NCBI RefSeq assembly: GCF_018613325.1
Contig: NZ_JAGGQJ010000005.1
Location: 124,001-188,000 of the forward strand
Direction of reading: 5' to 3'
DNA: 64,000 nt
Source of the DNA: Bacillus sp. ISL-34
Lineage (GTDB): Bacteria; Bacillota; Bacilli; Bacillales; DSM-1321
The position numbers and the translations under genes were made by a program. Below are positions 1 through 64,000 of this stretch, in pieces. The notes below the pieces were generated by a model. The model did not search any database. It had not been told where the DNA came from and saw only the letters and a program-made list of their open reading frames with translations. Numbering within the stretch: position 1 is the stretch's first letter; each line of letters opens with the position of its first letter.

Positions 1-10
1 ACACAAAAAG

Positions 11-35
11 GAAACCCCGCTATTAGCGAGGCTTC
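11..35 (-). terminator. Rho-independent terminator of the sugar dehydrogenase gene
   Basis: Read on the minus strand this is a hairpin with a 7-bp core (CCTCGCT/AGCGGGG, one G-T pair, AAT loop), extended by GAA/TTC, followed by a T-rich run (TTTCCTTTTT). It lies just downstream of the gene ending at 69. Confidence 0.75.
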
Positions 36-68
36 CGATTATATGCGCTTTTCTTCTTATTGATAACA

Positions 69-1157
69 TCAGGGCATATTTAACCGAGATAGCGGCAAAC
101 GATATAGTTTATCATCCTTTTCATCAGGATTTCCTCGGCCGTCCGTATTGTTGCTTATGAAATAAAGGAATTCTTCATCAACGAATACATCGCGTATCCT
201 TCCTGAGCCCGTAACGATATTAGTCAGTTTTCCGCTTTTCACATCATAACTTTTAAGCGCTTCGCCCCTTAAGGCTGCAAAATAGAGCTTTCCGTCAAAA
301 TAGGCCATGCCAGAAGGAGCCCATGTATTTTCACCGGAATGAATCAATGGTTTTACCATATCAGCTTTTTGCTCATCGCCCTCTATCTCTGGCCAGCCGT
401 AGTTTTTACCCGGATCAATTTTATTTAATTCATCGTGAGCCGAATCTCCATGCTCACTTTCATACAACTGCCCTGCTTCATCCCAAGCCAGACCTTGTGG
501 ATTGCGGTGACCGTATGAATAGACGTATGAATTCGCGAAAGGATTATCGTTCGGAATTGTGCCATCCAGGTTCATGCGCAGAATTTTCCCGCCTAAAGAA
601 TCTGTGTCCTGTGCGATCTCAGGCTTTCTTGCATCACCTGTCGTTGCATATAGCTTATCATCCGGACCAACCTTGATCCGGCCGCCATGGTGGAAGTTCC
701 CGCTTGGTATTCCGTCGATTAAGGTCTCCATCTCCTGCCATTTATCATCATTTTTTTCTAAAATGACGATTCGATTGATGGAATTCCCGCCTTCTTCATA
801 CGTATAATAGGCGAAAGCTTGCCCGCTCTTAGAGAAATCGGGAGCTAATAAAAATCCAAGCAACCCAGCTTCCGCTTTTGACGACAATGTCTTTTTTAGG
901 TTGACCTTTTGCCGTGTCATCTTACCCTTGTCCCATTCAACGATGGTTCCTGTCCGCTCAGACACATACATTGTGTCCCCATTCTTCTGAATCGACCATG
1001 GGGCATGCAAGTTCGTTACCAGCACATCCGGATTTTCTCCTAAAGTGCCCGTCACTTCTTTGTCAGGATCCCGCTCGGTTTTGCTGTCATCATCATTCAT
1101 GTTACAACCAGTTAAAGTCAATGTAGCCATAAGGAAAAATAAGAGCAATTTTTTCAA
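69..1157 (-). CDS. PQQ-dependent sugar dehydrogenase-type lipoprotein
   Basis: A 362-residue protein of the glucose/sorbosone dehydrogenase beta-propeller family, which oxidises sugars with PQQ in the better-known members. The start is TTG, preceded by GGGGGAAAG. Residues 1-18 form a lipoprotein signal peptide ending in the lipobox L-T-G-C (Cys18), so the protein should be anchored on the outer face of the membrane. Family motifs seen include HHGGRIKVGPD near residue 155, YGHRNPQGLAWD near 215 and SEHGDSAHDELN near 233. Length is normal for bacterial YliI/Asd-like proteins. No PQQ synthesis genes are in the window, so cofactor source and true substrate are unknown. It is transcribed alone, next to a HAD phosphatase in the same direction with a 27-bp gap. 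Confidence 0.85.
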   Translation of the reverse strand: MKKLLLFFLMATLTLTGCNMNDDDSKTERDPDKEVTGTLGENPDVLVTNLHAPWSIQKNGDTMYVSERTGTIVEWDKGKMTRQKVNLKKTLSSKAEAGLLGFLLAPDFSKSGQAFAYYTYEEGGNSINRIVILEKNDDKWQEMETLIDGIPSGNFHHGGRIKVGPDDKLYATTGDARKPEIAQDTDSLGGKILRMNLDGTIPNDNPFANSYVYSYGHRNPQGLAWDEAGQLYESEHGDSAHDELNKIDPGKNYGWPEIEGDEQKADMVKPLIHSGENTWAPSGMAYFDGKLYFAALRGEALKSYDVKSGKLTNIVTGSGRIRDVFVDEEFLYFISNNTDGRGNPDEKDDKLYRLPLSRLNMP

Positions 1158-1184
1158 AAGTCTTTCCCCCTTCGATTCATGAGT

Positions 1185-2051
1185 TTAATAGGCTGACTGT
1201 TTAAGTACCTTTAAAATGGCCTCCGCTACACCCGATTCATCATTCCTGCCTGTTACTTCATCACACAGTTTTTTAATTTCGAGCGGGGCATTTCCCATTG
1301 CGACAGACAAACCTGCCCGTTCAAACATGGATACATCATTATAATTATCCCCGATAGCCATCGTTTCCTGCATCGAGCCGGATTTTCCATTCACATATGT
1401 TTCAAGTGCCGTACCTTTTTGGGCTGTTTCACTCATGATTTCCACATTTTCACGTCCCGATGAAGTGACTGTAACTCCCTGACCTTTCAATTTCGAAGCA
1501 ATTTGATTTAATAAATTTAAATCCTTTGAGAAGCTGAGAATTTTATAATATTCCTCATTCGAACGGCTGAATAACTCGGAATAATCGGAAATGGAAGTTA
1601 CTTGTCCAAGCTGTAAACGCTCCTCCGCATATTTCCGCATATTCTCAGGGTCAATGTCCGGATTGGCTGTAACGAATACATCAACCAAAACAGATATTGC
1701 GTTTTCATAGTCTTTGGAATAAATCCCCTGACTCGTATATATTTCGAAATAAATCCCTTGTTCTTCGAGGAATCCAGCGACCATTTTAGCAGTGGCAGCT
1801 GACATTGGATTGGAAGCGGCAATATTTCCGTCCTCCGTGAAGAGGGCAGCACCATTTACACAGATGACAGGGCAAACGATGCCTGCTTCATCTAAAGCGA
1901 ACCTTGCTTCCACATAAGATCTTCCAGTAGCAATGATCACTTCCACTCCCTCGCTTTGCGCCCTCTGGATAGCGTGTTTATTTTCCTCACTGACCTTTTG
2001 CATTTTGTTTAACAATGTTCCGTCCATATCAATCGCAATCGTCTTTATCAA
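1185..2051 (-). CDS. Cof-type HAD-IIB phosphatase
   Basis: A 288-residue Cof/HAD-IIB hydrolase, cytosolic, expected to dephosphorylate small phosphorylated metabolites such as sugar phosphates or flavin-type cofactors. HAD motif I is intact (D8-M-D10-G-T at the N-terminus, nucleophile and acid/base aspartates), motif II is seen as IIATGRS near residue 40, and motif IV as GDNYNDVSMF near residue 233. The central region matches a type IIB cap. Start ATG at 2051 with AAGGAGCC upstream. Substrate cannot be read from sequence. It may be cotranscribed with the following sugar dehydrogenase gene, but this is only suggested by the short gap. Confidence 0.88.
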   Translation of the reverse strand: MIKTIAIDMDGTLLNKMQKVSEENKHAIQRAQSEGVEVIIATGRSYVEARFALDEAGIVCPVICVNGAALFTEDGNIAASNPMSAATAKMVAGFLEEQGIYFEIYTSQGIYSKDYENAISVLVDVFVTANPDIDPENMRKYAEERLQLGQVTSISDYSELFSRSNEEYYKILSFSKDLNLLNQIASKLKGQGVTVTSSGRENVEIMSETAQKGTALETYVNGKSGSMQETMAIGDNYNDVSMFERAGLSVAMGNAPLEIKKLCDEVTGRNDESGVAEAILKVLKQSAY

Positions 2052-2180
2052 TTCAACCGGCTCCTTTTTTTCAATATAATCCCTATTTTAACCGAAAGGG
2101 CGTGGATAAACACGTTTAACAAACCCGTATCTATTCTTGTGTGACTTCACTCATAAAAAAATCCTTTTATGTATATAAAT

Positions 2181-2210
2181 AAACTGCACCTAATAAGTTA
2201 GGTGCAGTTT
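2181..2210 (-). terminator. Terminator of the ybaK/double P-loop ATPase unit
   Basis: Perfect 12-bp inverted repeat (AAACTGCACCTA / TAGGTGCAGTTT, loop ATAAGT) just after the stop codon of the gene ending at 2217. T-rich sequence flanks it on both sides, so it could work in either direction. Confidence 0.85.
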
Positions 2211-2216
2211 ATTTTC

Positions 2217-3335
2217 TTAATGCAGAATCGTTTGGCTATCGACATCTTGTGCCCGTTCAATGATCTGTTCTTGGATGTCTCTTTGAATGTCATCGATGGC
2301 TGTAAAGTCCATCGCTTTTACATAAATTTTTTCAAGTTCGTCATGCAGCTCTTTTGCCTTAGCCAGATTTGCTGTCGCTTCATTCATTTTTGTCCGGTAC
2401 CTGGTGGAAACATCCTTTAATTGATCGGCATAAATTTCATCTGTTCCAGGCAGAATCGCCGTTTTATATATATCTATGATTTCATCACCTTCACAACTCG
2501 GGAAATATTCATGCGGTGATGTGCTGTCAAAAATGGCGATCCCTACCTCCCGGACGATTACCATGTCCAAGCTATGCGGATCGAAACCGCAATGATATAC
2601 TTCCACATCAAAGCCTCTTTGCTCCGCAGCCTTTGCAATCTTCTTCAGCATCGTTGATTTCCCTGAACCTGGACGTCCCTTTAAAAAGTACCGTTTTTGT
2701 ATTCCCTCAGTAATATTGGGGATGAAATCAACTGCACCCTTTGGTGTAGCCGCCCCTAAAAATCGGTGACGAACATCCGACTTCTTATTAAGGGTGATAT
2801 CTCTATAAAAGCCTTCTATCAATTTATTGGTCAACCCATTCAATTTAGCGAAATCAATATTTGCTTTATAAATGTCTTCCCATTCATCATGTATCTTCAA
2901 TGCTTCAGCGAATAGGGCATATGCCTTCTCGAAACTCTTGCTTCTCGCATTCGTCAATCTTATGATGGCCGCTCTTTCAGAAGCAAGCTGCTGGGAATTC
3001 CAGGCAGCCCCAAGATTGACATATTCCTCAATGGCTCCAGGTGCCTTTGGCTCAATCACATGCGGCGCAGTCCCATCCACGAGTCCGATTTTCAAAGCAG
3101 GAATGATCACTCCATCAATGGAATCATTATCGGACGAACAATGTAAATACTCGATGTCATAGTCTTTATCCAGCCATTCCTGGCCGATTTTTTTCATAAT
3201 GGTCGATTTACCGGAACCAGGTCCGCCTTTTAATATGAACAATCTTTCAAGACCTGCTAAATTGGAATCATATAAACTATAAAAACCTTTAGCCGTATTG
3301 CCTCCTGCGAAATAATGCATCACTTTTCCTGTCAC
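2217..3335 (-). CDS. PRK06851-like protein with two P-loop NTPase halves
   Basis: About 372 residues from the preferred GTG start at 3335, which has GAGGGAG nine bases upstream; an open frame continues to 3398 but lacks a good ribosome site. The protein is two tandem copies of a P-loop NTPase domain. The first Walker A is GGPGSGKST, following HYFAGGNTAKGFYSLYDS. The second, about 190 residues later, is GRPGSGKST in a very similar context. This matches an uncharacterised Firmicutes ATPase family (PRK06851). It has no membrane segments. It lies 27 bp or more downstream of ybaK and ends at a strong terminator, so the two probably share a transcript. Function unknown; kinase or ATPase activity is inferred only from the P-loops. 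Confidence 0.8.
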   Translation of the reverse strand: MTGKVMHYFAGGNTAKGFYSLYDSNLAGLERLFILKGGPGSGKSTIMKKIGQEWLDKDYDIEYLHCSSDNDSIDGVIIPALKIGLVDGTAPHVIEPKAPGAIEEYVNLGAAWNSQQLASERAAIIRLTNARSKSFEKAYALFAEALKIHDEWEDIYKANIDFAKLNGLTNKLIEGFYRDITLNKKSDVRHRFLGAATPKGAVDFIPNITEGIQKRYFLKGRPGSGKSTMLKKIAKAAEQRGFDVEVYHCGFDPHSLDMVIVREVGIAIFDSTSPHEYFPSCEGDEIIDIYKTAILPGTDEIYADQLKDVSTRYRTKMNEATANLAKAKELHDELEKIYVKAMDFTAIDDIQRDIQEQIIERAQDVDSQTILH

Positions 3336-3424
3336 TTTCACACTCTCCCTCACAATACAGATGTGATCTTCAAGACAGCGTATGCAGAAAAGAACCAATA
3401 GGTGAATGCCTAAAGGTTAACAGT

Positions 3425-3901
3425 CTATTTTATTAGGGCTACAGATTCCGCTTGTGTGACCTCCAGGAATTCTGAAGGTTTTAAAACGATTTGTGTACCG
3501 ATTTTTCCCCCGCTTACGATGATTTCAGGCAGGTTTGCTGCACTTTCATCGATAAAGGTCGGGTATTGCTTTTTCATTCCGATCGGGGAACAGCCTCCCC
3601 GAATGTACCCTGTGTATTTTTGCAGATCTTTAACCGCAAGCATTTCAATTTTTTTTGCACCTGCGGCCTTCGCTGCTTTTTTCAAGTCCAGTTCGGTGGC
3701 TACAGGAATGACAAATACGTAAAGCTGCTGCGGTCCGTTATGGGTAACAAGCGTTTTAAAAACGGTTTCTGGCGCTTTTCCAATTTTGTCAGCAACAGTG
3801 ATCCCGTCGATTTTTCCATCGCGGGCATCATAACTCATCATGCCATACTCTATACGTTTATTATCAAGAATTCGCATTGCATTCGTTTTACTGGCTCCCA
3901 T
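3425..3901 (-). CDS. ybaK: Cys-tRNA(Pro)/YbaK-type aminoacyl-tRNA deacylase
   Basis: A 158-residue YbaK/EbsC-family protein. Known relatives hydrolyse Cys-tRNA(Pro), correcting a common error of prolyl-tRNA synthetase. The family pattern is clear: a conserved lysine in FKTLV near residue 50, VIPV near 65, GYIRGGCSPIGMKK near 97-110 (the usual GGxSPxG motif), and a C-terminal FIDE...IVSGGKIGTQIVLKP. ATG start at 3901 with AAGGGGCA upstream. Cytosolic, single domain, full length. It is the first gene of a likely two-gene unit with the double P-loop ATPase downstream. Confidence 0.9.
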   Translation of the reverse strand: MGASKTNAMRILDNKRIEYGMMSYDARDGKIDGITVADKIGKAPETVFKTLVTHNGPQQLYVFVIPVATELDLKKAAKAAGAKKIEMLAVKDLQKYTGYIRGGCSPIGMKKQYPTFIDESAANLPEIIVSGGKIGTQIVLKPSEFLEVTQAESVALIK

Positions 3902-3952
3902 AGAAAATGCCCCTTATCGTTTTCTACCATCTTACCATTTTAATTACCAGGC

Positions 3953-3990
3953 AAAAAGAAAAGCACAGTGCCTATGCATCCGTGCTTTTA
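3953..3990 (-). terminator. Terminator hairpin (outer copy) near gntK
   Basis: On the minus strand, AAAGCACGG-loop-CACTGTGCTTTT is followed by a T run (TTTTCTTTTT). The same hairpin recurs at 4260-4288 right behind gntK, but there without a T run. The pair flanks an intergenic repeat, so this may be the original gntK terminator separated from its gene by an insertion. Confidence 0.6.
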
Positions 3991-3999
3991 GACTATAGA

Positions 4000-4240
4000 C
4001 TAATTCGAAGAAAAGCCTGTATGCCTCAATTTTTTTATTAAAAACGTTCCAGCTTGATTTCAGAAATCCGCTCCCTTTCCGCCACTTTCTGCCAAGCCTC
4101 ATCAAAGCAAGCGCCTTTGGTGTCTCGGCTAGCCAGTTATTCGGCAGGTGTGTCACAAATTTCTTCAATCTAGTACTGGGTATCATCTAAAGAAACATGA
4201 AGGATAACCAAGTCTCTTTTATTACCATGGTTCGGGGTGA
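4000..4240 (-). repeat. Dispersed Bacillus intergenic repeat, copy A
   Basis: Read on the minus strand it contains GAAGAAATTTGTGACAC, CTGCCGAATAACTGGCTAGC, GAGGCTTGGCAGAAAGT and GGCGGAAAGGGAGCGGATTT. The same blocks occur in the same order at about 40,335-40,590 and, less completely, at 28,430-28,625. An 80-codon open frame (3944-4186) crosses it but is made of repeat sequence and is not called as a gene. Confidence 0.7.
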
Positions 4241-4259
4241 GACCATTCCGAACAATCGG

Positions 4260-4288
4260 AAGCACAGTGCTTATGCATCTGTGCTTTC
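4260..4288 (-). repeat. Inner copy of the duplicated hairpin behind gntK
   Basis: AAGCACAG...CTGTGCTT stem with an 11-base loop, nine bases beyond the gntK stop codon. Nearly identical to 3961-3988 (differences mainly in the loop and one stem position). It lacks a downstream T run on the minus strand, so termination here may be weak. Confidence 0.6.
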
Positions 4289-4296
4289 CCTGAAAA

Positions 4297-5841
4297 TTAT
4301 TCTAAATGACGTCTTTGGAAATCAGCGATTCTCTTGTAGTCGCCTTCCAATTGCCTGCTCACGGATAAATAAATCGACATTAATTCTTCATATACTTTAA
4401 CGTTCTCTTCAATTGGGACAAGTTCATTCGTTTCACCAACCATACCCTCAACCTGATCAAGGCTTTGGATTTCGCCTAAAGCGTATAATCCAAGAACGGC
4501 GGCGCCTAAGCTAGAACTTTCGAAGCTTTCAGGAATTGTCACGTTTTGATTGAATATATCAGCCATTATTTGGCGCCAGAGCTTGGAGCGGACAAATCCG
4601 CCGCTTGCATGGATCTTCTCGGGAGCACCCGTCAATTCCTTTACGGCAAGAAGGACACTGTACAAGTTATACATCACACCCTCCAGCACTGCCCGGACCA
4701 TATGGTCACGAGTGTGATGAAGCGCCAGTCCGAAGAAGGAGCCCCTTGCATCGGCACTCCATAATGGTGCCCGTTCCCCTGCCATATACGGGTGGAATAT
4801 CAACCCATCAGAACCAGGTGCAATATTGGAAGCCATATCCGTCAGGATCTCATAGGAGTCCTGGCCCGAAGCCTTCGCTTTTTCGATTTCCACACGGCCC
4901 AATTGATCGCGTGCCCATCGGAAGGTGATTCCCCCATTGTTGACCGGTCCGCCGATTACCCAGTGATTCTCAGTAAGGGCATAGCAGAATGTCCTGCCTT
5001 TCGGATCGGTAAGCGGCCGGTCACTGACGGTTCTTACCGCACCGCTCGTTCCGATTGTCACTGCCAGAACGCCTGGCTTGATTGCGTTTTGCCCTAAGTT
5101 GGCAAGCACGCCATCACTCGCGCCAATCACAAACGGGGTATCAGCCTGAATGTTCATTTTTGCAGCTAATTCATCACTTAAGCCTGAGAGGATATGCGTT
5201 GTAGGGACAAGCGTCGGCAGCTTGTCAGCCCCAATTCCAGCAATGGTGAGTGCCTCATCATCCCACTTCAGGTCATTCAAGTTGAACATGCCCGTTGCAG
5301 AAGCGAGCGAATAATCCATCACATACTCATTGAAAAATTTATAGATGATGTATTCTTTAATTCCTATAAATTTGTCCGTTTCGTTAAAAATCCCGGGATG
5401 CTCATTTCTTAACCACATTACTTTCGTGATTGGGGACATTGGGTGAATGGGTGTTCCCGTCCTTTGATACAATTGCATCCCCTGTTCCGAAGCCTTCAAT
5501 TTCTTTGCATAGGCAACACTTCGATTATCCGCCCATGTAATGCTATTCGTCAGCGGGCTGCCGTCTTTACCCATGGCGATCAAGCTATGCATCGCCGAAC
5601 TGAACGATATGAAGGCCAGTTCTTGCTTTTCTATTCCACTTGCAATCATGACCTCGCCTATTGCAATGATGACCGCTTTATAAATTTCTTCGGGATCTTG
5701 TTCCGCAACGGAAGGAGTTGGACTATGAAGAGGATATCCCCTCGAACAAGATTGGACAACCTCCCCCCCTTTTGAAAAAAGAACAACCTTCGTACTCGTC
5801 GTACCAATATCGATCCCCATCATATAACCTGAATGTCCCAT
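4297..5841 (-). CDS. gntK: Gluconate kinase (FGGY family)
   Basis: A 514-residue FGGY carbohydrate kinase that phosphorylates D-gluconate to 6-phosphogluconate for entry into the pentose phosphate pathway. The N-terminus reads GIDIGTTSTK (ATP phosphate-binding loop), GERAPLWS occurs near residue 360 and the C-terminal ASGGFVRS/GAAVLG nucleotide motifs are present. I chose ATG 5841, which gives the length and N-terminus typical of Bacillus GntK; AAAGGAG lies 12 bases upstream, and an in-frame ATG at 5871 has no good site. Directly upstream lies a wrecked gluconate permease gene, and no gntR or gntZ is seen, so the operon is broken and uptake would need another permease. Confidence 0.9.
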   Translation of the reverse strand: MGHSGYMMGIDIGTTSTKVVLFSKGGEVVQSCSRGYPLHSPTPSVAEQDPEEIYKAVIIAIGEVMIASGIEKQELAFISFSSAMHSLIAMGKDGSPLTNSITWADNRSVAYAKKLKASEQGMQLYQRTGTPIHPMSPITKVMWLRNEHPGIFNETDKFIGIKEYIIYKFFNEYVMDYSLASATGMFNLNDLKWDDEALTIAGIGADKLPTLVPTTHILSGLSDELAAKMNIQADTPFVIGASDGVLANLGQNAIKPGVLAVTIGTSGAVRTVSDRPLTDPKGRTFCYALTENHWVIGGPVNNGGITFRWARDQLGRVEIEKAKASGQDSYEILTDMASNIAPGSDGLIFHPYMAGERAPLWSADARGSFFGLALHHTRDHMVRAVLEGVMYNLYSVLLAVKELTGAPEKIHASGGFVRSKLWRQIMADIFNQNVTIPESFESSSLGAAVLGLYALGEIQSLDQVEGMVGETNELVPIEENVKVYEELMSIYLSVSRQLEGDYKRIADFQRRHLE

Positions 5842-5869
5842 ATTTACAACATGCTCCTTTCTCTTAAAC

Positions 5870-6730
5870 AATTGAATTCAATAGTAAGATTAGGATAAGT
5901 GAAACGAATGATATAATCGTTTCCATAACCGTCCAAGACTAACGTTTGTGCGACTGTTAAATTAAAGAAATCTTTGATCATCCAAAATCCTGCATCATTC
6001 ACGTGTGATGGAATTAATGAACCTGAACCGATTGCAAGGACAAGCAAATCAATATCCAGAAGATATGATCGGCAGCACAATGCCTATTGCAGTTGTGATC
6101 GCGACAGTTGCTAAAACCTCTAGCGACACGGATCATGGCTGCTACGGCTTCACCCACCCCGCTCGTGATCAATTCATTTTTAAATGCACCCGCCCGCTCC
6201 GATTATCAAGATGATGGACGCAGGCGGGGCGAGGCAGGCGGACATGAATTGGTTTAGTTCTTCTTTATTAAAACCTCTAGCGCAGCCTAATGTAAAGAAT
6301 GAAACCACCACAGAAATCATGAGGGCGATGATTGGTTTTCCAAATGAAGGCAATCCAATCATTTCATATTGTATCTTCAGCAAACACAGCGAAAGCCACG
6401 ATCAACATTAAAAAGACCGGCATTAAAATCGTGATCAAGGTAATGACGAAGATTGGAGAATTGTACCGCTAGCCCCTCGGGTGCTTGTACATCCATTCTT
6501 TTAGATATGTAGCAAAAATCCGCTCAGCTAAAAATGGCATTGGGAATTCCGATGATCAAAGCATATAAAATGCCCAAAGGGGATTCGCACCCCTGTCTGA
6601 ACAGCATCTGCAACATCCGGAATATCCATACCTGCGATACTCCCTAAAATGACGGAAGCAAGAAGTAACCGCAATAAATGGGGACCATGTTGCTTTGGCT
6701 ATTATAACGATCAAGAACAAACTATGGTTA
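5870..6730 (-). pseudogene. gntP: Gluconate permease (GntP family), frameshifted and truncated
   Basis: Pieces of a GntP-type transporter can be read in order on the minus strand but in changing frames: LITILMPVFLMLIVAF near 6390-6440, FGKPIIALMISVVVSFFTLG then LNQFMSACLAPPASIILIIGAGG near 6190-6360, ELITSGVGEAVAAMIR near 6120-6180, [19 protein letters not shown] near 5950-6010, and after a further shift [11 protein letters not shown] at about 5905-5940. These match the middle and C-terminal half of the family in gene order. The N-terminal part is poorly recognisable and probably partly deleted. At least four frame changes make it nonfunctional. Its position upstream of gntK matches the usual gnt arrangement. 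Confidence 0.85.
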
Positions 6731-6825
6731 TGGCTAACAATCAATAAAAGTAAGATCTTAATGAAAAAAGCATCGAACCTGTTCTTTGTGAACTAAACTC
6801 GATACCTGATTCAGTCATGAAAACA

Positions 6826-7524
6826 TCATTCACCAATAAAAAGAGGACCGGATATGTGCTTGATTTCATCCTCCAGATGTTCAGGATATGCAATGATGAA
6901 GCAGGTGGATGGTCCTGATGATTTTTCGATATCGACTTTATCACTTATATGTACGGAAACACCTTCACCGCTTTGGTCCAGCTGCTTCCATTCATATGCT
7001 ATCCCTTTTGAGCCGACTGGAAGTGCCTGAACGTCTTCCATTTCACTTAGGCTTTTATATAAAGATAATGGCGCGACCCAATCTTGCTGTTCCATTACTT
7101 CTTCTCCAACGAGCGGCCTGCCGATCAGAGCGATTTTCCGTGAAGGATGCTGCTTTTTAACAGGTTCATTCACACGCTTACCAATCACCATAAGACCAAG
7201 TGCTGATTGTAGAAGCGGCATGTTACTTTCTGTGCTGCCAGTAATGGGAAGGTCTTCCATTCCCAATTCATTCAGCCCCTTTTTCACACCCCTGGTCAAA
7301 TCCTCCCAGGCTTCATTACCGCAGAAATTATTTAGAACGACCGATACAGGTCTTCCGCCAACGCCCAAGCATTCCATGACGGCGACCCGAAAGGAATAAT
7401 AGCCAACGACCTCATAGGGGACATGGACAATATCTTTTTCCTTCAGGCCGATACCGCCGCTATTATCACTAGAAACAATCAATGAGTCTGATTCTGAAAA
7501 TGGCAAGATCAATGAATCACTCAT
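6826..7524 (-). CDS. cblS: Alpha-ribazole kinase CblS-like (PurM-like fold)
   Basis: A 232-residue AIR synthase/ThiL-like protein. In Listeria and Geobacillus, CblS phosphorylates alpha-ribazole (the nucleoside of the B12 lower ligand) to alpha-ribazole phosphate, working with the transporter CblT. Here it overlaps the CblT-like gene by 4 bases (ATGA) and is the last gene of a cobalamin operon, the expected context. Visible features are SSDNSGGIGLKEKDIV near residue 18 (the metal/ATP-binding segment of the superfamily), a GGRPVSVVLNNF strand and a ITGSTESNMP segment. The name rests on family resemblance and synteny. Downstream there is no obvious terminator before the gntP remnant. Confidence 0.75.
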   Translation of the reverse strand: MSDSLILPFSESDSLIVSSDNSGGIGLKEKDIVHVPYEVVGYYSFRVAVMECLGVGGRPVSVVLNNFCGNEAWEDLTRGVKKGLNELGMEDLPITGSTESNMPLLQSALGLMVIGKRVNEPVKKQHPSRKIALIGRPLVGEEVMEQQDWVAPLSLYKSLSEMEDVQALPVGSKGIAYEWKQLDQSGEGVSVHISDKVDIEKSSGPSTCFIIAYPEHLEDEIKHISGPLFIGE

Positions 7525-8015
7525 TCTGCGAGTCCATCTTTAAAAATCATTTTTTTCAGAACAGGCTCCAAGCGTGGCAGTAAAAGCGCAGCCAATACTA
7601 CATTTACCGCCGTCGCTGCCGTTAACCCCGGAACCAATAACATGTAAAAACCAGGGCTGATCAGAAATGCGAAAGGCAGGGCTAAAACGAAGGCATTACC
7701 GATAAAGAAGAGGAAAAATGCGCCTACTTTTTTTCCGTGTATATATAAAATGCCGAACATCCATGCCAGGACTGCCATTTCGACCATGATCAAAAAGTGG
7801 AATGGCCCAAGTGGCATGCCGCCGATGAACGCTGAAATGATATGACCAAGCCCGGCTACAATAGCCCCCGATACCGGGCCAAGTATGACAGCCGCCAACA
7901 GGGCCGGAAAGCTATCCAAAGCGATACTCCCGATCGGGGAAGGGATTTTAATCATTGCCCCTACCGCCGATAAGGCAATGAATATAGCGATTGCACTTAT
8001 TTTTCTAACGTCCAT
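7521..8015 (-). CDS. cblT: Alpha-ribazole transporter CblT-like (ECF S component type)
   Basis: A 164-residue integral membrane protein with about five to six hydrophobic segments, resembling substrate-binding S components of ECF transporters. CblT proteins take up alpha-ribazole so the cell can build the lower ligand of cobalamin without CobT. The N-terminus has the S-component look (ISAIAIFIALSAVGAMIKIP), with GSIALDSFPALLAAVILGP and GLGHIISAFIGGMPLGP next. It is encoded between the adenosyltransferase (2-bp gap) and cblS (4-base overlap). No ECF energising ATPase or T subunit is encoded nearby, so it either uses a shared ECF module elsewhere or acts alone. Assignment by topology plus context. 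Confidence 0.75.
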   Translation of the reverse strand: MDVRKISAIAIFIALSAVGAMIKIPSPIGSIALDSFPALLAAVILGPVSGAIVAGLGHIISAFIGGMPLGPFHFLIMVEMAVLAWMFGILYIHGKKVGAFFLFFIGNAFVLALPFAFLISPGFYMLLVPGLTAATAVNVVLAALLLPRLEPVLKKMIFKDGLAE

Positions 8016-8017
8016 GT

Positions 8018-8602
8018 TTACTCTTTTTCCTTTCTTTTCCCTCCACGGAACACATTTGCGCTGCGGATATATTCTACATCTTTCACACCAAGACGGAAAT
8101 TGATCACACGTGCAACAGCAAAGAAGTAGTCCGACAAACGATTTAAATATTGAAGGGATAATGGTGAAACAGCCGCACCCGACTTGATCAATGATACGAC
8201 CAATCGTTCTGCCCTTCTTGTAACGGTTCGGGCAATATGAATGGTTGCAGCCGCTTTTGAGCCGCCAGGCAGGATAAACTTTTCCAATTCCGGCGCTTCA
8301 AGTATGAAGGCATCTATCCGTTCTTCCAAATAGGTAATAGCCTCATCCGTCAGCTTTTGTGGGGCCTTCTCGGAAACGGTTGCCAAATCACCGCCGCAGT
8401 CAAACAACTCATGCTGGATTTTCTCTAGATCGGCCAGTACGTCCTTAAATATCGCTGAATCCAATTCTGTCACCGCAAGACCGATATAGCTATTCACTTC
8501 ATCCACCGTTCCATAAGTTTCTACACGGATGTCATTCTTATCAAGCCGACCTCCGATTACGCTTGTTTGTCCCTTATCCCCTGTACGTGTATAGATTTTC
8601 AT
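8018..8602 (-). CDS. Cob(I)yrinic acid a,c-diamide adenosyltransferase, PduO type
   Basis: A 194-residue PduO/YvqK-type ATP:cob(I)alamin adenosyltransferase, which transfers adenosyl from ATP to reduced corrinoids. The N-terminal ATP motif YTRTGDKGQTSVIGG is intact (residues 4-18), VDEVNSYIG follows near residue 33, and the C-terminal half has RTVTRRAERLV near 125-135 with NRLSDYFFAVAR near 155, all standard in this family. Within the operon it supplies adenosylated corrinoid for CobU/CobS. Cytosolic, full length. Start ATG 8602 with GAGGCAAT upstream. Confidence 0.92.
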   Translation of the reverse strand: MKIYTRTGDKGQTSVIGGRLDKNDIRVETYGTVDEVNSYIGLAVTELDSAIFKDVLADLEKIQHELFDCGGDLATVSEKAPQKLTDEAITYLEERIDAFILEAPELEKFILPGGSKAAATIHIARTVTRRAERLVVSLIKSGAAVSPLSLQYLNRLSDYFFAVARVINFRLGVKDVEYIRSANVFRGGKRKEKE

Positions 8603-8616
8603 CCCAATTGCCTCCT

Positions 8617-9081
8617 CTACTTTATTCGCTGGTTAATTCCATACCAGATGATATCGACGCGCCTTGATATGGATGCTACATCTTGAAAGACAAACCCGCA
8701 GGCATCGCGCCATCTGCGATCTCTTGCTTCCATCGGGACTATGCCTTTGGTGATATCGGAACCGATCACAATGCAGTTGTGGTCATCTCTTTCTTTCTCC
8801 CATATTCGCCAATCAGCCATGATTTCCTTCCATCTTCTTCGAATCGAATCTGAATCCATCTTTTCTGCATCTTGTCGAATCCATGCATCCAACCCTTGCA
8901 ATACAGCAGTCTTGCCTTGAAAATCAATCAATTCCGGCTGTTCTTTTCGATAACCGGATAACCAAAGGACATCATTTTCCAAACCATACAATTGCTTTAC
9001 CCATTTAGTTTTCCCGTTATAGGCGCCTCCTGTAACAAAGTGCAGCGTTCTCCCCTCCTTAAGCTGTTCCGGTCTTCCCAT
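8617..9081 (-). CDS. CobU-like adenosylcobinamide kinase/guanylyltransferase paralogue
   Basis: A short protein (up to 154 residues) related to CobU. It begins FVTGGAYNGKTKWV, a variant P-loop, and ends with IVIGSDITKGIVP...RDACG...VDIIWYGI, matching the C-terminal CobU pattern (NEVGxGIVP, RDxxGxxNQ). The middle region is shorter than in the full CobU encoded at 10,360-10,935. The start is uncertain: ATG 9081 has only a weak site, while AAGGAGG sits 8 bases before an in-frame CTG at 9045, directly ahead of the P-loop strand. Both overlap cobC. It may be an active partner, a single-activity version, or a decayed duplicate. Confidence 0.75.
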   Translation of the reverse strand: MGRPEQLKEGRTLHFVTGGAYNGKTKWVKQLYGLENDVLWLSGYRKEQPELIDFQGKTAVLQGLDAWIRQDAEKMDSDSIRRRWKEIMADWRIWEKERDDHNCIVIGSDITKGIVPMEARDRRWRDACGFVFQDVASISRRVDIIWYGINQRIK

Positions 9082-9614
9082 ATCAGCTCATATCCCCTGC
9101 CATGGGAAATCCTCCAATCAAAAAAAGACTTTTCCTGTGGGGCATAGCGGACCAATAAATCACGGATTACCCCTCCATGCGTCATTAGGGCAAATCGGTT
9201 CTCCCTACAGGCAATCAATTGGTTCCAGCCCTTATTAACACGCTCGGAAAATGCCGGATAGCTTTCACCCCCAGGCACCCGTGCCTCCATGGGACGTTCC
9301 AGCCAATTAAGATAATCTCCATCTGTCTTCAACTCTTCATACGTCCGCCCTTCCCAACTGCCGAAGTTCATTTCACGGAACGAAGGGTTTTTGACCGGGA
9401 CTGCATTTGGAAACAGAAGTCGTGCAGTTTCCACACAGCGGGGCAAATCACTGCTGTGAATTTTTTCATACAGTGGGTAAGAGCCCCTTAAATCCAGTAT
9501 TTCCTTTTCTCCTTCGGTACTTAATGGAGAATCCGTCCAGCCTAAATAGGCCTTTCGCTCATTTGCTACTGTCAGCCCATGACGAAGTAGTGTAATAGCC
9601 ACAATATCAGCCAT
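8997..9614 (-). CDS. cobC: Histidine phosphatase, likely alpha-ribazole phosphatase CobC
   Basis: A 205-residue phosphoglycerate-mutase-like phosphatase. The phosphohistidine motif is LLRHGLTVAN near residues 9-18, and the second catalytic region ALMTHGGVIRDLL lies near 142. In a cobalamin operon this family removes the 5-prime phosphate from alpha-ribazole phosphate or adenosylcobalamin phosphate. The gene overlaps cobS by 43 bases at its start and the CobU-like gene at its end, typical of a tightly packed operon. The general family is certain; the CobC role rests on context. Confidence 0.85.
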   Translation of the reverse strand: MADIVAITLLRHGLTVANERKAYLGWTDSPLSTEGEKEILDLRGSYPLYEKIHSSDLPRCVETARLLFPNAVPVKNPSFREMNFGSWEGRTYEELKTDGDYLNWLERPMEARVPGGESYPAFSERVNKGWNQLIACRENRFALMTHGGVIRDLLVRYAPQEKSFFDWRISHGRGYELIWEDRNSLRRGERCTLLQEAPITGKLNG

Positions 9615-10375
9615 AACCAGAGCTCAACCCCTTCCACGGATGCCCCCAGCACGTCCCCCGTTATCCCACCGAACCAACTGATGACTTTACGTTTTATATA
9701 AACCAGGAAAAACATCGCAGCCAGGCACATGATGAAAAATAAGGTGACAAGCTTAAAATCGATGATCCAGGCAATCGCCAGACTTACAATGAGGTATAGC
9801 CAATAAATGGGCAAACTGCTTTTCTTTACTGCACTTTGAAAAAAAGCACCGAGACCCTCTTTTTTAGCCAGCGGCATCCGGATGAGCAAATAGCCCATCA
9901 CACATTTGCTTAGGAGCGGAAGGGCAATGATCAAGAAGTATGTCCATTCATTTACCCTCTCGACAATTTCATAGATAAATAGATACCTGGCGGCCAATAG
10001 GACTATGACAGAGATGACACCGAATGCACCTGTCCTGGAATCTTTCATGATTTCCAATCGGCGCTCTTTATCCTGATAGGAAAAAAAAGCATCACTTGCA
10101 TCGATCCAGCCATCGAGATGCAAACCTCCCGTTAATGCCATCGTCAAAAACCAAAGGAAAAAGGCAATCGAAAGCGATGACAATGGGGTCCATTCCACTA
10201 GTGCATACAAAACACCACCCAATATCAAGCCCAGCAAAAGACCTACTAATGGAAAGGTTTGAATGGCACGGTGTATATATTTCTTCTCCATCGGAAGCTG
10301 CTTCTTTATTGGAAAAACCGTAAAGAACTGCAGGTTAATTAAAAATCCGATCATTCCACTCATTCCTGCATGCAC
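9572..10375 (-). CDS. cobS: Adenosylcobinamide-GDP ribazoletransferase
   Basis: About 267 residues, a polytopic membrane enzyme that joins adenosylcobinamide-GDP to alpha-ribazole (phosphate), the last assembly step of the nucleotide loop. The signature LTGGLHLDGWIDASDAFFS (near residues 82-100) contains the acidic residues conserved in CobS, and GAFGVISVIV follows. Six or more hydrophobic helices are apparent. Three in-frame starts are close: ATG 10375, ATG 10363 (its ATGA overlaps the cobU stop) and ATG 10354; 10363 is attractive for coupled translation. It overlaps cobU upstream and cobC downstream. Confidence 0.92.
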   Translation of the reverse strand: MHAGMSGMIGFLINLQFFTVFPIKKQLPMEKKYIHRAIQTFPLVGLLLGLILGGVLYALVEWTPLSSLSIAFFLWFLTMALTGGLHLDGWIDASDAFFSYQDKERRLEIMKDSRTGAFGVISVIVLLAARYLFIYEIVERVNEWTYFLIIALPLLSKCVMGYLLIRMPLAKKEGLGAFFQSAVKKSSLPIYWLYLIVSLAIAWIIDFKLVTLFFIMCLAAMFFLVYIKRKVISWFGGITGDVLGASVEGVELWLWLILWLLHYFVMG

Positions 10376-10935
10376 CCTTTCTTCGGCAATGGAATTCCCG
10401 CTTCCACAAGATAGGCTTCATCCGCCTGCCCGACAATCGTTTGATGAAGCTTGCCCAGTGTTTTTCCGTATATATGGAGGAAATCATTCTGGAAAATCGG
10501 TTCCTGCACCAATTCATTGCTTACGACTATTAAACAGCTGGATTGTTTTCTTATCTCATTGATTCCGGTTATTATTTTTGAAAAAACGCTATCTAAAAAT
10601 TCTTTTTCAAGCGGAATGCCAGGGCCAAATAGTTCGTTATCAAGCAGGGTTGTCAGACAATCGAGCAGGATGATGGAATCCTGGTCAATGTCCGCCCCTA
10701 TTCTAGTAATATCGGTTGCGTATTCAGAAGTCTTCCAAGCAATCGGGCTGGTTTCTCTATCTTTCTGGTGCCTATGGATGCGTTCACCCATTTCAGCATC
10801 ACTGACACGGCCGCAGGCGAGGTAATGCAAGTTCCCATCCATTCGAAGTGCATACTCAAGGGCTTTTCTTTCTGCGAAGCTGCTTTTTCCGGAACGGACA
10901 CCCCCGGTTATAAAACAGAGCCTTGCTTTCTCCAC
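10360..10935 (-). CDS. cobU: Bifunctional adenosylcobinamide kinase/guanylyltransferase
   Basis: A 191-residue CobU/CobP protein that phosphorylates adenosylcobinamide and then adds GMP from GTP. The Walker A FITGGVRSGKSSFAE (residues 8-22) is complete, HxxDR is represented by RHQKDRETSPIAW near residues 54-66, and ILLDCLTTLLDN near 88 is the Walker B region. C-terminal VVSNELVQEPIFQN corresponds to the NEVG segment. Overlaps cobD-like upstream and cobS downstream. A shorter, divergent paralogue is encoded at 8617-9081 in the same operon. Confidence 0.92.
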   Translation of the reverse strand: MEKARLCFITGGVRSGKSSFAERKALEYALRMDGNLHYLACGRVSDAEMGERIHRHQKDRETSPIAWKTSEYATDITRIGADIDQDSIILLDCLTTLLDNELFGPGIPLEKEFLDSVFSKIITGINEIRKQSSCLIVVSNELVQEPIFQNDFLHIYGKTLGKLHQTIVGQADEAYLVEAGIPLPKKGCMQE

Positions 10936-11981
10936 TGTCTTACCCCCTCCATCAGTGCTTCGTTATCATGTTCACTCTTCACTGCAAACCGAAGCCACAA
11001 TCCATCCAAACCCGGGAAATTATAGGTATGGCGCGGTACGATTCCTTTTTTCAGTAAAAAGGGCAAAAGGGATAGGGATTCATCCTTCACCAAATAGAAA
11101 TTAACTGTGCTATCGGAGACATTCAACCCTTGCTCCTCATAAAACCGGAATAGCTTTTGCTTTTGCAATGCAATATAGTCTCTTGTTTTTCTCATGTAGG
11201 CTTCTTCTTCAAGACAGATTTTGCCTACTTCAAGCGCCACATGGTTGACGCTCCAATGCGGTTTATAATTTCTTACCCGTTTTATGATGTCAGGTGCCGC
11301 AAGCAAATAACCTAGTCTCAAACCCGGAATTGCAAAGATTTTAGTCATTGATCTTAGAATGAGTAAATGTGGAAATACATTGATTAAAGAAGCATAGCTA
11401 AAGGCATCTTCCGAAAAATCATAAAAAGCCTCATCCAGGACAACCAGGCAATCCGCTTTTTGGCATTCCATGATCAATTCCCTGACTGCATCCCGCTTAA
11501 ATGAAACACCTGTCGGATTATTAGGCGTACATAAGAAAATTGCATCATATTCGGGTAATCGGGGAATCAACCGATTTAAGTCCAATTGCCACTCAGGAGC
11601 ATCAAGCTGATGAAAAACCACCTTACATCCTGCTGCCAAACAAGCTTCAGCATATTCCGCAAATGCCGGCTGAATGATCAGCACCCTTTTATTGGTCAGT
11701 CCGTTCGCTACCAGCATGATTATTTCAGCACCACCGTTCCCCACCAAAACGGATTGCTCAGGAAGAGCTTCTTTTTTTGCAATTGATTTTGTCAGTTCAA
11801 TGGCCTGCGGATCTGGGTATTGAAGGATTCCTTCGAAAAACCCGGACCATTGTTCTCTTATGCGTAAAGGCGGCCCCAATGGGTTGATGTTAGCACTGAA
11901 GTCGAGAACCGATTCAGGCATTTCGATTTCCAGCGCTTCGTAAAGATAATGAGGATTAGAGCCATGAGAAGGTAATGTCAA
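10908..11981 (-). CDS. cobD: Threonine-phosphate decarboxylase (PLP enzyme)
   Basis: A 357-residue class I/II aminotransferase-fold protein. CobD decarboxylates L-threonine phosphate to (R)-1-amino-2-propanol phosphate, the linker between corrin ring and nucleotide loop. The N-terminus HGSNPHYLYEALEIE and DFSANINPLGPP are typical of CobD; FLCTPNNPTG (near 150) and the PLP-lysine region LRSMTKIFAIPGLRLGY (near 210-225) are intact. It overlaps cbiB by 26 bases and cobU by 28. No threonine kinase (PduX) is seen, so threonine phosphate must come from elsewhere. Confidence 0.9.
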   Translation of the reverse strand: MTLPSHGSNPHYLYEALEIEMPESVLDFSANINPLGPPLRIREQWSGFFEGILQYPDPQAIELTKSIAKKEALPEQSVLVGNGGAEIIMLVANGLTNKRVLIIQPAFAEYAEACLAAGCKVVFHQLDAPEWQLDLNRLIPRLPEYDAIFLCTPNNPTGVSFKRDAVRELIMECQKADCLVVLDEAFYDFSEDAFSYASLINVFPHLLILRSMTKIFAIPGLRLGYLLAAPDIIKRVRNYKPHWSVNHVALEVGKICLEEEAYMRKTRDYIALQKQKLFRFYEEQGLNVSDSTVNFYLVKDESLSLLPFLLKKGIVPRHTYNFPGLDGLWLRFAVKSEHDNEALMEGVRQWRKQGSVL

Positions 11982-12921
11982 GAATAAGTCCCCCTAGCCA
12001 TAACATCAGTAGAAATAGAAAAGATGACCGATGCATGATGGTAATCGTTTTTGGTATATGTTTTGCTTCCAACCGAACCAGCGGAACTCCCATCCTCGCA
12101 CGGTCGGAAACAATTCCTTTGTACATATTCCGGCCTCCAAGCTGGATTCCCAAATTGGCAGCAACGCCTGCTTCACACCAACCGCTATTCGGACTTGGAT
12201 GTTTTTTTGCGTCATTGAATAATATCTTCCATCTAGCACCAAATCCATGATAGCTGGATTTCGAGCTCAGCAACATCAGGAACCCGGTAAGGCGGCTGGG
12301 AATCCAGTTCACAATATCATCGAGCTTGGCTGAAGCCCAGCCGAATTGTCCATATTTCTCATTTTTGTACCCTACCATGGAATCGCAGGTATTAATCGCC
12401 CTGTACACCATCGCGAGCGGCGCACCGCCAATGGCTGCCCAAAACAATGGGGCCGTGATCCCATCACTGGTATTTTCCGCTACGGTTTCCACAGTGCCCC
12501 TGACGATTTCGGATTCATCAAGATCAGCAGTATCACGGCCCACGATATAGGAAAGCTTTAGCCTCGCTTCAGGAAAATCGCGTTCTTTCAGCGGAAGGCA
12601 AACATCCATCCCAGCTTGCTTCAAGCCCTTCTGAGCTATCGTAGTAGAAATGACAACAGCTTCCCAAAGGATACCTGCAAGCGGATGGATGAGATAAGCC
12701 AAATAGACGGTTAGACCTGTAATCAATAACACCATAGCTAAGACGATGATCAACATGAACAGTCCATTCCGTTTCTTATATGTTCCTTTATTGAATTTCT
12801 TATCCAGCTTGCTTATCATCGTTCCTATCCATTTGACTGGGTGCGGCCAATTTGGCGGATCACCGATTAATAGATCAAGGAAAAACGCCAGCGTAACAGC
12901 AAAAAGATGATGGTAAATCAT
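11956..12921 (-). CDS. cbiB: Adenosylcobinamide-phosphate synthase CbiB
   Basis: A 321-residue membrane enzyme that attaches aminopropanol (phosphate) to adenosylcobyric acid. The N-terminal FFLDLLIGDPPNWPHPVKWIG (just split by family-conserved D-P-P and H-P-V) and IVGRDTADLDESEIVRGTVETVAEN near residue 128 are diagnostic. About four hydrophobic segments. The start overlaps the btuD-cbiZ stop by four bases. With CbiZ encoded just upstream, it completes a remodelling cycle in which CbiZ opens the amide and CbiB rebuilds it with a new side chain. Confidence 0.92.
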   Translation of the reverse strand: MIYHHLFAVTLAFFLDLLIGDPPNWPHPVKWIGTMISKLDKKFNKGTYKKRNGLFMLIIVLAMVLLITGLTVYLAYLIHPLAGILWEAVVISTTIAQKGLKQAGMDVCLPLKERDFPEARLKLSYIVGRDTADLDESEIVRGTVETVAENTSDGITAPLFWAAIGGAPLAMVYRAINTCDSMVGYKNEKYGQFGWASAKLDDIVNWIPSRLTGFLMLLSSKSSYHGFGARWKILFNDAKKHPSPNSGWCEAGVAANLGIQLGGRNMYKGIVSDRARMGVPLVRLEAKHIPKTITIMHRSSFLFLLMLWLGGLILDITFSWL

Positions 12922-14390
12922 AAATCCTCAATCCGTTTCCGATTATTCTTTAATGCTTCCACTGTGCAATCATATACACCGCGACTGATCAGCTTTCCTA
13001 ATGGAGTTATGGTGCCTGCATATTGAAGCTTTGCCCCTCTTTGAGCTGCCGCTATCAAAATGCTGTCTGTCGATGTTCCTGTTGCGCATGTATTTGTCAC
13101 CTTATCCAATACGTGCAAATCATGAAGCGCTTTTACTTTTGCCTCGGTCGCAGTAACTATGCTGTGGATGAAAGCCTCTTCTGCCAAATGTCCATTCACG
13201 AATACCCATGTATTTATCGTTCCTGGAGCGGAACTCCAAGAATGCCGGTCAGCTAAAGAAGCGTCGATGGCATTCCCTACACCAGCCGTCACGATAATGA
13301 AAACCGAGAAATCTTCAGCTCTTAATAGCTTGAAAGCAACCGTATCGAGAAAGACAGCTGTCATCATCCCTACCGTTTCCTGAGGTTCAAAACCATGAGC
13401 TTTTAAATAGTCGGCCATTTCAACATGATGATCCTCGCAGTCATAGCCATGATGGACGTGCCTATTCACGAAATATTTATGCCAGCCCGTCCCCGAACCA
13501 GTCACTCCGGAAGACATCGTCCTAAGCGGGATCGGGGAATCCAATTGAATCATCTCAGGTCCGACTGTCAGATAAGATTCATCAATTTCCAATGCGATAG
13601 TATCATGGCCATGCTTTTCCGGAACGATGAACATCTGCGGTTTCGGAAGGGCGGGATGTGGGTGTTTTTCGATCGTCGTATGATACACACCCTGAATCCG
13701 TTCCTGTTGGAGCACTTCATTCGGCACATCAACAACCTGAATTTTCCCTTTCTCAAGCAACATCAGCCGATCACAATACAATCCAGCCAAATTCAAGTCA
13801 TGAAAAATCGAAATAACGGTCAACTTCTCCTCTTTTGCCATTTTCCTCATTAGATCAAGAAGATCTTTTTGATAGGAAAGATCCAAGTGGTTCGTAGGCT
13901 CATCCAAAAAAAGGATTTCCGGCTCTTGGGCGAGTGCCTGTGCCAAGAGGACCCGCTGTCTCTCGCCTCCTGATAATCGTTCAAACTGCAGATCCTGAAA
14001 ATCAGCTACTCCCGTTTGTTCCATAACCCGTTGGACAACCGTTTCATCTTCTGAGGACCAACTATGGAACCAACCCGATTGGTGGGCATATCTCCCAAGA
14101 GAGACCGTCTCTTTTACTGTATAGGAGAAAGCTAATGAGGAATGTTGTGGGAGCACAGCAATGACCTGTGCAAGTTGTTTTGACGAATAATCGTTCAAAT
14201 CCCTGCCTCTTATCCGTATGCTTCCGTCCTTATAATCGAGCACCCCGCTAAGCATACTTAAAAGCGTCGTTTTACCGCTGCCATTAGGACCAAGAATCCC
14301 GAATAATTCTCCTTTATGTACATCAAAAGAGACGGAGTCCAAAACAGCTTTGTTGTCATATCCACCTGTTAACCCTTTAACTTCAAGCAT
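12918..14390 (-). CDS. btuD: Fusion: B12 ABC transporter ATPase BtuD + adenosylcobinamide amidohydrolase CbiZ
   Basis: A 490-residue two-domain protein. Residues 1 to about 250 are an ABC ATPase of the FecE/BtuD type with Walker A GPNGSGKTT, signature LSGGERQR and Walker B ILFLDEPTNHLD. From about residue 270 the chain is CbiZ-like: MSSGVTGSGTGWH, YDCEDHHVEMADYL, ITAGVGNAIDAS, GTINTWVFVNGHL and a C-terminal TNTCATGTSTDSI. CbiZ cleaves the aminopropanol amide of adenosylcobinamide to give adenosylcobyric acid. Similar fusions occur in other Bacillus (YvrA-like). The fusion couples import of incomplete corrinoids with remodelling. It is 6 bp from btuC and overlaps cbiB by 4. Confidence 0.9.
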   Translation of the reverse strand: MLEVKGLTGGYDNKAVLDSVSFDVHKGELFGILGPNGSGKTTLLSMLSGVLDYKDGSIRIRGRDLNDYSSKQLAQVIAVLPQHSSLAFSYTVKETVSLGRYAHQSGWFHSWSSEDETVVQRVMEQTGVADFQDLQFERLSGGERQRVLLAQALAQEPEILFLDEPTNHLDLSYQKDLLDLMRKMAKEEKLTVISIFHDLNLAGLYCDRLMLLEKGKIQVVDVPNEVLQQERIQGVYHTTIEKHPHPALPKPQMFIVPEKHGHDTIALEIDESYLTVGPEMIQLDSPIPLRTMSSGVTGSGTGWHKYFVNRHVHHGYDCEDHHVEMADYLKAHGFEPQETVGMMTAVFLDTVAFKLLRAEDFSVFIIVTAGVGNAIDASLADRHSWSSAPGTINTWVFVNGHLAEEAFIHSIVTATEAKVKALHDLHVLDKVTNTCATGTSTDSILIAAAQRGAKLQYAGTITPLGKLISRGVYDCTVEALKNNRKRIEDL

Positions 14391-14396
14391 CCGTTT

Positions 14397-15452
14397 TTAC
14401 CCTTCTCTCCGTCTCTTTAATAAAATCAGCGCAAATGCAGGTGCCCCGATAAGTGAGGTGATCACCCCGATCGGCAGTTCCGATGGGGCAATGACCGTCC
14501 GTGCTACAAAGTCAGCCAAAATTAGAAATCCGCTTCCTATCAGTAATGACAGCGGAAGCAAATGTTTATGGTCAGGTCCCCAAATCTTACGGACAAAATG
14601 TGGAATGACCAAGCCTACAAAGCCAATCGTCCCGGAAACGGCAACGGCTGCCCCTGTCAAGATCGAACCGGCTATCAATATCCACATTTTCCGCCGCTGA
14701 ACATTCACACCTAAGTGTTTCGCCCGGTCTTCCCCGAAAGTCATCGCATTCAATTCACTTGTACTCATGATCAAGATCAACGAACCAATGATAAAAAACG
14801 GCAAAATGATTGTGATATAATTCCATCCGCGCATTGAAACACTTCCCAACAGCCAGCCGATGATTTGTCTTAATTCCTCACCCGTCAGCGCAATCATCAA
14901 TGAAATGAAGGCACTTAAAAACGAGCTGAAAATGATACCCGTTAAAATGATCGTTTCCACTTTCATCGTTCGATCCAATTTTTTTGCAAAAGTCAGTACA
15001 AGGAAAATCGTGAGCACTGAGCATAAGATGCTCAATGCCGGAAGAGTATATAAACCGATGAACGGCAGCGATATATTGAAGAATAATGTCACTACGGCAC
15101 CGACCGATGCCCCTGATGAAATACCTAAAGTGTAGGGATCAGCGAGCGGATTCCGGAGCAGTCCCTGAAATGCCGCACCCGCAACCGCAAGTGATGCCCC
15201 GACCAAACCCGCAAGCAACACACGCGGCAAGCGGATGTTCATCACGATGTTCGTAAGCATCACATCCGGATCAGCAGAAATCGGTAAATGGAAAATCTCC
15301 TTGCCGATTATTTGTATAAGTACGGGAATCGGCACCGGAACCGAACCAAAGGAAATGCCTATCGTCATTGCGAATAACAAAAATAACAACGCAATCAAAT
15401 AAGCAAACGTCCATTTAGTTGTCAAATAGGTTCGGATAGACTTTTTTGGCAA
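14397..15452 (-). CDS. btuC: Corrinoid ABC transporter permease
   Basis: A 351-residue FecCD/BtuC-family permease with about ten membrane segments. Family hallmarks seen are IRLPRVLLAGLVGASLAVAG near residue 72, GISSGASVGA near 110 and the C-terminal GLVIPHFVRKIWGPDHKHLLP, which contacts the ATPase. It sits between btuF (38-base overlap) and btuD-cbiZ. By context and the upstream B12 riboswitch it should import cobinamide and other corrinoids. Confidence 0.92.
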   Translation of the reverse strand: MPKKSIRTYLTTKWTFAYLIALLFLLFAMTIGISFGSVPVPIPVLIQIIGKEIFHLPISADPDVMLTNIVMNIRLPRVLLAGLVGASLAVAGAAFQGLLRNPLADPYTLGISSGASVGAVVTLFFNISLPFIGLYTLPALSILCSVLTIFLVLTFAKKLDRTMKVETIILTGIIFSSFLSAFISLMIALTGEELRQIIGWLLGSVSMRGWNYITIILPFFIIGSLILIMSTSELNAMTFGEDRAKHLGVNVQRRKMWILIAGSILTGAAVAVSGTIGFVGLVIPHFVRKIWGPDHKHLLPLSLLIGSGFLILADFVARTVIAPSELPIGVITSLIGAPAFALILLKRRREG

Positions 15453-16380
15453 GTTCCTCTACTCCCTCTATCAGGCGTGGACCGGAACGGGTCACCAAGT
15501 CTGAATGGACATCAAAGACTTGGCCATTCTTAATGGCATTTACGTCTTGCCATCCTTTTCGGCCCTTCACTTCACTTACTGCGTCTTTCGTATAATAACC
15601 ATACGTTGTAATGATGACATCGGGATTTGCAGCAATCATCGACTCTTCATCAATTTTTGCCCAACCGTCCAACTCAGCAGCAGCATTATCCGCTGAAATA
15701 ATATTAAGCATCTCATTCATGAAAGTGTTTTTTCCCGGTGTGTATATTTCCGGTGAAGGCGAAACTTCCACTAAAACGGTCTTCCTATCCTCTTCCTTTA
15801 CGGATTTGGCTTTTTCCTGGATATCCTTAAGCTGCGTTTTCATATCCGTAACGATTTCTTTTGCCTTATTATGTTCTCCCGTTGCCTGTCCAATCATTTC
15901 AATAGACTCATAGACTTGGTCAAAGCTTTGTGCATCATTGACAACGAGTACATCTATTCCAGCATCCTTAAGCTGCTGTAAACCCTCATTCGAATTATGG
16001 GCACTTGATGCATGGGCAAGAACAAGGTCAGGTTTCATGGAGACAATCAGCTCCGTGTTCATTTCCATTCCGCCAACTTTTTCAATTTCTTTCGTTTCTT
16101 CCGGGTAATTATCATTATCGGAAACACCAATGACCTTTTTACCCAAACCAAGTGCAAACACCACTTCCGTATTACTTGGTATCAATGAAACGATTTTCTC
16201 CGGTTTTTGTTCTATCGTTACTTTTTCCCCAGTTGCATCTTTAATCGTAATCGGGAAAGCTTCGTGTTGAGCATGATTCGTTTGCTGCTTTTCTTTTCCT
16301 TCATCAGTTGCGTCACTGCAGCCAACCATTATGCCTGCAACAAGCAACATCATCAGTATTAGACCAAAAATTTTCTTCAT
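15415..16380 (-). CDS. btuF: Corrinoid-binding lipoprotein
   Basis: About 321 residues from ATG 16380, which has GGGGA at good spacing; ATG 16386 is also possible. The signal peptide ends at a lipobox (G-I-M-V-G-C), so this is the membrane-anchored binding protein of the B12 ABC importer. The mature part is a BtuF/FhuD-like class III binding fold with IVSLIPSNTEVVFALGLG, GVSDNDNYPEE and DLVLAHASS segments. It is the first gene after the cobalamin riboswitch, and its 3-prime end overlaps btuC by 38 bases. Confidence 0.92.
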   Translation of the reverse strand: MKKIFGLILMMLLVAGIMVGCSDATDEGKEKQQTNHAQHEAFPITIKDATGEKVTIEQKPEKIVSLIPSNTEVVFALGLGKKVIGVSDNDNYPEETKEIEKVGGMEMNTELIVSMKPDLVLAHASSAHNSNEGLQQLKDAGIDVLVVNDAQSFDQVYESIEMIGQATGEHNKAKEIVTDMKTQLKDIQEKAKSVKEEDRKTVLVEVSPSPEIYTPGKNTFMNEMLNIISADNAAAELDGWAKIDEESMIAANPDVIITTYGYYTKDAVSEVKGRKGWQDVNAIKNGQVFDVHSDLVTRSGPRLIEGVEELAKKVYPNLFDN

Positions 16381-16442
16381 TTTCATTCCCCACAATCTTT
16401 TTATTTAATTTCTTTTCACCTAATAATCTCGGAAGATGCCCC

Positions 16443-16480
16443 CAAAACAAAAAGCACCTCCCGTTAAACGGAAGATGCTT
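16443..16480 (-). terminator. Expression-platform terminator of the cobalamin riboswitch
   Basis: On the minus strand AAGCATCTTCCGTT pairs with AACGGGAGGTGCTT (about 13 bp) and is followed by TTTTTGTTTT, between the aptamer and btuF. Premature termination when cobalamin binds is the likely mechanism. Confidence 0.85.
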
Positions 16481-16489
16481 GTATGGCAA

Positions 16490-16715
16490 CAATATCATTA
16501 CGGACTTCTTAGGATCTGCCACACACCTTCCCATCCGCGTAGGTTACAGGTGTACGAATTTTGGCAGGTCTCCTGGCTCATGGTCATCGTCAACGGCACC
16601 TTCCCATATCTCATACAGTGGTACACAGCCGTCAGCTTCCATATACAGTGGCGGGACCGCGCTGGCATTTCACCAGCTTCCCTTTTAAGTCATTACGACA
16701 CCAAATCGTTCATAT
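16490..16715 (-). promoter_or_regulatory. Cobalamin (B12) riboswitch
   Basis: Minus-strand sequence contains the conserved aptamer blocks in order: AAGGGAAGCTGGTGAAATGCC, then GCGGTCCCGCCACTG (plus-strand 16,646-16,660), and the B12 box AGCCAGGAGACCTGCC (plus-strand 16,563-16,578). A terminator hairpin follows. It precedes btuF and so should repress the whole operon down to cblS when adenosylcobalamin is plentiful. Confidence 0.95.
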
Positions 16716-16806
16716 GTATATAATTTTCATTGCCTTCATTATACACCATGTTAGAATCGATTATTATATGATTTTTCTGACTGAGTTTGAAATGACCCTT
16801 CCAACT

Positions 16807-16990
16807 TCAATGACTTGAAGCATTTTCAACCAGTGAAGCAAACCCCTCGACTGATAGCCCGGGTGAAATCCGAACTCGATGCAGGACATGCATCCCTTGT
16901 TCCCTTGAAGCTCCCCCAGGTTCCGTAGTGACTGCCATCTTGTATCCAGCTTCTTCTGACAGCCTGAGACTCTCTTCGTTAAAACTCTAT
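16807..16990 (-). pseudogene. C-terminal fragment of a polysaccharide deacetylase
   Basis: An open stretch on the minus strand, with no start, reads FNEESLRLSEEAGYKMAVTT, then EPGGASREQGMHVLHRVRIS and PGLSVEGFASLVENASSH before a stop at 16,807. This is the typical C-terminal end of NodB-type polysaccharide deacetylases (YkxxxTTxxG...LxRxRV). The catalytic N-terminal part is missing. It lies between the riboswitch promoter region and the tRNA promoter. Confidence 0.65.
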
Positions 16991-17147
16991 ATCTTTCCAC
17001 TATCATTCTCCTTTTTTCTAGTATAATAGTACCAGAAAACTAGAAGATAATAAAGTATTCCATTTAATGAAATAATAGGGAGACACGAGATCTTAGTGAC
17101 ATGCTGAGCATTTATGAGTTTTTTTTTCATAAGTATGTGCTATAAGC

Positions 17148-17176
17148 TTGAAAAGTTTGCCTATAAGAAATATAAT
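17148..17176 (+). promoter_or_regulatory. Sigma-A promoter of the tRNA-Arg gene
   Basis: TTGAAA at 17,148 and TATAAT at 17,171 are separated by exactly 17 bases, 26 bases upstream of the tRNA. Confidence 0.8.
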
Positions 17177-17201
17177 AAATAAGTCGTCGACTTTTATATA
17201 T

Positions 17202-17275
17202 GTCCCAGTAGCTCAGCAGGATAGAGCGACAGCCTCCTAAGCTGTAGGTCGTAGGTTCGATTCCTATCTGGGACG
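17202..17275 (+). tRNA. tRNA-Arg (anticodon CCU)
   Basis: A full cloverleaf: acceptor GTCCCAG/CTGGGAC, D stem GCTC/GAGC, anticodon stem ACAGC/GCTGT with loop CTCCTAA (anticodon CCT), 5-base variable loop, T stem GTAGG/CCTAT with loop TTCGATT, discriminator G. CCA is not encoded. The 3-prime half is repeated at 21,068-21,114, so this gene is the integration site of an element. Confidence 0.95.
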
Positions 17276-17280
17276 CTAAT
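17234..17280 (+). repeat. Left attachment site (attL) inside tRNA-Arg
   Basis: CTCCTAAGCTGTAGGTCGTA and on to GGGACGCTAAT; matches 21,068-21,114 except C/T at one position. It covers the anticodon loop through five bases beyond the tRNA, the usual target of tyrosine integrases. Confidence 0.85.
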
Positions 17281-17289
17281 GTATGGAAG

Positions 17290-17340
17290 ACCCTGTTATA
17301 GTGCGGTTAAAGCCGTTTTATAGCAGGGTTTTTCTTTTGG
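17290..17340 (+). terminator. tRNA-Arg terminator (element-supplied version)
   Basis: CCCTGTTATA...GCGG pairs with CCGT...TATAGCAGGG, followed by TTTTTC. It resembles the terminator behind the right repeat (21,120-21,158), which is a better hairpin and may be the original host copy. Confidence 0.75.
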
Positions 17341-17452
17341 CTTAACTGAAAAAGGCTGTATCACGTATGTAGGATGAAAGCACTTCTGAACATTGGAAAC
17401 AATGGTGATTCTATTCACTAAAAGTTTTCATTGTTTGGAGGTGCTTTTCTTT

Positions 17453-17700
17453 TTGGCTAAAAAAGTATTAAAACGTGGCAAACAGATAAAAGAACGGAAT
17501 CAAACTGGTGTTGAAGATACCCATGCAATTGAATATACGCTGACAGAAGCATTAGATATCTTCCTTAGTGCTTAAGATCGCTGAAGGCGTTAGAGAAAGA
17601 ACATTAGAAGAATATAAACGACATATCAGATACTTATCAGACTACCTATTGAAAAAGCATTCTTCCTTTAAGAATATCAGTGAGTTATCTTGCCATTTAA
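17453..17700 (+). pseudogene. int: Tyrosine integrase, N-terminal stub with frameshift
   Basis: From a TTG at 17,453 (TTTGGAGG upstream) the frame reads AKKVLKRGKQIKERNQTGVE ... TLTEALDIFLSA and stops at 17,575. The next frame continues LKIAEGVRERTLEEYKRHIR and YLSDYLLKKHSSFKNIS, which is the core-binding (SAM-like) domain of phage integrases. The catalytic domain with its R-H-R-Y residues is absent. Its place beside attL is what is expected for the element's integrase. Confidence 0.8.
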
Positions 17701-18147
17701 CGAGCCCTCTATCACGAATTGTCCCCATCAGAAAAATCCCTCCTTTTCACACATAATATACGAACTAGTGTTCCTAAAAAAGACAGAAAAAAATTCCTTC
17801 CCCAATTAAGGAGAAGGATGTTCATAAGGGGAACCCTGTTCTGAAGCTTACCAGGTTAGGTTGTGCAATTCTAGGAGTCTGCACAATCATAATTTTATCC
17901 AATCTATAATTTTATATTCATTACATTACAATAAAAAAACCTCTCCAATTAAGGAGAAGGGCTTTTTAAGTGAAGGAGCTATATGAGTGGAAAAGCAATA
18001 TTATAATACCTTATTCAATTACTTTTTATTCATCCTACAAAAAGATAAAACCCACTCCATAAGAGAAGATTTTACAATTGTTGAGACTTGTGAGGGCTTC
18101 TAACATTAGTATTGTAACCGTGTACAATCCTTTATATTCCTCGCTTT
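17700..18147. other. Gene-free stretch inside the element
   Basis: No gene is supported. It holds two short inverted repeats of the kind CCTTCCCCAATTAAGGAGAAGG (near 17,800) and CCTCTCCAATTAAGGAGAAGG (near 17,940). The second resembles the hairpin at about 20,310-20,332 that precedes the other endolysin tail remnant, pointing to an old duplication. Confidence 0.5.
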
Positions 18148-18290
18148 TTATTTTGCAGCAAACAATTCCGTGAAGGTAGCTTTGCCTGCCTTCTTATCTA
18201 CAGTTATCTTTTTAGCTTTTGAAACTTATATAATGGCGACTCTGTAGCTTTTCCGAAGATCGAATCAAGTTTTCCGCAGTTTATGTTGAA
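18148..18290 (-). pseudogene. Endolysin peptidoglycan-binding tail, remnant 1
   Basis: Minus-strand frames carry SIFGKATES, then after a frame change KKITVDKKAGKATFTELFAAK and a stop at 18,148. The same words, better preserved, occur at 20,405-20,638 (IFGKGTESAL, KAGKATFTELF). They match the C-terminal peptidoglycan-binding domain found at the end of Bacillus phage N-acetylmuramoyl-L-alanine amidases. No start and internal frameshifts: not functional. Confidence 0.65.
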
Positions 18291-18457
18291 GATGTTGTAA
18301 CACCGTTTAAGGAATTTTTTATGAAGATTAAAAGTGGAGTTAAGATGCATATAGGACAATTTACTTATTTCAATGGGATTGTGAACAAGCTTATGAATAA
18401 ACTTTATTTTGATGATGAATTTATATCTGAAGTTAAAAATATAAAATTATATAAAAT

Positions 18458-18486
18458 AAAGCCCAACCATAAATCAGTTAGGCTTT
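18458..18486 (-). terminator. Bidirectional-type terminator behind the membrane protein gene
   Basis: AAAGCCCAAC / GTTAGGCTTT stem with a short loop. It lies 20 bases beyond the stop codon of the gene ending at 18,506. Confidence 0.65.
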
Positions 18487-18505
18487 ACTTTATAATGATT
18501 TTTTT

Positions 18506-18988
18506 TTACTTCTGATTATTTTTCACCATAATTGAATAAATCTTTTTAGATGATATATACACAACATGAATTAATAAATATAAAACTAATAAAAAGGCTG
18601 AAACATAAATATAACCATTACCTTTTAATAGAATGTCACTCGATATACTAGAGTATACAAGAACATATAAATAGAAAAATGCAAACATTAATAGTGTTTC
18701 AGAAACGTAACTCAAAATTCCTTTTTTTAATATTAATATCTTTGAAAATAGAATGTCTACAATGCCAGTAACTACTACAGTTGTAATGAAAAATTTAAAA
18801 ATAATTTTTATAGATGAAGTTGTGTTCTCAGAATTTATATATACATCTGATGTTAATGAAGCTATGTATACTACTAGGTAAAAACATAAAAAAGGTACAG
18901 ATAAAATTGCTGCACACATTAAAGTTACGGTTGAAATTGCAAAAATATGATCTCCATGTGAATATTTTTTCGAATTTTTCTTACCCAT
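18506..18988 (-). CDS. Unknown four-helix membrane protein
   Basis: A 160-residue protein not recognised as a known family. It has a basic, hydrophilic N-terminus (MGKKNSKKYS), then about four hydrophobic segments (roughly residues 16-45, 62-80, 88-112 and 122-150), and a lysine-rich C-terminus. The DNA is very AT-rich, like the rest of the element. It is followed by its own terminator and transcribed away from the subtilase gene. ATG at 18,988 has a weak upstream site (AGGGAATTG). A role as immunity or cargo protein is possible, but the sequence gives no direct evidence. Confidence 0.6.
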   Translation of the reverse strand: MGKKNSKKYSHGDHIFAISTVTLMCAAILSVPFLCFYLVVYIASLTSDVYINSENTTSSIKIIFKFFITTVVVTGIVDILFSKILILKKGILSYVSETLLMFAFFYLYVLVYSSISSDILLKGNGYIYVSAFLLVLYLLIHVVYISSKKIYSIMVKNNQK

Positions 18989-19103
18989 AATTGGTATTCA
19001 ATTCCCTTTTTGTATTTTTTTACTTTAAAAACTTACAATAAAAAGTAATTTATGGTAATATAGTACTGGTTTAAAAATACTACATATTTTTGGAGGTTTC
19101 AAG

Positions 19104-19148
19104 ATGAAAAGAAAAAACTTTATTAAAGGCGTAGCTTTAACCACCTGG
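19104..19148 (+). other. Very short ORF with strong ribosome site (truncated leader)
   Basis: ATG at 19,104 preceded by TTTGGAGGTTTCAAG encodes MKRKNFIKGVALTTW and then a stop. The basic start followed by a hydrophobic stretch looks like the beginning of a signal peptide, so this is probably the surviving 5-prime end of a lost secreted-protein gene. A leader peptide is the alternative. Confidence 0.4.
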
Positions 19149-19304
19149 TAAGTCAGCTGAATCTTTAACTGAAATTATTTTTTGGCTAATATAAATAACA
19201 AATAAGAAGAGAAAGGTACTTTGAGTAGACTTTGCTTAAAGTCATCTTTTTCGAATTCGAGGTGAATTCCAATATCTTCAAAGTTTAATAAATTTATATT
19301 TTTT

Positions 19305-20213
19305 TTGATTCTAGTATCATCTTTAATATTTATTTTTAATATAATTCCGAAAAATAATGCAAAAGAGAAAGCAAATAATCACATTAAGCCAGATAATTCA
19401 CTAGTAAGCAAAAAAGATAATTGGGGATATAAGGATACGGTAGTTAAACGAACTTTATCAAACAATAAAATTAAAATAGCTATTTTAGATAGTGGGATTA
19501 ATAAAGAACATCCTGATTTAAAAGGACAAATTTACAAAGAGTTTAATGCTATTAATTCTAAAGAACCAATGAAAGATATATTCAATCACGGTACATCAAT
19601 AGCTGGCATCATTGCGGCAAAAGATAATTCTATTGGTATTAAAGGCATTTCTCCAAAATCAAAAATTTATTCTGTTAAAGTTCTAAATGATAAAGGAGAA
19701 GGGTCTGTAGAACATATTATTAGAGGTATAGAATGGGCTATTAATGAAAAAGTTGAAATTATTAATATTAGTTTTGGTTTAAAAAATGACAATCAAAAAT
19801 TAAAAAAAGTCATTAATAAAGCTACTAACAATGGAATAATAGTAGTAGCTTCTAGTGGAAATAATTATATTAAAGATGTTGATTATCCAGCTAAGTATAA
19901 TAATGTAATTTCAGTTGGATCTATTGATCATGAGCATGAGCGAGCCAAATTTTCCCCAAGAGGAAAAATTGATGTTGTAGGTCCAGGAAGAGACATTCTA
20001 TCTACTAATAACCTAAAAGATTATTCAATATTTGAAGGTACATCATATTCTACTGCTTTTGTAACAGGACTAATTTCTTTATATCTGTCTGAAAACCCTA
20101 CTATAAAATTTGACCAAAAAGCTATTATTAACCTATTAAAGAATAAATCTTTAGACCTCGGAATAAAGGGTTTAGATAATACATATGGATATGGACTATT
20201 ACAATATAAATAA
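19305..20213 (+). CDS. Subtilisin-like serine peptidase (S8)
   Basis: About 302 residues with a complete S8 catalytic set: Asp62 (AILDSGI), His95 (FNHGTSIAG), oxyanion Asn near 186 (SSGNN) and Ser247 (EGTSYSTAF). A hydrophobic segment at the extreme N-terminus suggests secretion or membrane anchoring; there is little prodomain. The start is unclear: TTG 19,305 lacks a ribosome site, and the same frame is open upstream to a TGA at 19,263, where GAGGTGA would fit a non-ATG start near 19,272. Strongly AT-rich with adenine-heavy codons, unlike the flanking operons, so horizontal origin is likely. Substrate unknown. A four-helix membrane protein is its only intact neighbour in the element. Confidence 0.8.
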   Translation: MILVSSLIFIFNIIPKNNAKEKANNHIKPDNSLVSKKDNWGYKDTVVKRTLSNNKIKIAILDSGINKEHPDLKGQIYKEFNAINSKEPMKDIFNHGTSIAGIIAAKDNSIGIKGISPKSKIYSVKVLNDKGEGSVEHIIRGIEWAINEKVEIINISFGLKNDNQKLKKVINKATNNGIIVVASSGNNYIKDVDYPAKYNNVISVGSIDHEHERAKFSPRGKIDVVGPGRDILSTNNLKDYSIFEGTSYSTAFVTGLISLYLSENPTIKFDQKAIINLLKNKSLDLGIKGLDNTYGYGLLQYK

Positions 20214-20404
20214 TTATTATTTTCCTTCTTAGGTTGACTTCGGAATTACTTCCTTTTTATTATGTTTAAAAACTAGAATAGTTCACTAATTTAAATCAAT
20301 TTAAACATGCCCTCTCAAACGAGAAGGGCCTTTTTACGATGGAGGTACCATGTGGAGATAGTACAGTAATTTTATTGTCCATTCAATTTCTTATTATTCT
20401 CCAT

Positions 20405-20638
20405 TTATTGTTTTGGGAATAATTCGGTGAAAGTTGCTTTACCTGCCTTCTTATCTGCAGTTATCCTTTTAGCTTTTTGGAAATTAGATAATGCTGATTC
20501 AGTACCTTTTCCGAAGATAGAATCAAGTGATCCAGGGTTAAATCCTTCCAAATAAAGTGCAGCCTGTAGGATCCAAGTAAGATTGCCTTTTGCACCTTTT
20601 TCGACAATGGCGATAGCCACACTTATCTTCGAACCCAT
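20405..20638 (-). pseudogene. Endolysin peptidoglycan-binding tail, remnant 2
   Basis: An open 77-codon frame: KGAKGNLTWILQAALYLEGF, NPGSLDSIFGKGTESALSNF and KKAGKATFTELFPKQ. This equals the C-terminal peptidoglycan-binding domain of Bacillus phage amidases, without the catalytic amidase domain. An ATG is present at 20,638 but with no ribosome site, so it is most likely a fragment. A more decayed copy lies at 18,148-18,290. Confidence 0.7.
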
Positions 20639-21067
20639 GTACCGTACTCGTTTAAACTGAATTAAATTCCAATAATTTTAAAAGGTTAAGATATTATTAG
20701 GCATAAAAAAAACTTCCCCACAGTTAAAGAAGGATCTTAATTAAGAAATTATTAGTACAGTAATAAATATTTCAACATTCGTGAAGCTTCCGACTCGGTG
20801 ATAACTCCATTATCTCGATTTCCTTCACCTCTTAGCTTCGTGTATGGACAAGGTATTAGGGGATTTAGGAATTAGGGGATTTAGGAATTAAGGCAAGTAA
20901 ATAATTGCGGCATCTTTTGACAAGGCGCTATTTTTTTTTGCCGAAAATTTGCCGAAAAACTCGAGATAAACAACCGATAATTAAACCAATTTAAACATGC
21001 CACAAAAAGGTAATATATCAGTAGTTTACGGTACTAAAAATGACTATAACAGGCTATATGCTTACTT
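20639..21067. other. Right end of the element, no gene
   Basis: No coding region seen. It contains a 16-bp tandem pair (ATTAGGGGATTTAGGA at 20,865-20,880 and 20,881-20,896) and, near 20,940-20,960, a short repeated TTGCCGAAAA motif close to the right attachment site. Confidence 0.45.
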
Positions 21068-21114
21068 CTCCTAAGTTGTAGGTCGTAGGTTCGATTCCTA
21101 TCTGGGACGCTAAT
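21068..21114 (+). repeat. Right attachment site (attR), displaced tRNA 3-prime half
   Basis: Repeats the anticodon-to-end part of tRNA-Arg plus GCTAAT. The 5-prime half of a tRNA is absent, so it is not a gene. Differs from attL by one base (AAGTTG against AAGCTG), which would also create a G-T pair in the anticodon stem. Confidence 0.85.
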
Positions 21115-21119
21115 TAAAA

Positions 21120-21164
21120 ACCCTGTTACTACGCGGTTCTTCCGCGTAGTAACAGGGTTTTTTC
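21120..21164 (+). terminator. Original tRNA-Arg terminator beyond attR
   Basis: Perfect 17-bp stem ACCCTGTTACTACGCGG / CCGCGTAGTAACAGGGT with a TTCTT loop and a T run. It now lies behind attR and is probably the ancestral terminator of the tRNA gene. Confidence 0.85.
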
Positions 21165-21200
21165 TGTGATTTATGGGGCGGTTAGACAAAAGCCCTATAG

Positions 21201-21249
21201 ATATAAAAAATCTGAGCCCTGTAAAACACAGAACTCAGATTTTTTATAT
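21201..21249 (-). terminator. Terminator of the acyltransferase gene
   Basis: 16-bp stem ATATAAAAAATCTGAG / CTCAGATTTTTTATAT, T-rich on both strands, 49 bases beyond the stop of the acyltransferase. Confidence 0.85.
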
Positions 21250-21297
21250 CAAGATAACCTATATTTATCCTTCAAACAAATTTCCCATTAACTATAC

Positions 21298-23286
21298 TTA
21301 CTTTGAATCTAAACCTATCTCGTTGATTTTTTCTTCAAAAACAGGTCCGAAACTTTCAGAATAAGTATTCGTTAAATGTCTATTGTCCCGGTAAATTATA
21401 ACATTACCAATAATGGGCTGAAATTTACCGTTTACCTTGAAGTAATCTGTTAAGTCAATTTTATGCAATGATTTATTCTCTTTTTCAAATTGTCTCCAAA
21501 AGCTTTCGTCTTTCTGATTATCTACTGAATTCATTTTTTTTGTAGTTTCTTCTAGTCCATCTGTTTCTAATGATTCCAGTACATTAAATCTATATCTTGG
21601 ATCATCACGAACCGCTAACACTTCAATACCATATTCATCTTTAACATACTGCAGCTGATCGACCATCTGTTGTTGTATTTTATTATTGGGCGTATCAGAA
21701 GCTGTGGCATGAGAAATGACAAGATCTACATCTGCATCCTTTAGATAATCGAGAACATTATTGACCCAGATACCTTTCAAATCATCATCCGCATAACCTG
21801 TTGAAAAGCGTGTACCTGAACGAGTCATATTCAATACACGATAATTATCATCTTTTGTCGCTTTTAATATGGCACCTAACCAATGCTCTGAATGGGAACT
21901 GCCGATCAGGGCAATTGTAGCATCGTAATTTTCAGTTTCGCCATATTCCCCAATTTTCAAGTCACTTTCCTTTAACCCCTGATTACTGCCGTCCAAATGC
22001 GCTTTTGGTAAATCATCAAAGACTTCAGAATATGATGGAATTGGTTCTTGATCAGGTATATCGTCAGGGTTTTTTACAGCTAACGCTCCTGGATAATTTT
22101 TATCGTTTATATTATTTTCCAGCTTATTTTGATCTATATACACTCCAATTAAAAGAGATGCAATCAAGAGTACATTCACACTACCCATTATCCCGATTCT
22201 CTTGAATGAGAATTTATTGTCCTTTGAGCTTCGAATTGGTTCTTCTATAAATCGAGTCATTAAAAACGAAAGGGCAATTGATGAAATGATAATAAGAGTT
22301 CCAACGATGAATCCTGGAGTTTCCTGGACATTATAACGATAGAACTCCAATAATACCCAATGCCACAAATAGATTCCAAAAGCGATACCGCCTAGCTTCA
22401 CCATTACAGGTGAACCTAAAAAGCGTTTGACACCATATTTCGTATCGCGTGTACCGGACAAAACAATGAATAATGCGCAGGTCATTGGCCATAAGGCAAT
22501 ATACCCTGGAAACATTTCAGATACATTGAAGACTATTCCAGTTAAAATTAATCCGATTAATCCGAGCCAGCCTATCACTGTAGCAATATATTTATTTACC
22601 TTAATTGATGATAAATTGATACAGAGCAAACTGCCTAAAGCAAATTCCCACATACGTGTCATTGTAATGAAATAAGCCCATGGCTGATTGACAGAAGTTA
22701 AATATATTGAATATATAAAAGAAGAAACAAATAATATTCCTAAAACAGTATTGATTAATGTTTTAACTTTAGTTAATTTATATTTTTTTATCAAAAATAA
22801 AATTAAAGTGAATATTAAAAACCAGATTAGATAAAATTGTCCTTGTATAGACAAAGCCCAAAAGTGTTCAACAGGTGTTTTCATTTGGCTGGAATCTAAA
22901 TAATCCGTGCTCGAAAAAGCCAGTTGCCAGTTTTGGTAAAAAAACATTGAGGCAAATACTTCATGTATAGTTTTATCTAAAATCGATTTTGGTAATAAAA
23001 ACCAACTTAAAACCAGAACGATTGCAAGAATAAAAAATACAGAAGGAAGTAATCTCTTCATTAACTTTGTGACATATGGCCGAAAACGATATTCCCCTGT
23101 TCGGTTGATTGTGGAAACAATTGAAGTGGTAATAAGAAAACCTGAGATTACAAAGAATACATCAACCCCGCCGGAAACACGATTAAGCCATATATGATAG
23201 ACCGCTACCAGCAGTGCGGCAACAACGCGTAACCCTTCGATTTCGGGTCTGAATTTACTCTCAATATTAATTAATGGTTGATTCAT
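21298..23286 (-). CDS. Membrane acyltransferase with SGNH domain (OatA/YrhL-like)
   Basis: A 662-residue two-part protein. Residues 1 to about 375 are an acyltransferase-3 domain with about ten membrane helices, beginning FRPEIEGLRVVAALLVAVYHIW (conserved R-A/V-x-A-x-x-x-V-x-x-x-H), then GGVDVFFVISGFLITT and ALSIQGQFYLIW. The C-terminal part, outside the membrane, is SGNH-hydrolase-like with IALIGSSHSEHWLG (block I Ser) and NRHLTNTYSESFG (Asp/Asn-x-x-His). Such proteins O-acetylate peptidoglycan or other surface glycans. DxxH appears as D-N-R-H-L, slightly unusual. Single gene with its own terminator. Confidence 0.85.
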   Translation of the reverse strand: MNQPLINIESKFRPEIEGLRVVAALLVAVYHIWLNRVSGGVDVFFVISGFLITTSIVSTINRTGEYRFRPYVTKLMKRLLPSVFFILAIVLVLSWFLLPKSILDKTIHEVFASMFFYQNWQLAFSSTDYLDSSQMKTPVEHFWALSIQGQFYLIWFLIFTLILFLIKKYKLTKVKTLINTVLGILFVSSFIYSIYLTSVNQPWAYFITMTRMWEFALGSLLCINLSSIKVNKYIATVIGWLGLIGLILTGIVFNVSEMFPGYIALWPMTCALFIVLSGTRDTKYGVKRFLGSPVMVKLGGIAFGIYLWHWVLLEFYRYNVQETPGFIVGTLIIISSIALSFLMTRFIEEPIRSSKDNKFSFKRIGIMGSVNVLLIASLLIGVYIDQNKLENNINDKNYPGALAVKNPDDIPDQEPIPSYSEVFDDLPKAHLDGSNQGLKESDLKIGEYGETENYDATIALIGSSHSEHWLGAILKATKDDNYRVLNMTRSGTRFSTGYADDDLKGIWVNNVLDYLKDADVDLVISHATASDTPNNKIQQQMVDQLQYVKDEYGIEVLAVRDDPRYRFNVLESLETDGLEETTKKMNSVDNQKDESFWRQFEKENKSLHKIDLTDYFKVNGKFQPIIGNVIIYRDNRHLTNTYSESFGPVFEEKINEIGLDSK

Positions 23287-23780
23287 TGATTCTATCTCCT
23301 ACTTTTCGTCATGCATACAATTTCAAATTATATCATTTTACAATAATGATTTGTCAATATAGTAGAAAAGGTTCTTTAATTTTCACAAGTATGGATTTTT
23401 TCCCAACTTATCAACCAGGTCACCTTACAGAAATTGTACGTTGCCTGGGTACGTAGCCTACAGGAGAACGTTACTTTATGAAGAACATCAGTCCACCATG
23501 GGGCATTTTGGATATTTGGAAGCAGACGCAAACTCGGCATGTTACAACTTGTCGAGTTTGTTAACCGATAATGTCCTAAGAAATAGGCATTACTGTTAAT
23601 CATAAGAACATCCCCGCACAAAAATATTGGCGAAAAATACAATTCAAACTGTTTATATATTTGCAGAAACATAATGAATTTTTGGATATAATCCTGCTTT
23701 TTTTTAAAATATATGTTTTAACCTGTCCCATCCGGGTATACAAATACTGTAAGACATTCTCACCAAAGGAGATGATGTGC
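23287..23780. other. Intergenic region with a possible coding remnant
   Basis: No intact gene. On the plus strand one frame, ending at a stop at 23,599, reads RRTLLYEEHQSTMGHFGYLE and then ADANSACYNLSSLL; it has a protein-like look but no start or clear family, so it may be a decayed gene. The remainder is AT-rich and probably holds the promoter of the micro-ORFs. Confidence 0.3.
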
Positions 23781-23855
23781 ATGATGAGTACAATCAGAAG
23801 CCAATGGAACAAAGAGAATGACGCAGCGGTGTTTAGTCCCGGTGATCAGCGTTAG
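23781..23855 (+). CDS. Micro-ORF 1, shortened relative of the next micro-ORF
   Basis: 24 codons from ATG 23,781 with AAAGGAG ten bases upstream: MMSTIRSQWNKENDAAVFSP then GDQR and stop. It matches the first 22 residues of the 54-residue peptide encoded at 23,931-24,095 (SLWNPENDEAIFSPGDQK). It ends early compared with its neighbour, so it may be a truncated duplicate; the good ribosome site suggests it could still be translated. Family unknown. Confidence 0.5.
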   Translation: MMSTIRSQWNKENDAAVFSPGDQR

Positions 23856-23930
23856 AGTCAATTGAAGAGTTAGATGATGATCAAATTTGGGAATTACTAG
23901 TCTTCTCATCCAAAGGAGGAGGATACGATC

Positions 23931-24095
23931 ATGAGTATTTACAGCCTATGGAATCCAGAGAATGATGAAGCAATTTTCAGTCCGGGTGATCAGAAGCCAT
24001 TCAGTACGCTCATACGAGTAGATTCGGATAAACACACACACACTGACAAAACACTTGAATATGAATTACATGGCACCGTACTGAATGAAATTTAA
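23931..24095 (+). CDS. Unknown 54-residue peptide (micro-ORF 2)
   Basis: ATG 23,931 is preceded by AAAGGAGGAGGATACGATC, a very strong site. The product starts MSIYSLWNPENDEAIFSPGD, continues QKPFSTLIRVDSD and KHTHTDKTLEYELHG, and ends TVLNEI. It is soluble, with no signal peptide and no Cys. A strong hairpin follows 19 bases after the stop. Micro-ORF 1, 75 bases upstream, repeats its N-terminus, so SxWNxENDxAxFSPGDQ is conserved between paralogues, which supports real coding. I do not recognise the family. Confidence 0.65.
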   Translation: MSIYSLWNPENDEAIFSPGDQKPFSTLIRVDSDKHTHTDKTLEYELHGTVLNEI

Positions 24096-24114
24096 CAGAT
24101 GAAGCAATATATGG

Positions 24115-24150
24115 AAAGGGATGGAGCGAGCGCTCCATCCCTTTCTGTCG
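24115..24150 (+). terminator. Terminator of the micro-ORF unit
   Basis: Perfect 14-bp stem AAAGGGATGGAGCG / CGCTCCATCCCTTT with a two-base centre, followed by a moderately T-rich tail. Confidence 0.75.
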
Positions 24151-24261
24151 TCTTTATCTTATCTTTTATACCATCATCAAGCGGCAATATTGTTGTCTGG
24201 AAAGAGGGCCTGCCGACAAGGAAATTTGCCCAGACGTGCTCCATGGAATTGACCCAGTAAA

Positions 24262-24302
24262 AAAGAGCCCTTCACCATGGAGCTAAAGGTGAAGGACTCT
24301 TT
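24262..24302 (-). terminator. Terminator of topB (bidirectional)
   Basis: AAAGAGCCCTTCACC / GGTGAAGGACTCTTT stem with one internal mismatch and an 11-base loop; A run on the left and T run on the right let it act on both strands. Four bases beyond the topB stop. Confidence 0.8.
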
Positions 24303-24305
24303 CTT

Positions 24306-26498
24306 TTATTTATCGAATTTCAGTTTTGCCAAGGCATCCGCCAATGCAGTATTGATCGGCTCTTCTTTATTTTGCTTTTTCATATAATTGGATACTTCAT
24401 TTTTGGATACTTTTTGATTTTTATTTTGCCCTCTTCGTTTATTGTACGAAGAAAGTTTTTCGTGAAATCCGCATTTACAGGTGAATGTCTGTGCTTCTCC
24501 TTGACCGCGCATTTCCATCTTTTTGTGACATTGTGGGCATCTGGCATTTGTTACACGTGAAACACTTTTTTTGTGGCCGCATTCACGATCTTGGCAGACA
24601 AGCATTTTTCCCTTTTTACTATTCACTTCAAGCATCAGCCTGCCGCAATCAGGACATTTCGTTCCTGACACGTTATCATGCTTGAATTTTTGGTCACTAT
24701 TTTTGATTTCATGGACGATATTTTTGGCGTAATCGCGCATATCGCCGATGAAGGCCTGTTTTGGCAGCTTTCCTTTTGCTATCGCAGTTAACTTTTGCTC
24801 CCATTGAGCTGTCAAAGCTGGAGATCGCAAGTCCTCAGGTGCCAATTGAAGAAGTTGTTTTCCTTTCGAGGTAACATGAAGGCCCTTTCCCCTTTTCTCG
24901 ATCAGGAAGCTATTGAACAATTTTTCAATAACGTCAGCACGCGTTGCAACAGTTCCAATCCCGCCAGTTTCACCCAGAGTCTTGATGAGCTCTTTGCTTT
25001 CCCCTGCCATAAAACGAGCAGGATTCTCCATTGCCGAAAGAAGCGACCCTTCATTGAATGGTTCCGGCGGTTTCGTTTCACCCTCTGTTAGTTTCACAGT
25101 CGAAATGGTTAAACCGTCACCTTTTTGAACGTTCGGAAGCAGTTGCTCAGCAAGGCCATCTTTAGCTTCTTCCTCATCGAATTGGTGATCATAGACTTCC
25201 TTCCATCCTGATTTCAGGACGACCTTCCCTTTTGCCACGAATGTCTCCTGCCCCATTTTTGCGGTGATGGTCGTTTGTTCATATTCAAAAGGCGGCATCA
25301 ATACAGCAAGGAACCTTTTAACGACCAAATCATAGATTTTCGATTCTTTGTCGCTCAGTTTTCCCGGCAGCGGCGTTTGCTCGGTGGGGATGATTGCATG
25401 GTGATCGGAAACCTTGCCATCGTCCACGAACGATTTATTGACCTTTATCGGGCTGCGCAGGATCCTCGATGCATACTGGGCATATGGTTTAATGCTTACA
25501 GCCTGTAACCTTTCTTTTAGCGTATCAACCAAATCCGTTGATAAAAAGCGTGAATCCGTCCTTGGATAAGTCAAGACTTTATGGCTTTCATATAAGCGCT
25601 GCATGATCGATAACGTCTCTTTCGCCGAGTAGCCGAATTTCTTATTGGCGTCCCGTTGAAGTTCTGTTAAATCATATAAAGAAGGGGCAAAACTTTTCTT
25701 ATGCGCCTTGTTCACTTCAACCACTTCTGCACTTTTCCCCCTAACGGCTGCAAGAACCTTTTCTGCCTTGGTTTTATCAAATGTGCGGATATCTTTTGAT
25801 TGGGCATCTTGCCAGATCAGGCGCAAATTTGATTCTGCAATTGCCGAAACGCCATAAAATTTCTTAGGCTGGAATTGTTTTATTTCTTCTTCTTTTTTTG
25901 CAATCATCGCAAGTGTCGGCGTTTGGACCCTCCCGCAGGATAACTGGGCATTGTGCTTCGTTGTTAGGGCACGTGTCGCATTCATCCCAACGATCCAGTC
26001 TGCTTCCGCCCTTGCTACAGCAGAGGCAAATAGGTTTTCATACTCCTTGCCATCCTTCAGATTTTTGAATCCATCTTTGATCGCTTTATCCGTTACAGAG
26101 GAAATCCAAAGCCGTTTGACGGGCTTCTTCACATTCGCTTTTTCGAGAATCCAGCGTGCAACGAGTTCCCCTTCACGGCCTGCATCCGTTGCAATGATGA
26201 CATCCTTGACATCCTTGCGATTCAATTGTGTTTTTACTGATTGAAATTGTTTGCCTGATTGCTTGATCACGACCAATTTCAAAGTAGGTGGCAGCATGGG
26301 CAGGTCCTCAAGGCTCCACGTTTTATATTTTTCATCATAAGATTCCGGATCTGCATGGGTGACCAAATGACCCAGTGCCCAAGTGACGATATACTGTTCG
26401 CCTTCGAAAAAGCCATTACCCTTTTTCCCGCAATTCAGCACTTTTGCTATATCTCTGCCGACCGAAGGTTTCTCGGCCAGTACGACTGTTTTACTCAT
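24306..26498 (-). CDS. topB: DNA topoisomerase III
   Basis: A 730-residue type IA topoisomerase that relaxes or decatenates DNA through a transient 5-prime phosphotyrosine link. The TOPRIM domain starts VVLAEKPSVGRDIAKVL and continues with DAGREGELVARW (near residue 104). The active tyrosine is in LTYPRTDSRFLS near residue 313. After the core, two C-terminal zinc-ribbon segments are visible (CPDCGRLM...CQDRECG and CPQCHKKM...CKCG), followed by a lysine-rich tail. Full length for Bacillus TopB. It is transcribed alone, with its own terminator. Confidence 0.95.
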   Translation of the reverse strand: MSKTVVLAEKPSVGRDIAKVLNCGKKGNGFFEGEQYIVTWALGHLVTHADPESYDEKYKTWSLEDLPMLPPTLKLVVIKQSGKQFQSVKTQLNRKDVKDVIIATDAGREGELVARWILEKANVKKPVKRLWISSVTDKAIKDGFKNLKDGKEYENLFASAVARAEADWIVGMNATRALTTKHNAQLSCGRVQTPTLAMIAKKEEEIKQFQPKKFYGVSAIAESNLRLIWQDAQSKDIRTFDKTKAEKVLAAVRGKSAEVVEVNKAHKKSFAPSLYDLTELQRDANKKFGYSAKETLSIMQRLYESHKVLTYPRTDSRFLSTDLVDTLKERLQAVSIKPYAQYASRILRSPIKVNKSFVDDGKVSDHHAIIPTEQTPLPGKLSDKESKIYDLVVKRFLAVLMPPFEYEQTTITAKMGQETFVAKGKVVLKSGWKEVYDHQFDEEEAKDGLAEQLLPNVQKGDGLTISTVKLTEGETKPPEPFNEGSLLSAMENPARFMAGESKELIKTLGETGGIGTVATRADVIEKLFNSFLIEKRGKGLHVTSKGKQLLQLAPEDLRSPALTAQWEQKLTAIAKGKLPKQAFIGDMRDYAKNIVHEIKNSDQKFKHDNVSGTKCPDCGRLMLEVNSKKGKMLVCQDRECGHKKSVSRVTNARCPQCHKKMEMRGQGEAQTFTCKCGFHEKLSSYNKRRGQNKNQKVSKNEVSNYMKKQNKEEPINTALADALAKLKFDK

Positions 26499-26711
26499 AA
26501 TAACATCCTTTCGCTTTTAAACTGGTTCCTCTATTATCTCATATAATTTAAGTCAGGGCGATCATGCCGGCATGGCATTGATAAACAGATCGAACGGGAC
26601 TCCCCGCACCCACATATATGTAAATTAATAGATTAGATAGCAATCCCGTGCAGATTTTAGTATGATGAAACGTAGGGATTTTTTCAAATTAATTGGGAGG
26701 TTCAATATAAA

Positions 26712-28262
26712 ATGAGCTTACTTTCTATAGATAAATTAGCACACAGCTTTGGTGACCGCACCTTATTCAAGGATGTATCCTTCCGCCTGATGGCCGGGGA
26801 ACATGTAGGCCTGGTCGGGGCGAATGGTGTCGGGAAGTCAACGATGATGAATATCATTACAGGACAACTCATCCATGATGATGGCCGGGTCGAATGGACA
26901 CCTGGTGTCGAATATGGCTATCTTGATCAACATACGATACTTTCTAAAGGTAAATCGATTCGCGACGTCCTAAGGGATGCGTACTTACCTTTATTCGAGC
27001 AGGAAAAAGCACTGAATGAAGTTACAGAGAAAATGGGTACGGCCACTCCGGAGGAACTTGAAGAACTCTTGGAACAAATGGGTGAAATCCAGGACAAGCT
27101 GGAAGCCGGCGGTTTTTACAATCTGGATATTAAAATTGAAGAAGCGGCACGCGGTTTAGGGTTGGATGCAATCGGATTGGACCGCGATGTCTCTGCCCTA
27201 AGCGGCGGACAACGGACAAAGGTTTTATTGGCGAAGTTACTATTGGAACAACCGCAAGTCCTGCTGCTCGACGAGCCTACCAACTACTTGGATGTGGAGC
27301 ATATCCGCTGGCTGAGCAGCTACTTAAAGGAATACCCACATGCATTTCTATTGATTTCGCATGATACCGAGTTCATGAACGGCGTCGTCGACGTAATCTT
27401 CCATCTTGAATTTTCTAAACTGACCCGTTACACGGCAACTTATGAAAAATTCCTTGAGCTGGCTGAATTGAATAAAAACCAACATATTAACGCATATGAA
27501 AAACAGCGCGAATTCATTAAAAAGCAGGAAGATTTCATTGCAAAAAATAAAGCACGCTATTCAACGACCGGCCGGGCAAAGAGCCGTCAAAAGCAATTGA
27601 ATCGCATGGAACGTATCGATCGTCCAGAAACTGCAATGAAACCTACCTTTGACTTTAAAGAATCACGTGCGAGCAGCCGTTATGTATTTGAAGGTGAAGA
27701 TTTGGAAATCGGATATGACCGCCCATTGCTTCCGAAGTTGTCCATGACCATCGAGCGGGGAGAAAAAATTGCCGTAGTCGGCTGTAATGGAGTTGGTAAA
27801 TCCACTCTATTAAAAACGATTTTGGGTAAAATCGATCCTCTAGGCGGTAAAAGATCACTTGGAGATTTCCTTTTTTCTTCTTATTTTGAACAGGAAGTGA
27901 AAGCAGGCGATACGACGCCGATCGATGAAGTATGGAATGCATTTCCGCATCTGGACCAACCGCAGGTACGTGCGATCCTTGCCCGTGTCGGTTTGAAAAA
28001 CGAGCACATTACACGTCCGATGAGCCATTTAAGTGGTGGGGAACAAGCAAAAGTGCGCCTATGTAAACTCATGCTTACCGAAAGCAATTGGCTGTTATTC
28101 GATGAACCGACAAACCATTTGGATGTAGTTGCAAAAGAAGAACTGAAACGTGCATTGAAAGAGTATAAAGGAACGATTGTCCTCGTATGCCATGAACCTG
28201 ATTTCTATGAAGATTGGGTTACGAAAGTATGGGATGTAGAGGAATGGTCGGCCCAAAATTAA
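26712..28262 (+). CDS. ABC-F family ATPase (YfmM-like)
   Basis: A 516-residue soluble protein with two ABC domains and no membrane segments. Walker A motifs GANGVGKST (near residue 38) and GCNGVGKST (near 356), signatures LSGGQRTK and LSGGEQAK, Walker B LLLDEPTNYLD and LLFDEPTNHLD. The linker of about 80 residues between the domains (EKQREFIKKQEDFI, then RAKSRQKQLNRME) is the P-site tRNA interaction motif region typical of ABC-F proteins, which act on the ribosome. Length and N-terminus resemble B. subtilis YfmM. GGGAGG upstream supports ATG 26,712. Whether it has an antibiotic resistance role cannot be told. Confidence 0.9.
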   Translation: MSLLSIDKLAHSFGDRTLFKDVSFRLMAGEHVGLVGANGVGKSTMMNIITGQLIHDDGRVEWTPGVEYGYLDQHTILSKGKSIRDVLRDAYLPLFEQEKALNEVTEKMGTATPEELEELLEQMGEIQDKLEAGGFYNLDIKIEEAARGLGLDAIGLDRDVSALSGGQRTKVLLAKLLLEQPQVLLLDEPTNYLDVEHIRWLSSYLKEYPHAFLLISHDTEFMNGVVDVIFHLEFSKLTRYTATYEKFLELAELNKNQHINAYEKQREFIKKQEDFIAKNKARYSTTGRAKSRQKQLNRMERIDRPETAMKPTFDFKESRASSRYVFEGEDLEIGYDRPLLPKLSMTIERGEKIAVVGCNGVGKSTLLKTILGKIDPLGGKRSLGDFLFSSYFEQEVKAGDTTPIDEVWNAFPHLDQPQVRAILARVGLKNEHITRPMSHLSGGEQAKVRLCKLMLTESNWLLFDEPTNHLDVVAKEELKRALKEYKGTIVLVCHEPDFYEDWVTKVWDVEEWSAQN

Positions 28263-28270
28263 TTTTTTTA

Positions 28271-28303
28271 GGGGATGTCGCAAAACGCGGCATCCCCTTT
28301 TTA
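28271..28303 (+). terminator. Terminator of the ABC-F gene
   Basis: 11-bp stem GGGGATGTCGC / GCGGCATCCCC (one T-G pair), loop AAAAC, then TTTTTATT. Confidence 0.85.
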
Positions 28304-28429
28304 TTCGGAAAGTCACGAAAAAGCAATGGCGATTGCTGATAAACCTTATTATGATTGAAGAAATTTTCACTTCGATCTTCAAAGTAAAGATAGCAAAACC
28401 TGTAGATTCAATTCTGATTTTAAAACATG

Positions 28430-28625
28430 ACTAGGTTATCCTTTATGGTTTTTCACTGTTTTATAAAACCCTAACTGGATAGAGGAGACCCCGCTAGATG
28501 CATGCTTTGATGATGCTTGGCAGACAGTCGGCGGAAAGGAAGCGGATTTCCAAAAACCGGAACATTTTTCACAGAAAAAAACTGTAGGCAAACTCGCTTT
28601 CTTCGAATTTGTCTACAGTCTGAAG
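28430..28625 (+). repeat. Dispersed Bacillus intergenic repeat, copy C
   Basis: Shares GGTTATCCTT, GACCCCGCTAGATGC, GATGCTTGGCAGACAGTCGG and CGGAAAGGAAGCGGATTTCC with the copy at 40,330-40,590, in the same order. It ends in the same hairpin (ACTGTAGGCAAACTCG...CGAATTTGTCTACAGT) at about 28,580-28,620. The remainder of the 28,304-28,791 gap shows nothing else I can support. Confidence 0.75.
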
Positions 28626-28791
28626 GTAAATTCTATAGTTTTTTCATTTTCCTTCTGCCATGAGATTGGCCAAATTAAGCAATACTCTTAACGTAATTGA
28701 ATGAAACTGAACTGTGCTATTGAATAGTCAGAATGCTATCATGTGTACAGCCTCAGGAGATTTTGGTGATCTTGGCCATTAGCTCAGCTTA

Positions 28792-30198
28792 TCAATTTCC
28801 ATTATATTGGTAGTTAATCACCTTTTGTTTTTTCGGTTTTTCTCTATACCTCAGGAAGTAAAGGATCAGTGTCAATGTAACGGCTATAGTCAATTGAATT
28901 ATAAAGATTGTTTTAATAATAAATAACGTTTCAATACTGATTCCAATAACCATATACGAAACGATCATCAAGGCCTTTATCTTTTTTTGAATTTCATACT
29001 TATAAAAGCAATCTATGATTAAGCTTAACATTAGAAAACAGTAGAAGGCCTTATAGCCATCAAGTATCAATAAAAAGGGAATACCCTCTACCAATACTTT
29101 TAATAAAAGAAGAAGCGTGAACGTTACAATCAGAAAAAAACCATTCGTAATGTCTACGGCGATTCGTTCCATTTTTAATGAGATGGGTAATACATCAAGT
29201 CTAAGCTTTTGATGTAATTTATATTCAATTTTGATATTTGTTAAATTTAGGAAGTTGACAAAAAATGCAATATAAATGGTATCCACGAAAAAGTTAGTAT
29301 GTATATCTTCGATTTTCATAAATGGTAAATACATACTAATTAAATTAAAGACGATAACTGTAATATTAATCGTAATGAGTTTACTAATATAGTTAACATC
29401 TCTCAGTAGCCTGAAGAAATTGTACTTTATTAGACCATTTATAACTTTATTCCGTATGAGGATATTCACTACCCTTGTAGATATCCGGTTTGTGACGTGA
29501 TTGAACTTCTGAGAATTTAGATTGGCACCTTTTTCTTTTATTAACCCACCGACAATGATTGGATAAGTGATAAACGTTATTACTAAAAACATACAGAGAA
29601 TAAGCAAAATGGTTGTTATCGTGAAATCTAATTTGGATAATAAAGGCGAAAGTTTACTTGAATTAATATAAAATATTAAAACGATGAGAAGGGCAATGGC
29701 TGAAAAATACGGGAATCGAACCTGATACTTCTTAAACCATAGGATGAAAAACTCAGAATATGTCCGAAGAAACTTCAATGAGAAAACAAAGAATAATAGC
29801 AATAGGATATTTAACGTTGGTGCCCCGTAAAATAAAAGAAAAGAAACCACGATTGTAAGCTCTAGAACAATTTCTGCTGTTAGGTTCGATTTAATCAAAT
29901 GATAAAAAAAGAGTTGGTTGGGCTTAATCGGAATGGTTTTGGAAAAGCTTATGATATAAGTGGTGCTTTCATATAAAGCCATAAACACAAAAAGCAATAA
30001 CAACTCGATTACGGTGAGCACAATGATATAATAGTAGATTACCGTACTCGTATGTACATCAAAAAAGGAAAAAAGGGTAAAGAGCAAAGAAACCCAAAAA
30101 AGAGCTGTGAATAATAATTTTACAGCTTTTTGTTTTTGGTTTAGACTCTTTTCTTCGGTATAGATATTGTATAACTTGCTGTATGAATGAAAATTCAT
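28792..30198 (-). CDS. ABC transporter permease, about 12 helices, bacteriocin-linked
   Basis: A 468-residue, strongly hydrophobic protein with roughly twelve membrane segments and basic loops. No family motif is recognised beyond an ABC-2-like overall plan. Its start overlaps the ATPase gene by 4 bases (ATGA), so the two form one exporter. The pair follows a 70-residue bacteriocin-like gene on the same strand, suggesting export of, or self-protection against, that peptide. DNA is markedly AT-rich. No good terminator is evident behind it; the repeat at 28,430-28,625 begins about 170 bases downstream. Confidence 0.7.
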   Translation of the reverse strand: MNFHSYSKLYNIYTEEKSLNQKQKAVKLLFTALFWVSLLFTLFSFFDVHTSTVIYYYIIVLTVIELLLLFVFMALYESTTYIISFSKTIPIKPNQLFFYHLIKSNLTAEIVLELTIVVSFLLFYGAPTLNILLLLFFVFSLKFLRTYSEFFILWFKKYQVRFPYFSAIALLIVLIFYINSSKLSPLLSKLDFTITTILLILCMFLVITFITYPIIVGGLIKEKGANLNSQKFNHVTNRISTRVVNILIRNKVINGLIKYNFFRLLRDVNYISKLITINITVIVFNLISMYLPFMKIEDIHTNFFVDTIYIAFFVNFLNLTNIKIEYKLHQKLRLDVLPISLKMERIAVDITNGFFLIVTFTLLLLLKVLVEGIPFLLILDGYKAFYCFLMLSLIIDCFYKYEIQKKIKALMIVSYMVIGISIETLFIIKTIFIIQLTIAVTLTLILYFLRYREKPKKQKVINYQYNGN

Positions 30199-30890
30199 TC
30201 TACTACCCTCTCTGTCATTTCTTCATTTTTTTGACTATGAAGCTTTCCATTTTCCAATCGATATATGCAGTCGGAAATATCCCATGTATGGTCCATGATA
30301 TGACTTGTGAATAAAGTTGCTTCTCCATTTGCTTTTCGTTTTAAAAAATATGCTTTCACCCAGTTAACAGCCTCATGGTCCAAGCCCTCGAAAATTTCGT
30401 CACATACCAATACCTTAGGATTATAAAGAATGCTACCGATCAATTGGATTTTTTTCTTTGTTCCGAAAGATAAAGAACTAAATGTGGAATCTAATTGATT
30501 TATGACATTCAATTCCTCCGCTAAGGATGTATATTTAGCAACAACTGATTCTTCTGGAAGGTTGTATATAGAAATTATAAGTTCAAAGAACTCTTTTCCG
30601 GTAACCTTCTCCAAATGCAGTTGATTATCAACCGAAACAAACGAAGTAACTGTTCTCAGGAAGTTATGATCATTATGATTTTTATTCAAAATATTAATTT
30701 CACCTGAATCATAATCCATGAAGTTCAATAAGCAGTTTAAGAAAACACTTTTTCCAATTCCGTTACTTCCTACTATCGCTACTATTGAATCATGTTCAAT
30801 AGTTAAATTTAAATTGTCTAATACTTTCTTGGAACCAAAACTCTTATTTAGATGATGAACCTCTATACTATTAATCGCAATCACATCCAA
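30195..30890 (-). CDS. ABC transporter ATPase of the bacteriocin-linked exporter
   Basis: A 231-residue ABC ATPase with Walker A GSNGIGKSV (near residue 36), Walker B VLVCDEIFEGLD and switch His in LFTSHIMD. The signature is LSFGTKKK in place of LSGGQ, a variant common in ABC-2 type exporters of peptides. It ends overlapping the permease gene. ATG 30,890 has no clear ribosome site, so the start is provisional. The spacing to the bacteriocin-like gene is 95 bp, with no convincing terminator between, so read-through is possible. Export or immunity role inferred from context. Confidence 0.8.
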   Translation of the reverse strand: MDVIAINSIEVHHLNKSFGSKKVLDNLNLTIEHDSIVAIVGSNGIGKSVFLNCLLNFMDYDSGEINILNKNHNDHNFLRTVTSFVSVDNQLHLEKVTGKEFFELIISIYNLPEESVVAKYTSLAEELNVINQLDSTFSSLSFGTKKKIQLIGSILYNPKVLVCDEIFEGLDHEAVNWVKAYFLKRKANGEATLFTSHIMDHTWDISDCIYRLENGKLHSQKNEEMTERVVE

Positions 30891-30985
30891 TTTAACTTAT
30901 AGTATCTATATCGTACCAGAAATTACAGATAAAGTAATGACATTAGGATAAGTATTAGGTTTTGTTGCTTAAGTTAAATTAATAA

Positions 30986-31198
30986 TTAATCTATTAGTCC
31001 AGCAGCTCTTAATGCATCATAGATTGCATATAGTGCACTTGCGTTTGATGCTAACCATTTAGTGAAAGCCCAGTATCCAGCTTCCCATGCAGCTTTTGCT
31101 GCACTGTATACTGAGTATGCGCCAGCTTTGATTGCGTCCCATGCTCTAGATCCGTATTTTGCGATTGCGTTATAAATTTTAATAGCGATACTTAACAT
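30986..31198 (-). CDS. Bacteriocin-like cationic peptide, 70 residues, no leader
   Basis: ATG 31,198 is preceded by AAAGGTGG. The product begins MLSIAIKIYNAIAKYGSRAW and is rich in Ala, Tyr (7) and Trp (4); it has no Cys, seven basic and four acidic residues (net about +3), and several amphipathic helix-like stretches (AAKAAWEAGYWAFTKWLA). There is no double-glycine leader or Sec signal. The I-A-K-Y-G-S/K segment resembles leaderless aureocin A53/lacticin Q-type bacteriocins, but the peptide is longer than their about 50 residues. An ABC exporter is encoded directly downstream and an agr system just upstream on the same strand. A circular bacteriocin or a membrane-active toxin are alternatives. 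Confidence 0.65.
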   Translation of the reverse strand: MLSIAIKIYNAIAKYGSRAWDAIKAGAYSVYSAAKAAWEAGYWAFTKWLASNASALYAIYDALRAAGLID

Positions 31199-31534
31199 TT
31201 TTAATCATCCACCTTTTGGTTTTTTTTAATTTCCTAATGTCATTTACGATATCCTGCTTTAATAATACAAAAGGAAATAAGAAAAAAAAGGGAAAAAAGG
31301 CAATGTTTCGGAAACGCGAAATCCCTTTCCCTCAGGTGGTTTCGTCTTTCCGCAATTCCTTTTAGATTCATAGAAATTCTATGTAAATTATGGTAAAATT
31401 TCCTTTCATGGATTAGTAATTTCGTTTCTCCCGGATGGAGAAATGAGGCTTTCATTTTTTAAACGCTATAATTAAGAGCATAAAATCCATGTTATACATA
31501 ATCAGCTTTTAAACTTAGAAAAGGAGTTTTTATA

Positions 31535-31729
31535 GTGAAGAAACTGACCGTATTTTTCGAAATTATCTTTGTACTAAGTTTCGTTGGTTTAACGCTCCGG
31601 TTTTTTGGAGTTGAAAAGGCAGAAGATTGGGGCATCATCTTTTACATAACGGGTGGATCTAGTTTCTTAATCAGTTACTTGCTTCGACAATCTACAAAGA
31701 AAAAAGATACCGTAAGTAGTGATAAATAA
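31535..31729 (+). CDS. Small two-helix membrane protein, possible immunity protein
   Basis: 64 residues from GTG 31,535 with AAAGGAG ahead at good spacing. It starts MKKLTVFFEIIFVLSFVGLT, has a second hydrophobic segment at about residues 32-50 (IIFYITGGSSFLISYLL), and ends in a hydrophilic, lysine-rich tail. A TATAAT-like box lies near 31,469 and a terminator hairpin follows the stop. It is divergent from the bacteriocin-like gene. Small membrane proteins with charged tails often give immunity to leaderless bacteriocins, but this role is only inferred from position. Confidence 0.6.
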   Translation: MKKLTVFFEIIFVLSFVGLTLRFFGVEKAEDWGIIFYITGGSSFLISYLLRQSTKKKDTVSSDK

Positions 31730-31766
31730 AGGCACTTAATGACTGCACCCACTTCCATTCCCACTT

Positions 31767-31803
31767 AAAAAGGCGTACTCCATGAGGAGCTGCGCTTTTT
31801 ATT
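31767..31803 (+). terminator. Terminator of the small membrane protein gene
   Basis: Imperfect hairpin AAAA-GCG-TA-CTCC / GGAG-TG-CGC-TTTT with an ATGA loop and a final T run. Confidence 0.6.
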
Positions 31804-31839
31804 TTGTTTATATTGATGGCAACTTGTTATTTAACAGTA

Positions 31840-32060
31840 TAGAAAAGGATAAATATGATCCCATCCTGCGGTTTATCGTACGGCTCCTCCATACTTTATG
31901 GCCCCCCTATTAATTACCGGCAGGGAGATTACCCCAATTCCCCTAGGGTCTAAAGGAAGTTAAATTAGGTGTTGCCATTTGAGACACCAAGAGGGTCTTG
32001 GTGAAGTGAGTCCATCAACTCCTTATCCTCCCCTCGGTCAGTACCGTTGACAGACGCCAA
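31840..32060. other. GC-rich, non-coding block between the small membrane gene and agrA
   Basis: This stretch of about 220 bases is much richer in G and C than its surroundings (for example CGGCTCCTCC, GGCCCCCC, CTCCCCTCGGTCAG). It carries local inverted repeats such as GGTGTTGCCATTTGAGACACC and CACCAAGAGGGTCTTGGTG. Neither strand has a convincing open frame. A strong terminator follows directly on the plus strand. It could be a structured RNA or a remnant of a mobile element; I could not identify it. Confidence 0.4.
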
Positions 32061-32064
32061 ATAG

Positions 32065-32107
32065 AAAAAGGGTTATTATCTAAATTTAGATAAGAACCCT
32101 TTTTCTA
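32065..32107. terminator. Bidirectional terminator next to agrA
   Basis: Long stem AAAAAGGGTT-AT-TATCTAAA / TTTAGATA-AG-AACCCTTTTT. It would end plus-strand transcripts from the GC-rich block and is about 180 bases beyond the agrA stop on the minus strand. Confidence 0.75.
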
Positions 32108-32285
32108 TTTTCCCACTACCCATATAAGATAGAATTACCGCAATACTGCCCCAGAGTATTACTTGATCTTTTTTTCAAATTGACACCTTCTTAACAAGGA
32201 ATACCGCCTAATTGGTACATATGCCTAGCAATTCAGGTAAACTCCATATCCATAGATTATCCCTTCTTTGGCACTTTTAAAAAAA

Positions 32286-33005
32286 TTAGAAATGTTGTTC
32301 GATGAGATTTTTTAATGCCGTAAATTTGTGCCGGCTTAAGTTTATCTTGTGATTGCAGTGATGTAATTTCACATTATATGATTTCATATAATTGTCCGAT
32401 TCTATGTATTCAATTTGGTCAATCGACACTAAATACGATTGATGTGTTCGATAAAAATTACACTGATTAAGAATGTCTTCTAACTTATTTAAGCCTTCTG
32501 AGCATTCCACAGTCTTTGCATCTTTTAGGTGGATAAATGTTTTTCTCCCCTTTTTCTCAATATAGAGAATGTTGGAGGTATCGATTAAAGATATTTTCCC
32601 ATTCGCTTTTACGCCAATTCTTCTTATCTTTTTATGCGTATAACTAAGGCGATCAAGCGTCTGCTTTAGTCTAACAATATTAATGGGCTTAGTTAAAAAA
32701 TCTTCTGGGTAATATTTGTAACCCTGCAAAGCGAAGTCTTGATGGGCACTCATGAAAATAATCTTGATTTGGGGATGATTTTCTTTCAGGTAATGGGCAA
32801 TGTCAAACCCATTGGACACAGGCATATTAATATCTAATAATAATACGTCAATGGGCAGCCCTTGATCGATAGAATTAAACAATTCGCTCACATCTGTTGT
32901 ACTAAATATCAAATTTACATTTGGGAATTTATTTACAAATCCCTTAATCTCGTTAAGGATAGGTTCCTGATCATCAATAACAGCAAGACGTATAAATCCC
33001 ATCAT
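32286..33005 (-). CDS. agrA: AgrA-type response regulator (REC + LytTR)
   Basis: A 239-residue LytTR-family response regulator. The receiver domain has the acidic pair DD at 11-12, phospho-acceptor Asp58 (LLLDINMP) and Lys near 111 (FLTKPIN). The LytTR DNA-binding domain spans about residues 135-235 (YIEKKGRKTFIHL, YRTHQSYLVSIDQIEYIES, NLSRHKF). It would be phosphorylated by the AgrC-like kinase encoded upstream and activate agr and target genes. AGGAG overlaps the agrD stop region 6-7 bases before its start, so translation is likely coupled. It is the last gene of the C-B-D-A operon. Confidence 0.85.
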   Translation of the reverse strand: MMGFIRLAVIDDQEPILNEIKGFVNKFPNVNLIFSTTDVSELFNSIDQGLPIDVLLLDINMPVSNGFDIAHYLKENHPQIKIIFMSAHQDFALQGYKYYPEDFLTKPINIVRLKQTLDRLSYTHKKIRRIGVKANGKISLIDTSNILYIEKKGRKTFIHLKDAKTVECSEGLNKLEDILNQCNFYRTHQSYLVSIDQIEYIESDNYMKSYNVKLHHCNHKINLSRHKFTALKNLIEQHF

Positions 33006-33011
33006 AAACTC

Positions 33012-33131
33012 CTAGTTTTCTTCATCTGGTAGCTCTGGTTCGTAGGAAAACCAGAAACAACTACTCATCGAGGTAATGGAATTAAAAAATAACGATATCA
33101 TTCCAATAGCAAAAGTAAGAAATTTTAACAT
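33012..33131 (-). CDS. agrD: AgrD-type autoinducing peptide precursor
   Basis: A 39-residue ORF: MLKFLTFAIGMISLFFNSIT then SMSSCFWFSYEPELPDEEN. It has the three AgrD parts: an amphipathic, hydrophobic leader, a short Cys-containing core and an acidic tail with E-P-x-L-P. Aligned with the Listeria precursor (CFMFV before YEPKSP), AgrB cleavage after Ser29 would give a Cys25-Ser29 thiolactone ring, C-F-W-F-S, with one or more N-terminal tail residues. It starts 2 bases before the agrB end region, has GGGG spaced upstream of ATG 33,131, and is 6 bases from agrA. Confidence 0.85.
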   Translation of the reverse strand: MLKFLTFAIGMISLFFNSITSMSSCFWFSYEPELPDEEN

Positions 33132-33133
33132 AA

Positions 33134-33766
33134 TCAATGTAACCCCTTTAAGGTAATTTTATATATAAAAGCATCTAAAATTAAGACGCATTTCCCCCAA
33201 GAATCTGTTAAGGTGAGTCCTTGGAAAATTAGAGCAGACCAAACACAATACATCATCGTTTGAGGTAGGAAAACGCTAAATACCATGCATAGAATGAATG
33301 TGGTCACAGCCCTCATTTTCAGTTTTAAAGTACCTTTTCTTGTGAAAAGGTGCTTTTTTTTATGTAATATAGGTGCTTTTTGAACAGTAATTAAAAAACT
33401 TATAAATAATAATAAGATAAATGGAATCTTATAGGATGAAAGAATGTCTGTATATTGTACGCAAATTAATGTTAAAAAAATAATTTGCAACATGCTTAGA
33501 ATAAGACATGAATAATACCCTTTGAAATGGGCGCCTCCTGAAAACATTCGAAGGAGAGCACCCGAAAGCAGGCCAATCATTGTTTCAGGTAAAATCCCTA
33601 ATGGCCAAACAAGAAAACTAACCAAAACGATTTGATTCATCCCCGATATCATCCATTCAAGTCCATAGCGGATCTTTTCTTTACTTTTTATGAGTTGCGG
33701 ATTCTCGGAGATAACTAGATTTGAGATATTCGTTGCCCAATAGTTCGGTAAGAAATACTTAAACAT
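33134..33766 (-). CDS. agrB: AgrB-type peptide processing/cyclising membrane protease
   Basis: About 210 residues (ATG 33,766; an in-frame start at 33,778 lies four codons upstream). It has several hydrophobic helices and the AgrB catalytic pair in RMFSGGAHFKGYYSC: the His of GGAH and the Cys seven residues later. AgrB removes the acidic tail of AgrD and forms the thiolactone. The ORF overlaps the agrC 3-prime end and is directly followed by agrD. Family assignment is firm from the His/Cys motif plus the adjacent precursor. Confidence 0.85.
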   Translation of the reverse strand: MFKYFLPNYWATNISNLVISENPQLIKSKEKIRYGLEWMISGMNQIVLVSFLVWPLGILPETMIGLLSGALLRMFSGGAHFKGYYSCLILSMLQIIFLTLICVQYTDILSSYKIPFILLLFISFLITVQKAPILHKKKHLFTRKGTLKLKMRAVTTFILCMVFSVFLPQTMMYCVWSALIFQGLTLTDSWGKCVLILDAFIYKITLKGLH

Positions 33767-35039
33767 ATTGCCCTCCATGGGGTATTTTTACAATGAACGT
33801 AATCATGTCATCTATGACTTCCGGGTATATATGTCCTCCATACTGCATGACAAGACTTTCAACAATGGCCAATCCCTGTCCAGTGTTCCATGCATTAGTT
33901 TTAGTTGTAAAGCCTTGCTCGAAGATACTCCCAATATTTTCAAAAGTTCCATCCTCTATAAAATTGCTTACTTCCAAAATATAATGGACATCGTTTCTTT
34001 GGATTTTCATGTTGATATATCTCTTATCCTCTTCTAATTGATCGACGGCTTCAATTGCATTAAGGATTAAATTTCCGAATATCTTATTTGTTTCATAAAT
34101 CTTACATGGAAAGGAAGATAAATCATCTGCAATGTAGTAGTACATGTTGATGCCTTTTTTGGCACCCTTCTCTTTGTAGGATAGTAATAATCCCCCAACA
34201 GCCTCTGAAGATATCGGTAATACATCGCTTACGTATGATATTTCTTCCAGCAAAGAGTTAACATAGTCTACTGAGTCATCGTATTTTCCACTGTTCAGCA
34301 TTTGTTTCAGCGCTAAAATGTGATGAATAAAGTCGTGTCGCTGCGAACGCATTGTAGTGATATGTTTAGAAATGTCTTCTTCATATTGACCATCTAAGGA
34401 AACAGCCAGATCCTCAATTTTTTTTACCATATGATACCGGATTAGATACAATAATGAAATTGTAATAAAAACTAACACTATAGCCGATGTTATGCTTAAA
34501 AACTTTAACTGCTTGAATTCAAAAACGAAGATGTAAAACAAAAAAAGAAGGCCAAATAAGAATACTAAAACAGATAAAATAGCATCGTTTTTATTTTGTT
34601 TTTTCTTGACTGGTATCGGAATATAATAATTTGCTTTTCTCAAGATCACATAAAATATTACCATTATCACAAGATGTGGAATGGCCCTTGCTAAAGGTAT
34701 AGCACTCAATGAATGAATGTAGGGGAATTCTTTAAAGAGCGTGAATCCGATAACCTCTGATATTAACAATAAAAGACATCCTAGCAACACAGCTATAATT
34801 GATGCAAAACTATTCAGGTTTGTGACAAATGTCAACAAAAACCCAATCGCTAAAATCGTTACTAGAAGGTAAGTTATCGAAGGCAATGTTTCTTTTACCA
34901 TTAACAGAATGATACTTCCATAAAAACTTACGATGCATATCGGGATCATTTTATCTTTTAAAGAAATTCCAATCAGTCGATACCCCACAAGGATAATGAT
35001 TACCGTTTCCAAAAACCCACCGAAAATCGACAATAACAC
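33759..35039 (-). CDS. agrC: AgrC-type sensor histidine kinase
   Basis: A 426-residue HPK10-class kinase from GTG 35,039, which has AAGGAGG at good spacing. The first about 200 residues form six or seven membrane segments that would sense the autoinducing peptide. The phospho-acceptor is in MRSQRHDFIHHILAL. The ATPase region has the N box (NLILNAIEAVDQ) and G box GQGLAIVESLV. It is first in the operon, ahead of agrB, agrD and agrA, an order that differs from the staphylococcal B-D-C-A. It is transcribed divergently from a solo LuxR-type regulator, and the shared intergenic region carries a palindrome. Confidence 0.88.
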   Translation of the reverse strand: MLLSIFGGFLETVIIILVGYRLIGISLKDKMIPICIVSFYGSIILLMVKETLPSITYLLVTILAIGFLLTFVTNLNSFASIIAVLLGCLLLLISEVIGFTLFKEFPYIHSLSAIPLARAIPHLVIMVIFYVILRKANYYIPIPVKKKQNKNDAILSVLVFLFGLLFLFYIFVFEFKQLKFLSITSAIVLVFITISLLYLIRYHMVKKIEDLAVSLDGQYEEDISKHITTMRSQRHDFIHHILALKQMLNSGKYDDSVDYVNSLLEEISYVSDVLPISSEAVGGLLLSYKEKGAKKGINMYYYIADDLSSFPCKIYETNKIFGNLILNAIEAVDQLEEDKRYINMKIQRNDVHYILEVSNFIEDGTFENIGSIFEQGFTTKTNAWNTGQGLAIVESLVMQYGGHIYPEVIDDMITFIVKIPHGGQYV

Positions 35040-35112
35040 GACAAACTTCCTCCTTAACTTTACAAAAATACCATAAAAGGAGTAATTTTACATCATTTTT
35101 CAGGATAATTTA

Positions 35113-35125
35113 TGCAAATATTGCA
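35113..35125. promoter_or_regulatory. Palindrome between agrC and the LuxR-type gene
   Basis: TGCAA-ATA-TTGCA, a perfect 5-bp inverted repeat with a 3-base spacer in the divergent promoter region. A candidate operator for the HTH protein or AgrA-like regulator; no direct evidence. Confidence 0.35.
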
Positions 35126-35251
35126 AATTAGGGCAAAATATTTGTTAATTGGGATAAAATAAGCGTAGTTAAGACCCACTTGGACCTTTATGACCAAATC
35201 AGATAATAACTCTGGTAGTATTTGTTTAATAATGAATGGAGGAGTGTTATC

Positions 35252-35461
35252 GTGAAAAATGAAAAAGTGGGGTTTAATAGTGTAGAAAGTCGTATTATTC
35301 AGCTTATTGCCAGTGAGGTGCCAAATAAACAAATTGCACTAGAATTAAACTATTCGCAGAGGATGGTAGAGTACTATATTAGTAATATTTCCAAGAAACT
35401 TGAAGTACATACACGAGTAGGCATTGTTGTGAAAGCATTTCAAAATAACATTCTCCATTAA
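35252..35461 (+). CDS. Stand-alone LuxR/GerE-type HTH regulator
   Basis: 69 residues from GTG 35,252, which has TGGAGGAG 10 bases upstream. It is almost only a LuxR-type DNA-binding domain: ESRIIQLIASEVPNKQIALEL, then NYSQRMVEYYISNISKKLEV and RVGIVVKAF. No receiver or ligand domain is present; GerE is a comparable size. It stands divergent to agrC (212-bp shared region), suggesting it regulates, or is regulated with, the agr/bacteriocin region. It could be constitutive, or controlled by its own synthesis. Confidence 0.8.
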   Translation: MKNEKVGFNSVESRIIQLIASEVPNKQIALELNYSQRMVEYYISNISKKLEVHTRVGIVVKAFQNNILH

Positions 35462-35628
35462 AATAATACTCCTTCTATGACGTTACTTTTCTATTAGCCT
35501 GTAGAGAAAAATTGTCCTTTCTCTCTACAAGCTTCTAAAAAACATTTTACATAAAAATATGTATCCTTTTTAACAAGGTTAAATTGGGGGCCTGTTCTTA
35601 CTTGGATCCAAAAGTAGCAGCAACTGTC

Positions 35629-37359
35629 CTAATTCAGGAAGAGGAGCGTAATCTTTGTACCCTTATTTTCTTCAGATTCGACTTCGATCGTTCCATTATG
35701 GTATTCAACCAGTTGTTTTGTTATAGCAAGTCCTAACCCTGTTCCATCAGTATCTTCTGTTACAGATGTGCCCCGATAATACCGATTAAATAAATTTTGC
35801 CTCGTATATTCGTCCATGCCTATTCCGTTATCCTGAACATGGATGGTGAAACAATCTTTCCCTTGTTTTACGATCACCCCAATAGAGGTTCCTTCAAGAT
35901 TGTATTTTGCTGCATTACTTAACAGGTTCACAATAATCCTCTTGAAATACTTCTTATCAATTTTATAGAAAATGGGATTTTCTTCGACGTCGACGGTATA
36001 AAAGTGATGTTTTTCAACATTCGTTCTAAAAAATTGATTTACAGCTTCCTTAGTAAAGTCATTAATATCAACCTCTTCTCTATACATCGGAAGCGCATTG
36101 TTTTTTATGCGATAGGTTAAGTTGATGTCTTCTATGAGATCCGACATATAGGATGCGTTCTGTTCAATCGATATGTAAAAGTCACGAACTTCATCCTCTG
36201 TCCAATTATAATCAGTGGAATTCAGCATCACTGCATATCCGTAGATAGTACTTAGAGGAGTTTTCAAATCATGTGAAAGTCCCGAAATCCATTCTTCTCT
36301 CGTTTGTTCTATTTTTTTCTGCTGCAATTCACTTTCTATAAGCATATTTGTCAGCTTTTTCAACGAATTTATGACCTCTTTAAACGGTTTAAAAGACGAT
36401 TTAAGATTTCCGTTTGTTTTCAGACTATACGCCAAATCCTTACGTTTCCCCAGTGGTTCCTCATAGACACCTTTGGCTAGCAATTGAAGCCAGTGAATGA
36501 TATGGATAATCGGCTTTCCAAACTTCTGAGCATACCACCAAGAAATCATAAATAGAATAAGCAACATCACAATGAGGGTAATAACTAGCCCTTTTAGTAC
36601 TGTTTGATTAATATTAATTGAACTAAACATGTGCTCTTCGTAGTTTTTATTGGGAGCCATTACGACATAAGATGTGTCTGACTCCTTGTTATAGTAAGTG
36701 GCGATGTTCTCTGTTTTTTCCCAATAGCTATCTTGAAAATCCACTATCTGAAACAAGGAAGGTTCTGCTAGATTTTCATTCGTTACATACTGTCTCAATA
36801 ACTCACTCTGATCATCATAAATGTAAAGATTAGCCTTTTCCTTGGATAACACTTTTTTGATTCGTTCAGTGACCAACTGTTTTTCGTCTGATTTCCCCAT
36901 CTGTTCTCTAACCACTCTGATGATTTCATCCAAAGTTCGCTTTGAACCGAATACAGCAATGAATGACTGATTTTTTATATCAAGGGACCAAAACGTTCTT
37001 TCATTCGATTGGTTTGATGTCATTTCAATTATTTGTTGTTTTGAATAGGCTGATGGAAGGCCCTGAGGTGTATTCAGGGAAAACTGAACTTCACCTTTTT
37101 TATCAATGATCTGTAGCCATCCATCCTGTTTAAGAATGCTTTCCTTGATATTCTCATTTACGCTTACTTGTCCGTCATTTAGCTTTATGGATTGCTGCAG
37201 GAAATCACCTGGCGTTTTGGAAAAATCCTCCTTTGCATCTTGTTCAACGATGGAAAATGCTAGAATGAGAAGGCCAATTACTGAAAAGAAAATCAAGAAA
37301 CTTAAAGCCATGACAATTTGAACAATAAATTTAATAATCAGATGCTGTGTAACACTCAT
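35629..37359 (-). CDS. Sensor histidine kinase (two-component)
   Basis: A 576-residue membrane kinase. One N-terminal helix (about 12-38), an extracellular domain of roughly 220 residues, a second helix (about 260-280), HAMP-like linker, then H box GLSHDLKTPLSTIYGYA, N box NLLSNAAKYN, and G boxes DNGIGMD and GTGLGLAITKQL. Its 5-prime end overlaps the response regulator by 4 bases. With the divergent ABC transporter it forms a TCS-ABC module of the kind that responds to cell-envelope stress or peptide antibiotics in Firmicutes; the signal is not known. Confidence 0.88.
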   Translation of the reverse strand: MSVTQHLIIKFIVQIVMALSFLIFFSVIGLLILAFSIVEQDAKEDFSKTPGDFLQQSIKLNDGQVSVNENIKESILKQDGWLQIIDKKGEVQFSLNTPQGLPSAYSKQQIIEMTSNQSNERTFWSLDIKNQSFIAVFGSKRTLDEIIRVVREQMGKSDEKQLVTERIKKVLSKEKANLYIYDDQSELLRQYVTNENLAEPSLFQIVDFQDSYWEKTENIATYYNKESDTSYVVMAPNKNYEEHMFSSININQTVLKGLVITLIVMLLILFMISWWYAQKFGKPIIHIIHWLQLLAKGVYEEPLGKRKDLAYSLKTNGNLKSSFKPFKEVINSLKKLTNMLIESELQQKKIEQTREEWISGLSHDLKTPLSTIYGYAVMLNSTDYNWTEDEVRDFYISIEQNASYMSDLIEDINLTYRIKNNALPMYREEVDINDFTKEAVNQFFRTNVEKHHFYTVDVEENPIFYKIDKKYFKRIIVNLLSNAAKYNLEGTSIGVIVKQGKDCFTIHVQDNGIGMDEYTRQNLFNRYYRGTSVTEDTDGTGLGLAITKQLVEYHNGTIEVESEENKGTKITLLFLN

Positions 37360-38072
37360 TTGACCGATTTGCTCACAAATTTATACCCAATGCCACGAAC
37401 TGTAATTAGTAGCTTTGGATTACTTGGATCTTGTTCGATTTTTTCCCTTAGCTTTCGCATATGTACAATAACCGTATTTTCATCTCCGTAGGAGTCTGCC
37501 CCCCACACCCTATCATAAAGCTGTTGTTTTGAAAAAATCTGATTAGGAGACTTGGCGAAGAAAGTCAGCAGCTGATAAAGCTGAGCTGACAAGTTTATTT
37601 CTTTTCCATTTACTTTTACAACAGCCTCATTGTAATTAATGAATAAGACGCCATTATCAAATCTATCATTAACTTGTGAAAAACTAAGGTTCTTATTAAT
37701 TCTTTTCAATTGAGCTTTAATTCGGGCAACTAGTTCCAATGGGTTAAATGGCTTCGTTATATAATCATCAGCCCCATATGCAAATCCTGATACTTTATCA
37801 AAATCTGAACCTCTAGCAGTGAGAAAAAAAATTGGAACATCCGATCTTCTTCTTATGATGGAACAGATATCAAACCCTTCCATATCCGGAAGCATGACAT
37901 CTAACAAAATTAAATCATATTCATTTTGTTCAATTAAGTCGAGTGCATCTCTCCCAACATATGAAGCATCGACGTTTGTAAAGCCTTCTTTTTTCAATAA
38001 CACTTTGACCATCTTAACCAACGTCATTTCATCATCCACGATTAATATTCTTGATGCATGCATATTTATCAC
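37356..38072 (-). CDS. OmpR-family response regulator
   Basis: A 238-residue regulator with receiver domain (VDDE near residue 13, phospho-acceptor in LILLDVMLPDMEG, K in TKPFNPLEL) and winged-helix output domain (QLLTFFAKSPNQIFSKQQLYD, GDENTVIVHMRKLREKI). It is cotranscribed with the kinase by overlapping stop/start codons. The 130-bp divergent region to the ABC genes contains near-repeats around TTAACAATTTTAAGG and GTTCTGTTAATG that could be binding sites. Confidence 0.9.
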   Translation of the reverse strand: MINMHASRILIVDDEMTLVKMVKVLLKKEGFTNVDASYVGRDALDLIEQNEYDLILLDVMLPDMEGFDICSIIRRRSDVPIFFLTARGSDFDKVSGFAYGADDYITKPFNPLELVARIKAQLKRINKNLSFSQVNDRFDNGVLFINYNEAVVKVNGKEINLSAQLYQLLTFFAKSPNQIFSKQQLYDRVWGADSYGDENTVIVHMRKLREKIEQDPSNPKLLITVRGIGYKFVSKSVK

Positions 38073-38205
38073 CCCTGATTAAAAATATATCACGAATAAC
38101 ATGTTGTAATTATCCAAAATTAACAATTTTAAGGTTCTGTTAATGTACCTTTATGTAAATGTTAATCTTGCGCTCTTATAATAAGTGGTGAAAGGAGCTG
38201 TCACG

Positions 38206-38895
38206 ATGACAACGATATGTTTACGAGAATTCAAGAGTCTATTCAAGAGTATTCGCTCAATTATTATTATTATTTTTATGCTTGGGGTTACATTAGGGTC
38301 AGCGAAGTTACTTAGTAAATGGAGCTCTGAGTTACAGGATGTAGGTCTTGATAATGCTTATATGGGCGGTCTTTATATTCTCCTGTTGCTCGCAGGTCCT
38401 ATTTTTGTTACGAGCTTATCTCATGATGTGATAAATCGAGAGACCCATTCTCGAACCATGCGTTTTTTAGTAACAAAATTGTCGAGGGACAAAATTGTTA
38501 TCGGAAAATTTTTAGGGGTTTCACTCTTCTGGTTTGTATGTATTTTACTATCTTTAATCATGTTGATTCCTTTTGCAAAAACATTCTACTTTGCCGAATT
38601 GATTGAATCAGTTATTTTCATTACGTACTTTGTTGCTCTGTTCCTATTAATCTCAACCTTAATTAATAAACCTGGATTAAGTATATTTTTAGGTATCATT
38701 CTATCGATTACACTTCCAGTTTTGGGGATTTGGGGTATGGTTTCAAAAGAAATAATCTTCCTGAGGATATTTAGTTACTTGACCCCTTACTTTTATGTAG
38801 GGCAGGAACAGTCATTTTATGTTTATTTCATCCCAATCTTGTCACTGGTCTTTCTCTTATCAAGCATAATAATTCTTAGAAAGAGGGATTTCTAA
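38206..38895 (+). CDS. ABC-2 type transporter permease
   Basis: About 229 residues from ATG 38,206 (AAAGGAGC upstream; an earlier in-frame start at 38,185 lacks this site). Six hydrophobic segments typical of ABC-2 permeases, with SHDVINRETHSRTMRFLVTK near residue 80, the element often seen in bacitracin/lantibiotic immunity permeases. It is followed directly by the ATPase gene (TAATG overlap) and is divergent from a two-component system that probably controls it. Confidence 0.8.
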   Translation: MTTICLREFKSLFKSIRSIIIIIFMLGVTLGSAKLLSKWSSELQDVGLDNAYMGGLYILLLLAGPIFVTSLSHDVINRETHSRTMRFLVTKLSRDKIVIGKFLGVSLFWFVCILLSLIMLIPFAKTFYFAELIESVIFITYFVALFLLISTLINKPGLSIFLGIILSITLPVLGIWGMVSKEIIFLRIFSYLTPYFYVGQEQSFYVYFIPILSLVFLLSSIIILRKRDF

Positions 38896-39824
38896 TGTAT
38901 GCTTTTGAAACAAATCAAATAACCAAAAAGTATGGAGATCATACCGTTGTCAATAAGGTTGATTTAAATGTTACCCAGGGTCATATATTCGGCTTCTTGG
39001 GGAAAAATGGAGCTGGAAAGTCAACCTTTATTAATATGGTAACGGGCATAACCACACCTACCTCCGGCGATTTTAAAATTCTCGGATCAGGTGAGATTAC
39101 GGAAGATAAAATCAAGCGAAGAATAGGCGTCCTTCCTGATTACTCCACTTTCTACGACGATCTAACCGGTATTGAACATTTAAAGTTCTTAGGAAATGTA
39201 TTAGGTGTGAGACGTTCAAAGGCTGATTTAATTGCGTTATTAGAACGTGTTGAACTTGGAGATGCAATTAAAACGAAAACCAAGAAGTATTCGTTCGGGA
39301 TGAAGAAAAAATTAGGTGTCGCCCAGGCGCTCATTAATGATCCGGATTTAATCTTTCTCGATGAACCAACTTCTGGTGTAGATGCAAACGCGGTTCTAAA
39401 TATCCATTCCTTGATTAAAAATGTAGCTGCAGAGGGAAAAACGATATTTTTAACATCTCATAACTTAAATGAGGTTGAAAAGCTTTGTGATGAAATTGCA
39501 ATAATGGATAAAGGCATTATTCAAGCTCAGGGAAGCATGGAACAATTAAGACATAAGTATCAATCTCAACTAACAGTTAAGGTGAAACACGGGAAGATTC
39601 CTATTGAGCACAAAGCCGGGTTACAACAAATTTTCGAGAAAATTGGAAAAGATATTGAGTGGGGAACAGAAAATACATCGTTAGTAGTAGCTGAAGAATC
39701 AAGCATTCCTGTCATTAATCGAGCCTTTTCCAATACAAAAGTGGATATCTATCGCCTTGAGGTCAATGAACCATCTCTGGAAGAAATATTCCGTAACCTT
39801 GGTTCTGGCCAGAGGGGAGCATGA
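38895..39824 (+). CDS. ABC transporter ATPase (BcrA-like)
   Basis: A 309-residue ATPase with Walker A GKNGAGKST (near residue 37), signature YSFGMKKKLG and Walker B LIFLDEPTSGVD. A C-terminal extension of about 90 residues ends in the EPSLEEIFRNL motif typical of drug-export ATPases of the BcrA/DrrA type. Translationally linked to the permease upstream, and its stop overlaps the leader of the AbrB gene (stop 39,824; AbrB start 39,826). Confidence 0.88.
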   Translation: MYAFETNQITKKYGDHTVVNKVDLNVTQGHIFGFLGKNGAGKSTFINMVTGITTPTSGDFKILGSGEITEDKIKRRIGVLPDYSTFYDDLTGIEHLKFLGNVLGVRRSKADLIALLERVELGDAIKTKTKKYSFGMKKKLGVAQALINDPDLIFLDEPTSGVDANAVLNIHSLIKNVAAEGKTIFLTSHNLNEVEKLCDEIAIMDKGIIQAQGSMEQLRHKYQSQLTVKVKHGKIPIEHKAGLQQIFEKIGKDIEWGTENTSLVVAEESSIPVINRAFSNTKVDIYRLEVNEPSLEEIFRNLGSGQRGA

Positions 39825-39825
39825 T

Positions 39826-40128
39826 ATGAAATCCACTGGAATTGTACAGAGACTAGATCCATTAGGAAGATTTTGCATACCTAGTGAAATAAGAAGGATG
39901 CTAGATTTGGAGATAAGTAACCCACTTGAAGTGTTTATAGATGACGAACAAATCATCCTTAAAAAATATGAACCGCAAAATGCATGTTTATTAACAGGAG
40001 AGGCATCCAGTCAAAATCTTATCCTAGGAGATGGCTCAATCATTCTGACTCCTAAAGCTGCAGAATTGCTTTATGAAGAATTGCAACATTTAATGGAGTC
40101 CCAAAATTTTGGAAACCAAGAACGTTAA
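39826..40128 (+). CDS. AbrB-family transition-state regulator
   Basis: 100 residues from ATG 39,826 (GGGGAG seven bases upstream). The swapped-hairpin AbrB DNA-binding domain is clear: MKSTGIVQRLDPLGRFCIPS, EIRRMLDLEISNPLEVF and IDDEQIILKKYEP, close to B. subtilis AbrB/Abh. The C-terminal multimerisation half (CLLTGEASSQN...LTPKAAELLYEEL) is also present. It is translated from the same message as the ABC transporter, an unusual place for an AbrB paralogue. The chromosome probably has a main abrB elsewhere. It may regulate this module or neighbouring antimicrobial genes. Confidence 0.88.
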   Translation: MKSTGIVQRLDPLGRFCIPSEIRRMLDLEISNPLEVFIDDEQIILKKYEPQNACLLTGEASSQNLILGDGSIILTPKAAELLYEELQHLMESQNFGNQER

Positions 40129-40194
40129 AGTAGGTTTTAACCTACCCTAAATGGAAAATATCAGCGATGGCAAAAGGGTTTGTAAAATTTGAAC

Positions 40195-40312
40195 GTTGAT
40201 TTCCATTCCAGGCACTCGCTTTCCGCGGGCGGTCTTTGCGCCTGCGGGGTCTCCCTTGGACGCGTTTTCCCCGCAGGAGTCTCGAACATCCGCTCCAATC
40301 AACTAGAAATTT
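40195..40312 (-). repeat. Dispersed Bacillus intergenic repeat, copy D (opposite orientation)
   Basis: Plus strand GTTGATTTCCATTCCAGGCA ... CTTTCCGCGGGCGGTC ... CCGCAGGAGTCTCGAAC ... CTCCAATCAAC. The ends are inverted (GTTGATT/AATCAAC). This is a GC-rich intergenic repeat of a kind I recognise from many Bacillus genomes. It faces copy B at 40,330-40,590, which has related blocks in the reverse order. Confidence 0.75.
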
Positions 40313-40324
40313 TTGAAAAAAACT

Positions 40325-40595
40325 GTAGGCTGGTCTCATCCCGAATTATGTTTAAGACTAGATTATCCTTAATGGTCTTTTACTGTAACCCTTATTGGAT
40401 TGAAGAAATTTGCGACACTCCTGCCGAATAACTGGCTAGCAAAGACCCTGCTAGATGCTTGCGGCGAGGAGGCTTGGCAGACAGTCGGCGGAAAGGGAAC
40501 GGATTTCTGAAATCAACTGTAACTTCTTTCAAAGAAAAAACTGCAGGCAAACACGCTTTACTTCGAGTTTGTCTACAGTCTGAGACCAGTATCGT
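40325..40595 (+). repeat. Dispersed Bacillus intergenic repeat, copy B
   Basis: Contains GATTGAAGAAATTTGCGACAC, CTGCCGAATAACTGGCTAGC, GGAGGCTTGGCAGACAGTCG and GGCGGAAAGGGAACGGATTT, shared with copies A and C, and ends with the hairpin CTGCAGGCAAACACG...CGAGTTTGTCTACAG. Together with copy D it fills most of the 40,129-40,702 gap; no gene is visible there. Confidence 0.75.
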
Positions 40596-40702
40596 ATGTA
40601 TACTGGTTCTTTTGAGTTCTATTTATTTTTCGCACGATTTTAAATCAAGTGAAGAACCAAAAAAGGCTCCTTCAGTCAATTTCCATTTCCTCAACATGCA
40701 GC

Positions 40703-41890
40703 TTAAACTCGTTCCGCCACCAAGGTATATGTTTTCGGAAGGCCAATATCATGGATTTTATGATTCGGTTCTTCCTCGAGTACTTTAATAACTAGCCCTG
40801 ATTGACCTATTGACGTTATAAGTTCCCCAATTGTCCATTTACGCTGTACAACTCTTGAAAGGCTCCCTTTTTCCTCATCAGGCATATGCTTCGAAAAAGC
40901 GACCTCATTGTTTTCGATTGCCGGAGCGAAATAGTTGCCTGTGACTTTATGTTTTTTACCATTTGAAGTAATGAGCTTTGTTGAAATCGGGTGAAATTCA
41001 TGCAGTACGAAACGGCCTCCAGGTTTCAGCATCTTTTTAATTTTTTCAAATAACGGCTGCAGATCTATTAAGTAGTGAAGCACACCGAGCTCCATTAAAA
41101 CCAAATCCTGTTTCCCTGATACATGCTCGGCTGATAGTGAAAGGACATCCGAAACGATATACTCGATGGAGGCATTGGCCCCACTGGCCAGCTCATTTGC
41201 AAACATTGCATTTTCCCGGGAAAAATCAACAACTTTCACTTCAGCTCCCAATATGGCCAGGGCAACTGCTTTGACGCCGTTCGATCCCATCAAATGAGTG
41301 ATTTTTTTACCGGATATATCTCCCATATATTTATAAAAAGGATGCAGTCTCCATTTTGGGTTTTGCTTGATTTTTGATGCCAAATCCACGGGATCTCCAT
41401 AACGATTGACAAGCGCTAAATAATTATTCTGGTTCCACGCCTGTTCATTTTCCGCTGTGAACCCCTGCTGCTCGGCTGATAAGTAAGCATGAATCTCGGC
41501 ACTGTACTTTCTCATTTCTTCTTCGTATAAATAACTGTATAACGACCTGCACCAAACCTCCATATCCCCCATCTTGCTGGACAAACGATAAGGGTCCGTT
41601 TTAATGGTCGTGTTAAACCGGCAGCGAACAGTGACAGAAACCCCCTCGACATCCATTAGAAAGAACGCAGTCTCAGGACTTCTTTCAGGCTTTGTTGGGG
41701 AGTATTCGGAAAAAAGATCTAAAGCCTCATTAAAGACATCCCATTGAACATCAATATCGATTTTCTTATATTCATCGATATCCACTCCTTGTACGAACAG
41801 AGCGGATCGACCTGTATATTGGTATGGAATATTAGCTTGATTTAACATGTTCGCCATTAATGTGATTGTATGATAATAACTTGCCTTCAT
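40703..41890 (-). CDS. SAM-dependent methyltransferase with extra N-terminal domain
   Basis: A 395-residue protein. Residues from about 190 on form a class I methyltransferase: GKKITHLMGSNGVKAVALA (motif I, with a non-standard L-x-G-S-N-G), VKVVDFSRENAMFAN, IVSDVLSLS, LVLMELGVLHYL and MLKPGGRFVLHEFHP. The first about 115 residues are different and have a nucleotidyltransferase-like look (IPYQYTGRSALFVQGVDI, IDIDVQW, VSVTVRCRFN), with two acidic residues in IDIDVQW. The function of either half is unknown. It lies 33 bp downstream of an APH-type kinase gene on the same strand, so the two may be cotranscribed. Confidence 0.75.
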   Translation of the reverse strand: MKASYYHTITLMANMLNQANIPYQYTGRSALFVQGVDIDEYKKIDIDVQWDVFNEALDLFSEYSPTKPERSPETAFFLMDVEGVSVTVRCRFNTTIKTDPYRLSSKMGDMEVWCRSLYSYLYEEEMRKYSAEIHAYLSAEQQGFTAENEQAWNQNNYLALVNRYGDPVDLASKIKQNPKWRLHPFYKYMGDISGKKITHLMGSNGVKAVALAILGAEVKVVDFSRENAMFANELASGANASIEYIVSDVLSLSAEHVSGKQDLVLMELGVLHYLIDLQPLFEKIKKMLKPGGRFVLHEFHPISTKLITSNGKKHKVTGNYFAPAIENNEVAFSKHMPDEEKGSLSRVVQRKWTIGELITSIGQSGLVIKVLEEEPNHKIHDIGLPKTYTLVAERV

Positions 41891-41923
41891 ATGTACCTCC
41901 TAAACATCAAAAGAGCATGACAA

Positions 41924-42832
41924 TTATTCTTCTATAGCAAATTTCAAACCTGTACTCGTAATGGCAATCAGTTCTTCATCGTGGCGGTCTATGCCATAAA
42001 CGAGTAATGTAACAAGCATATATATGGCTCTGAACCGGGCTAAGCTCTCTGTTTCCTTTTCGATTTCACCATAGATTTCGAAAAAAGCTCTGCGCACCTC
42101 TTTTGGGAAATAACTGTATAAAAAGGAGAAATCAATGGCTGGATTCCCGATATGAACATCTCCCCAATCAATGATACCTGCGAGAACGCCTTCGTCATCA
42201 AGTAAAACATTCCGGATATGAATGTCTCCGTGAACGAGTGAAATCGGATGCTGAACATCCAATTCGCCTAAGGCTTCAACAAAATCCTTAACCGCCTGTG
42301 CCTGTTCAAAGTATCCTAGCTTTAATAGATTTGAGACATTTTCCATAAGTGATTCCTTTCGATAGGATACATCAAGCCTCATCATCCCATCAGGCTGCAC
42401 ACCTAAACGCATAGCCCTTTCCACAGGGAAACTGTGAAGAACCTTCAAAAAACGGGCAAACCTTTTTGCCGATTCAACCTTATTGGCATCTGATCCTTCT
42501 ACAGGCAAGTGTCCTTTTACCATTTTATAACCGGTAAAAGGATAAGGATACAGGGTACTTGGTTTCCCAAAAAAGATCGGTTCAGGGATAGCTAGCGGAA
42601 AAGTGCCTGCAATGGATGGCAAAAGCTGATTTTCCACCTGAATCAACGTAACTGCAATAGGGCGGCGGGGGAAACGGAATACAAATTGCCCATTGATTTG
42701 TATCACCGTGTTATCGAAACCCTCCCCAAGTTGCTTGATCTCTTTCAACTCAATTTCCGGAAACTGCAGCAATATCAATTTCCCTGCCAGCTCCAGCGAA
42801 ACTGGATATTCTGCCAACCAAGGCTTTTCCAC
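41924..42832 (-). CDS. APH-family small-molecule phosphotransferase
   Basis: A 302-residue kinase of the aminoglycoside/choline phosphotransferase fold. The catalytic loop LVHGDIHIRNVLLDD (near residue 195) and metal-binding IIDWGDVHIGNPAIDF (near 215) are intact, as is an N-terminal VIQINGQFVFRFPRR strand with the ATP-binding region. Bacillus genomes hold many such chromosomal kinases; most have unknown substrates, so antibiotic resistance should not be assumed. It sits between a DEAD-box helicase gene (16-bp gap) and the methyltransferase gene. Confidence 0.85.
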   Translation of the reverse strand: MEKPWLAEYPVSLELAGKLILLQFPEIELKEIKQLGEGFDNTVIQINGQFVFRFPRRPIAVTLIQVENQLLPSIAGTFPLAIPEPIFFGKPSTLYPYPFTGYKMVKGHLPVEGSDANKVESAKRFARFLKVLHSFPVERAMRLGVQPDGMMRLDVSYRKESLMENVSNLLKLGYFEQAQAVKDFVEALGELDVQHPISLVHGDIHIRNVLLDDEGVLAGIIDWGDVHIGNPAIDFSFLYSYFPKEVRRAFFEIYGEIEKETESLARFRAIYMLVTLLVYGIDRHDEELIAITSTGLKFAIEE

Positions 42833-42847
42833 TCCCGTCTCCCCCTT

Positions 42848-44443
42848 TTACCGGTTTCTCCCTCTAGAAAAGCTTCCAGATCCACCCCTGCGATTACTTG
42901 GCCCTTGTGTACTAGTTGATCTACGGCTGTCTCTTTGATCTCCCCGTAGATTGTCACGCTTTGGCCCACGGCTGTCTTGGCGATCTCCTCGTGAATTACT
43001 CTCACGCTTGGGTCCGCGGCTGTTTTCGGTGCGGCTTCCCCGTGAATCGTCACGTTTGAGTCCGCTGCTTTCCATCCGGCCTCCACGTGAATCATCACGT
43101 TTTGGTCCGCGGCTGTTTTCCATCCGGCCTCCACGTGGTTTCTCCCTCTCGAATTCACGATTGTCCGCTTGGTTTGCAGAACGGTGACTGCCCCGATTCG
43201 GTCCTCTCGTATCTATCCGTTCCCGGTGTTTCCTTCCCCCTCCCGAATGCGGTCGGCGGGTACCCTCATCAGAAGATTCTTCATAGCGTTTCCTTTTTTG
43301 CCTCACCTCATCGGGTTGGAACATTTTCACTCCTTCAATCGTCCTTCTTTCGATTTTCATGGAGATCCCTTTTTCAATCTCGCTTAAAAGTTGTAAATCC
43401 TTCGTTGCTATGAAGGTTACAGCCAAGCCATTCTCACCCGCTCGGCCCGTCCGGCCAATTCGGTGGATGTAACTTTCTGCATCCTCGGGAACATCATAAT
43501 TAAACACATGTGTCACGCCTTCTACATCGAGCCCTCGTGCAGCAACGTCCGTTGCCACTAAATATTGAAGCTTTGCGTCTCTGAAGTTTTTCATGACACG
43601 TTCCCGCTTTGCCTGTGAAAGGTCACCATGAAGCTCTTCAGAATTGAATCCAGCTGCCTTCAGGGCATCATTCAAAACCGAAACGCGACGTTTTGTACGG
43701 CAAAATATGATCGCAAGGTATGGCTGTTCTTCTTTGATCATGTTGATTAATGAAGACTGTTTGGCACGATCGGTGGTCTCGATGACAAGCTGCCTGATTT
43801 TCTCGACCGTTACTTGCTCAGCCTTCACAGCGGCAGTCAATGGTTTAGTCATGTAGCGTTTAGCCAATTGATGCACCTGTTCGGGCATCGTCGCTGAAAA
43901 GAGCAGCGTTTGGCGCTCCTCTGGAAGCTGTCCCATGATCTCTTCCACTTCTGGTAAAAACCCAATATGAAGCATTTGATCAGCTTCATCCAACACGAGT
44001 GTTCCGGTTTGTGAGAGGTCGATGGTGCCTCTTCGTAAATGATCTAATAACCTGCCTGGCGTGGCGACCACCACGGAGATGTTTCTTGTCAGCTTTTTCA
44101 TTTGCTGCTCGACATCCTGTCCGCCATAAACTGCAAGCACTTGAAGTCCTTCGATTTCATTAGCGAATTTTTTCAATTCAGCAGTGATTTGCAAAGCCAA
44201 TTCCCTGGTCGGCGTGACGATCAGGGATTGTATGTGGGATGCGGCGGGATCGACTTTTTCCAGGATTGGCAGCAAAAATGCCAACGTCTTCCCCGTCCCC
44301 GTCTGCGCCTTCGCGATGACATCCCTTCCAGCAAGGATATCCGGTATCGATTTCTCCTGGATTGGGGTAGGGGAGGATATTCCTATTTGCTTTAATATGT
44401 TGTTAATCGCCGGGCTGACGCCGAGGTCGATGAATTCCGTCAT
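42848..44443 (-). CDS. DEAD-box RNA helicase with Arg/Gly/Ser-rich tail
   Basis: A 531-residue helicase. Motifs in order: Q motif [19 protein letters not shown], Ia [35 protein letters not shown] and [10 protein letters not shown]. After about residue 380 the chain is low-complexity, basic and rich in R-G-x and D-S-R-G-P-K-R repeats, encoded by imperfect DNA tandem repeats at about 42,950-43,150; such tails bind RNA or ribosomal particles. Related to Bacillus CshA/CshB-type helicases of cold adaptation and mRNA decay, but I would not assign one symbol. Confidence 0.92.
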
Positions 44444-44618
44444 GTATATGCCTACTTTCTGAATTTCTTCATTTTATTGACTGATAAATCCACTGTAATG
44501 GTAACAGCTTCCTTGAATTCATGTCATTCTCCTTAGTCTAAGCTATTTGTTAGTATATCATTATCTATTTTCGAGAAAACCTGTACCTTAAAATTTTTCA
44601 TCCTATTGTACTTTAGTT

Positions 44619-44715
44619 GTTTTTCTAATATAATTTATAAGATTATCCAATCGGGCTACTTACTTGAAAAGGGTAAGCATTTCCTCCTTGTAGATTTTTG
44701 CAAGGATTTTTTGTA
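44619..44715 (+). promoter_or_regulatory. Promoter and possible attenuator ahead of the purine permease gene
   Basis: A TTGTTT...TATAAG promoter-like pair lies near 44,619-44,642. It is followed by a small CTTAC/GTAAG hairpin (44,659-44,677) and then TCCTTG/CAAGGA with six T residues (44,685-44,713), a terminator-like hairpin that ends about 20 bases before the start codon. The conserved core of a purine riboswitch is not recognisable. Confidence 0.4.
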
Positions 44716-44735
44716 TATAAAAAAGGAGTGACCGC

Positions 44736-46028
44736 ATGTTTAATTTAAAAGAACGGAATTCAAATATAAAGACGGAAGTACTTGCGGGGCTTACAACCTT
44801 TTTAACACTGGCTTATATCATCGTTGTAAACCCCATGATCCTTTCTGATGCCGGTGTTCCATTCGACCAGGCATTCACAGCAACCATAATCGCAATAATA
44901 ATCGGTACCCTATGCATGGCCTTTTTAGCCAATTACCCAATTGTCATAGCACCGGCAATGGGATTGAATGCTTATTTTGCATACTCGGTACTGGGAACCC
45001 ATGATATTTCATACACAGTTGCCTTCTCTGCAGTCTTTGTTACCGGTATCATCTTTATCCTTTTATCCCTTACCTCTTTCCGCTCAAAATTGATCGAGGC
45101 CATCCCAAATAACTTGAAGCATGCAATCAGTGCCGGAATCGGGCTTTTCATCACCTTCATCGGACTGCGTTTGTCAGGTGTCGTCACACAGCATGAATCC
45201 AACCTGGTTACCCTCGGAAGCTTCACGGATCCCAGTGTGGCGCTTACATTGGTAGGTTTGGTCATAACGATTGTGCTGATCGTTCGCAATGTGCAGGGAG
45301 CGATATTCATCGGAATGATCGTTACTGCCATAATCGCTTTCTTTACAGGCCAATTGGAAATTAACGGACTAGTTTCCACCCCTTCCTTACCTGAAGGGAT
45401 AATAGTCGCCAATCCAATCACATCCATCGCCGATGTCATTAACTACGGGCTTTATGGCGTCGTCTTCTCCATTTTGCTTGTAATGCTTTTCGATACGACC
45501 GGTGCTTTATTAGGCATTGTCCGGCAAGCTGGATTGCTGAAGGAGAATAAGCTTGAAAAATCCGGCAGTGCCTTCTTTGCAGATTCTATCGGCACTACTG
45601 TCGGCGCCATGTTCGGCACAAGCCCGACAGCTGCCTCGGTTGAATCATCAGCTGGTGTAGGGGCGGGCGGCAAGACAGGTTTAACCGCGTTGGTGGTGGC
45701 CATCCTTTTCTTAATAACCGCCTTCTTCAGCCCACTGATAGGAGCTGTCTCAAATGTAGCGGCAATCACGGCACCTAGCTTGATCATCGTCGGAAGCATG
45801 ATGATTAAAAGCATTAATGAAATTGACTGGACACACTTTGATGAATCATTCCCAGCCTTTTTGGTCATTGTCGCCATGCCTTTAACATCAAGCATCGCCA
45901 ACGGGATCGCACTCGGATTCATCGCCTATCCCATATTAAAAATGGCGAGAGGCAAATTCCGTGAAGTGCATCCGTTCGTCTACATGTTTGCCGTTCTATT
46001 CCTTTACCAACTGATTTTCCTGGCTTGA
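44736..46028 (+). CDS. NCS2-family purine permease (PbuG/AzgA-like)
   Basis: A 430-residue polytopic permease for hypoxanthine, guanine or adenine. It begins FNLKERNSNIKTEVLAGLTTF with LTLAYIIVVNP just after, the AzgA-type pattern; VIAPAMGLNAYFAY (near 72), ISAGIGLFITFIGL (near 130), and SPTAASVESSAGVGAGGKTG (near 298) are the other family signatures. About twelve to fourteen membrane segments. Ribosome site AAAAGGAG. Ends at a strong bidirectional terminator. The leader contains a terminator-like hairpin, suggesting regulation by attenuation. Confidence 0.9.
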   Translation: MFNLKERNSNIKTEVLAGLTTFLTLAYIIVVNPMILSDAGVPFDQAFTATIIAIIIGTLCMAFLANYPIVIAPAMGLNAYFAYSVLGTHDISYTVAFSAVFVTGIIFILLSLTSFRSKLIEAIPNNLKHAISAGIGLFITFIGLRLSGVVTQHESNLVTLGSFTDPSVALTLVGLVITIVLIVRNVQGAIFIGMIVTAIIAFFTGQLEINGLVSTPSLPEGIIVANPITSIADVINYGLYGVVFSILLVMLFDTTGALLGIVRQAGLLKENKLEKSGSAFFADSIGTTVGAMFGTSPTAASVESSAGVGAGGKTGLTALVVAILFLITAFFSPLIGAVSNVAAITAPSLIIVGSMMIKSINEIDWTHFDESFPAFLVIVAMPLTSSIANGIALGFIAYPILKMARGKFREVHPFVYMFAVLFLYQLIFLA

Positions 46029-46060
46029 TCATTATCCTTAAGGGCATCATGGGATAAAAA

Positions 46061-46103
46061 AAAGGAGTGTTCAATTCATGTTAATTGAACACTCCTTTAT
46101 TTG
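46061..46103 (+). terminator. Terminator of the purine permease gene
   Basis: Perfect 16-bp stem AAAGGAGTGTTCAATT / AATTGAACACTCCTTT, A run before and T-rich sequence after. Confidence 0.85.
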
Positions 46104-46228
46104 TTTACGTGCAATTATTTTATGACGTTATCCATCCGCTTACCTTTAATTACACTTGGTACTCCAACTGCCGTGCAATTATCGGTTCAACAGGGTTGTG
46201 TCATTCTTTATAACCCCCGCAAAGAAAA

Positions 46229-46263
46229 AGGAGGATATCCAACATAACATCAAATATCCTCCT
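46229..46263 (-). terminator. Terminator of the parM-parR-like operon
   Basis: AGGAGGATAT / ATATCCTCCT stem, followed on the minus strand by TTTTTCTTT; six bases beyond the ParR-like stop codon. Confidence 0.8.
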
Positions 46264-46268
46264 ACAGT

Positions 46269-46808
46269 TCACTGGTTCATTTGATCAAGGAAATCACCCA
46301 GGAGATCGTCAAGATTTTCCTCTTCCGGTTCGGTTTCTTCCTCTTGTTGTGAGGGTTCATCCAAATTCCAAGCAAAGTCATCCAGATCTTTCTTAGGTAA
46401 GTCTTCCTTGACCTCCTCCACTTCCCTTTCTTCAAGCTCAACCTGCATATATTCCTCATTCGATCCATTACTGTTCAAAGAGGCAAGCAAGGCGGTAGCT
46501 CGTAAAGGATCGGATAAAAGGTTGTACATTATCGTTCCAAGCATAGCTTCTGAGTGGGAATGCTTGAGCCAATCACGCTGAGATTTGCTTAGCTTGTTCG
46601 GCATGGGCAGGGCAATCATTTCCCGATCCTGATGGGTGGATTGCCCGACTCCATCAAGAACATACTCAGCAATTTTACTGGAAAAATTCCTTCTTTCCGT
46701 TTCCTTCAATTTCTGCAGCTGTCTTAACGTATAATCTGATACATCCGAAGGGATACGAAAAGTGATGGCTTGTCCTCTTTTAATTTCAGAAGAAGCTGTT
46801 TTTTTCAT
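46269..46808 (-). CDS. ParR-like partner of the ParM actin
   Basis: A 179-residue protein. The N-terminal about 60 residues (KRGQAITFRIPSDVSDYTLR, QLQKLKETERRNFSSKIAEY) are basic and look like a ribbon-helix-helix DNA-binding domain, as in ParR adaptor proteins. The C-terminal 60 residues are extremely acidic (EEREVEEVKEDLPKKDLDDF and EEENLDDLLGDF), ending in a hydrophobic/acidic helix that could contact the actin filament end. Encoded 8 bp after the ParM-like gene and closed by a terminator. The name comes from context and layout, since ParR sequences diverge strongly. Confidence 0.7.
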   Translation of the reverse strand: MKKTASSEIKRGQAITFRIPSDVSDYTLRQLQKLKETERRNFSSKIAEYVLDGVGQSTHQDREMIALPMPNKLSKSQRDWLKHSHSEAMLGTIMYNLLSDPLRATALLASLNSNGSNEEYMQVELEEREVEEVKEDLPKKDLDDFAWNLDEPSQQEEETEPEEENLDDLLGDFLDQMNQ

Positions 46809-46816
46809 TCTCTCAC

Positions 46817-48010
46817 CTATTTAATAGAACCCGTTCTTTGTTCTTTCTTCTTTTGCTGGGACTGATTCTGTTCCTTTGAATTCCGGCGATTAAAATCCGA
46901 AATCAATTTATAATAGGCGTTTGCCATCATCCAAACGCTTTCCCGTTCATCTTCGAAAAAGTCTATATTGTAGCCATCAAAATTTTGATTCAATGTTTTC
47001 AAGTAATCTTTCAGGACAATCGATCCCCCGCCTACAAAATAGCAGATTTCCGTTTGGGAATTTTTTTGCCATACGTTGCGCAGGTGACGATATTGCTTTT
47101 TGGCCAGTTCACCTAAAATGCGGTCGACGATATCATGGACGCTTGTCCTGCTTCCTCGAACCATAATATGATTGCGATCATTTTTCTTCGTGATGATTTC
47201 AACGACGTCGCGCCTGCTATCCAACTCGACACCATGTTTCTTCCTGATTTCTTCACGAATCGATTCAAGGGCTTCAGCTACTCCTAAATTGAATCCTTGT
47301 GCTTTATCATCGTCAACTTTACGATTTTTAATGACCGCGATATCCGTAGATAATCCACCGATATCCTGAATGAGTATTCTTCTATCTATTAATTCACGGT
47401 TAATGATATTCAAATCTTTATCCATGACCAAATTTATGTATGCAGCGAAGCCCTCTGGATAGACTTTCACTTCATCAAATTTGATATTAACCTTCATGCC
47501 TTGGTATTTAGGGGTAATCAAAAATTCCACCTGATGGACAGATCCGAGTAATTTCGACCGATACCCGACGTCTTTTCCTTCTTTAACCTCACGAAGAGGC
47601 AAGCCTGTTCCAAGCGTATAATTGGCTTCCACAACGTTATTCACTTTTTTGAATGTATCATTGTTCCCCTGTTTGGCAGCGTCTAATGCCAGGGCAGCAA
47701 AAAGCATGACTAATGTTTGGTCTTCTTCTGATTTACTGCTTCCTAAATCCAGTTCGGTAGGATTATCGCTTTTTGTCGCCAAGTTCCCAACGCGATAAAT
47801 AGCATTATTATCTTGAAGGGCTGGTGAATGAACTCTGATATGAATCCCTTCCAATGGGTTTTTTTCATTAAGTTCCTCAATCCCTATGACAGGACGATCC
47901 TCTATGTCTTTTGCAATGACGTTCGGTATATAAAGTTCGGATTCTAGCTTTCCAAAAATAGCCTTGATGGCATCATTTCCTACGTCTACTGCTGCGATTC
48001 TAGAACTCAT
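46817..48010 (-). CDS. ParM/StbA-like bacterial actin
   Basis: A 397-residue actin-fold ATPase. Phosphate-1 loop AAVDVGNDAIKAIFG (residues 6-20), the phosphate-2 region IQDIGGLSTDIAVI (near 225-238) and the adenosine loop CYFVGGGSIVLKDYL (near 338-352) are intact. ParM-type proteins form dynamic filaments that push plasmids or other DNA apart when capped by ParR on a parC centromere. Here the partner gene follows directly and an array of palindromic repeats precedes the gene. Chromosomal setting is unusual for plasmid-type segregation; a resident integrated plasmid or a host role are both possible. Confidence 0.88.
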   Translation of the reverse strand: MSSRIAAVDVGNDAIKAIFGKLESELYIPNVIAKDIEDRPVIGIEELNEKNPLEGIHIRVHSPALQDNNAIYRVGNLATKSDNPTELDLGSSKSEEDQTLVMLFAALALDAAKQGNNDTFKKVNNVVEANYTLGTGLPLREVKEGKDVGYRSKLLGSVHQVEFLITPKYQGMKVNIKFDEVKVYPEGFAAYINLVMDKDLNIINRELIDRRILIQDIGGLSTDIAVIKNRKVDDDKAQGFNLGVAEALESIREEIRKKHGVELDSRRDVVEIITKKNDRNHIMVRGSRTSVHDIVDRILGELAKKQYRHLRNVWQKNSQTEICYFVGGGSIVLKDYLKTLNQNFDGYNIDFFEDERESVWMMANAYYKLISDFNRRNSKEQNQSQQKKKEQRTGSIK

Positions 48011-48135
48011 CTAAAAAACATCCCCTTTTTTATAGAAAAAAATTTAAGTGAAGCCTTCCCTTTAAGGATAGAAAAAGTTACCACGATAGTCAATCCTTCA
48101 TAAGTTGTAGCTATATTTGTCGAATTGTTTTCAAA

Positions 48136-48266
48136 TTGTTTACAATAGGGACAAATATGTATACACCTTATATATAGCTATGTTTACGTGTTTGTACACA
48201 TGTATACGTAATTGTGCACGATGCATCTTTTTTTGTTTACACGTATACGTTTTTGTACACAAACCA
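48136..48266. repeat. Centromere-like palindrome array 1, upstream of parM-like gene
   Basis: Iterated motifs on about 130 bases: TTTACA, TGTATACA (48,158-48,165), GTTTACG, TGTACACATGTATACG, GTGCAC, GTTTACACGTATACG and TGTACACAAAC. The composite unit GTTTACA-nGTATACn-TGTACAC is itself an inverted repeat. Located between the ParM start (48,010) and the neighbouring oxidoreductase remnant, it has the position and appearance of a parC site that also acts as operator. Confidence 0.65.
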
Positions 48267-48378
48267 TATATTGTATTTTTAATTGATCTTTCCCCCTGCA
48301 AAAATAAGCGTATAAATAGTGAATTTTATTATGGTAATAAATGGACGATTCACTAATGAACTATATAGAGGTATTCAA

Positions 48379-48935
48379 ATGACTGAGAAAAATACAGAAA
48401 CTTCCCAAATTCGGGAACCCTATTGGCGCAGTGCGTTAAATTCCCCTTCGTTTTCTAAACTAGATACAGATATAACCACTGACGTCTTAGTTGTAGGCAG
48501 CGGAATTACAGGGATTACTCAGCTAAACAAGGTATTAAAGTTACACTGATAGAGGCTGGCGAAATCCTTAACGGAACAACGGGACACACCACAGCATGGC
48601 CTGATTTACGATTTGTTTGTTCACTAAAACATGGTGAAGAAAAGCCAAACTATATTATGTAGCCAATTCAGAAGGAATGAGCTTATCAAAGATTTGGTAG
48701 AAGAACATTCCATTGAATGTAATTTGACGGCAATGGATACCTATATTCACGCGAATACTGATGAATATAAAAGTAAAATTCAAAATGAACTAAAAGCCTA
48801 TCGAAACTAGCCATTCGCGGGGATTATGCAGAAGAAATCCCTTTCTCATTTCCTTGTAAATCTTTCATGATCCAAGCACAGTTTCACCCCTTTAAAATAT
48901 TCAACGGCCCTCCTCTCCACGATTCTAGAAGCTGA
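48379..48935 (+). pseudogene. FAD-dependent oxidoreductase, broken duplicate
   Basis: Starts at ATG 48,379 with MTEKNTETSQIREPYWRSAL like the intact gene at 49,228, but frames shift repeatedly: a deletion after GITGIT (loses the SAYLLA segment), another after GHTTA, one after HGEEK, and others. Recognisable pieces include VLVVGSGITGIT, EAGEILNGTTGHTTA, VEEHSIECNLTAMDTYI and a final piece matching the FHPLKYLTALISTILES region, then it breaks off at about residue 220. The C-terminal half and Rieske domain are absent. Confidence 0.9.
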
Positions 48936-48985
48936 AAAAGTTTCCACGGTAGTCAATGCTTCATTAACAGTAGCTATAATTTTCG

Positions 48986-49117
48986 ATTGTTTACAATAGG
49001 GACAAACATGTATACACCTTATATAAAGCCATGTGTACGCATTTGTAAACACGTATACATATTCGTGTACAATTAATCTATTTTTGTTTACATGTATACA
49101 TAATTGTAAACAAACCA
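48986..49117. repeat. Centromere-like palindrome array 2, copy of array 1
   Basis: Same order as array 1 at an offset of about 850 bases: GTTTACAATAGGGACAAAC, TGTATACA, TGTGTACG, TGTAAACACGTATACA, CGTGTAC, GTTTACATGTATACAT and TGTAAACAAAC. Here the last unit is a cleaner inverted repeat (GTTTACA - TGTATACA - TGTAAAC). It now lies directly upstream of the intact FAD oxidoreductase gene. Confidence 0.65.
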
Positions 49118-49227
49118 AATAATGTATTTTTTTAATCTTTCTTCTTACAAAAATAAGCGTATAAATAGCGGATTTGGGTATGGTAATAAATGGACGATTC
49201 ACTAATGAACTGTATGGAGGTATTCAA

Positions 49228-50748
49228 ATGACTGAAAAAAATACAGACCTTCCCCGATTTCCGGAACCTTATTGGCGCAGTGCGTTAACTTTCCCTTCTT
49301 TTTCTAAACTAGATACAGATATAACCACTGATGTCTTAATAGTAGGCGGCGGAATTACTGGAATCACTTCTGCTTATCTACTAGCTAAACAAGGTGTTAA
49401 AGTCACTCTGATTGATGCTGGCGTAATCCTTAATGGAACGACAGGACACACTACAGCAAAAATCACGGCCCAGCATGGCTTGATATACGACCAGTTGATC
49501 ACTGACCATGGCGAAGAGAAGGCCAAACTTTATTATGAAGCCAATTCAGATGGAATGAAGCTAATCAAAGACTTGGTAGAAGAACATTCCATCGAATGTA
49601 ATTTGACTGCACAGGATGCCTATGTCTACGCAAATACTGATGAATATAAAAGCAAAATCCAAAATGAACTGAAAGCCTATCAAAAACTTGGCATTCGCGG
49701 GGATTATGCAGAGAGTATCCCTTTCTCCATTCCTTGTAAGGCTGCTGTGATAATGAAAGATCAAGCACAGTTTCATCCGTTGAAATACTTAACTGCCCTC
49801 ATTTCGACAATTCTCGAAAGTGGAGGCACCATTTATGAACGGACAACGGCAATGAAGATTGAAGATGGCGATCCACCGACCATTCTGACCGATACTGGAC
49901 ATACAATCAAAAGCAATCAGGTAATCGTTGCCTCCCACTTCCCTTTTAATGATGAAATGGGCTTATACTTTGCCCGTGTTCATGTAGATAGGTCCTATGT
50001 ACTCGGTATCAAGACTGAACAGGAATATCCAGGTGGGATGTATTACAGTGCAGACAGCCCTACCCGCTCCCTTCGCTATACGGAATTGGACAATGGGGAA
50101 AAACTTATACTAGTCAGCGGTGATGGTCATAAAACAGGTCAGGGCGTCCCGATGATCGAGCATTATGAAGCACTAAAGGACTTCAGTTCCCAATATTTCG
50201 ATGTGAAGGAAATTCCCTACCGCTGGTCGGCACAGGATATTGTGACACCGGATAATATCCCCTTCGTCGGACCAGTGACACCCAATCATCCAAACGTCCT
50301 GATAGCTACCGGCTATGCGAAATGGGGAATGACGAATGGATCGATTGCGGCCAAGATCTTAACTGACCGGGTTTTGCAAAGGGATAACCGGTATGCAGAC
50401 TTGTATGACCCAGCCCGTTTAAAAGGCATGAAGAATATAGTCCAAGATAATGCTGATGTAGCGAAGCATTTGATCAAAGGTAAATTGGCCGTCATTCATA
50501 AAACGCCTGAAGACATAGGAATTGATGAAGGAGCAGTCGTGAAGGTGAATGGAGACAAAGCTGGGTGTTACCGTGATCATGATGGTCAGCTTCATATTGT
50601 TGATTCTACATGTACACACATGGGGTGTGAAGTTGCCTGGAATAGCGGCGACCGTACTTGGGATTGCCCATGTCATGGCTCCCGCTACTCCATCGCTGGT
50701 GAAGTGTTAAATGGCCCTGCTGTCGAACCATTGAAAAAAATACGCTGA
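49228..50748 (+). CDS. FAD-dependent oxidoreductase with Rieske [2Fe-2S] domain (YhfW-like)
   Basis: 506 residues from ATG 49,228 (TGGAGG upstream). N-terminal FAD-binding domain of the DAO/glycine oxidase type: VLIVGGGITGITSAYLLAKQ, then VTLIDAG and LNGTTGHTTAKITAQHGLIYD. C-terminal Rieske domain with CTHMGCEVAWN...WDCPCHGSRY, giving the Cys-x-His...Cys-x-x-His ligands. Size and layout match B. subtilis YhfW; the substrate is unknown. The reading frame is open to 49,174, but the ATG there (MVINGRF) has no good ribosome site. An array of palindromic repeats lies upstream, and a broken duplicate of the gene precedes it. Confidence 0.9.
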   Translation: MTEKNTDLPRFPEPYWRSALTFPSFSKLDTDITTDVLIVGGGITGITSAYLLAKQGVKVTLIDAGVILNGTTGHTTAKITAQHGLIYDQLITDHGEEKAKLYYEANSDGMKLIKDLVEEHSIECNLTAQDAYVYANTDEYKSKIQNELKAYQKLGIRGDYAESIPFSIPCKAAVIMKDQAQFHPLKYLTALISTILESGGTIYERTTAMKIEDGDPPTILTDTGHTIKSNQVIVASHFPFNDEMGLYFARVHVDRSYVLGIKTEQEYPGGMYYSADSPTRSLRYTELDNGEKLILVSGDGHKTGQGVPMIEHYEALKDFSSQYFDVKEIPYRWSAQDIVTPDNIPFVGPVTPNHPNVLIATGYAKWGMTNGSIAAKILTDRVLQRDNRYADLYDPARLKGMKNIVQDNADVAKHLIKGKLAVIHKTPEDIGIDEGAVVKVNGDKAGCYRDHDGQLHIVDSTCTHMGCEVAWNSGDRTWDCPCHGSRYSIAGEVLNGPAVEPLKKIR

Positions 50749-50858
50749 TGGTCATCGTGATTTTATCTAATATTCGACTGGGCCCGCCGTTTTCCTTATA
50801 CTGAAGTTACTGCATGGTTGAATGGTTGCAAATAACTCTGAAAAGGATTGAATTGAAC

Positions 50859-51053
50859 ATGAACGGTAAAAATCGGAAAGATATTACCCCAGGTACCTCT
50901 GTGGACATTGTGCTTAAAGCAGATCAACGCAGCGGAAAACTGACAAGCGGCACTGTAAAGGATATTTTGACCAACTCCAGCACTCACCCTCATGGAATTA
51001 AAGTAAGATTGACTGATGGCCAGGTTGGCAGGGTTCAAGTCATTCATAAGTAA
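50859..51053 (+). CDS. ywbE: YwbE family small protein
   Basis: 64 residues from ATG 50,859 (AAAAGGATTG upstream): NGKNRKDITPGTSVDIVLKA, DQRSGKLTSGTVKDIL and HPHGIKVRLTDGQVGRVQVI. This is the whole conserved YwbE family (DUF2196), small basic beta-rich proteins of unknown function. Monocistronic, followed by a terminator. An in-frame start at 50,814 lacks a ribosome site and would add a non-conserved extension. Confidence 0.9.
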   Translation: MNGKNRKDITPGTSVDIVLKADQRSGKLTSGTVKDILTNSSTHPHGIKVRLTDGQVGRVQVIHK

Positions 51054-51055
51054 TG

Positions 51056-51084
51056 CGCACTCGGTCCAGGCCGAGTGTTTTTTT
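51056..51084 (+). terminator. Terminator of ywbE
   Basis: CACTCGG / CCGAGTG stem with a TCCAGG-type loop and a run of seven T. Confidence 0.85.
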
Positions 51085-51191
51085 GTGATCATTCGACCGA
51101 ATTAATGACAATGGGATATTTCAATCATGTTTCCCGTTCATAATTCGTACAATAGGGGTGAGATTATCTCTTTAAAAAGGCTGGTGTCAAA

Positions 51192-51851
51192 ATGAATCAA
51201 GAATACAAAGCCCCCGATAGGGTTCATTACCGCAACGAAGAACATACATTGAAAGTTTCCGGCTCAGAGACGCTATCTGCTGCTCCGGATCAAGCCACGA
51301 TCACCCTTGGAGTCATAACAGAGGATGAGGACCCGCAAAAGGCCCAGCAAGCCAATTCCCAAGCAATCGCAAAAGTTATCGCATCACTTAAATCCACAGG
51401 CATTCCCGAAGAGCAATTGAAAACGAGTGATTACAGAATCGATCCACAATATGATTATATTGACGGAAAGGAATTGTTCAAGAACTACAAAGTCCAGCAC
51501 ATCATCCAGGCCCAAACGACCGAAATCGAGAAAATAGGCAGCATAATCGACACGGCCGTCAGAAGCGGCGCCAATTCAATCACCAGCATCCGCTTCTCTT
51601 TATCCAACCCGGATGCATACTATAACCAGGCACTTTCTCTTGCTTTAAAAAATGCATACGAAAAAGCACTCTCCATGGCCCGAACACTGGGAATCTCATT
51701 GAACCCAGTCCCTAATAAGATTGAAGAGCTATCTGAAACGGCAACACCGATGCTTTACCAAACAAGTACCTTTTCAAAAATGGCGACTACCCCGATTCAG
51801 CCTGGTGAATTGAACATCACTGCCTCAGTAAGGGTGGAGTACACGTACTAG
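51192..51851 (+). CDS. SIMPL domain protein (DUF541)
   Basis: A 219-residue SIMPL/DUF541 protein. After a short hydrophilic start it reads TLKVSGSETLSAAPDQATIT then LGVITEDEDPQKAQQANSQA, the family start; IPEEQLKTSDYRIDPQYDY and VGTAVRSGANSITSIRFSLS-type segments follow (here IDTAVRSGANSITSI). No signal peptide is apparent, unlike many periplasmic members, so it is probably cytosolic. Function unknown; relatives are linked to oxidative stress. Monocistronic with AAAGGCTGG-type ribosome site. Confidence 0.85.
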   Translation: MNQEYKAPDRVHYRNEEHTLKVSGSETLSAAPDQATITLGVITEDEDPQKAQQANSQAIAKVIASLKSTGIPEEQLKTSDYRIDPQYDYIDGKELFKNYKVQHIIQAQTTEIEKIGSIIDTAVRSGANSITSIRFSLSNPDAYYNQALSLALKNAYEKALSMARTLGISLNPVPNKIEELSETATPMLYQTSTFSKMATTPIQPGELNITASVRVEYTY

Positions 51852-51872
51852 CACTCACTAAATTCCATCCTA

Positions 51873-51909
51873 AAAACCCCCCCTTGGCAACCCAAAGGGG
51901 GGGGTTTCA
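51873..51909. terminator. Shared convergent terminator (SIMPL gene / purU)
   Basis: AAACCCCCCCTT / AAGGGGGGGGTTT stem-loop between two converging genes, able to serve both strands. Confidence 0.8.
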
Positions 51910-51911
51910 CT

Positions 51912-52814
51912 TTAAAACACTACCGTTTTATTTTCATGAACAAGGACGCGGTCCTCCAAATGCCATTTAACAGCACGTGCCAGCACCCTGCGTTCAGCTG
52001 AACGACCGATTTTCTTCATATCCCCGGCAGAATCACGATGGTCCACTCGTTCAATATCCTGCTCGATGATCGGACCTTCATCCAAATCATTCGTCACATA
52101 ATGGGAAGTCGCCCCAATCAGCTTAACACCTCTGTCATAAGCTCTTTCATAAGGCCGGGCTCCAATGAATGCAGGTAAAAATGAATGATGGATATTGATG
52201 ATTCTGTTTGGATGGGCCGCTACGAAGTCCGGCGTCAATATCTGCATATACCTAGCCAATATAATAAGGTCCACTTCGAATTCTTCCAGAAGTCCAAGCT
52301 GTTTAGTCTCCACTTCCTTACGTATATCCTTATTTGCTGGAATGTAATAAAATGGGATGCCCATCGATTCGACAATTTGCCTTGTATCTTCATGATTGCT
52401 GATGACTAGCGCAATATCAGCTAATAAATCGCCGCTTTGCCACTCCCATAGCAATTCCAGAAGGCAGTGAGGCTCCTTGGAAACGAAGATTGCCGTCCTC
52501 TTCAGATCACTCACATGGTTAAATGTCCATTGCATCGAGAATGCTGTCGAAACTTCCTGGAATGCCAGTTGCATATCCGCTGCCCTATCCTTCAATCCTG
52601 GACAATCGAATTCGATCCTGGTGAAAAAGGTACCGCCCTCAGGATTCATCGAATACTGACTCAATTCAACAATATTTGCACCATATTCTTTAAGAAAGGC
52701 TGTAACTGTCGAAACAATTCCTGGCTGGTCCGGACATTTTATAATCAAACGGCCCCTATCTTGATTCTTTTCGCGAAACTCCTGTAACTGTTCTTGCACA
52801 AAGTTGCTAACCAT
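51912..52814 (-). CDS. purU: Formyltetrahydrofolate deformylase
   Basis: 300 residues. PurU hydrolyses 10-formyl-THF to formate and THF, balancing one-carbon pools. N-terminal ACT domain (about 20-100) starts RLIIKCPDQPGIVSTVTAFL. The C-terminal formyltransferase-fold domain has IFVSKEPHCLLELLW, LARYMQILTPDFV, NIHHSFLPAFIGARPYERA and GATSHYVTNDLDEGPIIEQD, containing the conserved Asn-His-Asp catalytic set. ATG 52,814, full length, transcribed alone. Confidence 0.95.
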   Translation of the reverse strand: MVSNFVQEQLQEFREKNQDRGRLIIKCPDQPGIVSTVTAFLKEYGANIVELSQYSMNPEGGTFFTRIEFDCPGLKDRAADMQLAFQEVSTAFSMQWTFNHVSDLKRTAIFVSKEPHCLLELLWEWQSGDLLADIALVISNHEDTRQIVESMGIPFYYIPANKDIRKEVETKQLGLLEEFEVDLIILARYMQILTPDFVAAHPNRIINIHHSFLPAFIGARPYERAYDRGVKLIGATSHYVTNDLDEGPIIEQDIERVDHRDSAGDMKKIGRSAERRVLARAVKWHLEDRVLVHENKTVVF

Positions 52815-53295
52815 TTTCCCAACTGCCCTTCTTCTATTTTGCTATATTATACTTCAATTCATGGGCAAAATTAAAGTCAGTCCATAAATACGGGATTTTG
52901 TAGACAGCCAACATGGTCCTTTTTTGAAATCCTCCACAGTTTTATCCCATCCCATTCATTAGATATGGTTTTCAGCAGTTTTCTATAGAGTCTAATCCAT
53001 CATCATAAATTGTTTTATATTCATCTCTAGAGTTGAATCCAGCCGAAATCTCTTACCCTATTAATAATTGTCATTATTTCAGGAAATTACCGGTAATTTG
53101 GAAGGAAATGAGGGCAAAGGCCGAGAACCTTTATGAAATGCATAGTGAAGGGGGATTCTTGAATGGAATGTCGGCATGATCTGGACACCCTTTTTTATTT
53201 CAATTTTATTTTCCCTAGTTATTGAGGTTATTCACTACCTCATAAGGGTATAGACCATTCTATTAGTTTTTTTCAAAGGGGGAATTGAAATTATC
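52815..53295. other. Divergent intergenic region, purU / amino-acid ABC operon
   Basis: No gene is called. A 23-codon ORF beginning ATGAGGGCAAAG near 53,109 has GGAAGGAA upstream but no recognised product. An imperfect inverted repeat, TTATTGAGGT...ACCTCATAA, lies at about 53,220-53,247 ahead of the binding-protein gene and may be an operator. I see no recognisable riboswitch or T-box. Confidence 0.4.
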
Positions 53296-54075
53296 ATGAA
53301 ATCATCAGTTACATTCATTGTATCCATTCTGGCTGTTCTTGGACTTCTGTCCGGCTGTGCTGAAAAGGACCAGCTAGAGGATGGGAGTAAGCTGATCAAT
53401 AAGGACCAGTTTGTTTTCGCTGCCTCAGGCGAATTCAAGCCATTCAGTTATGTCAATGATGACATGACCGTAACCGGATTCGATATTGAAGTCGGCGATG
53501 CAATTGCAAAGGAACTGGACCTGGAGCCAGTACCTAAACGGATTAAATTCAAAGGTATCGTGGAAGGTGTCAAAACCGGTCGGGCAGATGCCGCGGTTGC
53601 CAGTCACACAATCAATGAACAACGAAGTAAACATGTTGCCTTCTCGACCCCTTATTACTACTCAGGTCCTCAAATTTTCGTCCGCTCGGATAGTGACATT
53701 AAAACGGTTGAAGATTTAAAGGGAAAGGAAGTTGCGGCTTCTAAAGGCTCCACGTACGCAACCACAGCAGAAAAGTATACAACCAATGTAAAAACCTATG
53801 ACAGTGATATCACCGCCCTGAAAGCATTGAGCGGAGGACGTCATGATGCCGTCATCACCGACTTCGTAACCGGCAAGGAAGCAGCCAAGGAAGGTTTCGA
53901 CATCGAAGGAAGGCAATTGATCGAACGAAGCGAGCAGGCCATCGTACTGCCCAACGACAACCCTCAGTTGCTTGCCCGTATCAACGAAGCACTTGAAAAC
54001 CTCCGGGAAGATGGAACGCTTGCGGAAATCAGCAAAAAATACTTTGGTGAGGACATCACAACTAAGCCTGAATAA
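53296..54075 (+). CDS. Polar amino-acid ABC transporter substrate-binding lipoprotein
   Basis: A 259-residue periplasmic-binding-protein type 2 of the glutamine/arginine/cystine group. Signal peptide with lipobox L-L-S-G-C (Cys near residue 21). FVFAASGEFKPFSYVNDD, FDIEVGDAIAKELDLE, GRADAAVASHTINEQRS and LKGKEVAASKGSTY are family landmarks. AAAGGGGGAA upstream of ATG 53,296. First of three genes encoding binding protein, permease and ATPase. The amino acid carried cannot be read from sequence. Confidence 0.9.
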   Translation: MKSSVTFIVSILAVLGLLSGCAEKDQLEDGSKLINKDQFVFAASGEFKPFSYVNDDMTVTGFDIEVGDAIAKELDLEPVPKRIKFKGIVEGVKTGRADAAVASHTINEQRSKHVAFSTPYYYSGPQIFVRSDSDIKTVEDLKGKEVAASKGSTYATTAEKYTTNVKTYDSDITALKALSGGRHDAVITDFVTGKEAAKEGFDIEGRQLIERSEQAIVLPNDNPQLLARINEALENLREDGTLAEISKKYFGEDITTKPE

Positions 54076-54101
54076 AGATTGATAGAAAGGGAGTCATTAC
54101 A

Positions 54102-54767
54102 TTGCCAAGTTTTTCACATTTTTTTGATACATTATTTAGCTCCTCGGACGTATTCATCCGAGCCATGCTCCTCACATTGGAACTTACGGTAGTCTCCATA
54201 TTGGTAGGAATCGTCATCGGATTGCTATTTGCACTTTTAAAAATTTCCAATATAAAAATTCTTGCATGGATTTCAGATACATATGTATTCCTGGTACGGG
54301 GAACACCGCTAATCGTACAGATATTCATACTATATTTCGGTATCAGCAATCTCTTCTTACTGCCGGACTTCTGGGCGGCGTCACTTGCCCTGGCCTTCCA
54401 TAATGGAGCCTATATCTCTGAAATTTTACGTGGTACGATCCAATCGATCGATAAAGGCCAAATGGAAGCCGGACGCTCCCTTGGCATGAGCAATTCGCTC
54501 ACATTAAGAAGGATCATCTTACCTCAAGCCTTCCGTCGCGCATTGCCGCCGCTAGGCAACCAATTCATCATCGGGTTGAAGGATTCATCACTGGCCGCCT
54601 TCATATCCATGAATGAGCTGTTTAACGTGGCCACTACATTAGGTTCGAATAATTTCGATGAAATGACTTATTTATTGATTGTGGCGGTCTATTACTTGAT
54701 TCTAGTGGCATTCCTGACCATTATCGTCAATTTATTCGAAAAGAAACTTTCCATTAGTGATCGATAG
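54102..54767 (+). CDS. Polar amino-acid ABC transporter permease
   Basis: 221 residues, HisM/GlnP type, with about five membrane segments. [18 protein letters not shown] (written here [12 protein letters not shown], near residue 68) is the typical block, and the EAA loop [20 protein letters not shown] with [13 protein letters not shown] contacts the ATPase. It starts 26 bp after the binding-protein gene and ends 11 bp before the ATPase gene. The start codon is TTG at 54,102, with AAAGGGAG upstream. Confidence 0.9.
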
Positions 54768-54778
54768 GGGGAATTGAA

Positions 54779-55519
54779 ATGGAACAAAAAGAAATGATTC
54801 GCATTAGGAATTTAAATAAATCGTATGGAAACCTGCATGTACTCAAAGATATTGATATGAAGGTACTCGATAGCGATGTTGTCTGTCTGATCGGGCCAAG
54901 CGGTTCCGGAAAAAGCACCCTGCTCCGCTGTTTGAATTATTTAGAGAAAAAAGACAGCGGGCAAATCCTCATTGAAGGAACGGAAATCAAACCGGGTACC
55001 CATGATATTAATAAAATCCGCGAGAAAGTCGGAATGGTTTTTCAGCATTTTTACCTCTTCCCGCATATGACCGTACTGGAAAATGTCATCGAGGCGCCTA
55101 CTCACGTCAAAAAGATCCCTAAGGCACAGGCAATTGAAGAAGCAAAAGCATTGCTTGCCAAAGTCGGCTTATCGGATAAAGCGGATGTCTATCCAAGCAA
55201 GCTCTCAGGTGGCCAGAAACAGCGTGTCGCCATAGCCCGTGCCCTTGCCATGAAGCCGGATATCCTACTCTTTGATGAGCCTACCTCGGCTCTGGATCCC
55301 GAACTTGTCGGGGAGGTTCTTGCCACGATGAAGGAACTTGCCTTGGAAGGGATGACAATGGTAGTCGTTACACATGAAATGAGCTTTGCACGTGAAGTTG
55401 GGGATTGGATTGTCTTCATGCATAATGGGAGGGTTGTCGAAAGCGGCCCGCCAAAAGAATTCTTCACCAATCCAAAAGAAGAGCGCACAAAAGAATTTTT
55501 GCAAACGACAGTCTTTTGA
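54779..55519 (+). CDS. Polar amino-acid ABC transporter ATPase
   Basis: 246 residues, GlnQ/ArtP type. Walker [10 protein letters not shown] (near 39), Q loop [13 protein letters not shown], signature [16 protein letters not shown], Walker [18 protein letters not shown] and switch [13 protein letters not shown]-like (MVVVTHEM). Complete. GGGGGAATTG upstream of ATG 54,779; last gene of the operon, followed by a terminator. Confidence 0.93.
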
Positions 55520-55575
55520 TCTGCTAGCGAGAGCAATTCGTCCGTTAACGCAGAAATTTCGGCCTATAACATTAA

Positions 55576-55609
55576 GCAATACAGGCGTGAATTCCTGTAT
55601 TGCTATTTT
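55576..55609 (+). terminator. Terminator of the amino-acid ABC operon
   Basis: GCAATACAGG / CCTGTATTGC stem, 8-base loop, TATTTTG tail. The remaining 55,610-55,837 gap is AT-rich and shows no T-box features ahead of glnS. Confidence 0.8.
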
Positions 55610-55837
55610 GCATGTAAAACCCTTTCTTGTTTTCCTTATTCTCCAGTTAGATAGTTCCTTAAATTACATGATCAAAAGTTTCAGGGATATTTTCGCTCTG
55701 ATTGTACAAACTAAATACTTGATGAATTGTTTCAGATAAACCCTGATTCCGGCTCGAACATGGAAAAATATCTGTATTTATGGTATATATACAGGTAAAA
55801 TTAAAAGAAGTATATAAATGAAAGAGGTCGAATTCAG

Positions 55838-57490
55838 TTGGAAAATAACTCTTCGAATTTTATTAAAAATATTATAAAAGATGATTTAGAGTCCGGAAAA
55901 CATGATCATGTCATCACCCGCTTCCCTCCTGAGCCGAACGGATATTTACATATCGGGCATGCCAAATCAATCATTTTGAATTTTGGGGTGGCTGATGATT
56001 TCAATGGGAAAACCAACCTTCGTTTCGATGATACGAATCCATTGAAAGAGGATATTGAGTTCGTCAACTCCATTAAGGAAGATGTAAAATGGCTCGGTTA
56101 CGACTGGGATAACCTTTTCTTCGCTTCCGACTATTTTGATGAAATGTATAAAAGAGCTGTGCTGCTCATCAATAAAGGATTGGCATATGTGGACGACCTT
56201 AATGCCGACCAAATCCGTGAATATCGCGGAACGCTGACTGAGCCGGGGAAAGATAGCCCCTACCGCAATAGAACCGTCGAAGAAAATCTTGAACTATTTG
56301 AAAAGATGCGCAGCGGCGAATTTGAAAACGGCGCAAAGGTATTGCGTGCAAAAATCGATATGAGCTCACCTAACATTAATTTGCGTGATCCCGTCATATA
56401 CCGTATCTCCCATACTGAACACCATAATACCGGCAACAAATGGTGCATCTACCCAATGTATGCCTTTGCCCACCCAATTGAAGATGCCATCGAGGGAGTC
56501 ACACACTCCATTTGTACGCTTGAGTTCGAAGATCAACGACCTCTTTATGACTGGATCGTTGAAAATTGTGAAATGGAAAGCAAACCAAAACAATATGAAT
56601 TTGGCCGTCTTAACCTGACCAATACAGTAATGAGCAAGCGAAAACTGAAGCAGCTTGTCGATGAAGGCTTCGTGGATGGCTGGGACGACCCACGGATGCC
56701 TACCGTTTCGGGCTTGCGGAGACGAGGGTATACACCCGAAGCGATTCGTGCATTCTGCCAAGAGATAGGTGTCGCAAAAACAAGCGGTGTCGTGGACTCA
56801 CAAATGCTTGATCATTTCGTGCGGGAAGACTTAAAGCTCAAGGCTCCACGGACTATGGCCATCCTAAATCCGCTTAAAGTGGTCATCACCAACTATCCGG
56901 AAGGCGAGATAGAATGGCTGGATGCTGAGGTCAATCCGGAAGTTCCGGAAATGGGCACACGCCAAATCCCGTTTTCACGTGAAATATATATTGAACAGGA
57001 CGATTTCATGGAAAACCCGCCGAAAAAGTATTTCCGACTTTTCCCGGGCAATGAAGTCCGTTTGAAACATGCTTATTTCATTAAATGTGAAGAAGTGATA
57101 AAAGACGAAGCCGGTAACGTCATTGAACTTCGCTGCACATACGACATTGAAACGAAAAGCGGATCTGGCTTCACTGGCCGTAAAGTGAAAGGTACATTGC
57201 ACTGGGTCGAAGCTTCACAAGCCGTTTCAGCAGAATTCCGCAACTACCAGCCTTTAATCTTGGATAAGGAAAATGATGAAGAGGAAGAAAAATCATTCTT
57301 GGACCGGGTAAACCCTGATTCTCTAGAAATTCTACAAGGATTTGTCGAGCCTAACATGAAAGATGTTAAACCTCAGGATAAATTCCAATTCTTCAGGCAT
57401 GGCTATTATAATGTTGATTCAAAGCTCACTGCGGCCGATCACTTGGTCTTCAACCAAATCGTTGGATTGAAAAGTTCATTCAAGTTATAG
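55838..57490 (+). CDS. glnS: Glutaminyl-tRNA synthetase
   Basis: 550 residues from TTG 55,838 (AAAGAGGT upstream). Class I synthetase: HIGH motif in [10 protein letters not shown] (38-41), [18 protein letters not shown], and a KMSKS variant in TVMSKRKL near residue 268. [11 protein letters not shown]-type segment ([21 protein letters not shown]) and [12 protein letters not shown] are GlnRS-specific. The C-terminal anticodon-binding barrels are present, without a YqeY extension. B. subtilis lacks GlnRS and makes Gln-tRNA(Gln) by GatCAB, so presence here is notable. Followed by a terminator. Confidence 0.93.
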
Positions 57491-57498
57491 AATCACGG

Positions 57499-57535
57499 AA
57501 AAGAACCAGATTCCTAGCGAATCTGGTTCTTTTTC
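57499..57535 (+). terminator. Terminator of glnS
   Basis: AAGAACCAGATTC / GAATCTGGTTCTT stem with CTAGC-type loop and TTTTTC tail; also suited to the converging rsbR-like gene. Confidence 0.85.
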
Positions 57536-57553
57536 ATTCTCTGCACTCTTATA

Positions 57554-58408
57554 TCATTTTTTCTCGTAAAGTTTGATCCCTTGCTTGGAAAGGGCCTGTT
57601 TAAGAGTACTATGTGTCGAAACCTGACTAAAATCAAGACCTAACTGAACCGATGTCCTGGCCACTTCAGGACGAATCCCGGAAATGGTCGATTGAATGCC
57701 TAACAGGTTCAGGGTACTTATCAATTGATAGATCTGTTGGGCAACCATCATATCTAAAAGGGCAACTCCCGATAAATCGATGAATAAGTGAGTGACATTT
57801 TTGCTAATGCATTTGCTTGGAGTCGCATTCAAAATTTCCTTTGCCCGATAGGTATCGATTTCACCGATTAACGGCAATACCGCAATGGCATCAACAATGG
57901 GAATGACAGGTGCGCCCAGTTCATTAATCAGGTCCTGTTGAGCAAGGAGTCGTTCTTTTGTCAAAAGGTAATACTGCTCAGTGAACTCACGGTTCAATTG
58001 ATCGAATGCACGATTAATAAGCTGGCTCCACCGGATGATTGTCTCCTTCGTTATCCCCGTATCCTTTAGCATATAATCAGTGATGAAGGCCCAATATGTT
58101 TCGCGAACCTTATTAAGCGCTTCCAACACTTCGTAAATGGGGGTGTCCGATTCAACCCTGCTCTTCGCGACAAGTGTGGCCCACTGCTCCATCGTTTCAA
58201 TAAAAGCAGTTTTATCTTCAAGTAAAGCACTGGTCACTGTCTTGATCGTCAATGTATTCTGTTCCCTAAGTAGATTTTCGATTTCCTCATTAGAATCTAT
58301 TGAATAGATGGATCCAGACTGCTTCTCCCTTAAAGCCAGCCAGTTTTCCGTAATCTTGGATGAGTTATCAAGGATATATCGATATAAATTTTCATCTATT
58401 TTATCCAT
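57554..58408 (-). CDS. RsbR-like stressosome protein (STAS domain)
   Basis: 284 residues. The N-terminal about 150 residues resemble the non-haem globin-like sensor of RsbR paralogues; the C-terminal STAS domain spans about 165-280 (PVIPIVDAIAVLPLIGEIDT, YRAKEILNAT, THLFIDLSGVALLDMMVAQQ, SGIRPEVARTSVQLGLDF). RsbR proteins form the stressosome with RsbS and RsbT and control sigma-B. The first phospho-acceptor Thr is present (T186 in GEIDT), but the second, normally Thr in VDTMVA, is Met220 (LLDMMVA). No rsbS or rsbT is adjacent, so it is an orphan paralogue. Confidence 0.87.
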   Translation of the reverse strand: MDKIDENLYRYILDNSSKITENWLALREKQSGSIYSIDSNEEIENLLREQNTLTIKTVTSALLEDKTAFIETMEQWATLVAKSRVESDTPIYEVLEALNKVRETYWAFITDYMLKDTGITKETIIRWSQLINRAFDQLNREFTEQYYLLTKERLLAQQDLINELGAPVIPIVDAIAVLPLIGEIDTYRAKEILNATPSKCISKNVTHLFIDLSGVALLDMMVAQQIYQLISTLNLLGIQSTISGIRPEVARTSVQLGLDFSQVSTHSTLKQALSKQGIKLYEKK

Positions 58409-58430
58409 TTGTGTTCCCCTATCTCCCTAG

Positions 58431-59390
58431 TTATTTCATTTTAAAAAGTAATAATAAGTCTCCATATCCCTCTTTCTCCATTTCATTTCTAGGAATGAAC
58501 CGAAGAGCTGCAGAGTTTATGCAATATCTCGTGCCTTTAGGACTTGGGCCATCAGGAAAAACATGTCCAAGGTGTGAATCGGCGTCCCTGCTGCGCACCT
58601 CGGTCCGGGTCATTCGGTGGCTGAGATCCATTTTTTCATTGACACTTGCCGACATGATGGGCTTCGTGAAGCTAGGCCACCCACAGCCGCTATCATACTT
58701 ATCCCGCGAACTGAATAGAGGCTCCCCAGAAACGACATCCACATAGATGCCTTCTTCATAGTAATCCCAATAGGCATTATCGAAGGGCGGCTCCGTGCCA
58801 TTTTCCTGGGTGACATGAAACTGACTCTCCGTTAAGGTCTTTCTAAGGTGTGCATTATCCTTAGGCCAATTTTCGTTAATGAAAGCATCCCGTCCTGAGC
58901 CTTTACGATACAATGCATAGCGAAATTGATTTTTCCGATAGAATTCTTGATGATATTCCTCAGCGGCGTAAAATTTCCCCGAGGGTAGAATACCCGTAAC
59001 AATAGGTTTCTTAAACCGCCCGCTCATCATTAAATCTTCCTTCGATTGTTCTGCCTCCTGTTTCTGACGTTCATTAAGATAGAAAATGGCCGCCTTGTAT
59101 TGCTTTCCCCTATCCGAGAACTGCCCTTCATCATCCGTAGGATCGATTTGGCGCCAGAATATCTCCAATAACGTTTTATAGGAAATGATTGATGGATCGA
59201 ATACCACTTGCACCGCTTCAACATGATCGGTCGACCCGGTAATCACTTGTTTATAACTAGGCGCGGCAAAATTACCGCCTGTATAACCTGATGTCACTGA
59301 AATAATACCATCCATTTCATCAAAGGGAGCAACCATGCACCAAAAACAGCCTCCTGCAAAGATAGCCGTTTCTTTTCCAGCCATCGCCAT
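58431..59390 (-). CDS. msrAB: Peptide methionine sulfoxide reductase, MsrA-MsrB fusion
   Basis: 319 residues with MsrA first (about 5-160: [16 protein letters not shown] with the catalytic Cys, [36 protein letters not shown]-type segment seen as [11 protein letters not shown]) and MsrB second (about 175-310: [45 protein letters not shown] and active-site [11 protein letters not shown]). It repairs both S- and R-methionine sulfoxide. The usual MsrB zinc cysteines are only partly apparent. Cytosolic; transcribed alone or with the rsbR-like gene 22 bp downstream. Confidence 0.93.
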
Positions 59391-59490
59391 CCTAAAACTC
59401 CCCTTTCAAGCCTGTCATTTTATGTATTATATACCAGCAAGCCAAACACCTTCAAATTCAAAAATTGTTTGGTGTACAAATATAAAACAG

Positions 59491-59522
59491 GCACTTAGGA
59501 GTAACCTAAGTGCCCTTTTGTG
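59491..59522 (-). terminator. Terminator of nupC
   Basis: GGCACTTAGG / CCTAAGTGCC stem with AGTAA loop, T-rich on the minus-strand side, 14 bases beyond the nupC stop. Confidence 0.8.
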
Positions 59523-59535
59523 TTAGATCCGTTAA

Positions 59536-60720
59536 TTAAAGTATCACACTTACAATGATCGCTGATAGGATGCTGACAAGAGTCGCACCGTATAGCAGCT
59601 TCAAGCCGAAACGGGCCACAACATTTCCCTGTTTTTCATGAAGTCCTTTGACTGCACCGGCAATGATGCCGATAGATGAGAAATTAGCGAATGAAACCAA
59701 GAAAACCGAAACGATTCCTATCGTCCTATCGCTCAAGGCTGCCGATGCTTCCCCTAGGCTCAGCATGGCAACGAATTCATTGGTCACCAGCTTCGTCGCC
59801 ATGATTCCGCCAGCAGTCACGGTTTCTGAAATCGGTATACCCATGATGAAGGCAAACGGTGCAAAGATATACCCCATGATGTCTTGGAAGCTGATGCCGA
59901 AGATCATATCGAATACGCTGTTGATTCCTGCGATTAAAGCAACGAAACCAATTAACATCGCTGCTACAGTGATAGCAACCTTAAATCCATCCATGATATA
60001 TTCCCCAAGCATTTCGAAGAAAGACTGCTTCTCCGCCCCTTCTTCAACAGGGAGGATATCCTCTTCATCCGTTACGGTATAAGGGTTAATAATGGATGCG
60101 ATGATAAATCCACCAAACATGTTAATAACAATTGCCGTCACTACGTATTTTGGTTCAATCATTGTCATATAAGCACCGACGATCGACATCGATACAGTTG
60201 ACATGGCTGATGCACAAAGCGTATACATGCGAGATGGCGGAATGGCACCGAGTTGTTTTTTCAAGGTTATGAAAACCTCGGATTGGCCCACTATTGCTGA
60301 TGCGACAGCATTGTAAGATTCCAATTTACCCATCCCATTCACCTTACTTAGAATGAATCCAATCCACTTCATGATGAACGGAAGGATCTTGAAGTGCTGT
60401 AAGATCCCGATTAATGCTGAGATGAATACGATTGGAAGAAGGACATTTAAAAAGAAGGGCGATGCTCCTTCGTTTACAATCCCGCCAAATACAAAGGTGA
60501 TCCCTTCATTTGCCCATTCTAAAAGTTTTCCGAAACCATCGGCAATCGAATTGATGATCACTAAACCAAACTTCGTATTTAATAATAAATAAGTTAAAAT
60601 AAGCTGAATGACCACCATGAGGATGATCGGTTTAATTTTAACTTTCTTCCGGTCACTGCTAACTAATAGAGCTAGTCCAAAAACAATAAGCAGTCCTAAA
60701 ATTGCAATCAGAAATTTCAT
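59536..60720 (-). CDS. nupC: Nucleoside permease (NupC/CNT family)
   Basis: About 394 residues from ATG 60,720, with TGGAGG six bases upstream. A concentrative nucleoside transporter driven by proton or sodium, with around ten membrane segments. Typical blocks: [60 protein letters not shown] and [23 protein letters not shown] perfect cre match lies about 70 bp upstream, suggesting CcpA control by carbon supply. Confidence 0.92.
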
Positions 60721-60788
60721 ATATTCTGCCTCCACTAAGGGTGAATTTAATGATCGTGCATTACTAGTAGGTTACCCTCAAAAAATTT

Positions 60789-60803
60789 ATGCAAACGTTT
60801 TCT
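60789..60803. promoter_or_regulatory. cre site (CcpA operator) upstream of nupC
   Basis: ATGCAAACGTTTTCT fits the Bacillus cre consensus WTGNAANCGNWNNCW at every defined position. It lies about 70 bases upstream of the nupC start codon. Confidence 0.75.
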
Positions 60804-60931
60804 CTTTCATCCAAAATACATGTACGTACCTCTCCAGAAGTCTATATTAAACTAATATTTTTTTAAGTGCAATTATTATTTCCCTTTTTAAAATAACAAT
60901 TAGTGACAATAATGGGTTTCGTGAATTAAAA

Positions 60932-60962
60932 AAGGAGGCTCCCCTCGAAAGGAACCTCTCTT
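60932..60962 (-). terminator. Terminator of the 148-residue membrane protein gene
   Basis: On the minus strand GAGGTTCC / GGAGCCTC stem (one T-G pair) followed by CTTTTTT. Confidence 0.75.
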
Positions 60963-60983
60963 TCCTCAAATAGTATCGACTTT

Positions 60984-61430
60984 TTAGGCTGCCGTTTTTC
61001 TGGATATCACCGAGGTAACTATTCCTGCGCCTCCAATTACAAAGATGATGATGGATGCGGCCAAACCGCCTGCCCCTTGATAAAAGCCGATAAATTTCCC
61101 TGCAAAAGATTCTCTGCCTTGGAAACCGCCACCGCTTGGAGTTCCAGAACCATTAGGCCCGCCTTGGGGAGTTGTCTCCAAATTGCCCTGGTCATTAGTT
61201 GTCGTTTCCGCAGTTGAATCATCGGTTGTTGTACTGATAGCCGATTTTTCCGTATCATTCGTTTCTGTTGTGTTGCGGTCGGCGGGCTGACCCATAATTG
61301 CCTGTCGATTCATGGGGTCATTGCCGCTGCCATTCACATACATCATGAGCCCGGTGACTGCATGAGCCATTAAAAGGACAAAAGCCAATATTCCAACCAA
61401 AAAGTGTAACTTACCAAGTCTTTTCATCAT
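60984..61430 (-). CDS. Unknown membrane protein with Thr/Gly-rich extracellular linker
   Basis: 148 residues, family not recognised. A hydrophobic segment at about 10-30 (FLVGILAFVLLMAHAVTGLM) and another at about 120-142 (ASIIIFVIGGAGIVTSV) flank an 85-residue low-complexity loop rich in Thr, Asn, Gly and Ser (SAISTTTDDSTAETTTND). The loop is probably extracytoplasmic. It lies downstream of the kinase of a two-component system (127-bp gap with a terminator), so it is likely a separate transcript, perhaps a target of that system. Confidence 0.7.
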   Translation of the reverse strand: MMKRLGKLHFLVGILAFVLLMAHAVTGLMMYVNGSGNDPMNRQAIMGQPADRNTTETNDTEKSAISTTTDDSTAETTTNDQGNLETTPQGGPNGSGTPSGGGFQGRESFAGKFIGFYQGAGGLAASIIIFVIGGAGIVTSVISRKTAA

Positions 61431-61479
61431 GGATTCCCCTCCGAAAATATATGTATTTCTTGATAAGTTGATTATCTAA

Positions 61480-61531
61480 AAAGACCCTTAATTTTTCCTT
61501 AAGCAACAAGGAAAAAAGTAAGGGTCTTTTA
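61480..61531 (-). terminator. Terminator of the two-component operon
   Basis: Long stem AAAAGACCCTTA-TTTTTCCTT / AAGGAAAAA-TAAGGGTCTTTT with a small loop, 26 bases beyond the kinase stop codon. Confidence 0.8.
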
Positions 61532-61556
61532 CTATTGGAATGGCTTCTAAAGGGGA

Positions 61557-62795
61557 TTAATTTTTCCTTTGATTTCTCGGAAAAGTGATTTCAAAACGGG
61601 TCTGTTCATTCTGTTCACTCGTAACCTTGATGTTCCCTTGATGTGTGTTTACAATCCATTTGGCAATGGATAAACCTAAACCGGAGCCTTCATTTGCTGA
61701 ACGGGCTTGCTCCACTTGATAAAAACGGTTAAAAATCAAGGGGAGATCTTCCTGCGGAATGCCTTTTCCATTATCCTCCACAGTAAGAATGATGGATGAA
61801 GCATTCTTGATGCAGGATAGGGAAATTTTCCCGCCCTCCTCGGTAAATTTCATGGCATTATCCACCAAAATCACCAATAGCTGATGAATCCTCTCCTTAT
61901 CCCCATGAAACACCACCTGTTCGGGAGCATGGCAAATGATTGACTTCTCTTGAAAAGAAGCGATATCCGTATACTGTTCCACGATATCCATAAGTAAATC
62001 ATCAAGGAAGAAGTTCGATTTCTTAACCTCCATTTGATTCGAATCCGTTCTAGTCAAGGTCAAAAGTCCGTTAACAAGCTTATTCAATCGCCGGACTTCC
62101 TTCGAAATGATGGATATATCAACGGCTTTTTCCTCGATTGTCGCGTTCGGTGATTGAAATAGCAAATCAGCCCGCGATTGAATGACAGCAAGCGGCGTTC
62201 GTATTTCATGCGAAGCATCCGAGACAAACTGCTGCTGCTGATCCCAGGATTTCTTGACCGGGATCAAAGCCCGTCCTGCCAGAAGATAGCCTGCGCCTAC
62301 CGCCACTAGACTTCCAATTCCTCCACCAACAAACAATATGAGCAGCAAGCGATCAAGCATTTCTTTTTCTGTATCCACATTCTTGATGAATTGTACGGCC
62401 ATCTCACCATAGCCCGTATCGACCTGGGTGGAAAGGGCCCGATACGTGTATCCATTCACCGATATTTCTTCAATTTCATCAAAAGCTTTAGGGAAAAATT
62501 GTTGTTCATTGACCTTAAAAAAATGGTCTACACTCAGTCTTGGCTCAATAATCGTATCATCCGGTCCCCAAATGATGACGCTCGGTCCCGGTCCTAAGAG
62601 AAACTCACCTTGCGGACGTCCGCCTGGCATGCCGCCATTATTGAAATCCCTGTAATCCTTTTTAAGTGAATCATTGACATCCTTATAAATCTGATTTTCC
62701 GTATAGAAATAAATCGTTCTGCTTAATATGGCTATTAAGACAATAAAGACGATAGAATTCAATAATGTTAGTTGAAGCCGTGTTTTTTGGAACAT
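61557..62795 (-). CDS. Sensor histidine kinase
   Basis: 412 residues. Two membrane helices (about 9-29 and 150-172) bound an extracellular domain of about 120 residues. H box VSDASHEIRTPLAVIQSRAD, N box LLVILVDNAMKFTEEG, G boxes VEDNGKGIPQEDL and GSGLGLSIAKWIV are all intact. It begins 11 bp after the response regulator gene, so the two are one operon. A MacB-type ABC transporter lies upstream on the same strand, suggesting an export-linked envelope-stress system. Confidence 0.9.
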   Translation of the reverse strand: MFQKTRLQLTLLNSIVFIVLIAILSRTIYFYTENQIYKDVNDSLKKDYRDFNNGGMPGGRPQGEFLLGPGPSVIIWGPDDTIIEPRLSVDHFFKVNEQQFFPKAFDEIEEISVNGYTYRALSTQVDTGYGEMAVQFIKNVDTEKEMLDRLLLILFVGGGIGSLVAVGAGYLLAGRALIPVKKSWDQQQQFVSDASHEIRTPLAVIQSRADLLFQSPNATIEEKAVDISIISKEVRRLNKLVNGLLTLTRTDSNQMEVKKSNFFLDDLLMDIVEQYTDIASFQEKSIICHAPEQVVFHGDKERIHQLLVILVDNAMKFTEEGGKISLSCIKNASSIILTVEDNGKGIPQEDLPLIFNRFYQVEQARSANEGSGLGLSIAKWIVNTHQGNIKVTSEQNEQTRFEITFPRNQRKN

Positions 62796-62805
62796 AATGA
62801 TCCCC

Positions 62806-63477
62806 TTATGGTTGTTTTAGCATATAACCAATACCGCGTACGGTTTGAATATCTTTATGATAATTGAAAGGTTCAAGCTTTTTTCTAAGATGATGGATGA
62901 ACACTTCCACAATGGCAATCGTCGTATCTGAATCAAACCCCCAAATGCGGTCGAAAATTTGCTCACGGGTCAATATTTTTCCATTATTTTGAATTAAGTA
63001 CTCCAGTAATTCAAACTGTTTCAAGGTCATTTTAATGACCTTTCCATCAACCAAAATATCCTTTTCTTTTTCCAACAGTTCAATATCACGGTATTTCACA
63101 TGCTGCGCAAGTGATATAATGCCGCTCCTTCGAAGCAGGGCACGTATCCTGGCCTTAAGTTCCGGTGCCTGGAACGGCTTGACTAAATAATCATCGCCAC
63201 CCATTTCCAATCCTCTGACACGATCCTCAAGCGCATCTTTTGCCGTCAAAAACAAGACACTTGTATCGATTTTTGCTTCCCTGATTTTCCGTACGATTTC
63301 AAATCCATCGATTCCCGGAAGCATTACATCCAAAATGATGATATCGTATATACTTTGCTGAGCCATGAATAGCCCATCTTCCCCATTATCTGCTGTATCG
63401 ACTTCATATTCATCCGTCAGAATCTGTCGGATCGATTCTAATAATGAAACATTATCTTCTACCACCAAAACCTTCAT
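62806..63477 (-). CDS. OmpR-family response regulator
   Basis: 223 residues: receiver domain (EDN at 7-9, phospho-acceptor in IIILDVMLPGIDGFE, K in VKPFQAPEL) and a winged-helix DNA-binding domain (FELLEYLIQNNGKILTREQ, IVEVFIHHLRKKLEP, VRGIGYML). ATG 63,477 with AGGTACC... and GGGAGG upstream (GGGAGGTACCCTGA). Pairs with the kinase downstream. Confidence 0.92.
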   Translation of the reverse strand: MKVLVVEDNVSLLESIRQILTDEYEVDTADNGEDGLFMAQQSIYDIIILDVMLPGIDGFEIVRKIREAKIDTSVLFLTAKDALEDRVRGLEMGGDDYLVKPFQAPELKARIRALLRRSGIISLAQHVKYRDIELLEKEKDILVDGKVIKMTLKQFELLEYLIQNNGKILTREQIFDRIWGFDSDTTIAIVEVFIHHLRKKLEPFNYHKDIQTVRGIGYMLKQP

Positions 63478-63540
63478 TCAGGGTACCTCCCATCCGCTTC
63501 AATTGTGATATATGTTGATTTTATCCTTTTTCATATGCAA

Positions 63541-63575
63541 AAGAAAGCGGGCTTTTAATCGCCTGCTTTCTCTAA
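63541..63575 (-). terminator. Terminator of the MacB-type permease gene
   Basis: AGAAAGC-GGC / CGCC-GCTTTCT type stem with TTTTAAT loop, 12 bases beyond the permease stop codon. Confidence 0.7.
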
Positions 63576-63586
63576 AAATTGTATGT

Positions 63587-64000
63587 TCATTCGTGACGCA
63601 GTGCTTGGATTGGATTTAACCTGGATGCCTTATTGGCAGGAAATACGCCAAATATTATCCCGATTAAAATGGAGAATAAGAAGGCAAACAGTGTTACCGA
63701 CCATGAATAACTGATCGTTAAACTTGAAAAAGCTGAAATCAATTTTGCGATTCCCAATCCAATTCCAACTCCCAACAATCCCCCTAAGCAGCTCAGGACC
63801 ATCGCTTCAATTAAAAACTGAAGAAGAATCGATTTCCGGTTTGCCCCGATTGCCTTTCTAATCCCGATTTCCTTCGTTCTCTCCGAGACGGAAACCAACA
63901 TGATATTCATGATTCCAATTCCGCCTACCAGTAACGAAATACTGGCAATACCGCCAAGCATGAGTGTGAACGTATCCGACACAGAGCTCATTGTATCCAT
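63587..64000 (-). CDS. MacB/FtsX-type ABC permease, partial (window ends inside it)
   Basis: The C-terminal 137 residues of a MacB-like permease; the N-terminal part lies beyond the window. The FtsX domain is clear: [41 protein letters not shown], then two more helices and [21 protein letters not shown] at the end, the standard MacB C-terminus. Such permeases with an ATPase and a membrane-fusion protein export peptides or lipids. Probably the upstream neighbour of the two-component system's target set. Confidence 0.9.

Follow-up and report, generated by a model that had tools for sequence, protein, structure and literature searches.

In the agr system of Staphylococcus aureus, AgrB carries a His/Cys pair and AgrD consists of a leader, a Cys core, and an acidic Pro-containing tail; the same features are found in the window, the 64,000-nucleotide stretch of DNA that was analyzed. 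The Listeria AgrD core CFMFV is followed by YEPKSP. The S. aureus genes are ordered agrBDCA (PMC3673130). According to the same source, Lactiplantibacillus plantarum possesses an agr homologue, lamBDCA, which is apparently not a bacteriocin regulator, and a separate system, pln, with its own propeptide PlnA, where the AgrC/AgrA-like regulators PlnB, PlnC, and PlnD control bacteriocins (PMC3673130). Exotail-free pentameric rings of the Listeria kind are described as rearranging to homodetic peptides (PMC11297923). The aureocin A53 operon has been described without obvious regulatory elements (PMC11580447).

The agr genes and the predicted signal

The genes agrC, agrB, agrD, and agrA occupy positions 32286-35039 and overlap or nearly touch. 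The original prediction of a four-gene agr locus in C-B-D-A order on one strand is confirmed by the coordinates and by the family matches listed here.

33759..35039, minus strand: agrC, GTG start, 426 aa, putative membrane sensor histidine kinase with GHKL (PF14501, 5.1e-14) and SPOB_a matches
33134..33778, minus strand: agrB, 214 aa, AgrB family (PF04647, 9.4e-27), by family a membrane cysteine endopeptidase/cyclase
33012..33131, minus strand: agrD, 39 aa from ATG, signal precursor
33045..33059, minus strand: C-F-W-F-S codons, predicted five-residue signal ring
32286..33005, minus strand: agrA, 239 aa, response regulator with Response_reg and LytTR domains
32059..32110, minus strand: strong terminator-like hairpin 3' of agrA; folding energy -30.8 kcal/mol (z -5.2) over the 91 nt of 32040-32130

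From the coordinates, agrC and agrB overlap by 20 nt. Two nucleotides lie between the agrB stop and the agrD ATG; if an alternative in-frame TTG at 33137 is used (41 aa), the stop instead overlaps agrD by 4 nt. The gap between agrD and agrA is 6 nt. AgrC is 95 and 91% identical to its counterparts in genomes G013 and G006, respectively, and its hydrophobic N-terminal half suggests a membrane location. The domain matches uphold the AgrC-like kinase and the LytTR regulator as first named. The proposed catalytic pair of AgrB also stands, with H84 and C91 of GGAH84...C91 invariant in all six aligned sequences (window included). At a threshold of E 0.001, a single AgrB match, the agrB of this locus, was obtained in the whole 5.38-Mb genome.

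The 39-residue ORF had been proposed as AgrD. Its product matches TIGR04223 (quorum_AgrD) at 22 bits against a cutoff of 19, and a 36-aa piece scores 21.9 bits. The ORF is not a chance frame, because three synonymous and no nonsynonymous differences separate it from the G013 copy and the dN/dS against G006 is 0.10. Disruption of agrD where agrB and agrC are kept would have spoken against the assignment. Among the C-B-D-A loci read, nine have a Cys-type AgrD, and every one of them preserves the core [SA]SCFWF[SAL][YH]EP[ED]LP in an intact frame, as SSCFWF[SAL] or ASCFWFA followed by [YH]EP[ED]LP. The ring letters among homologues are CFWFS, CFWFA, or CFWFL. In one further C-B-D-A locus, the tenth (G300, L058), the AgrD-like frame encodes Ser where the others have Cys. 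A CFWFS thiolactone with a short tail is predicted as the mature signal by what is a sound analogy with characterized AIPs.

The locus thus combines AgrB and its His/Cys pair, an AgrD adjoining agrB, a GHKL kinase, and a LytTR regulator. On sequence grounds, these genes are a genuine agr-type quorum-sensing cassette because of the family matches, the AgrB catalytic residues, and the purifying selection on agrD. The cassette might instead be a decaying passenger whose agr genes are present but silent, as its patchy distribution in the genus (3 of 36 genomes) could suggest. This is very improbable given the intact frames and the dN/dS values against G013 of 0, 0.07, 0.12, 0.13, and 0.24 for agrD, agrA, agrC, the neighboring HTH gene, and agrB, respectively.

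The gene order was correctly said to differ from the staphylococcal B-D-C-A; yet, as judged by comparison of loci, C-B-D-A is the ordinary order in this subfamily and not unique to the window, because nine such loci carry the conserved Cys-type AgrD. The other orders among the loci read are C-A-B-D, B-D-A-C, B-D-C-A, and B-D alone.

The island, pep70, and the exporters

The original prediction was confined to the four agr genes, and the surrounding island of peptide, exporter, and regulator genes lay outside its account. The island lies at a site flanked by an ABC-F gene and a methyltransferase gene, and it is missing from there in 13 of the 13 same-genus genomes examined. Its features are given below.

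28305..40660: whole inserted island, 12.36 kb; the site is empty in relatives
28340..28623: left imperfect direct repeat, several aligned pieces; main piece 28472-28623 against 40429-40583, 82%
28792..30198, minus strand: partner permease of the following ATPase, 468 aa, no Pfam family; 38% in Halobacillus
30195..30890, minus strand: ABC transporter ATPase downstream of pep70, 231 aa, PF00005; 58% in Halobacillus, 60% in G133
30986..31198, minus strand: pep70, 70-aa peptide without leader, predicted five-helix bundle; homologues 91, 51, and 46% identical
31535..31729, plus strand: orf64, small hydrophobic protein, divergent from pep70; 98% in G013, 35% in Halobacillus
35629..37359, minus strand: sensor histidine kinase, 576 aa, HATPase_c and HisKA
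37356..38072, minus strand: OmpR-type response regulator, 238 aa, Response_reg and Trans_reg_C
38185..38895, plus strand: ABC-2 permease, 236 aa, PF12679
38895..39824, plus strand: ABC ATPase with DrrA-like C-terminus (domain matches), 309 aa, possible self-protection transporter
39826..40128, plus strand: AbrB/SpoVT-like transition-state regulator at the right-hand end of the island, PF18277 and PF04014; start selected from the G013 comparison
40356..40583: right imperfect direct repeat, pairing with the left repeat (82% in the main piece)

The AF2 model of pep70 contains five helices with a mean pLDDT of 95.1 and a pTM of 0.82. The window copy of pep70 has no match in Pfam or NCBIfam. Membership in the Aureocin A53-like family (PF11758/NF033881) was rejected for want of a match; only the Halobacillus homologue comes near, with E 0.9-1 and 9.7-9.9 bits against PF11758, below the cutoff of 25. 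Membership in the AMEP412 family (NF040841) was likewise rejected. The 76-mers of Rossellomorea score 138-140 bits there against a cutoff of 45 (all four above it; 2e-41 and 1e-40 for the two scanned), and pep70 has no detectable similarity to them. No Pfam match was obtained for orf64, which is a candidate immunity protein; a small ORF in G133 resembles it when read by eye.

In Halobacillus litoralis SL-4, agrCBDA, the HTH gene, pep70 with its ATPase and permease, orf64, the second ABC pair, and the two-component pair are all kept in rearranged form. Four Rossellomorea-group genomes keep agr, the HTH gene, the second ABC pair, and the two-component pair, and carry an AMEP412-family 76-mer with its own ABC exporter instead. 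Genome G006 has agr without the HTH gene, pep70, or the tight form of the dyad described below.

The peptide looks antibacterial and bacteriocin-like, and it presumably kills. It is unlikely that pep70 is instead an amphipathic secreted peptide timed by agr that acts on surfaces or hosts, as AMEP412 does on plants. The sister Rossellomorea peptide belongs to a family named after an elicitor of a tobacco response, as given in PMC6661057, which would fit such a role; the dedicated exporter, the divergently encoded small membrane protein, and the second ABC pair, which has a two-component system of its own, resemble a producer-protection layout, and two AMEP412-type peptides weakly match the aureocin A53 model (E 0.02-0.04). 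Crowded cells may release a small helical peptide of antibacterial appearance, as suggested by a complete agr system sharing the island with that peptide and its own exporter.

The HTH regulator, the dyads, and the proposed circuit

Four elements connect the agr genes with the peptide unit.

35040..35251: divergent promoter region common to agrC and the HTH gene (alignment of eight loci)
35252..35461, plus strand: standalone GerE/LuxR-type HTH regulator, 69 aa, GTG start, PF00196 (2.1e-11)
31306..31321: TTTCGGAAACGCGAAA, the proximal of two dyads upstream of pep70, at 107 bp
31340..31355: TTTCGTCTTTCCGCAA (reverse complement TTGCGGAAAGACGAAA), the distal of the two, at 141 bp

The 16-bp dyad TTKCG-N6-CGMAA recurs in six lineages (window/G013, Rossellomorea, Halobacillus, G133, G308, and G242), 91-107 bp 5' of the start of the peptide gene, and precedes either peptide type, pep70 or AMEP412-like. 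The pattern occurs at 19 sites in the window genome, with no genome-wide enrichment over the control; two of these are the pep70 pair, 34 bp apart. Both dyads are present in G013 with one mismatch each. In G308 and G242, the HTH and peptide genes are divergent and have the dyad between them.

An HTH homologue is present at nine of the ten dyad-bearing loci, an OmpR-type regulator at nine, and agr at seven. For the HTH gene, the exception is G133, where the only copy, truncated, lies on another contig next to a displaced fragment of the pep70 permease. The OmpR-type regulator is absent only at the G242 locus (17 kb read; genome 80% complete). The dyad could therefore belong to the OmpR-type regulator, which is as frequent as the HTH protein and is present at the G133 locus itself, where the HTH gene is missing.

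The aligned agrC/HTH regions contain conserved blocks with no clear LytTR repeat pair by eye, and no AgrA site was identified in this promoter or at pep70. The TACCAGA-type block of the agrC promoter is kept in G006 despite the absence of an HTH gene there.

The favored reading, which we consider probable, is that agr serves a mobile bacteriocin-like island as its density switch. AgrB would cut and cyclize AgrD to a short ring peptide, predicted as C-F-W-F-S, and AgrC would sense this peptide and phosphorylate AgrA. AgrA would then activate the divergent agrC/HTH promoter, giving autoinduction and more of the HTH protein. The latter would bind the dyads upstream of pep70 and turn on the leaderless five-helix peptide, to be released by its ABC exporter. 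The producer would be protected by orf64 and by the second ABC pair, itself under the control of the OmpR-type kinase and regulator.

It is rather unlikely that a genuine agr system controls dispersed chromosomal genes and sits in the island by co-transfer, with the OmpR-type pair running the peptide and sensing the peptide itself. No AgrB match was obtained in G308, G242, or G133, all of which carry the peptide/dyad unit, and agr is therefore not required for that unit; agr can also serve other targets, because G006 keeps it without the peptide cluster. These distributions, and the OmpR-type pair at nine dyad loci including that of G133, favor co-transfer. Against it, all seven agr-positive islands, which come from three families, have the HTH gene and agrC as divergent neighbors, and two dyads occur in G242, where the 17 kb read yielded no OmpR-type match.

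A broader proposal is more tentative. A complete agr circuit may have been plugged into an older, self-contained HTH-dyad-peptide module, with the GerE-like protein relaying the AIP signal to leaderless five-helix bacteriocins of a new family. The module would swap its peptide (pep70 or AMEP412-like) and keep its operator, and the exchangeable quorum-sensing front end and effector back end would travel jointly, as islands, from one Bacillales member to another.

The findings provide an agr system from beyond the usual pathogens with a concrete, testable target in place of an orphan signal. A signal peptide is predicted, and an uncharacterized peptide family with an exporter and likely immunity is indicated. 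The operator common to the clusters offers a handle for finding more of them and a test of quorum sensing grafted onto an existing regulator.

Comparison with known systems

The window locus shares the four gene functions and the LytTR regulator with S. aureus agrBDCA. It differs in its C-B-D-A order, in having no RNAIII match in an Rfam scan of 28000-41000, and in adjoining a peptide island. As in Listeria monocytogenes and other pentameric AIPs, a five-residue aromatic core, C-F-x-F-x, is followed by YEP, whereas gene order and genomic context are different. AgrC/AgrA-like control of bacteriocins is already known from L. plantarum pln, as described in PMC3673130. The sister islands of the AMEP412 family likewise combine a 76-aa helical peptide, an ABC exporter, the HTH gene, and the dyad; unlike those peptides, pep70 has no family match, and an AgrB match is missing in two of the six AMEP412-type genomes found. 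Aureocin A53 and lacticin Q, of about 50 aa, are shorter than the 70-aa pep70, which resembles them in being short, helical, leaderless, and accompanied by an ABC transporter, and in having an IAKYG-type start.

Genes of the agr System and Their Relatives

The prediction of four agr genes on one strand at 32286–35039 was borne out by Pfam and NCBIfam models, which place them on the minus strand as follows.

35039–33759, minus strand: agrC, Pfam GHKL
33778–33134, minus strand: agrB, Pfam AgrB PF04647 (9.4e-27)
33131–33012, minus strand: agrD, NCBIfam quorum_AgrD (22 bits, cut-off 19)
33005–32286, minus strand: agrA, Pfam Response_reg and LytTR

The ATG at 33131 yields the 39-residue AgrD originally proposed, MLKFLTFAIGMISLFFNSITSMSSCFWFSYEPELPDEEN, whose NCBIfam score is above cut-off; a start from the TTG at 33137, in the same frame, would lengthen the product to 41 residues, and this codon overlaps the agrB stop. 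The agrB gene is the sole AgrB match in its own 5.38-Mb genome (E 0.001). By every defining feature that gives a clear test, this is an agr system. A match to the Bacillus-plasmid RNA (Rfam RF01691; 45.6 bits against a cut-off of 31) lies directly downstream of agrA at 32002–32054 on the minus strand. The RNA is also matched in relative G013 (L019 7928–7981) and at a second site in the own genome (G000:C17:5083), with none in the seven other loci scanned.

AgrB relatives were detected in 17 of 199 genomes, in 3 of 36 within the genus, and in 28 of 397 genomes sampled across the order (own genome included in each). They were also detected in five named genomes, Rossellomorea aquimaris, R. arthrocnemi, Bacillus sp. 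BHET2, R. vietnamensis, and Halobacillus litoralis SL-4, which correspond to G245, G349, G406, G195, and G360 and were counted once. C-B-D-A synteny and the AgrD motif, sought in related genomes as originally suggested, are present together, with a Cys-type AgrD, in nine loci read: the window, G013, G006, four of the Rossellomorea group, Halobacillus, and G093. The AgrD core is SSCFWFSYEPELP in the window, G013, and G006, SSCFWFAYEP[ED]LP in the Rossellomorea group, ASCFWFAYEPDLP in Halobacillus, and SSCFWFLHEPELP in G093. Between the window and G013, agrD has 0 nonsynonymous and 3 synonymous differences; dN/dS is 0.07 for agrA, 0.24 for agrB, and 0.12 for agrC. PMC11297923 reports that exotail-free AIPs rearrange quickly, and the signal ring, if it lacks an exotail, may do likewise.

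The order C-B-D-A recurs at a tenth locus (G300, L058), where the AgrD-like frame carries Ser in the position of Cys. The other arrangements are C-A-B-D (L059, L060), B-D (L061), B-D-A-C (L062), B-D-C-A (L065, L073), and agrB after a short kinase (L063, L064, L066–L068). Ser without Cys was found at the core of AgrD-like frames adjoining agrB in L058, L062, L063, L064, L065, and L069, which suggests that several relatives in the order use lactone instead of thiolactone signals. Downstream of the agr genes of G093 (L022 10936–14341) are a 69-aa ORF, an ABC ATPase followed by a 500-aa ORF, and a PqqD-like protein (E 0.0012); these may form a further agr-controlled peptide cluster.

The Island and Its Peptides

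The methyltransferase gene to the right of the island is present in all 36 genus genomes. The insertion site was read in 13 of the 34 genus genomes other than the window and G013, and the island is absent between the ABC-F and methyltransferase genes in all 13. The gap is ∼106–121 bp in eight genomes and ∼1.16 kb in five; a different insert of ∼1.05 kb occupies this site in five genus genomes (L101, L102, L103, L105, L109). Alignment to the eight short sites defines an insert of 12.36 kb at 28305–40660, with the left edge at 28304 in seven alignments and at 28324 in one. Both ends carry, immediately within the insert, imperfect direct repeats whose main piece aligns at 82% over 156 columns. 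In G013, this island is present at the corresponding position. The site is empty in G006 (L107), which carries agrCBDA elsewhere without the rest of the island. GC content in 2-kb blocks is 34–36% between 28 and 40 kb versus 41–47% in most other blocks, with further low-GC blocks at 16–24 kb and 48–50 kb. The segment 18000–24000 (GC 27–35%), which encodes a subtilase and an acyltransferase-SGNH protein, is likely a separate acquired segment. An Alp7A-like actin homologue and a small partner ORF without a Pfam match, at 46269–48010 on the minus strand, resemble a plasmid-segregation pair.

Besides agr, the island contains the following genes.

35252–35461, plus strand: 69-aa GerE-type HTH protein, divergent from agrC
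OmpR-type kinase/regulator pair
AbrB-like gene
30986–31198, minus strand: pep70, encoding a leaderless 70-aa peptide
ABC ATPase and 468-aa permease of the pep70 unit
orf64, divergent from pep70
38185–39824, plus strand: second transporter, an ABC-2 permease/ATPase pair

Halobacillus keeps all of the non-agr genes in rearranged order (AbrB lies outside this comparison). Its contig encodes proteins that by eye are ParA-like and Rep-like (L027 896–1702, L079 3606–4700), and this copy may be on a plasmid. Homologues of pep70 are 91% identical in G013, 51% in Halobacillus, and 46% in relative G133. A search of 397 order genomes returned four matches including the own one, with one judged spurious; G013, a pep70 carrier, was not among them. 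Pep70 has 7 K/R and 4 D/E residues, counted from the sequence, and no family match in Pfam and NCBIfam scans. The AlphaFold2 model, built from four sequences, is a five-helix bundle (mean pLDDT 95.1, pTM 0.82).

No pep70 match was found in the Rossellomorea islands; past the kinase gene, these islands encode a 76-aa peptide together with a dedicated ATPase and permease. The two 76-mers scanned match AMEP412_fam (2e-41 and 1e-40), and there is a weak match to the aureocin_A53 model. AMEP412 is described in PMC6661057 as a 76-residue Bacillus elicitor of a tobacco response. The 76-mer is also modeled with five helices (best-model mean pLDDT 96.0; five models 70.5–96.0), and has no meaningful similarity to pep70 (best 8 residues, E 0.11). 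Of 397 genomes, 6 carry AMEP412-family genes, and four of the 6 also have agr (G195, G245, G349, G406). No AgrB match was obtained in the other two, G308 and G242, with a profile that also recovers agr-positive genomes in the genus and order searches. Both carry the HTH gene, the exporter, and the second ABC pair; the OmpR-type pair is present in G308 and was not found in the 17 kb read of G242. A class II lanthionine synthetase (DUF4135 and LANC_like) is encoded within the G242 island (L096 9118–12102, minus strand).

A Candidate Operator and Its Regulator

An inverted element, TT[GT]CG-N6-CG[AC]AA, is common to the upstream alignments of pep70 and the 76-mer. This dyad was scanned in 13 pieces (window, L019–L021, L023–L027, L078, L088, L095, L096); the count omits L021, which represents the L026 locus again, and L088, a piece chosen for its match, which is coding. 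Nine islands hold 11 exact sites. Ten are upstream of peptide genes, two of these in the window, and the eleventh is immediately upstream of the ABC-2 pair of G242. In G013 (L019), each of the two window sites is present with a single mismatch, and G006 (L020) has no exact site. The distance to the peptide start is 107 and 141 bp in the window, 98 bp in four Rossellomorea islands, 100 bp in Halobacillus and G308, 96 bp in G133, and ∼91 bp in G242 (start codon not fixed). Genome-wide exact counts against a reversed-pattern control are 19 versus 30 (own), 8 versus 28 (G006), 43 versus 42 (G133), 15 versus 28 (G195), and 16 versus 16 (G360), showing no overall enrichment of the pattern. It is position, not frequency, that stands out. 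The tighter form TTGCGGAAANACGMAA occurs once each in the own genome, G195, and G133, and twice among the 9 of 16 sites listed for G360 (one inside a coding frame). It is absent among the eight loose-pattern sites of G006, and the G308 and G242 sites fit the looser pattern only.

When the mismatched pair of G013 is counted, there are ten dyad loci. The HTH gene is found at nine (exception G133), an OmpR-type regulator at nine (exception G242, 17 kb read), and agr at seven. In G133, a truncated HTH copy (50 aa) and, next to it, a piece of the pep70 permease (31% over 154 residues, E 1.5e-17) are located on a separate contig, and the peptide unit of this genome thus appears to be split. These counts alone fail to separate the HTH protein from the OmpR-type regulator as the dyad binder. 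On the alternative account, the OmpR-type pair runs the peptide and a genuine agr system serves dispersed chromosomal genes, being in the island by mere co-transfer; we consider this rather unlikely. The dyad lies between the divergent HTH and peptide genes in G308 and G242, with none between HTH and agrC in the seven agr islands (up to one mismatch), a pattern suggesting that the HTH gene gained agr as an added input through insertion. The TACCAGA-type block in the agrC promoter is retained in G006, which has agr without an HTH homologue at E 1e-6; this block therefore probably belongs to agr autoregulation.

Proposed Pathway and Known Systems

Intact genes, their conservation, the island, and the dyad position are observed directly. 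They are best explained, with somewhat better than even confidence, by agr as the density switch of a bacteriocin-like island, acting via the HTH protein and the dyad on pep70. From established agr biology, AgrB would cyclize the AgrD peptide, AgrC would sense the signal, and AgrA would be phosphorylated. We infer that AgrA would then act through the HTH protein and the dyad on pep70, that the peptide would be exported by the adjacent ABC pair, and that immunity would come from orf64 and the second ABC pair.

No description of the package of C-B-D-A agr, a GerE-like relay, and a leaderless peptide island was found in searches of open-access papers. Control of bacteriocins by agr-type regulators would not be new in itself, since regulators resembling AgrA and AgrC govern bacteriocin production in the pln system (PMC3673130).
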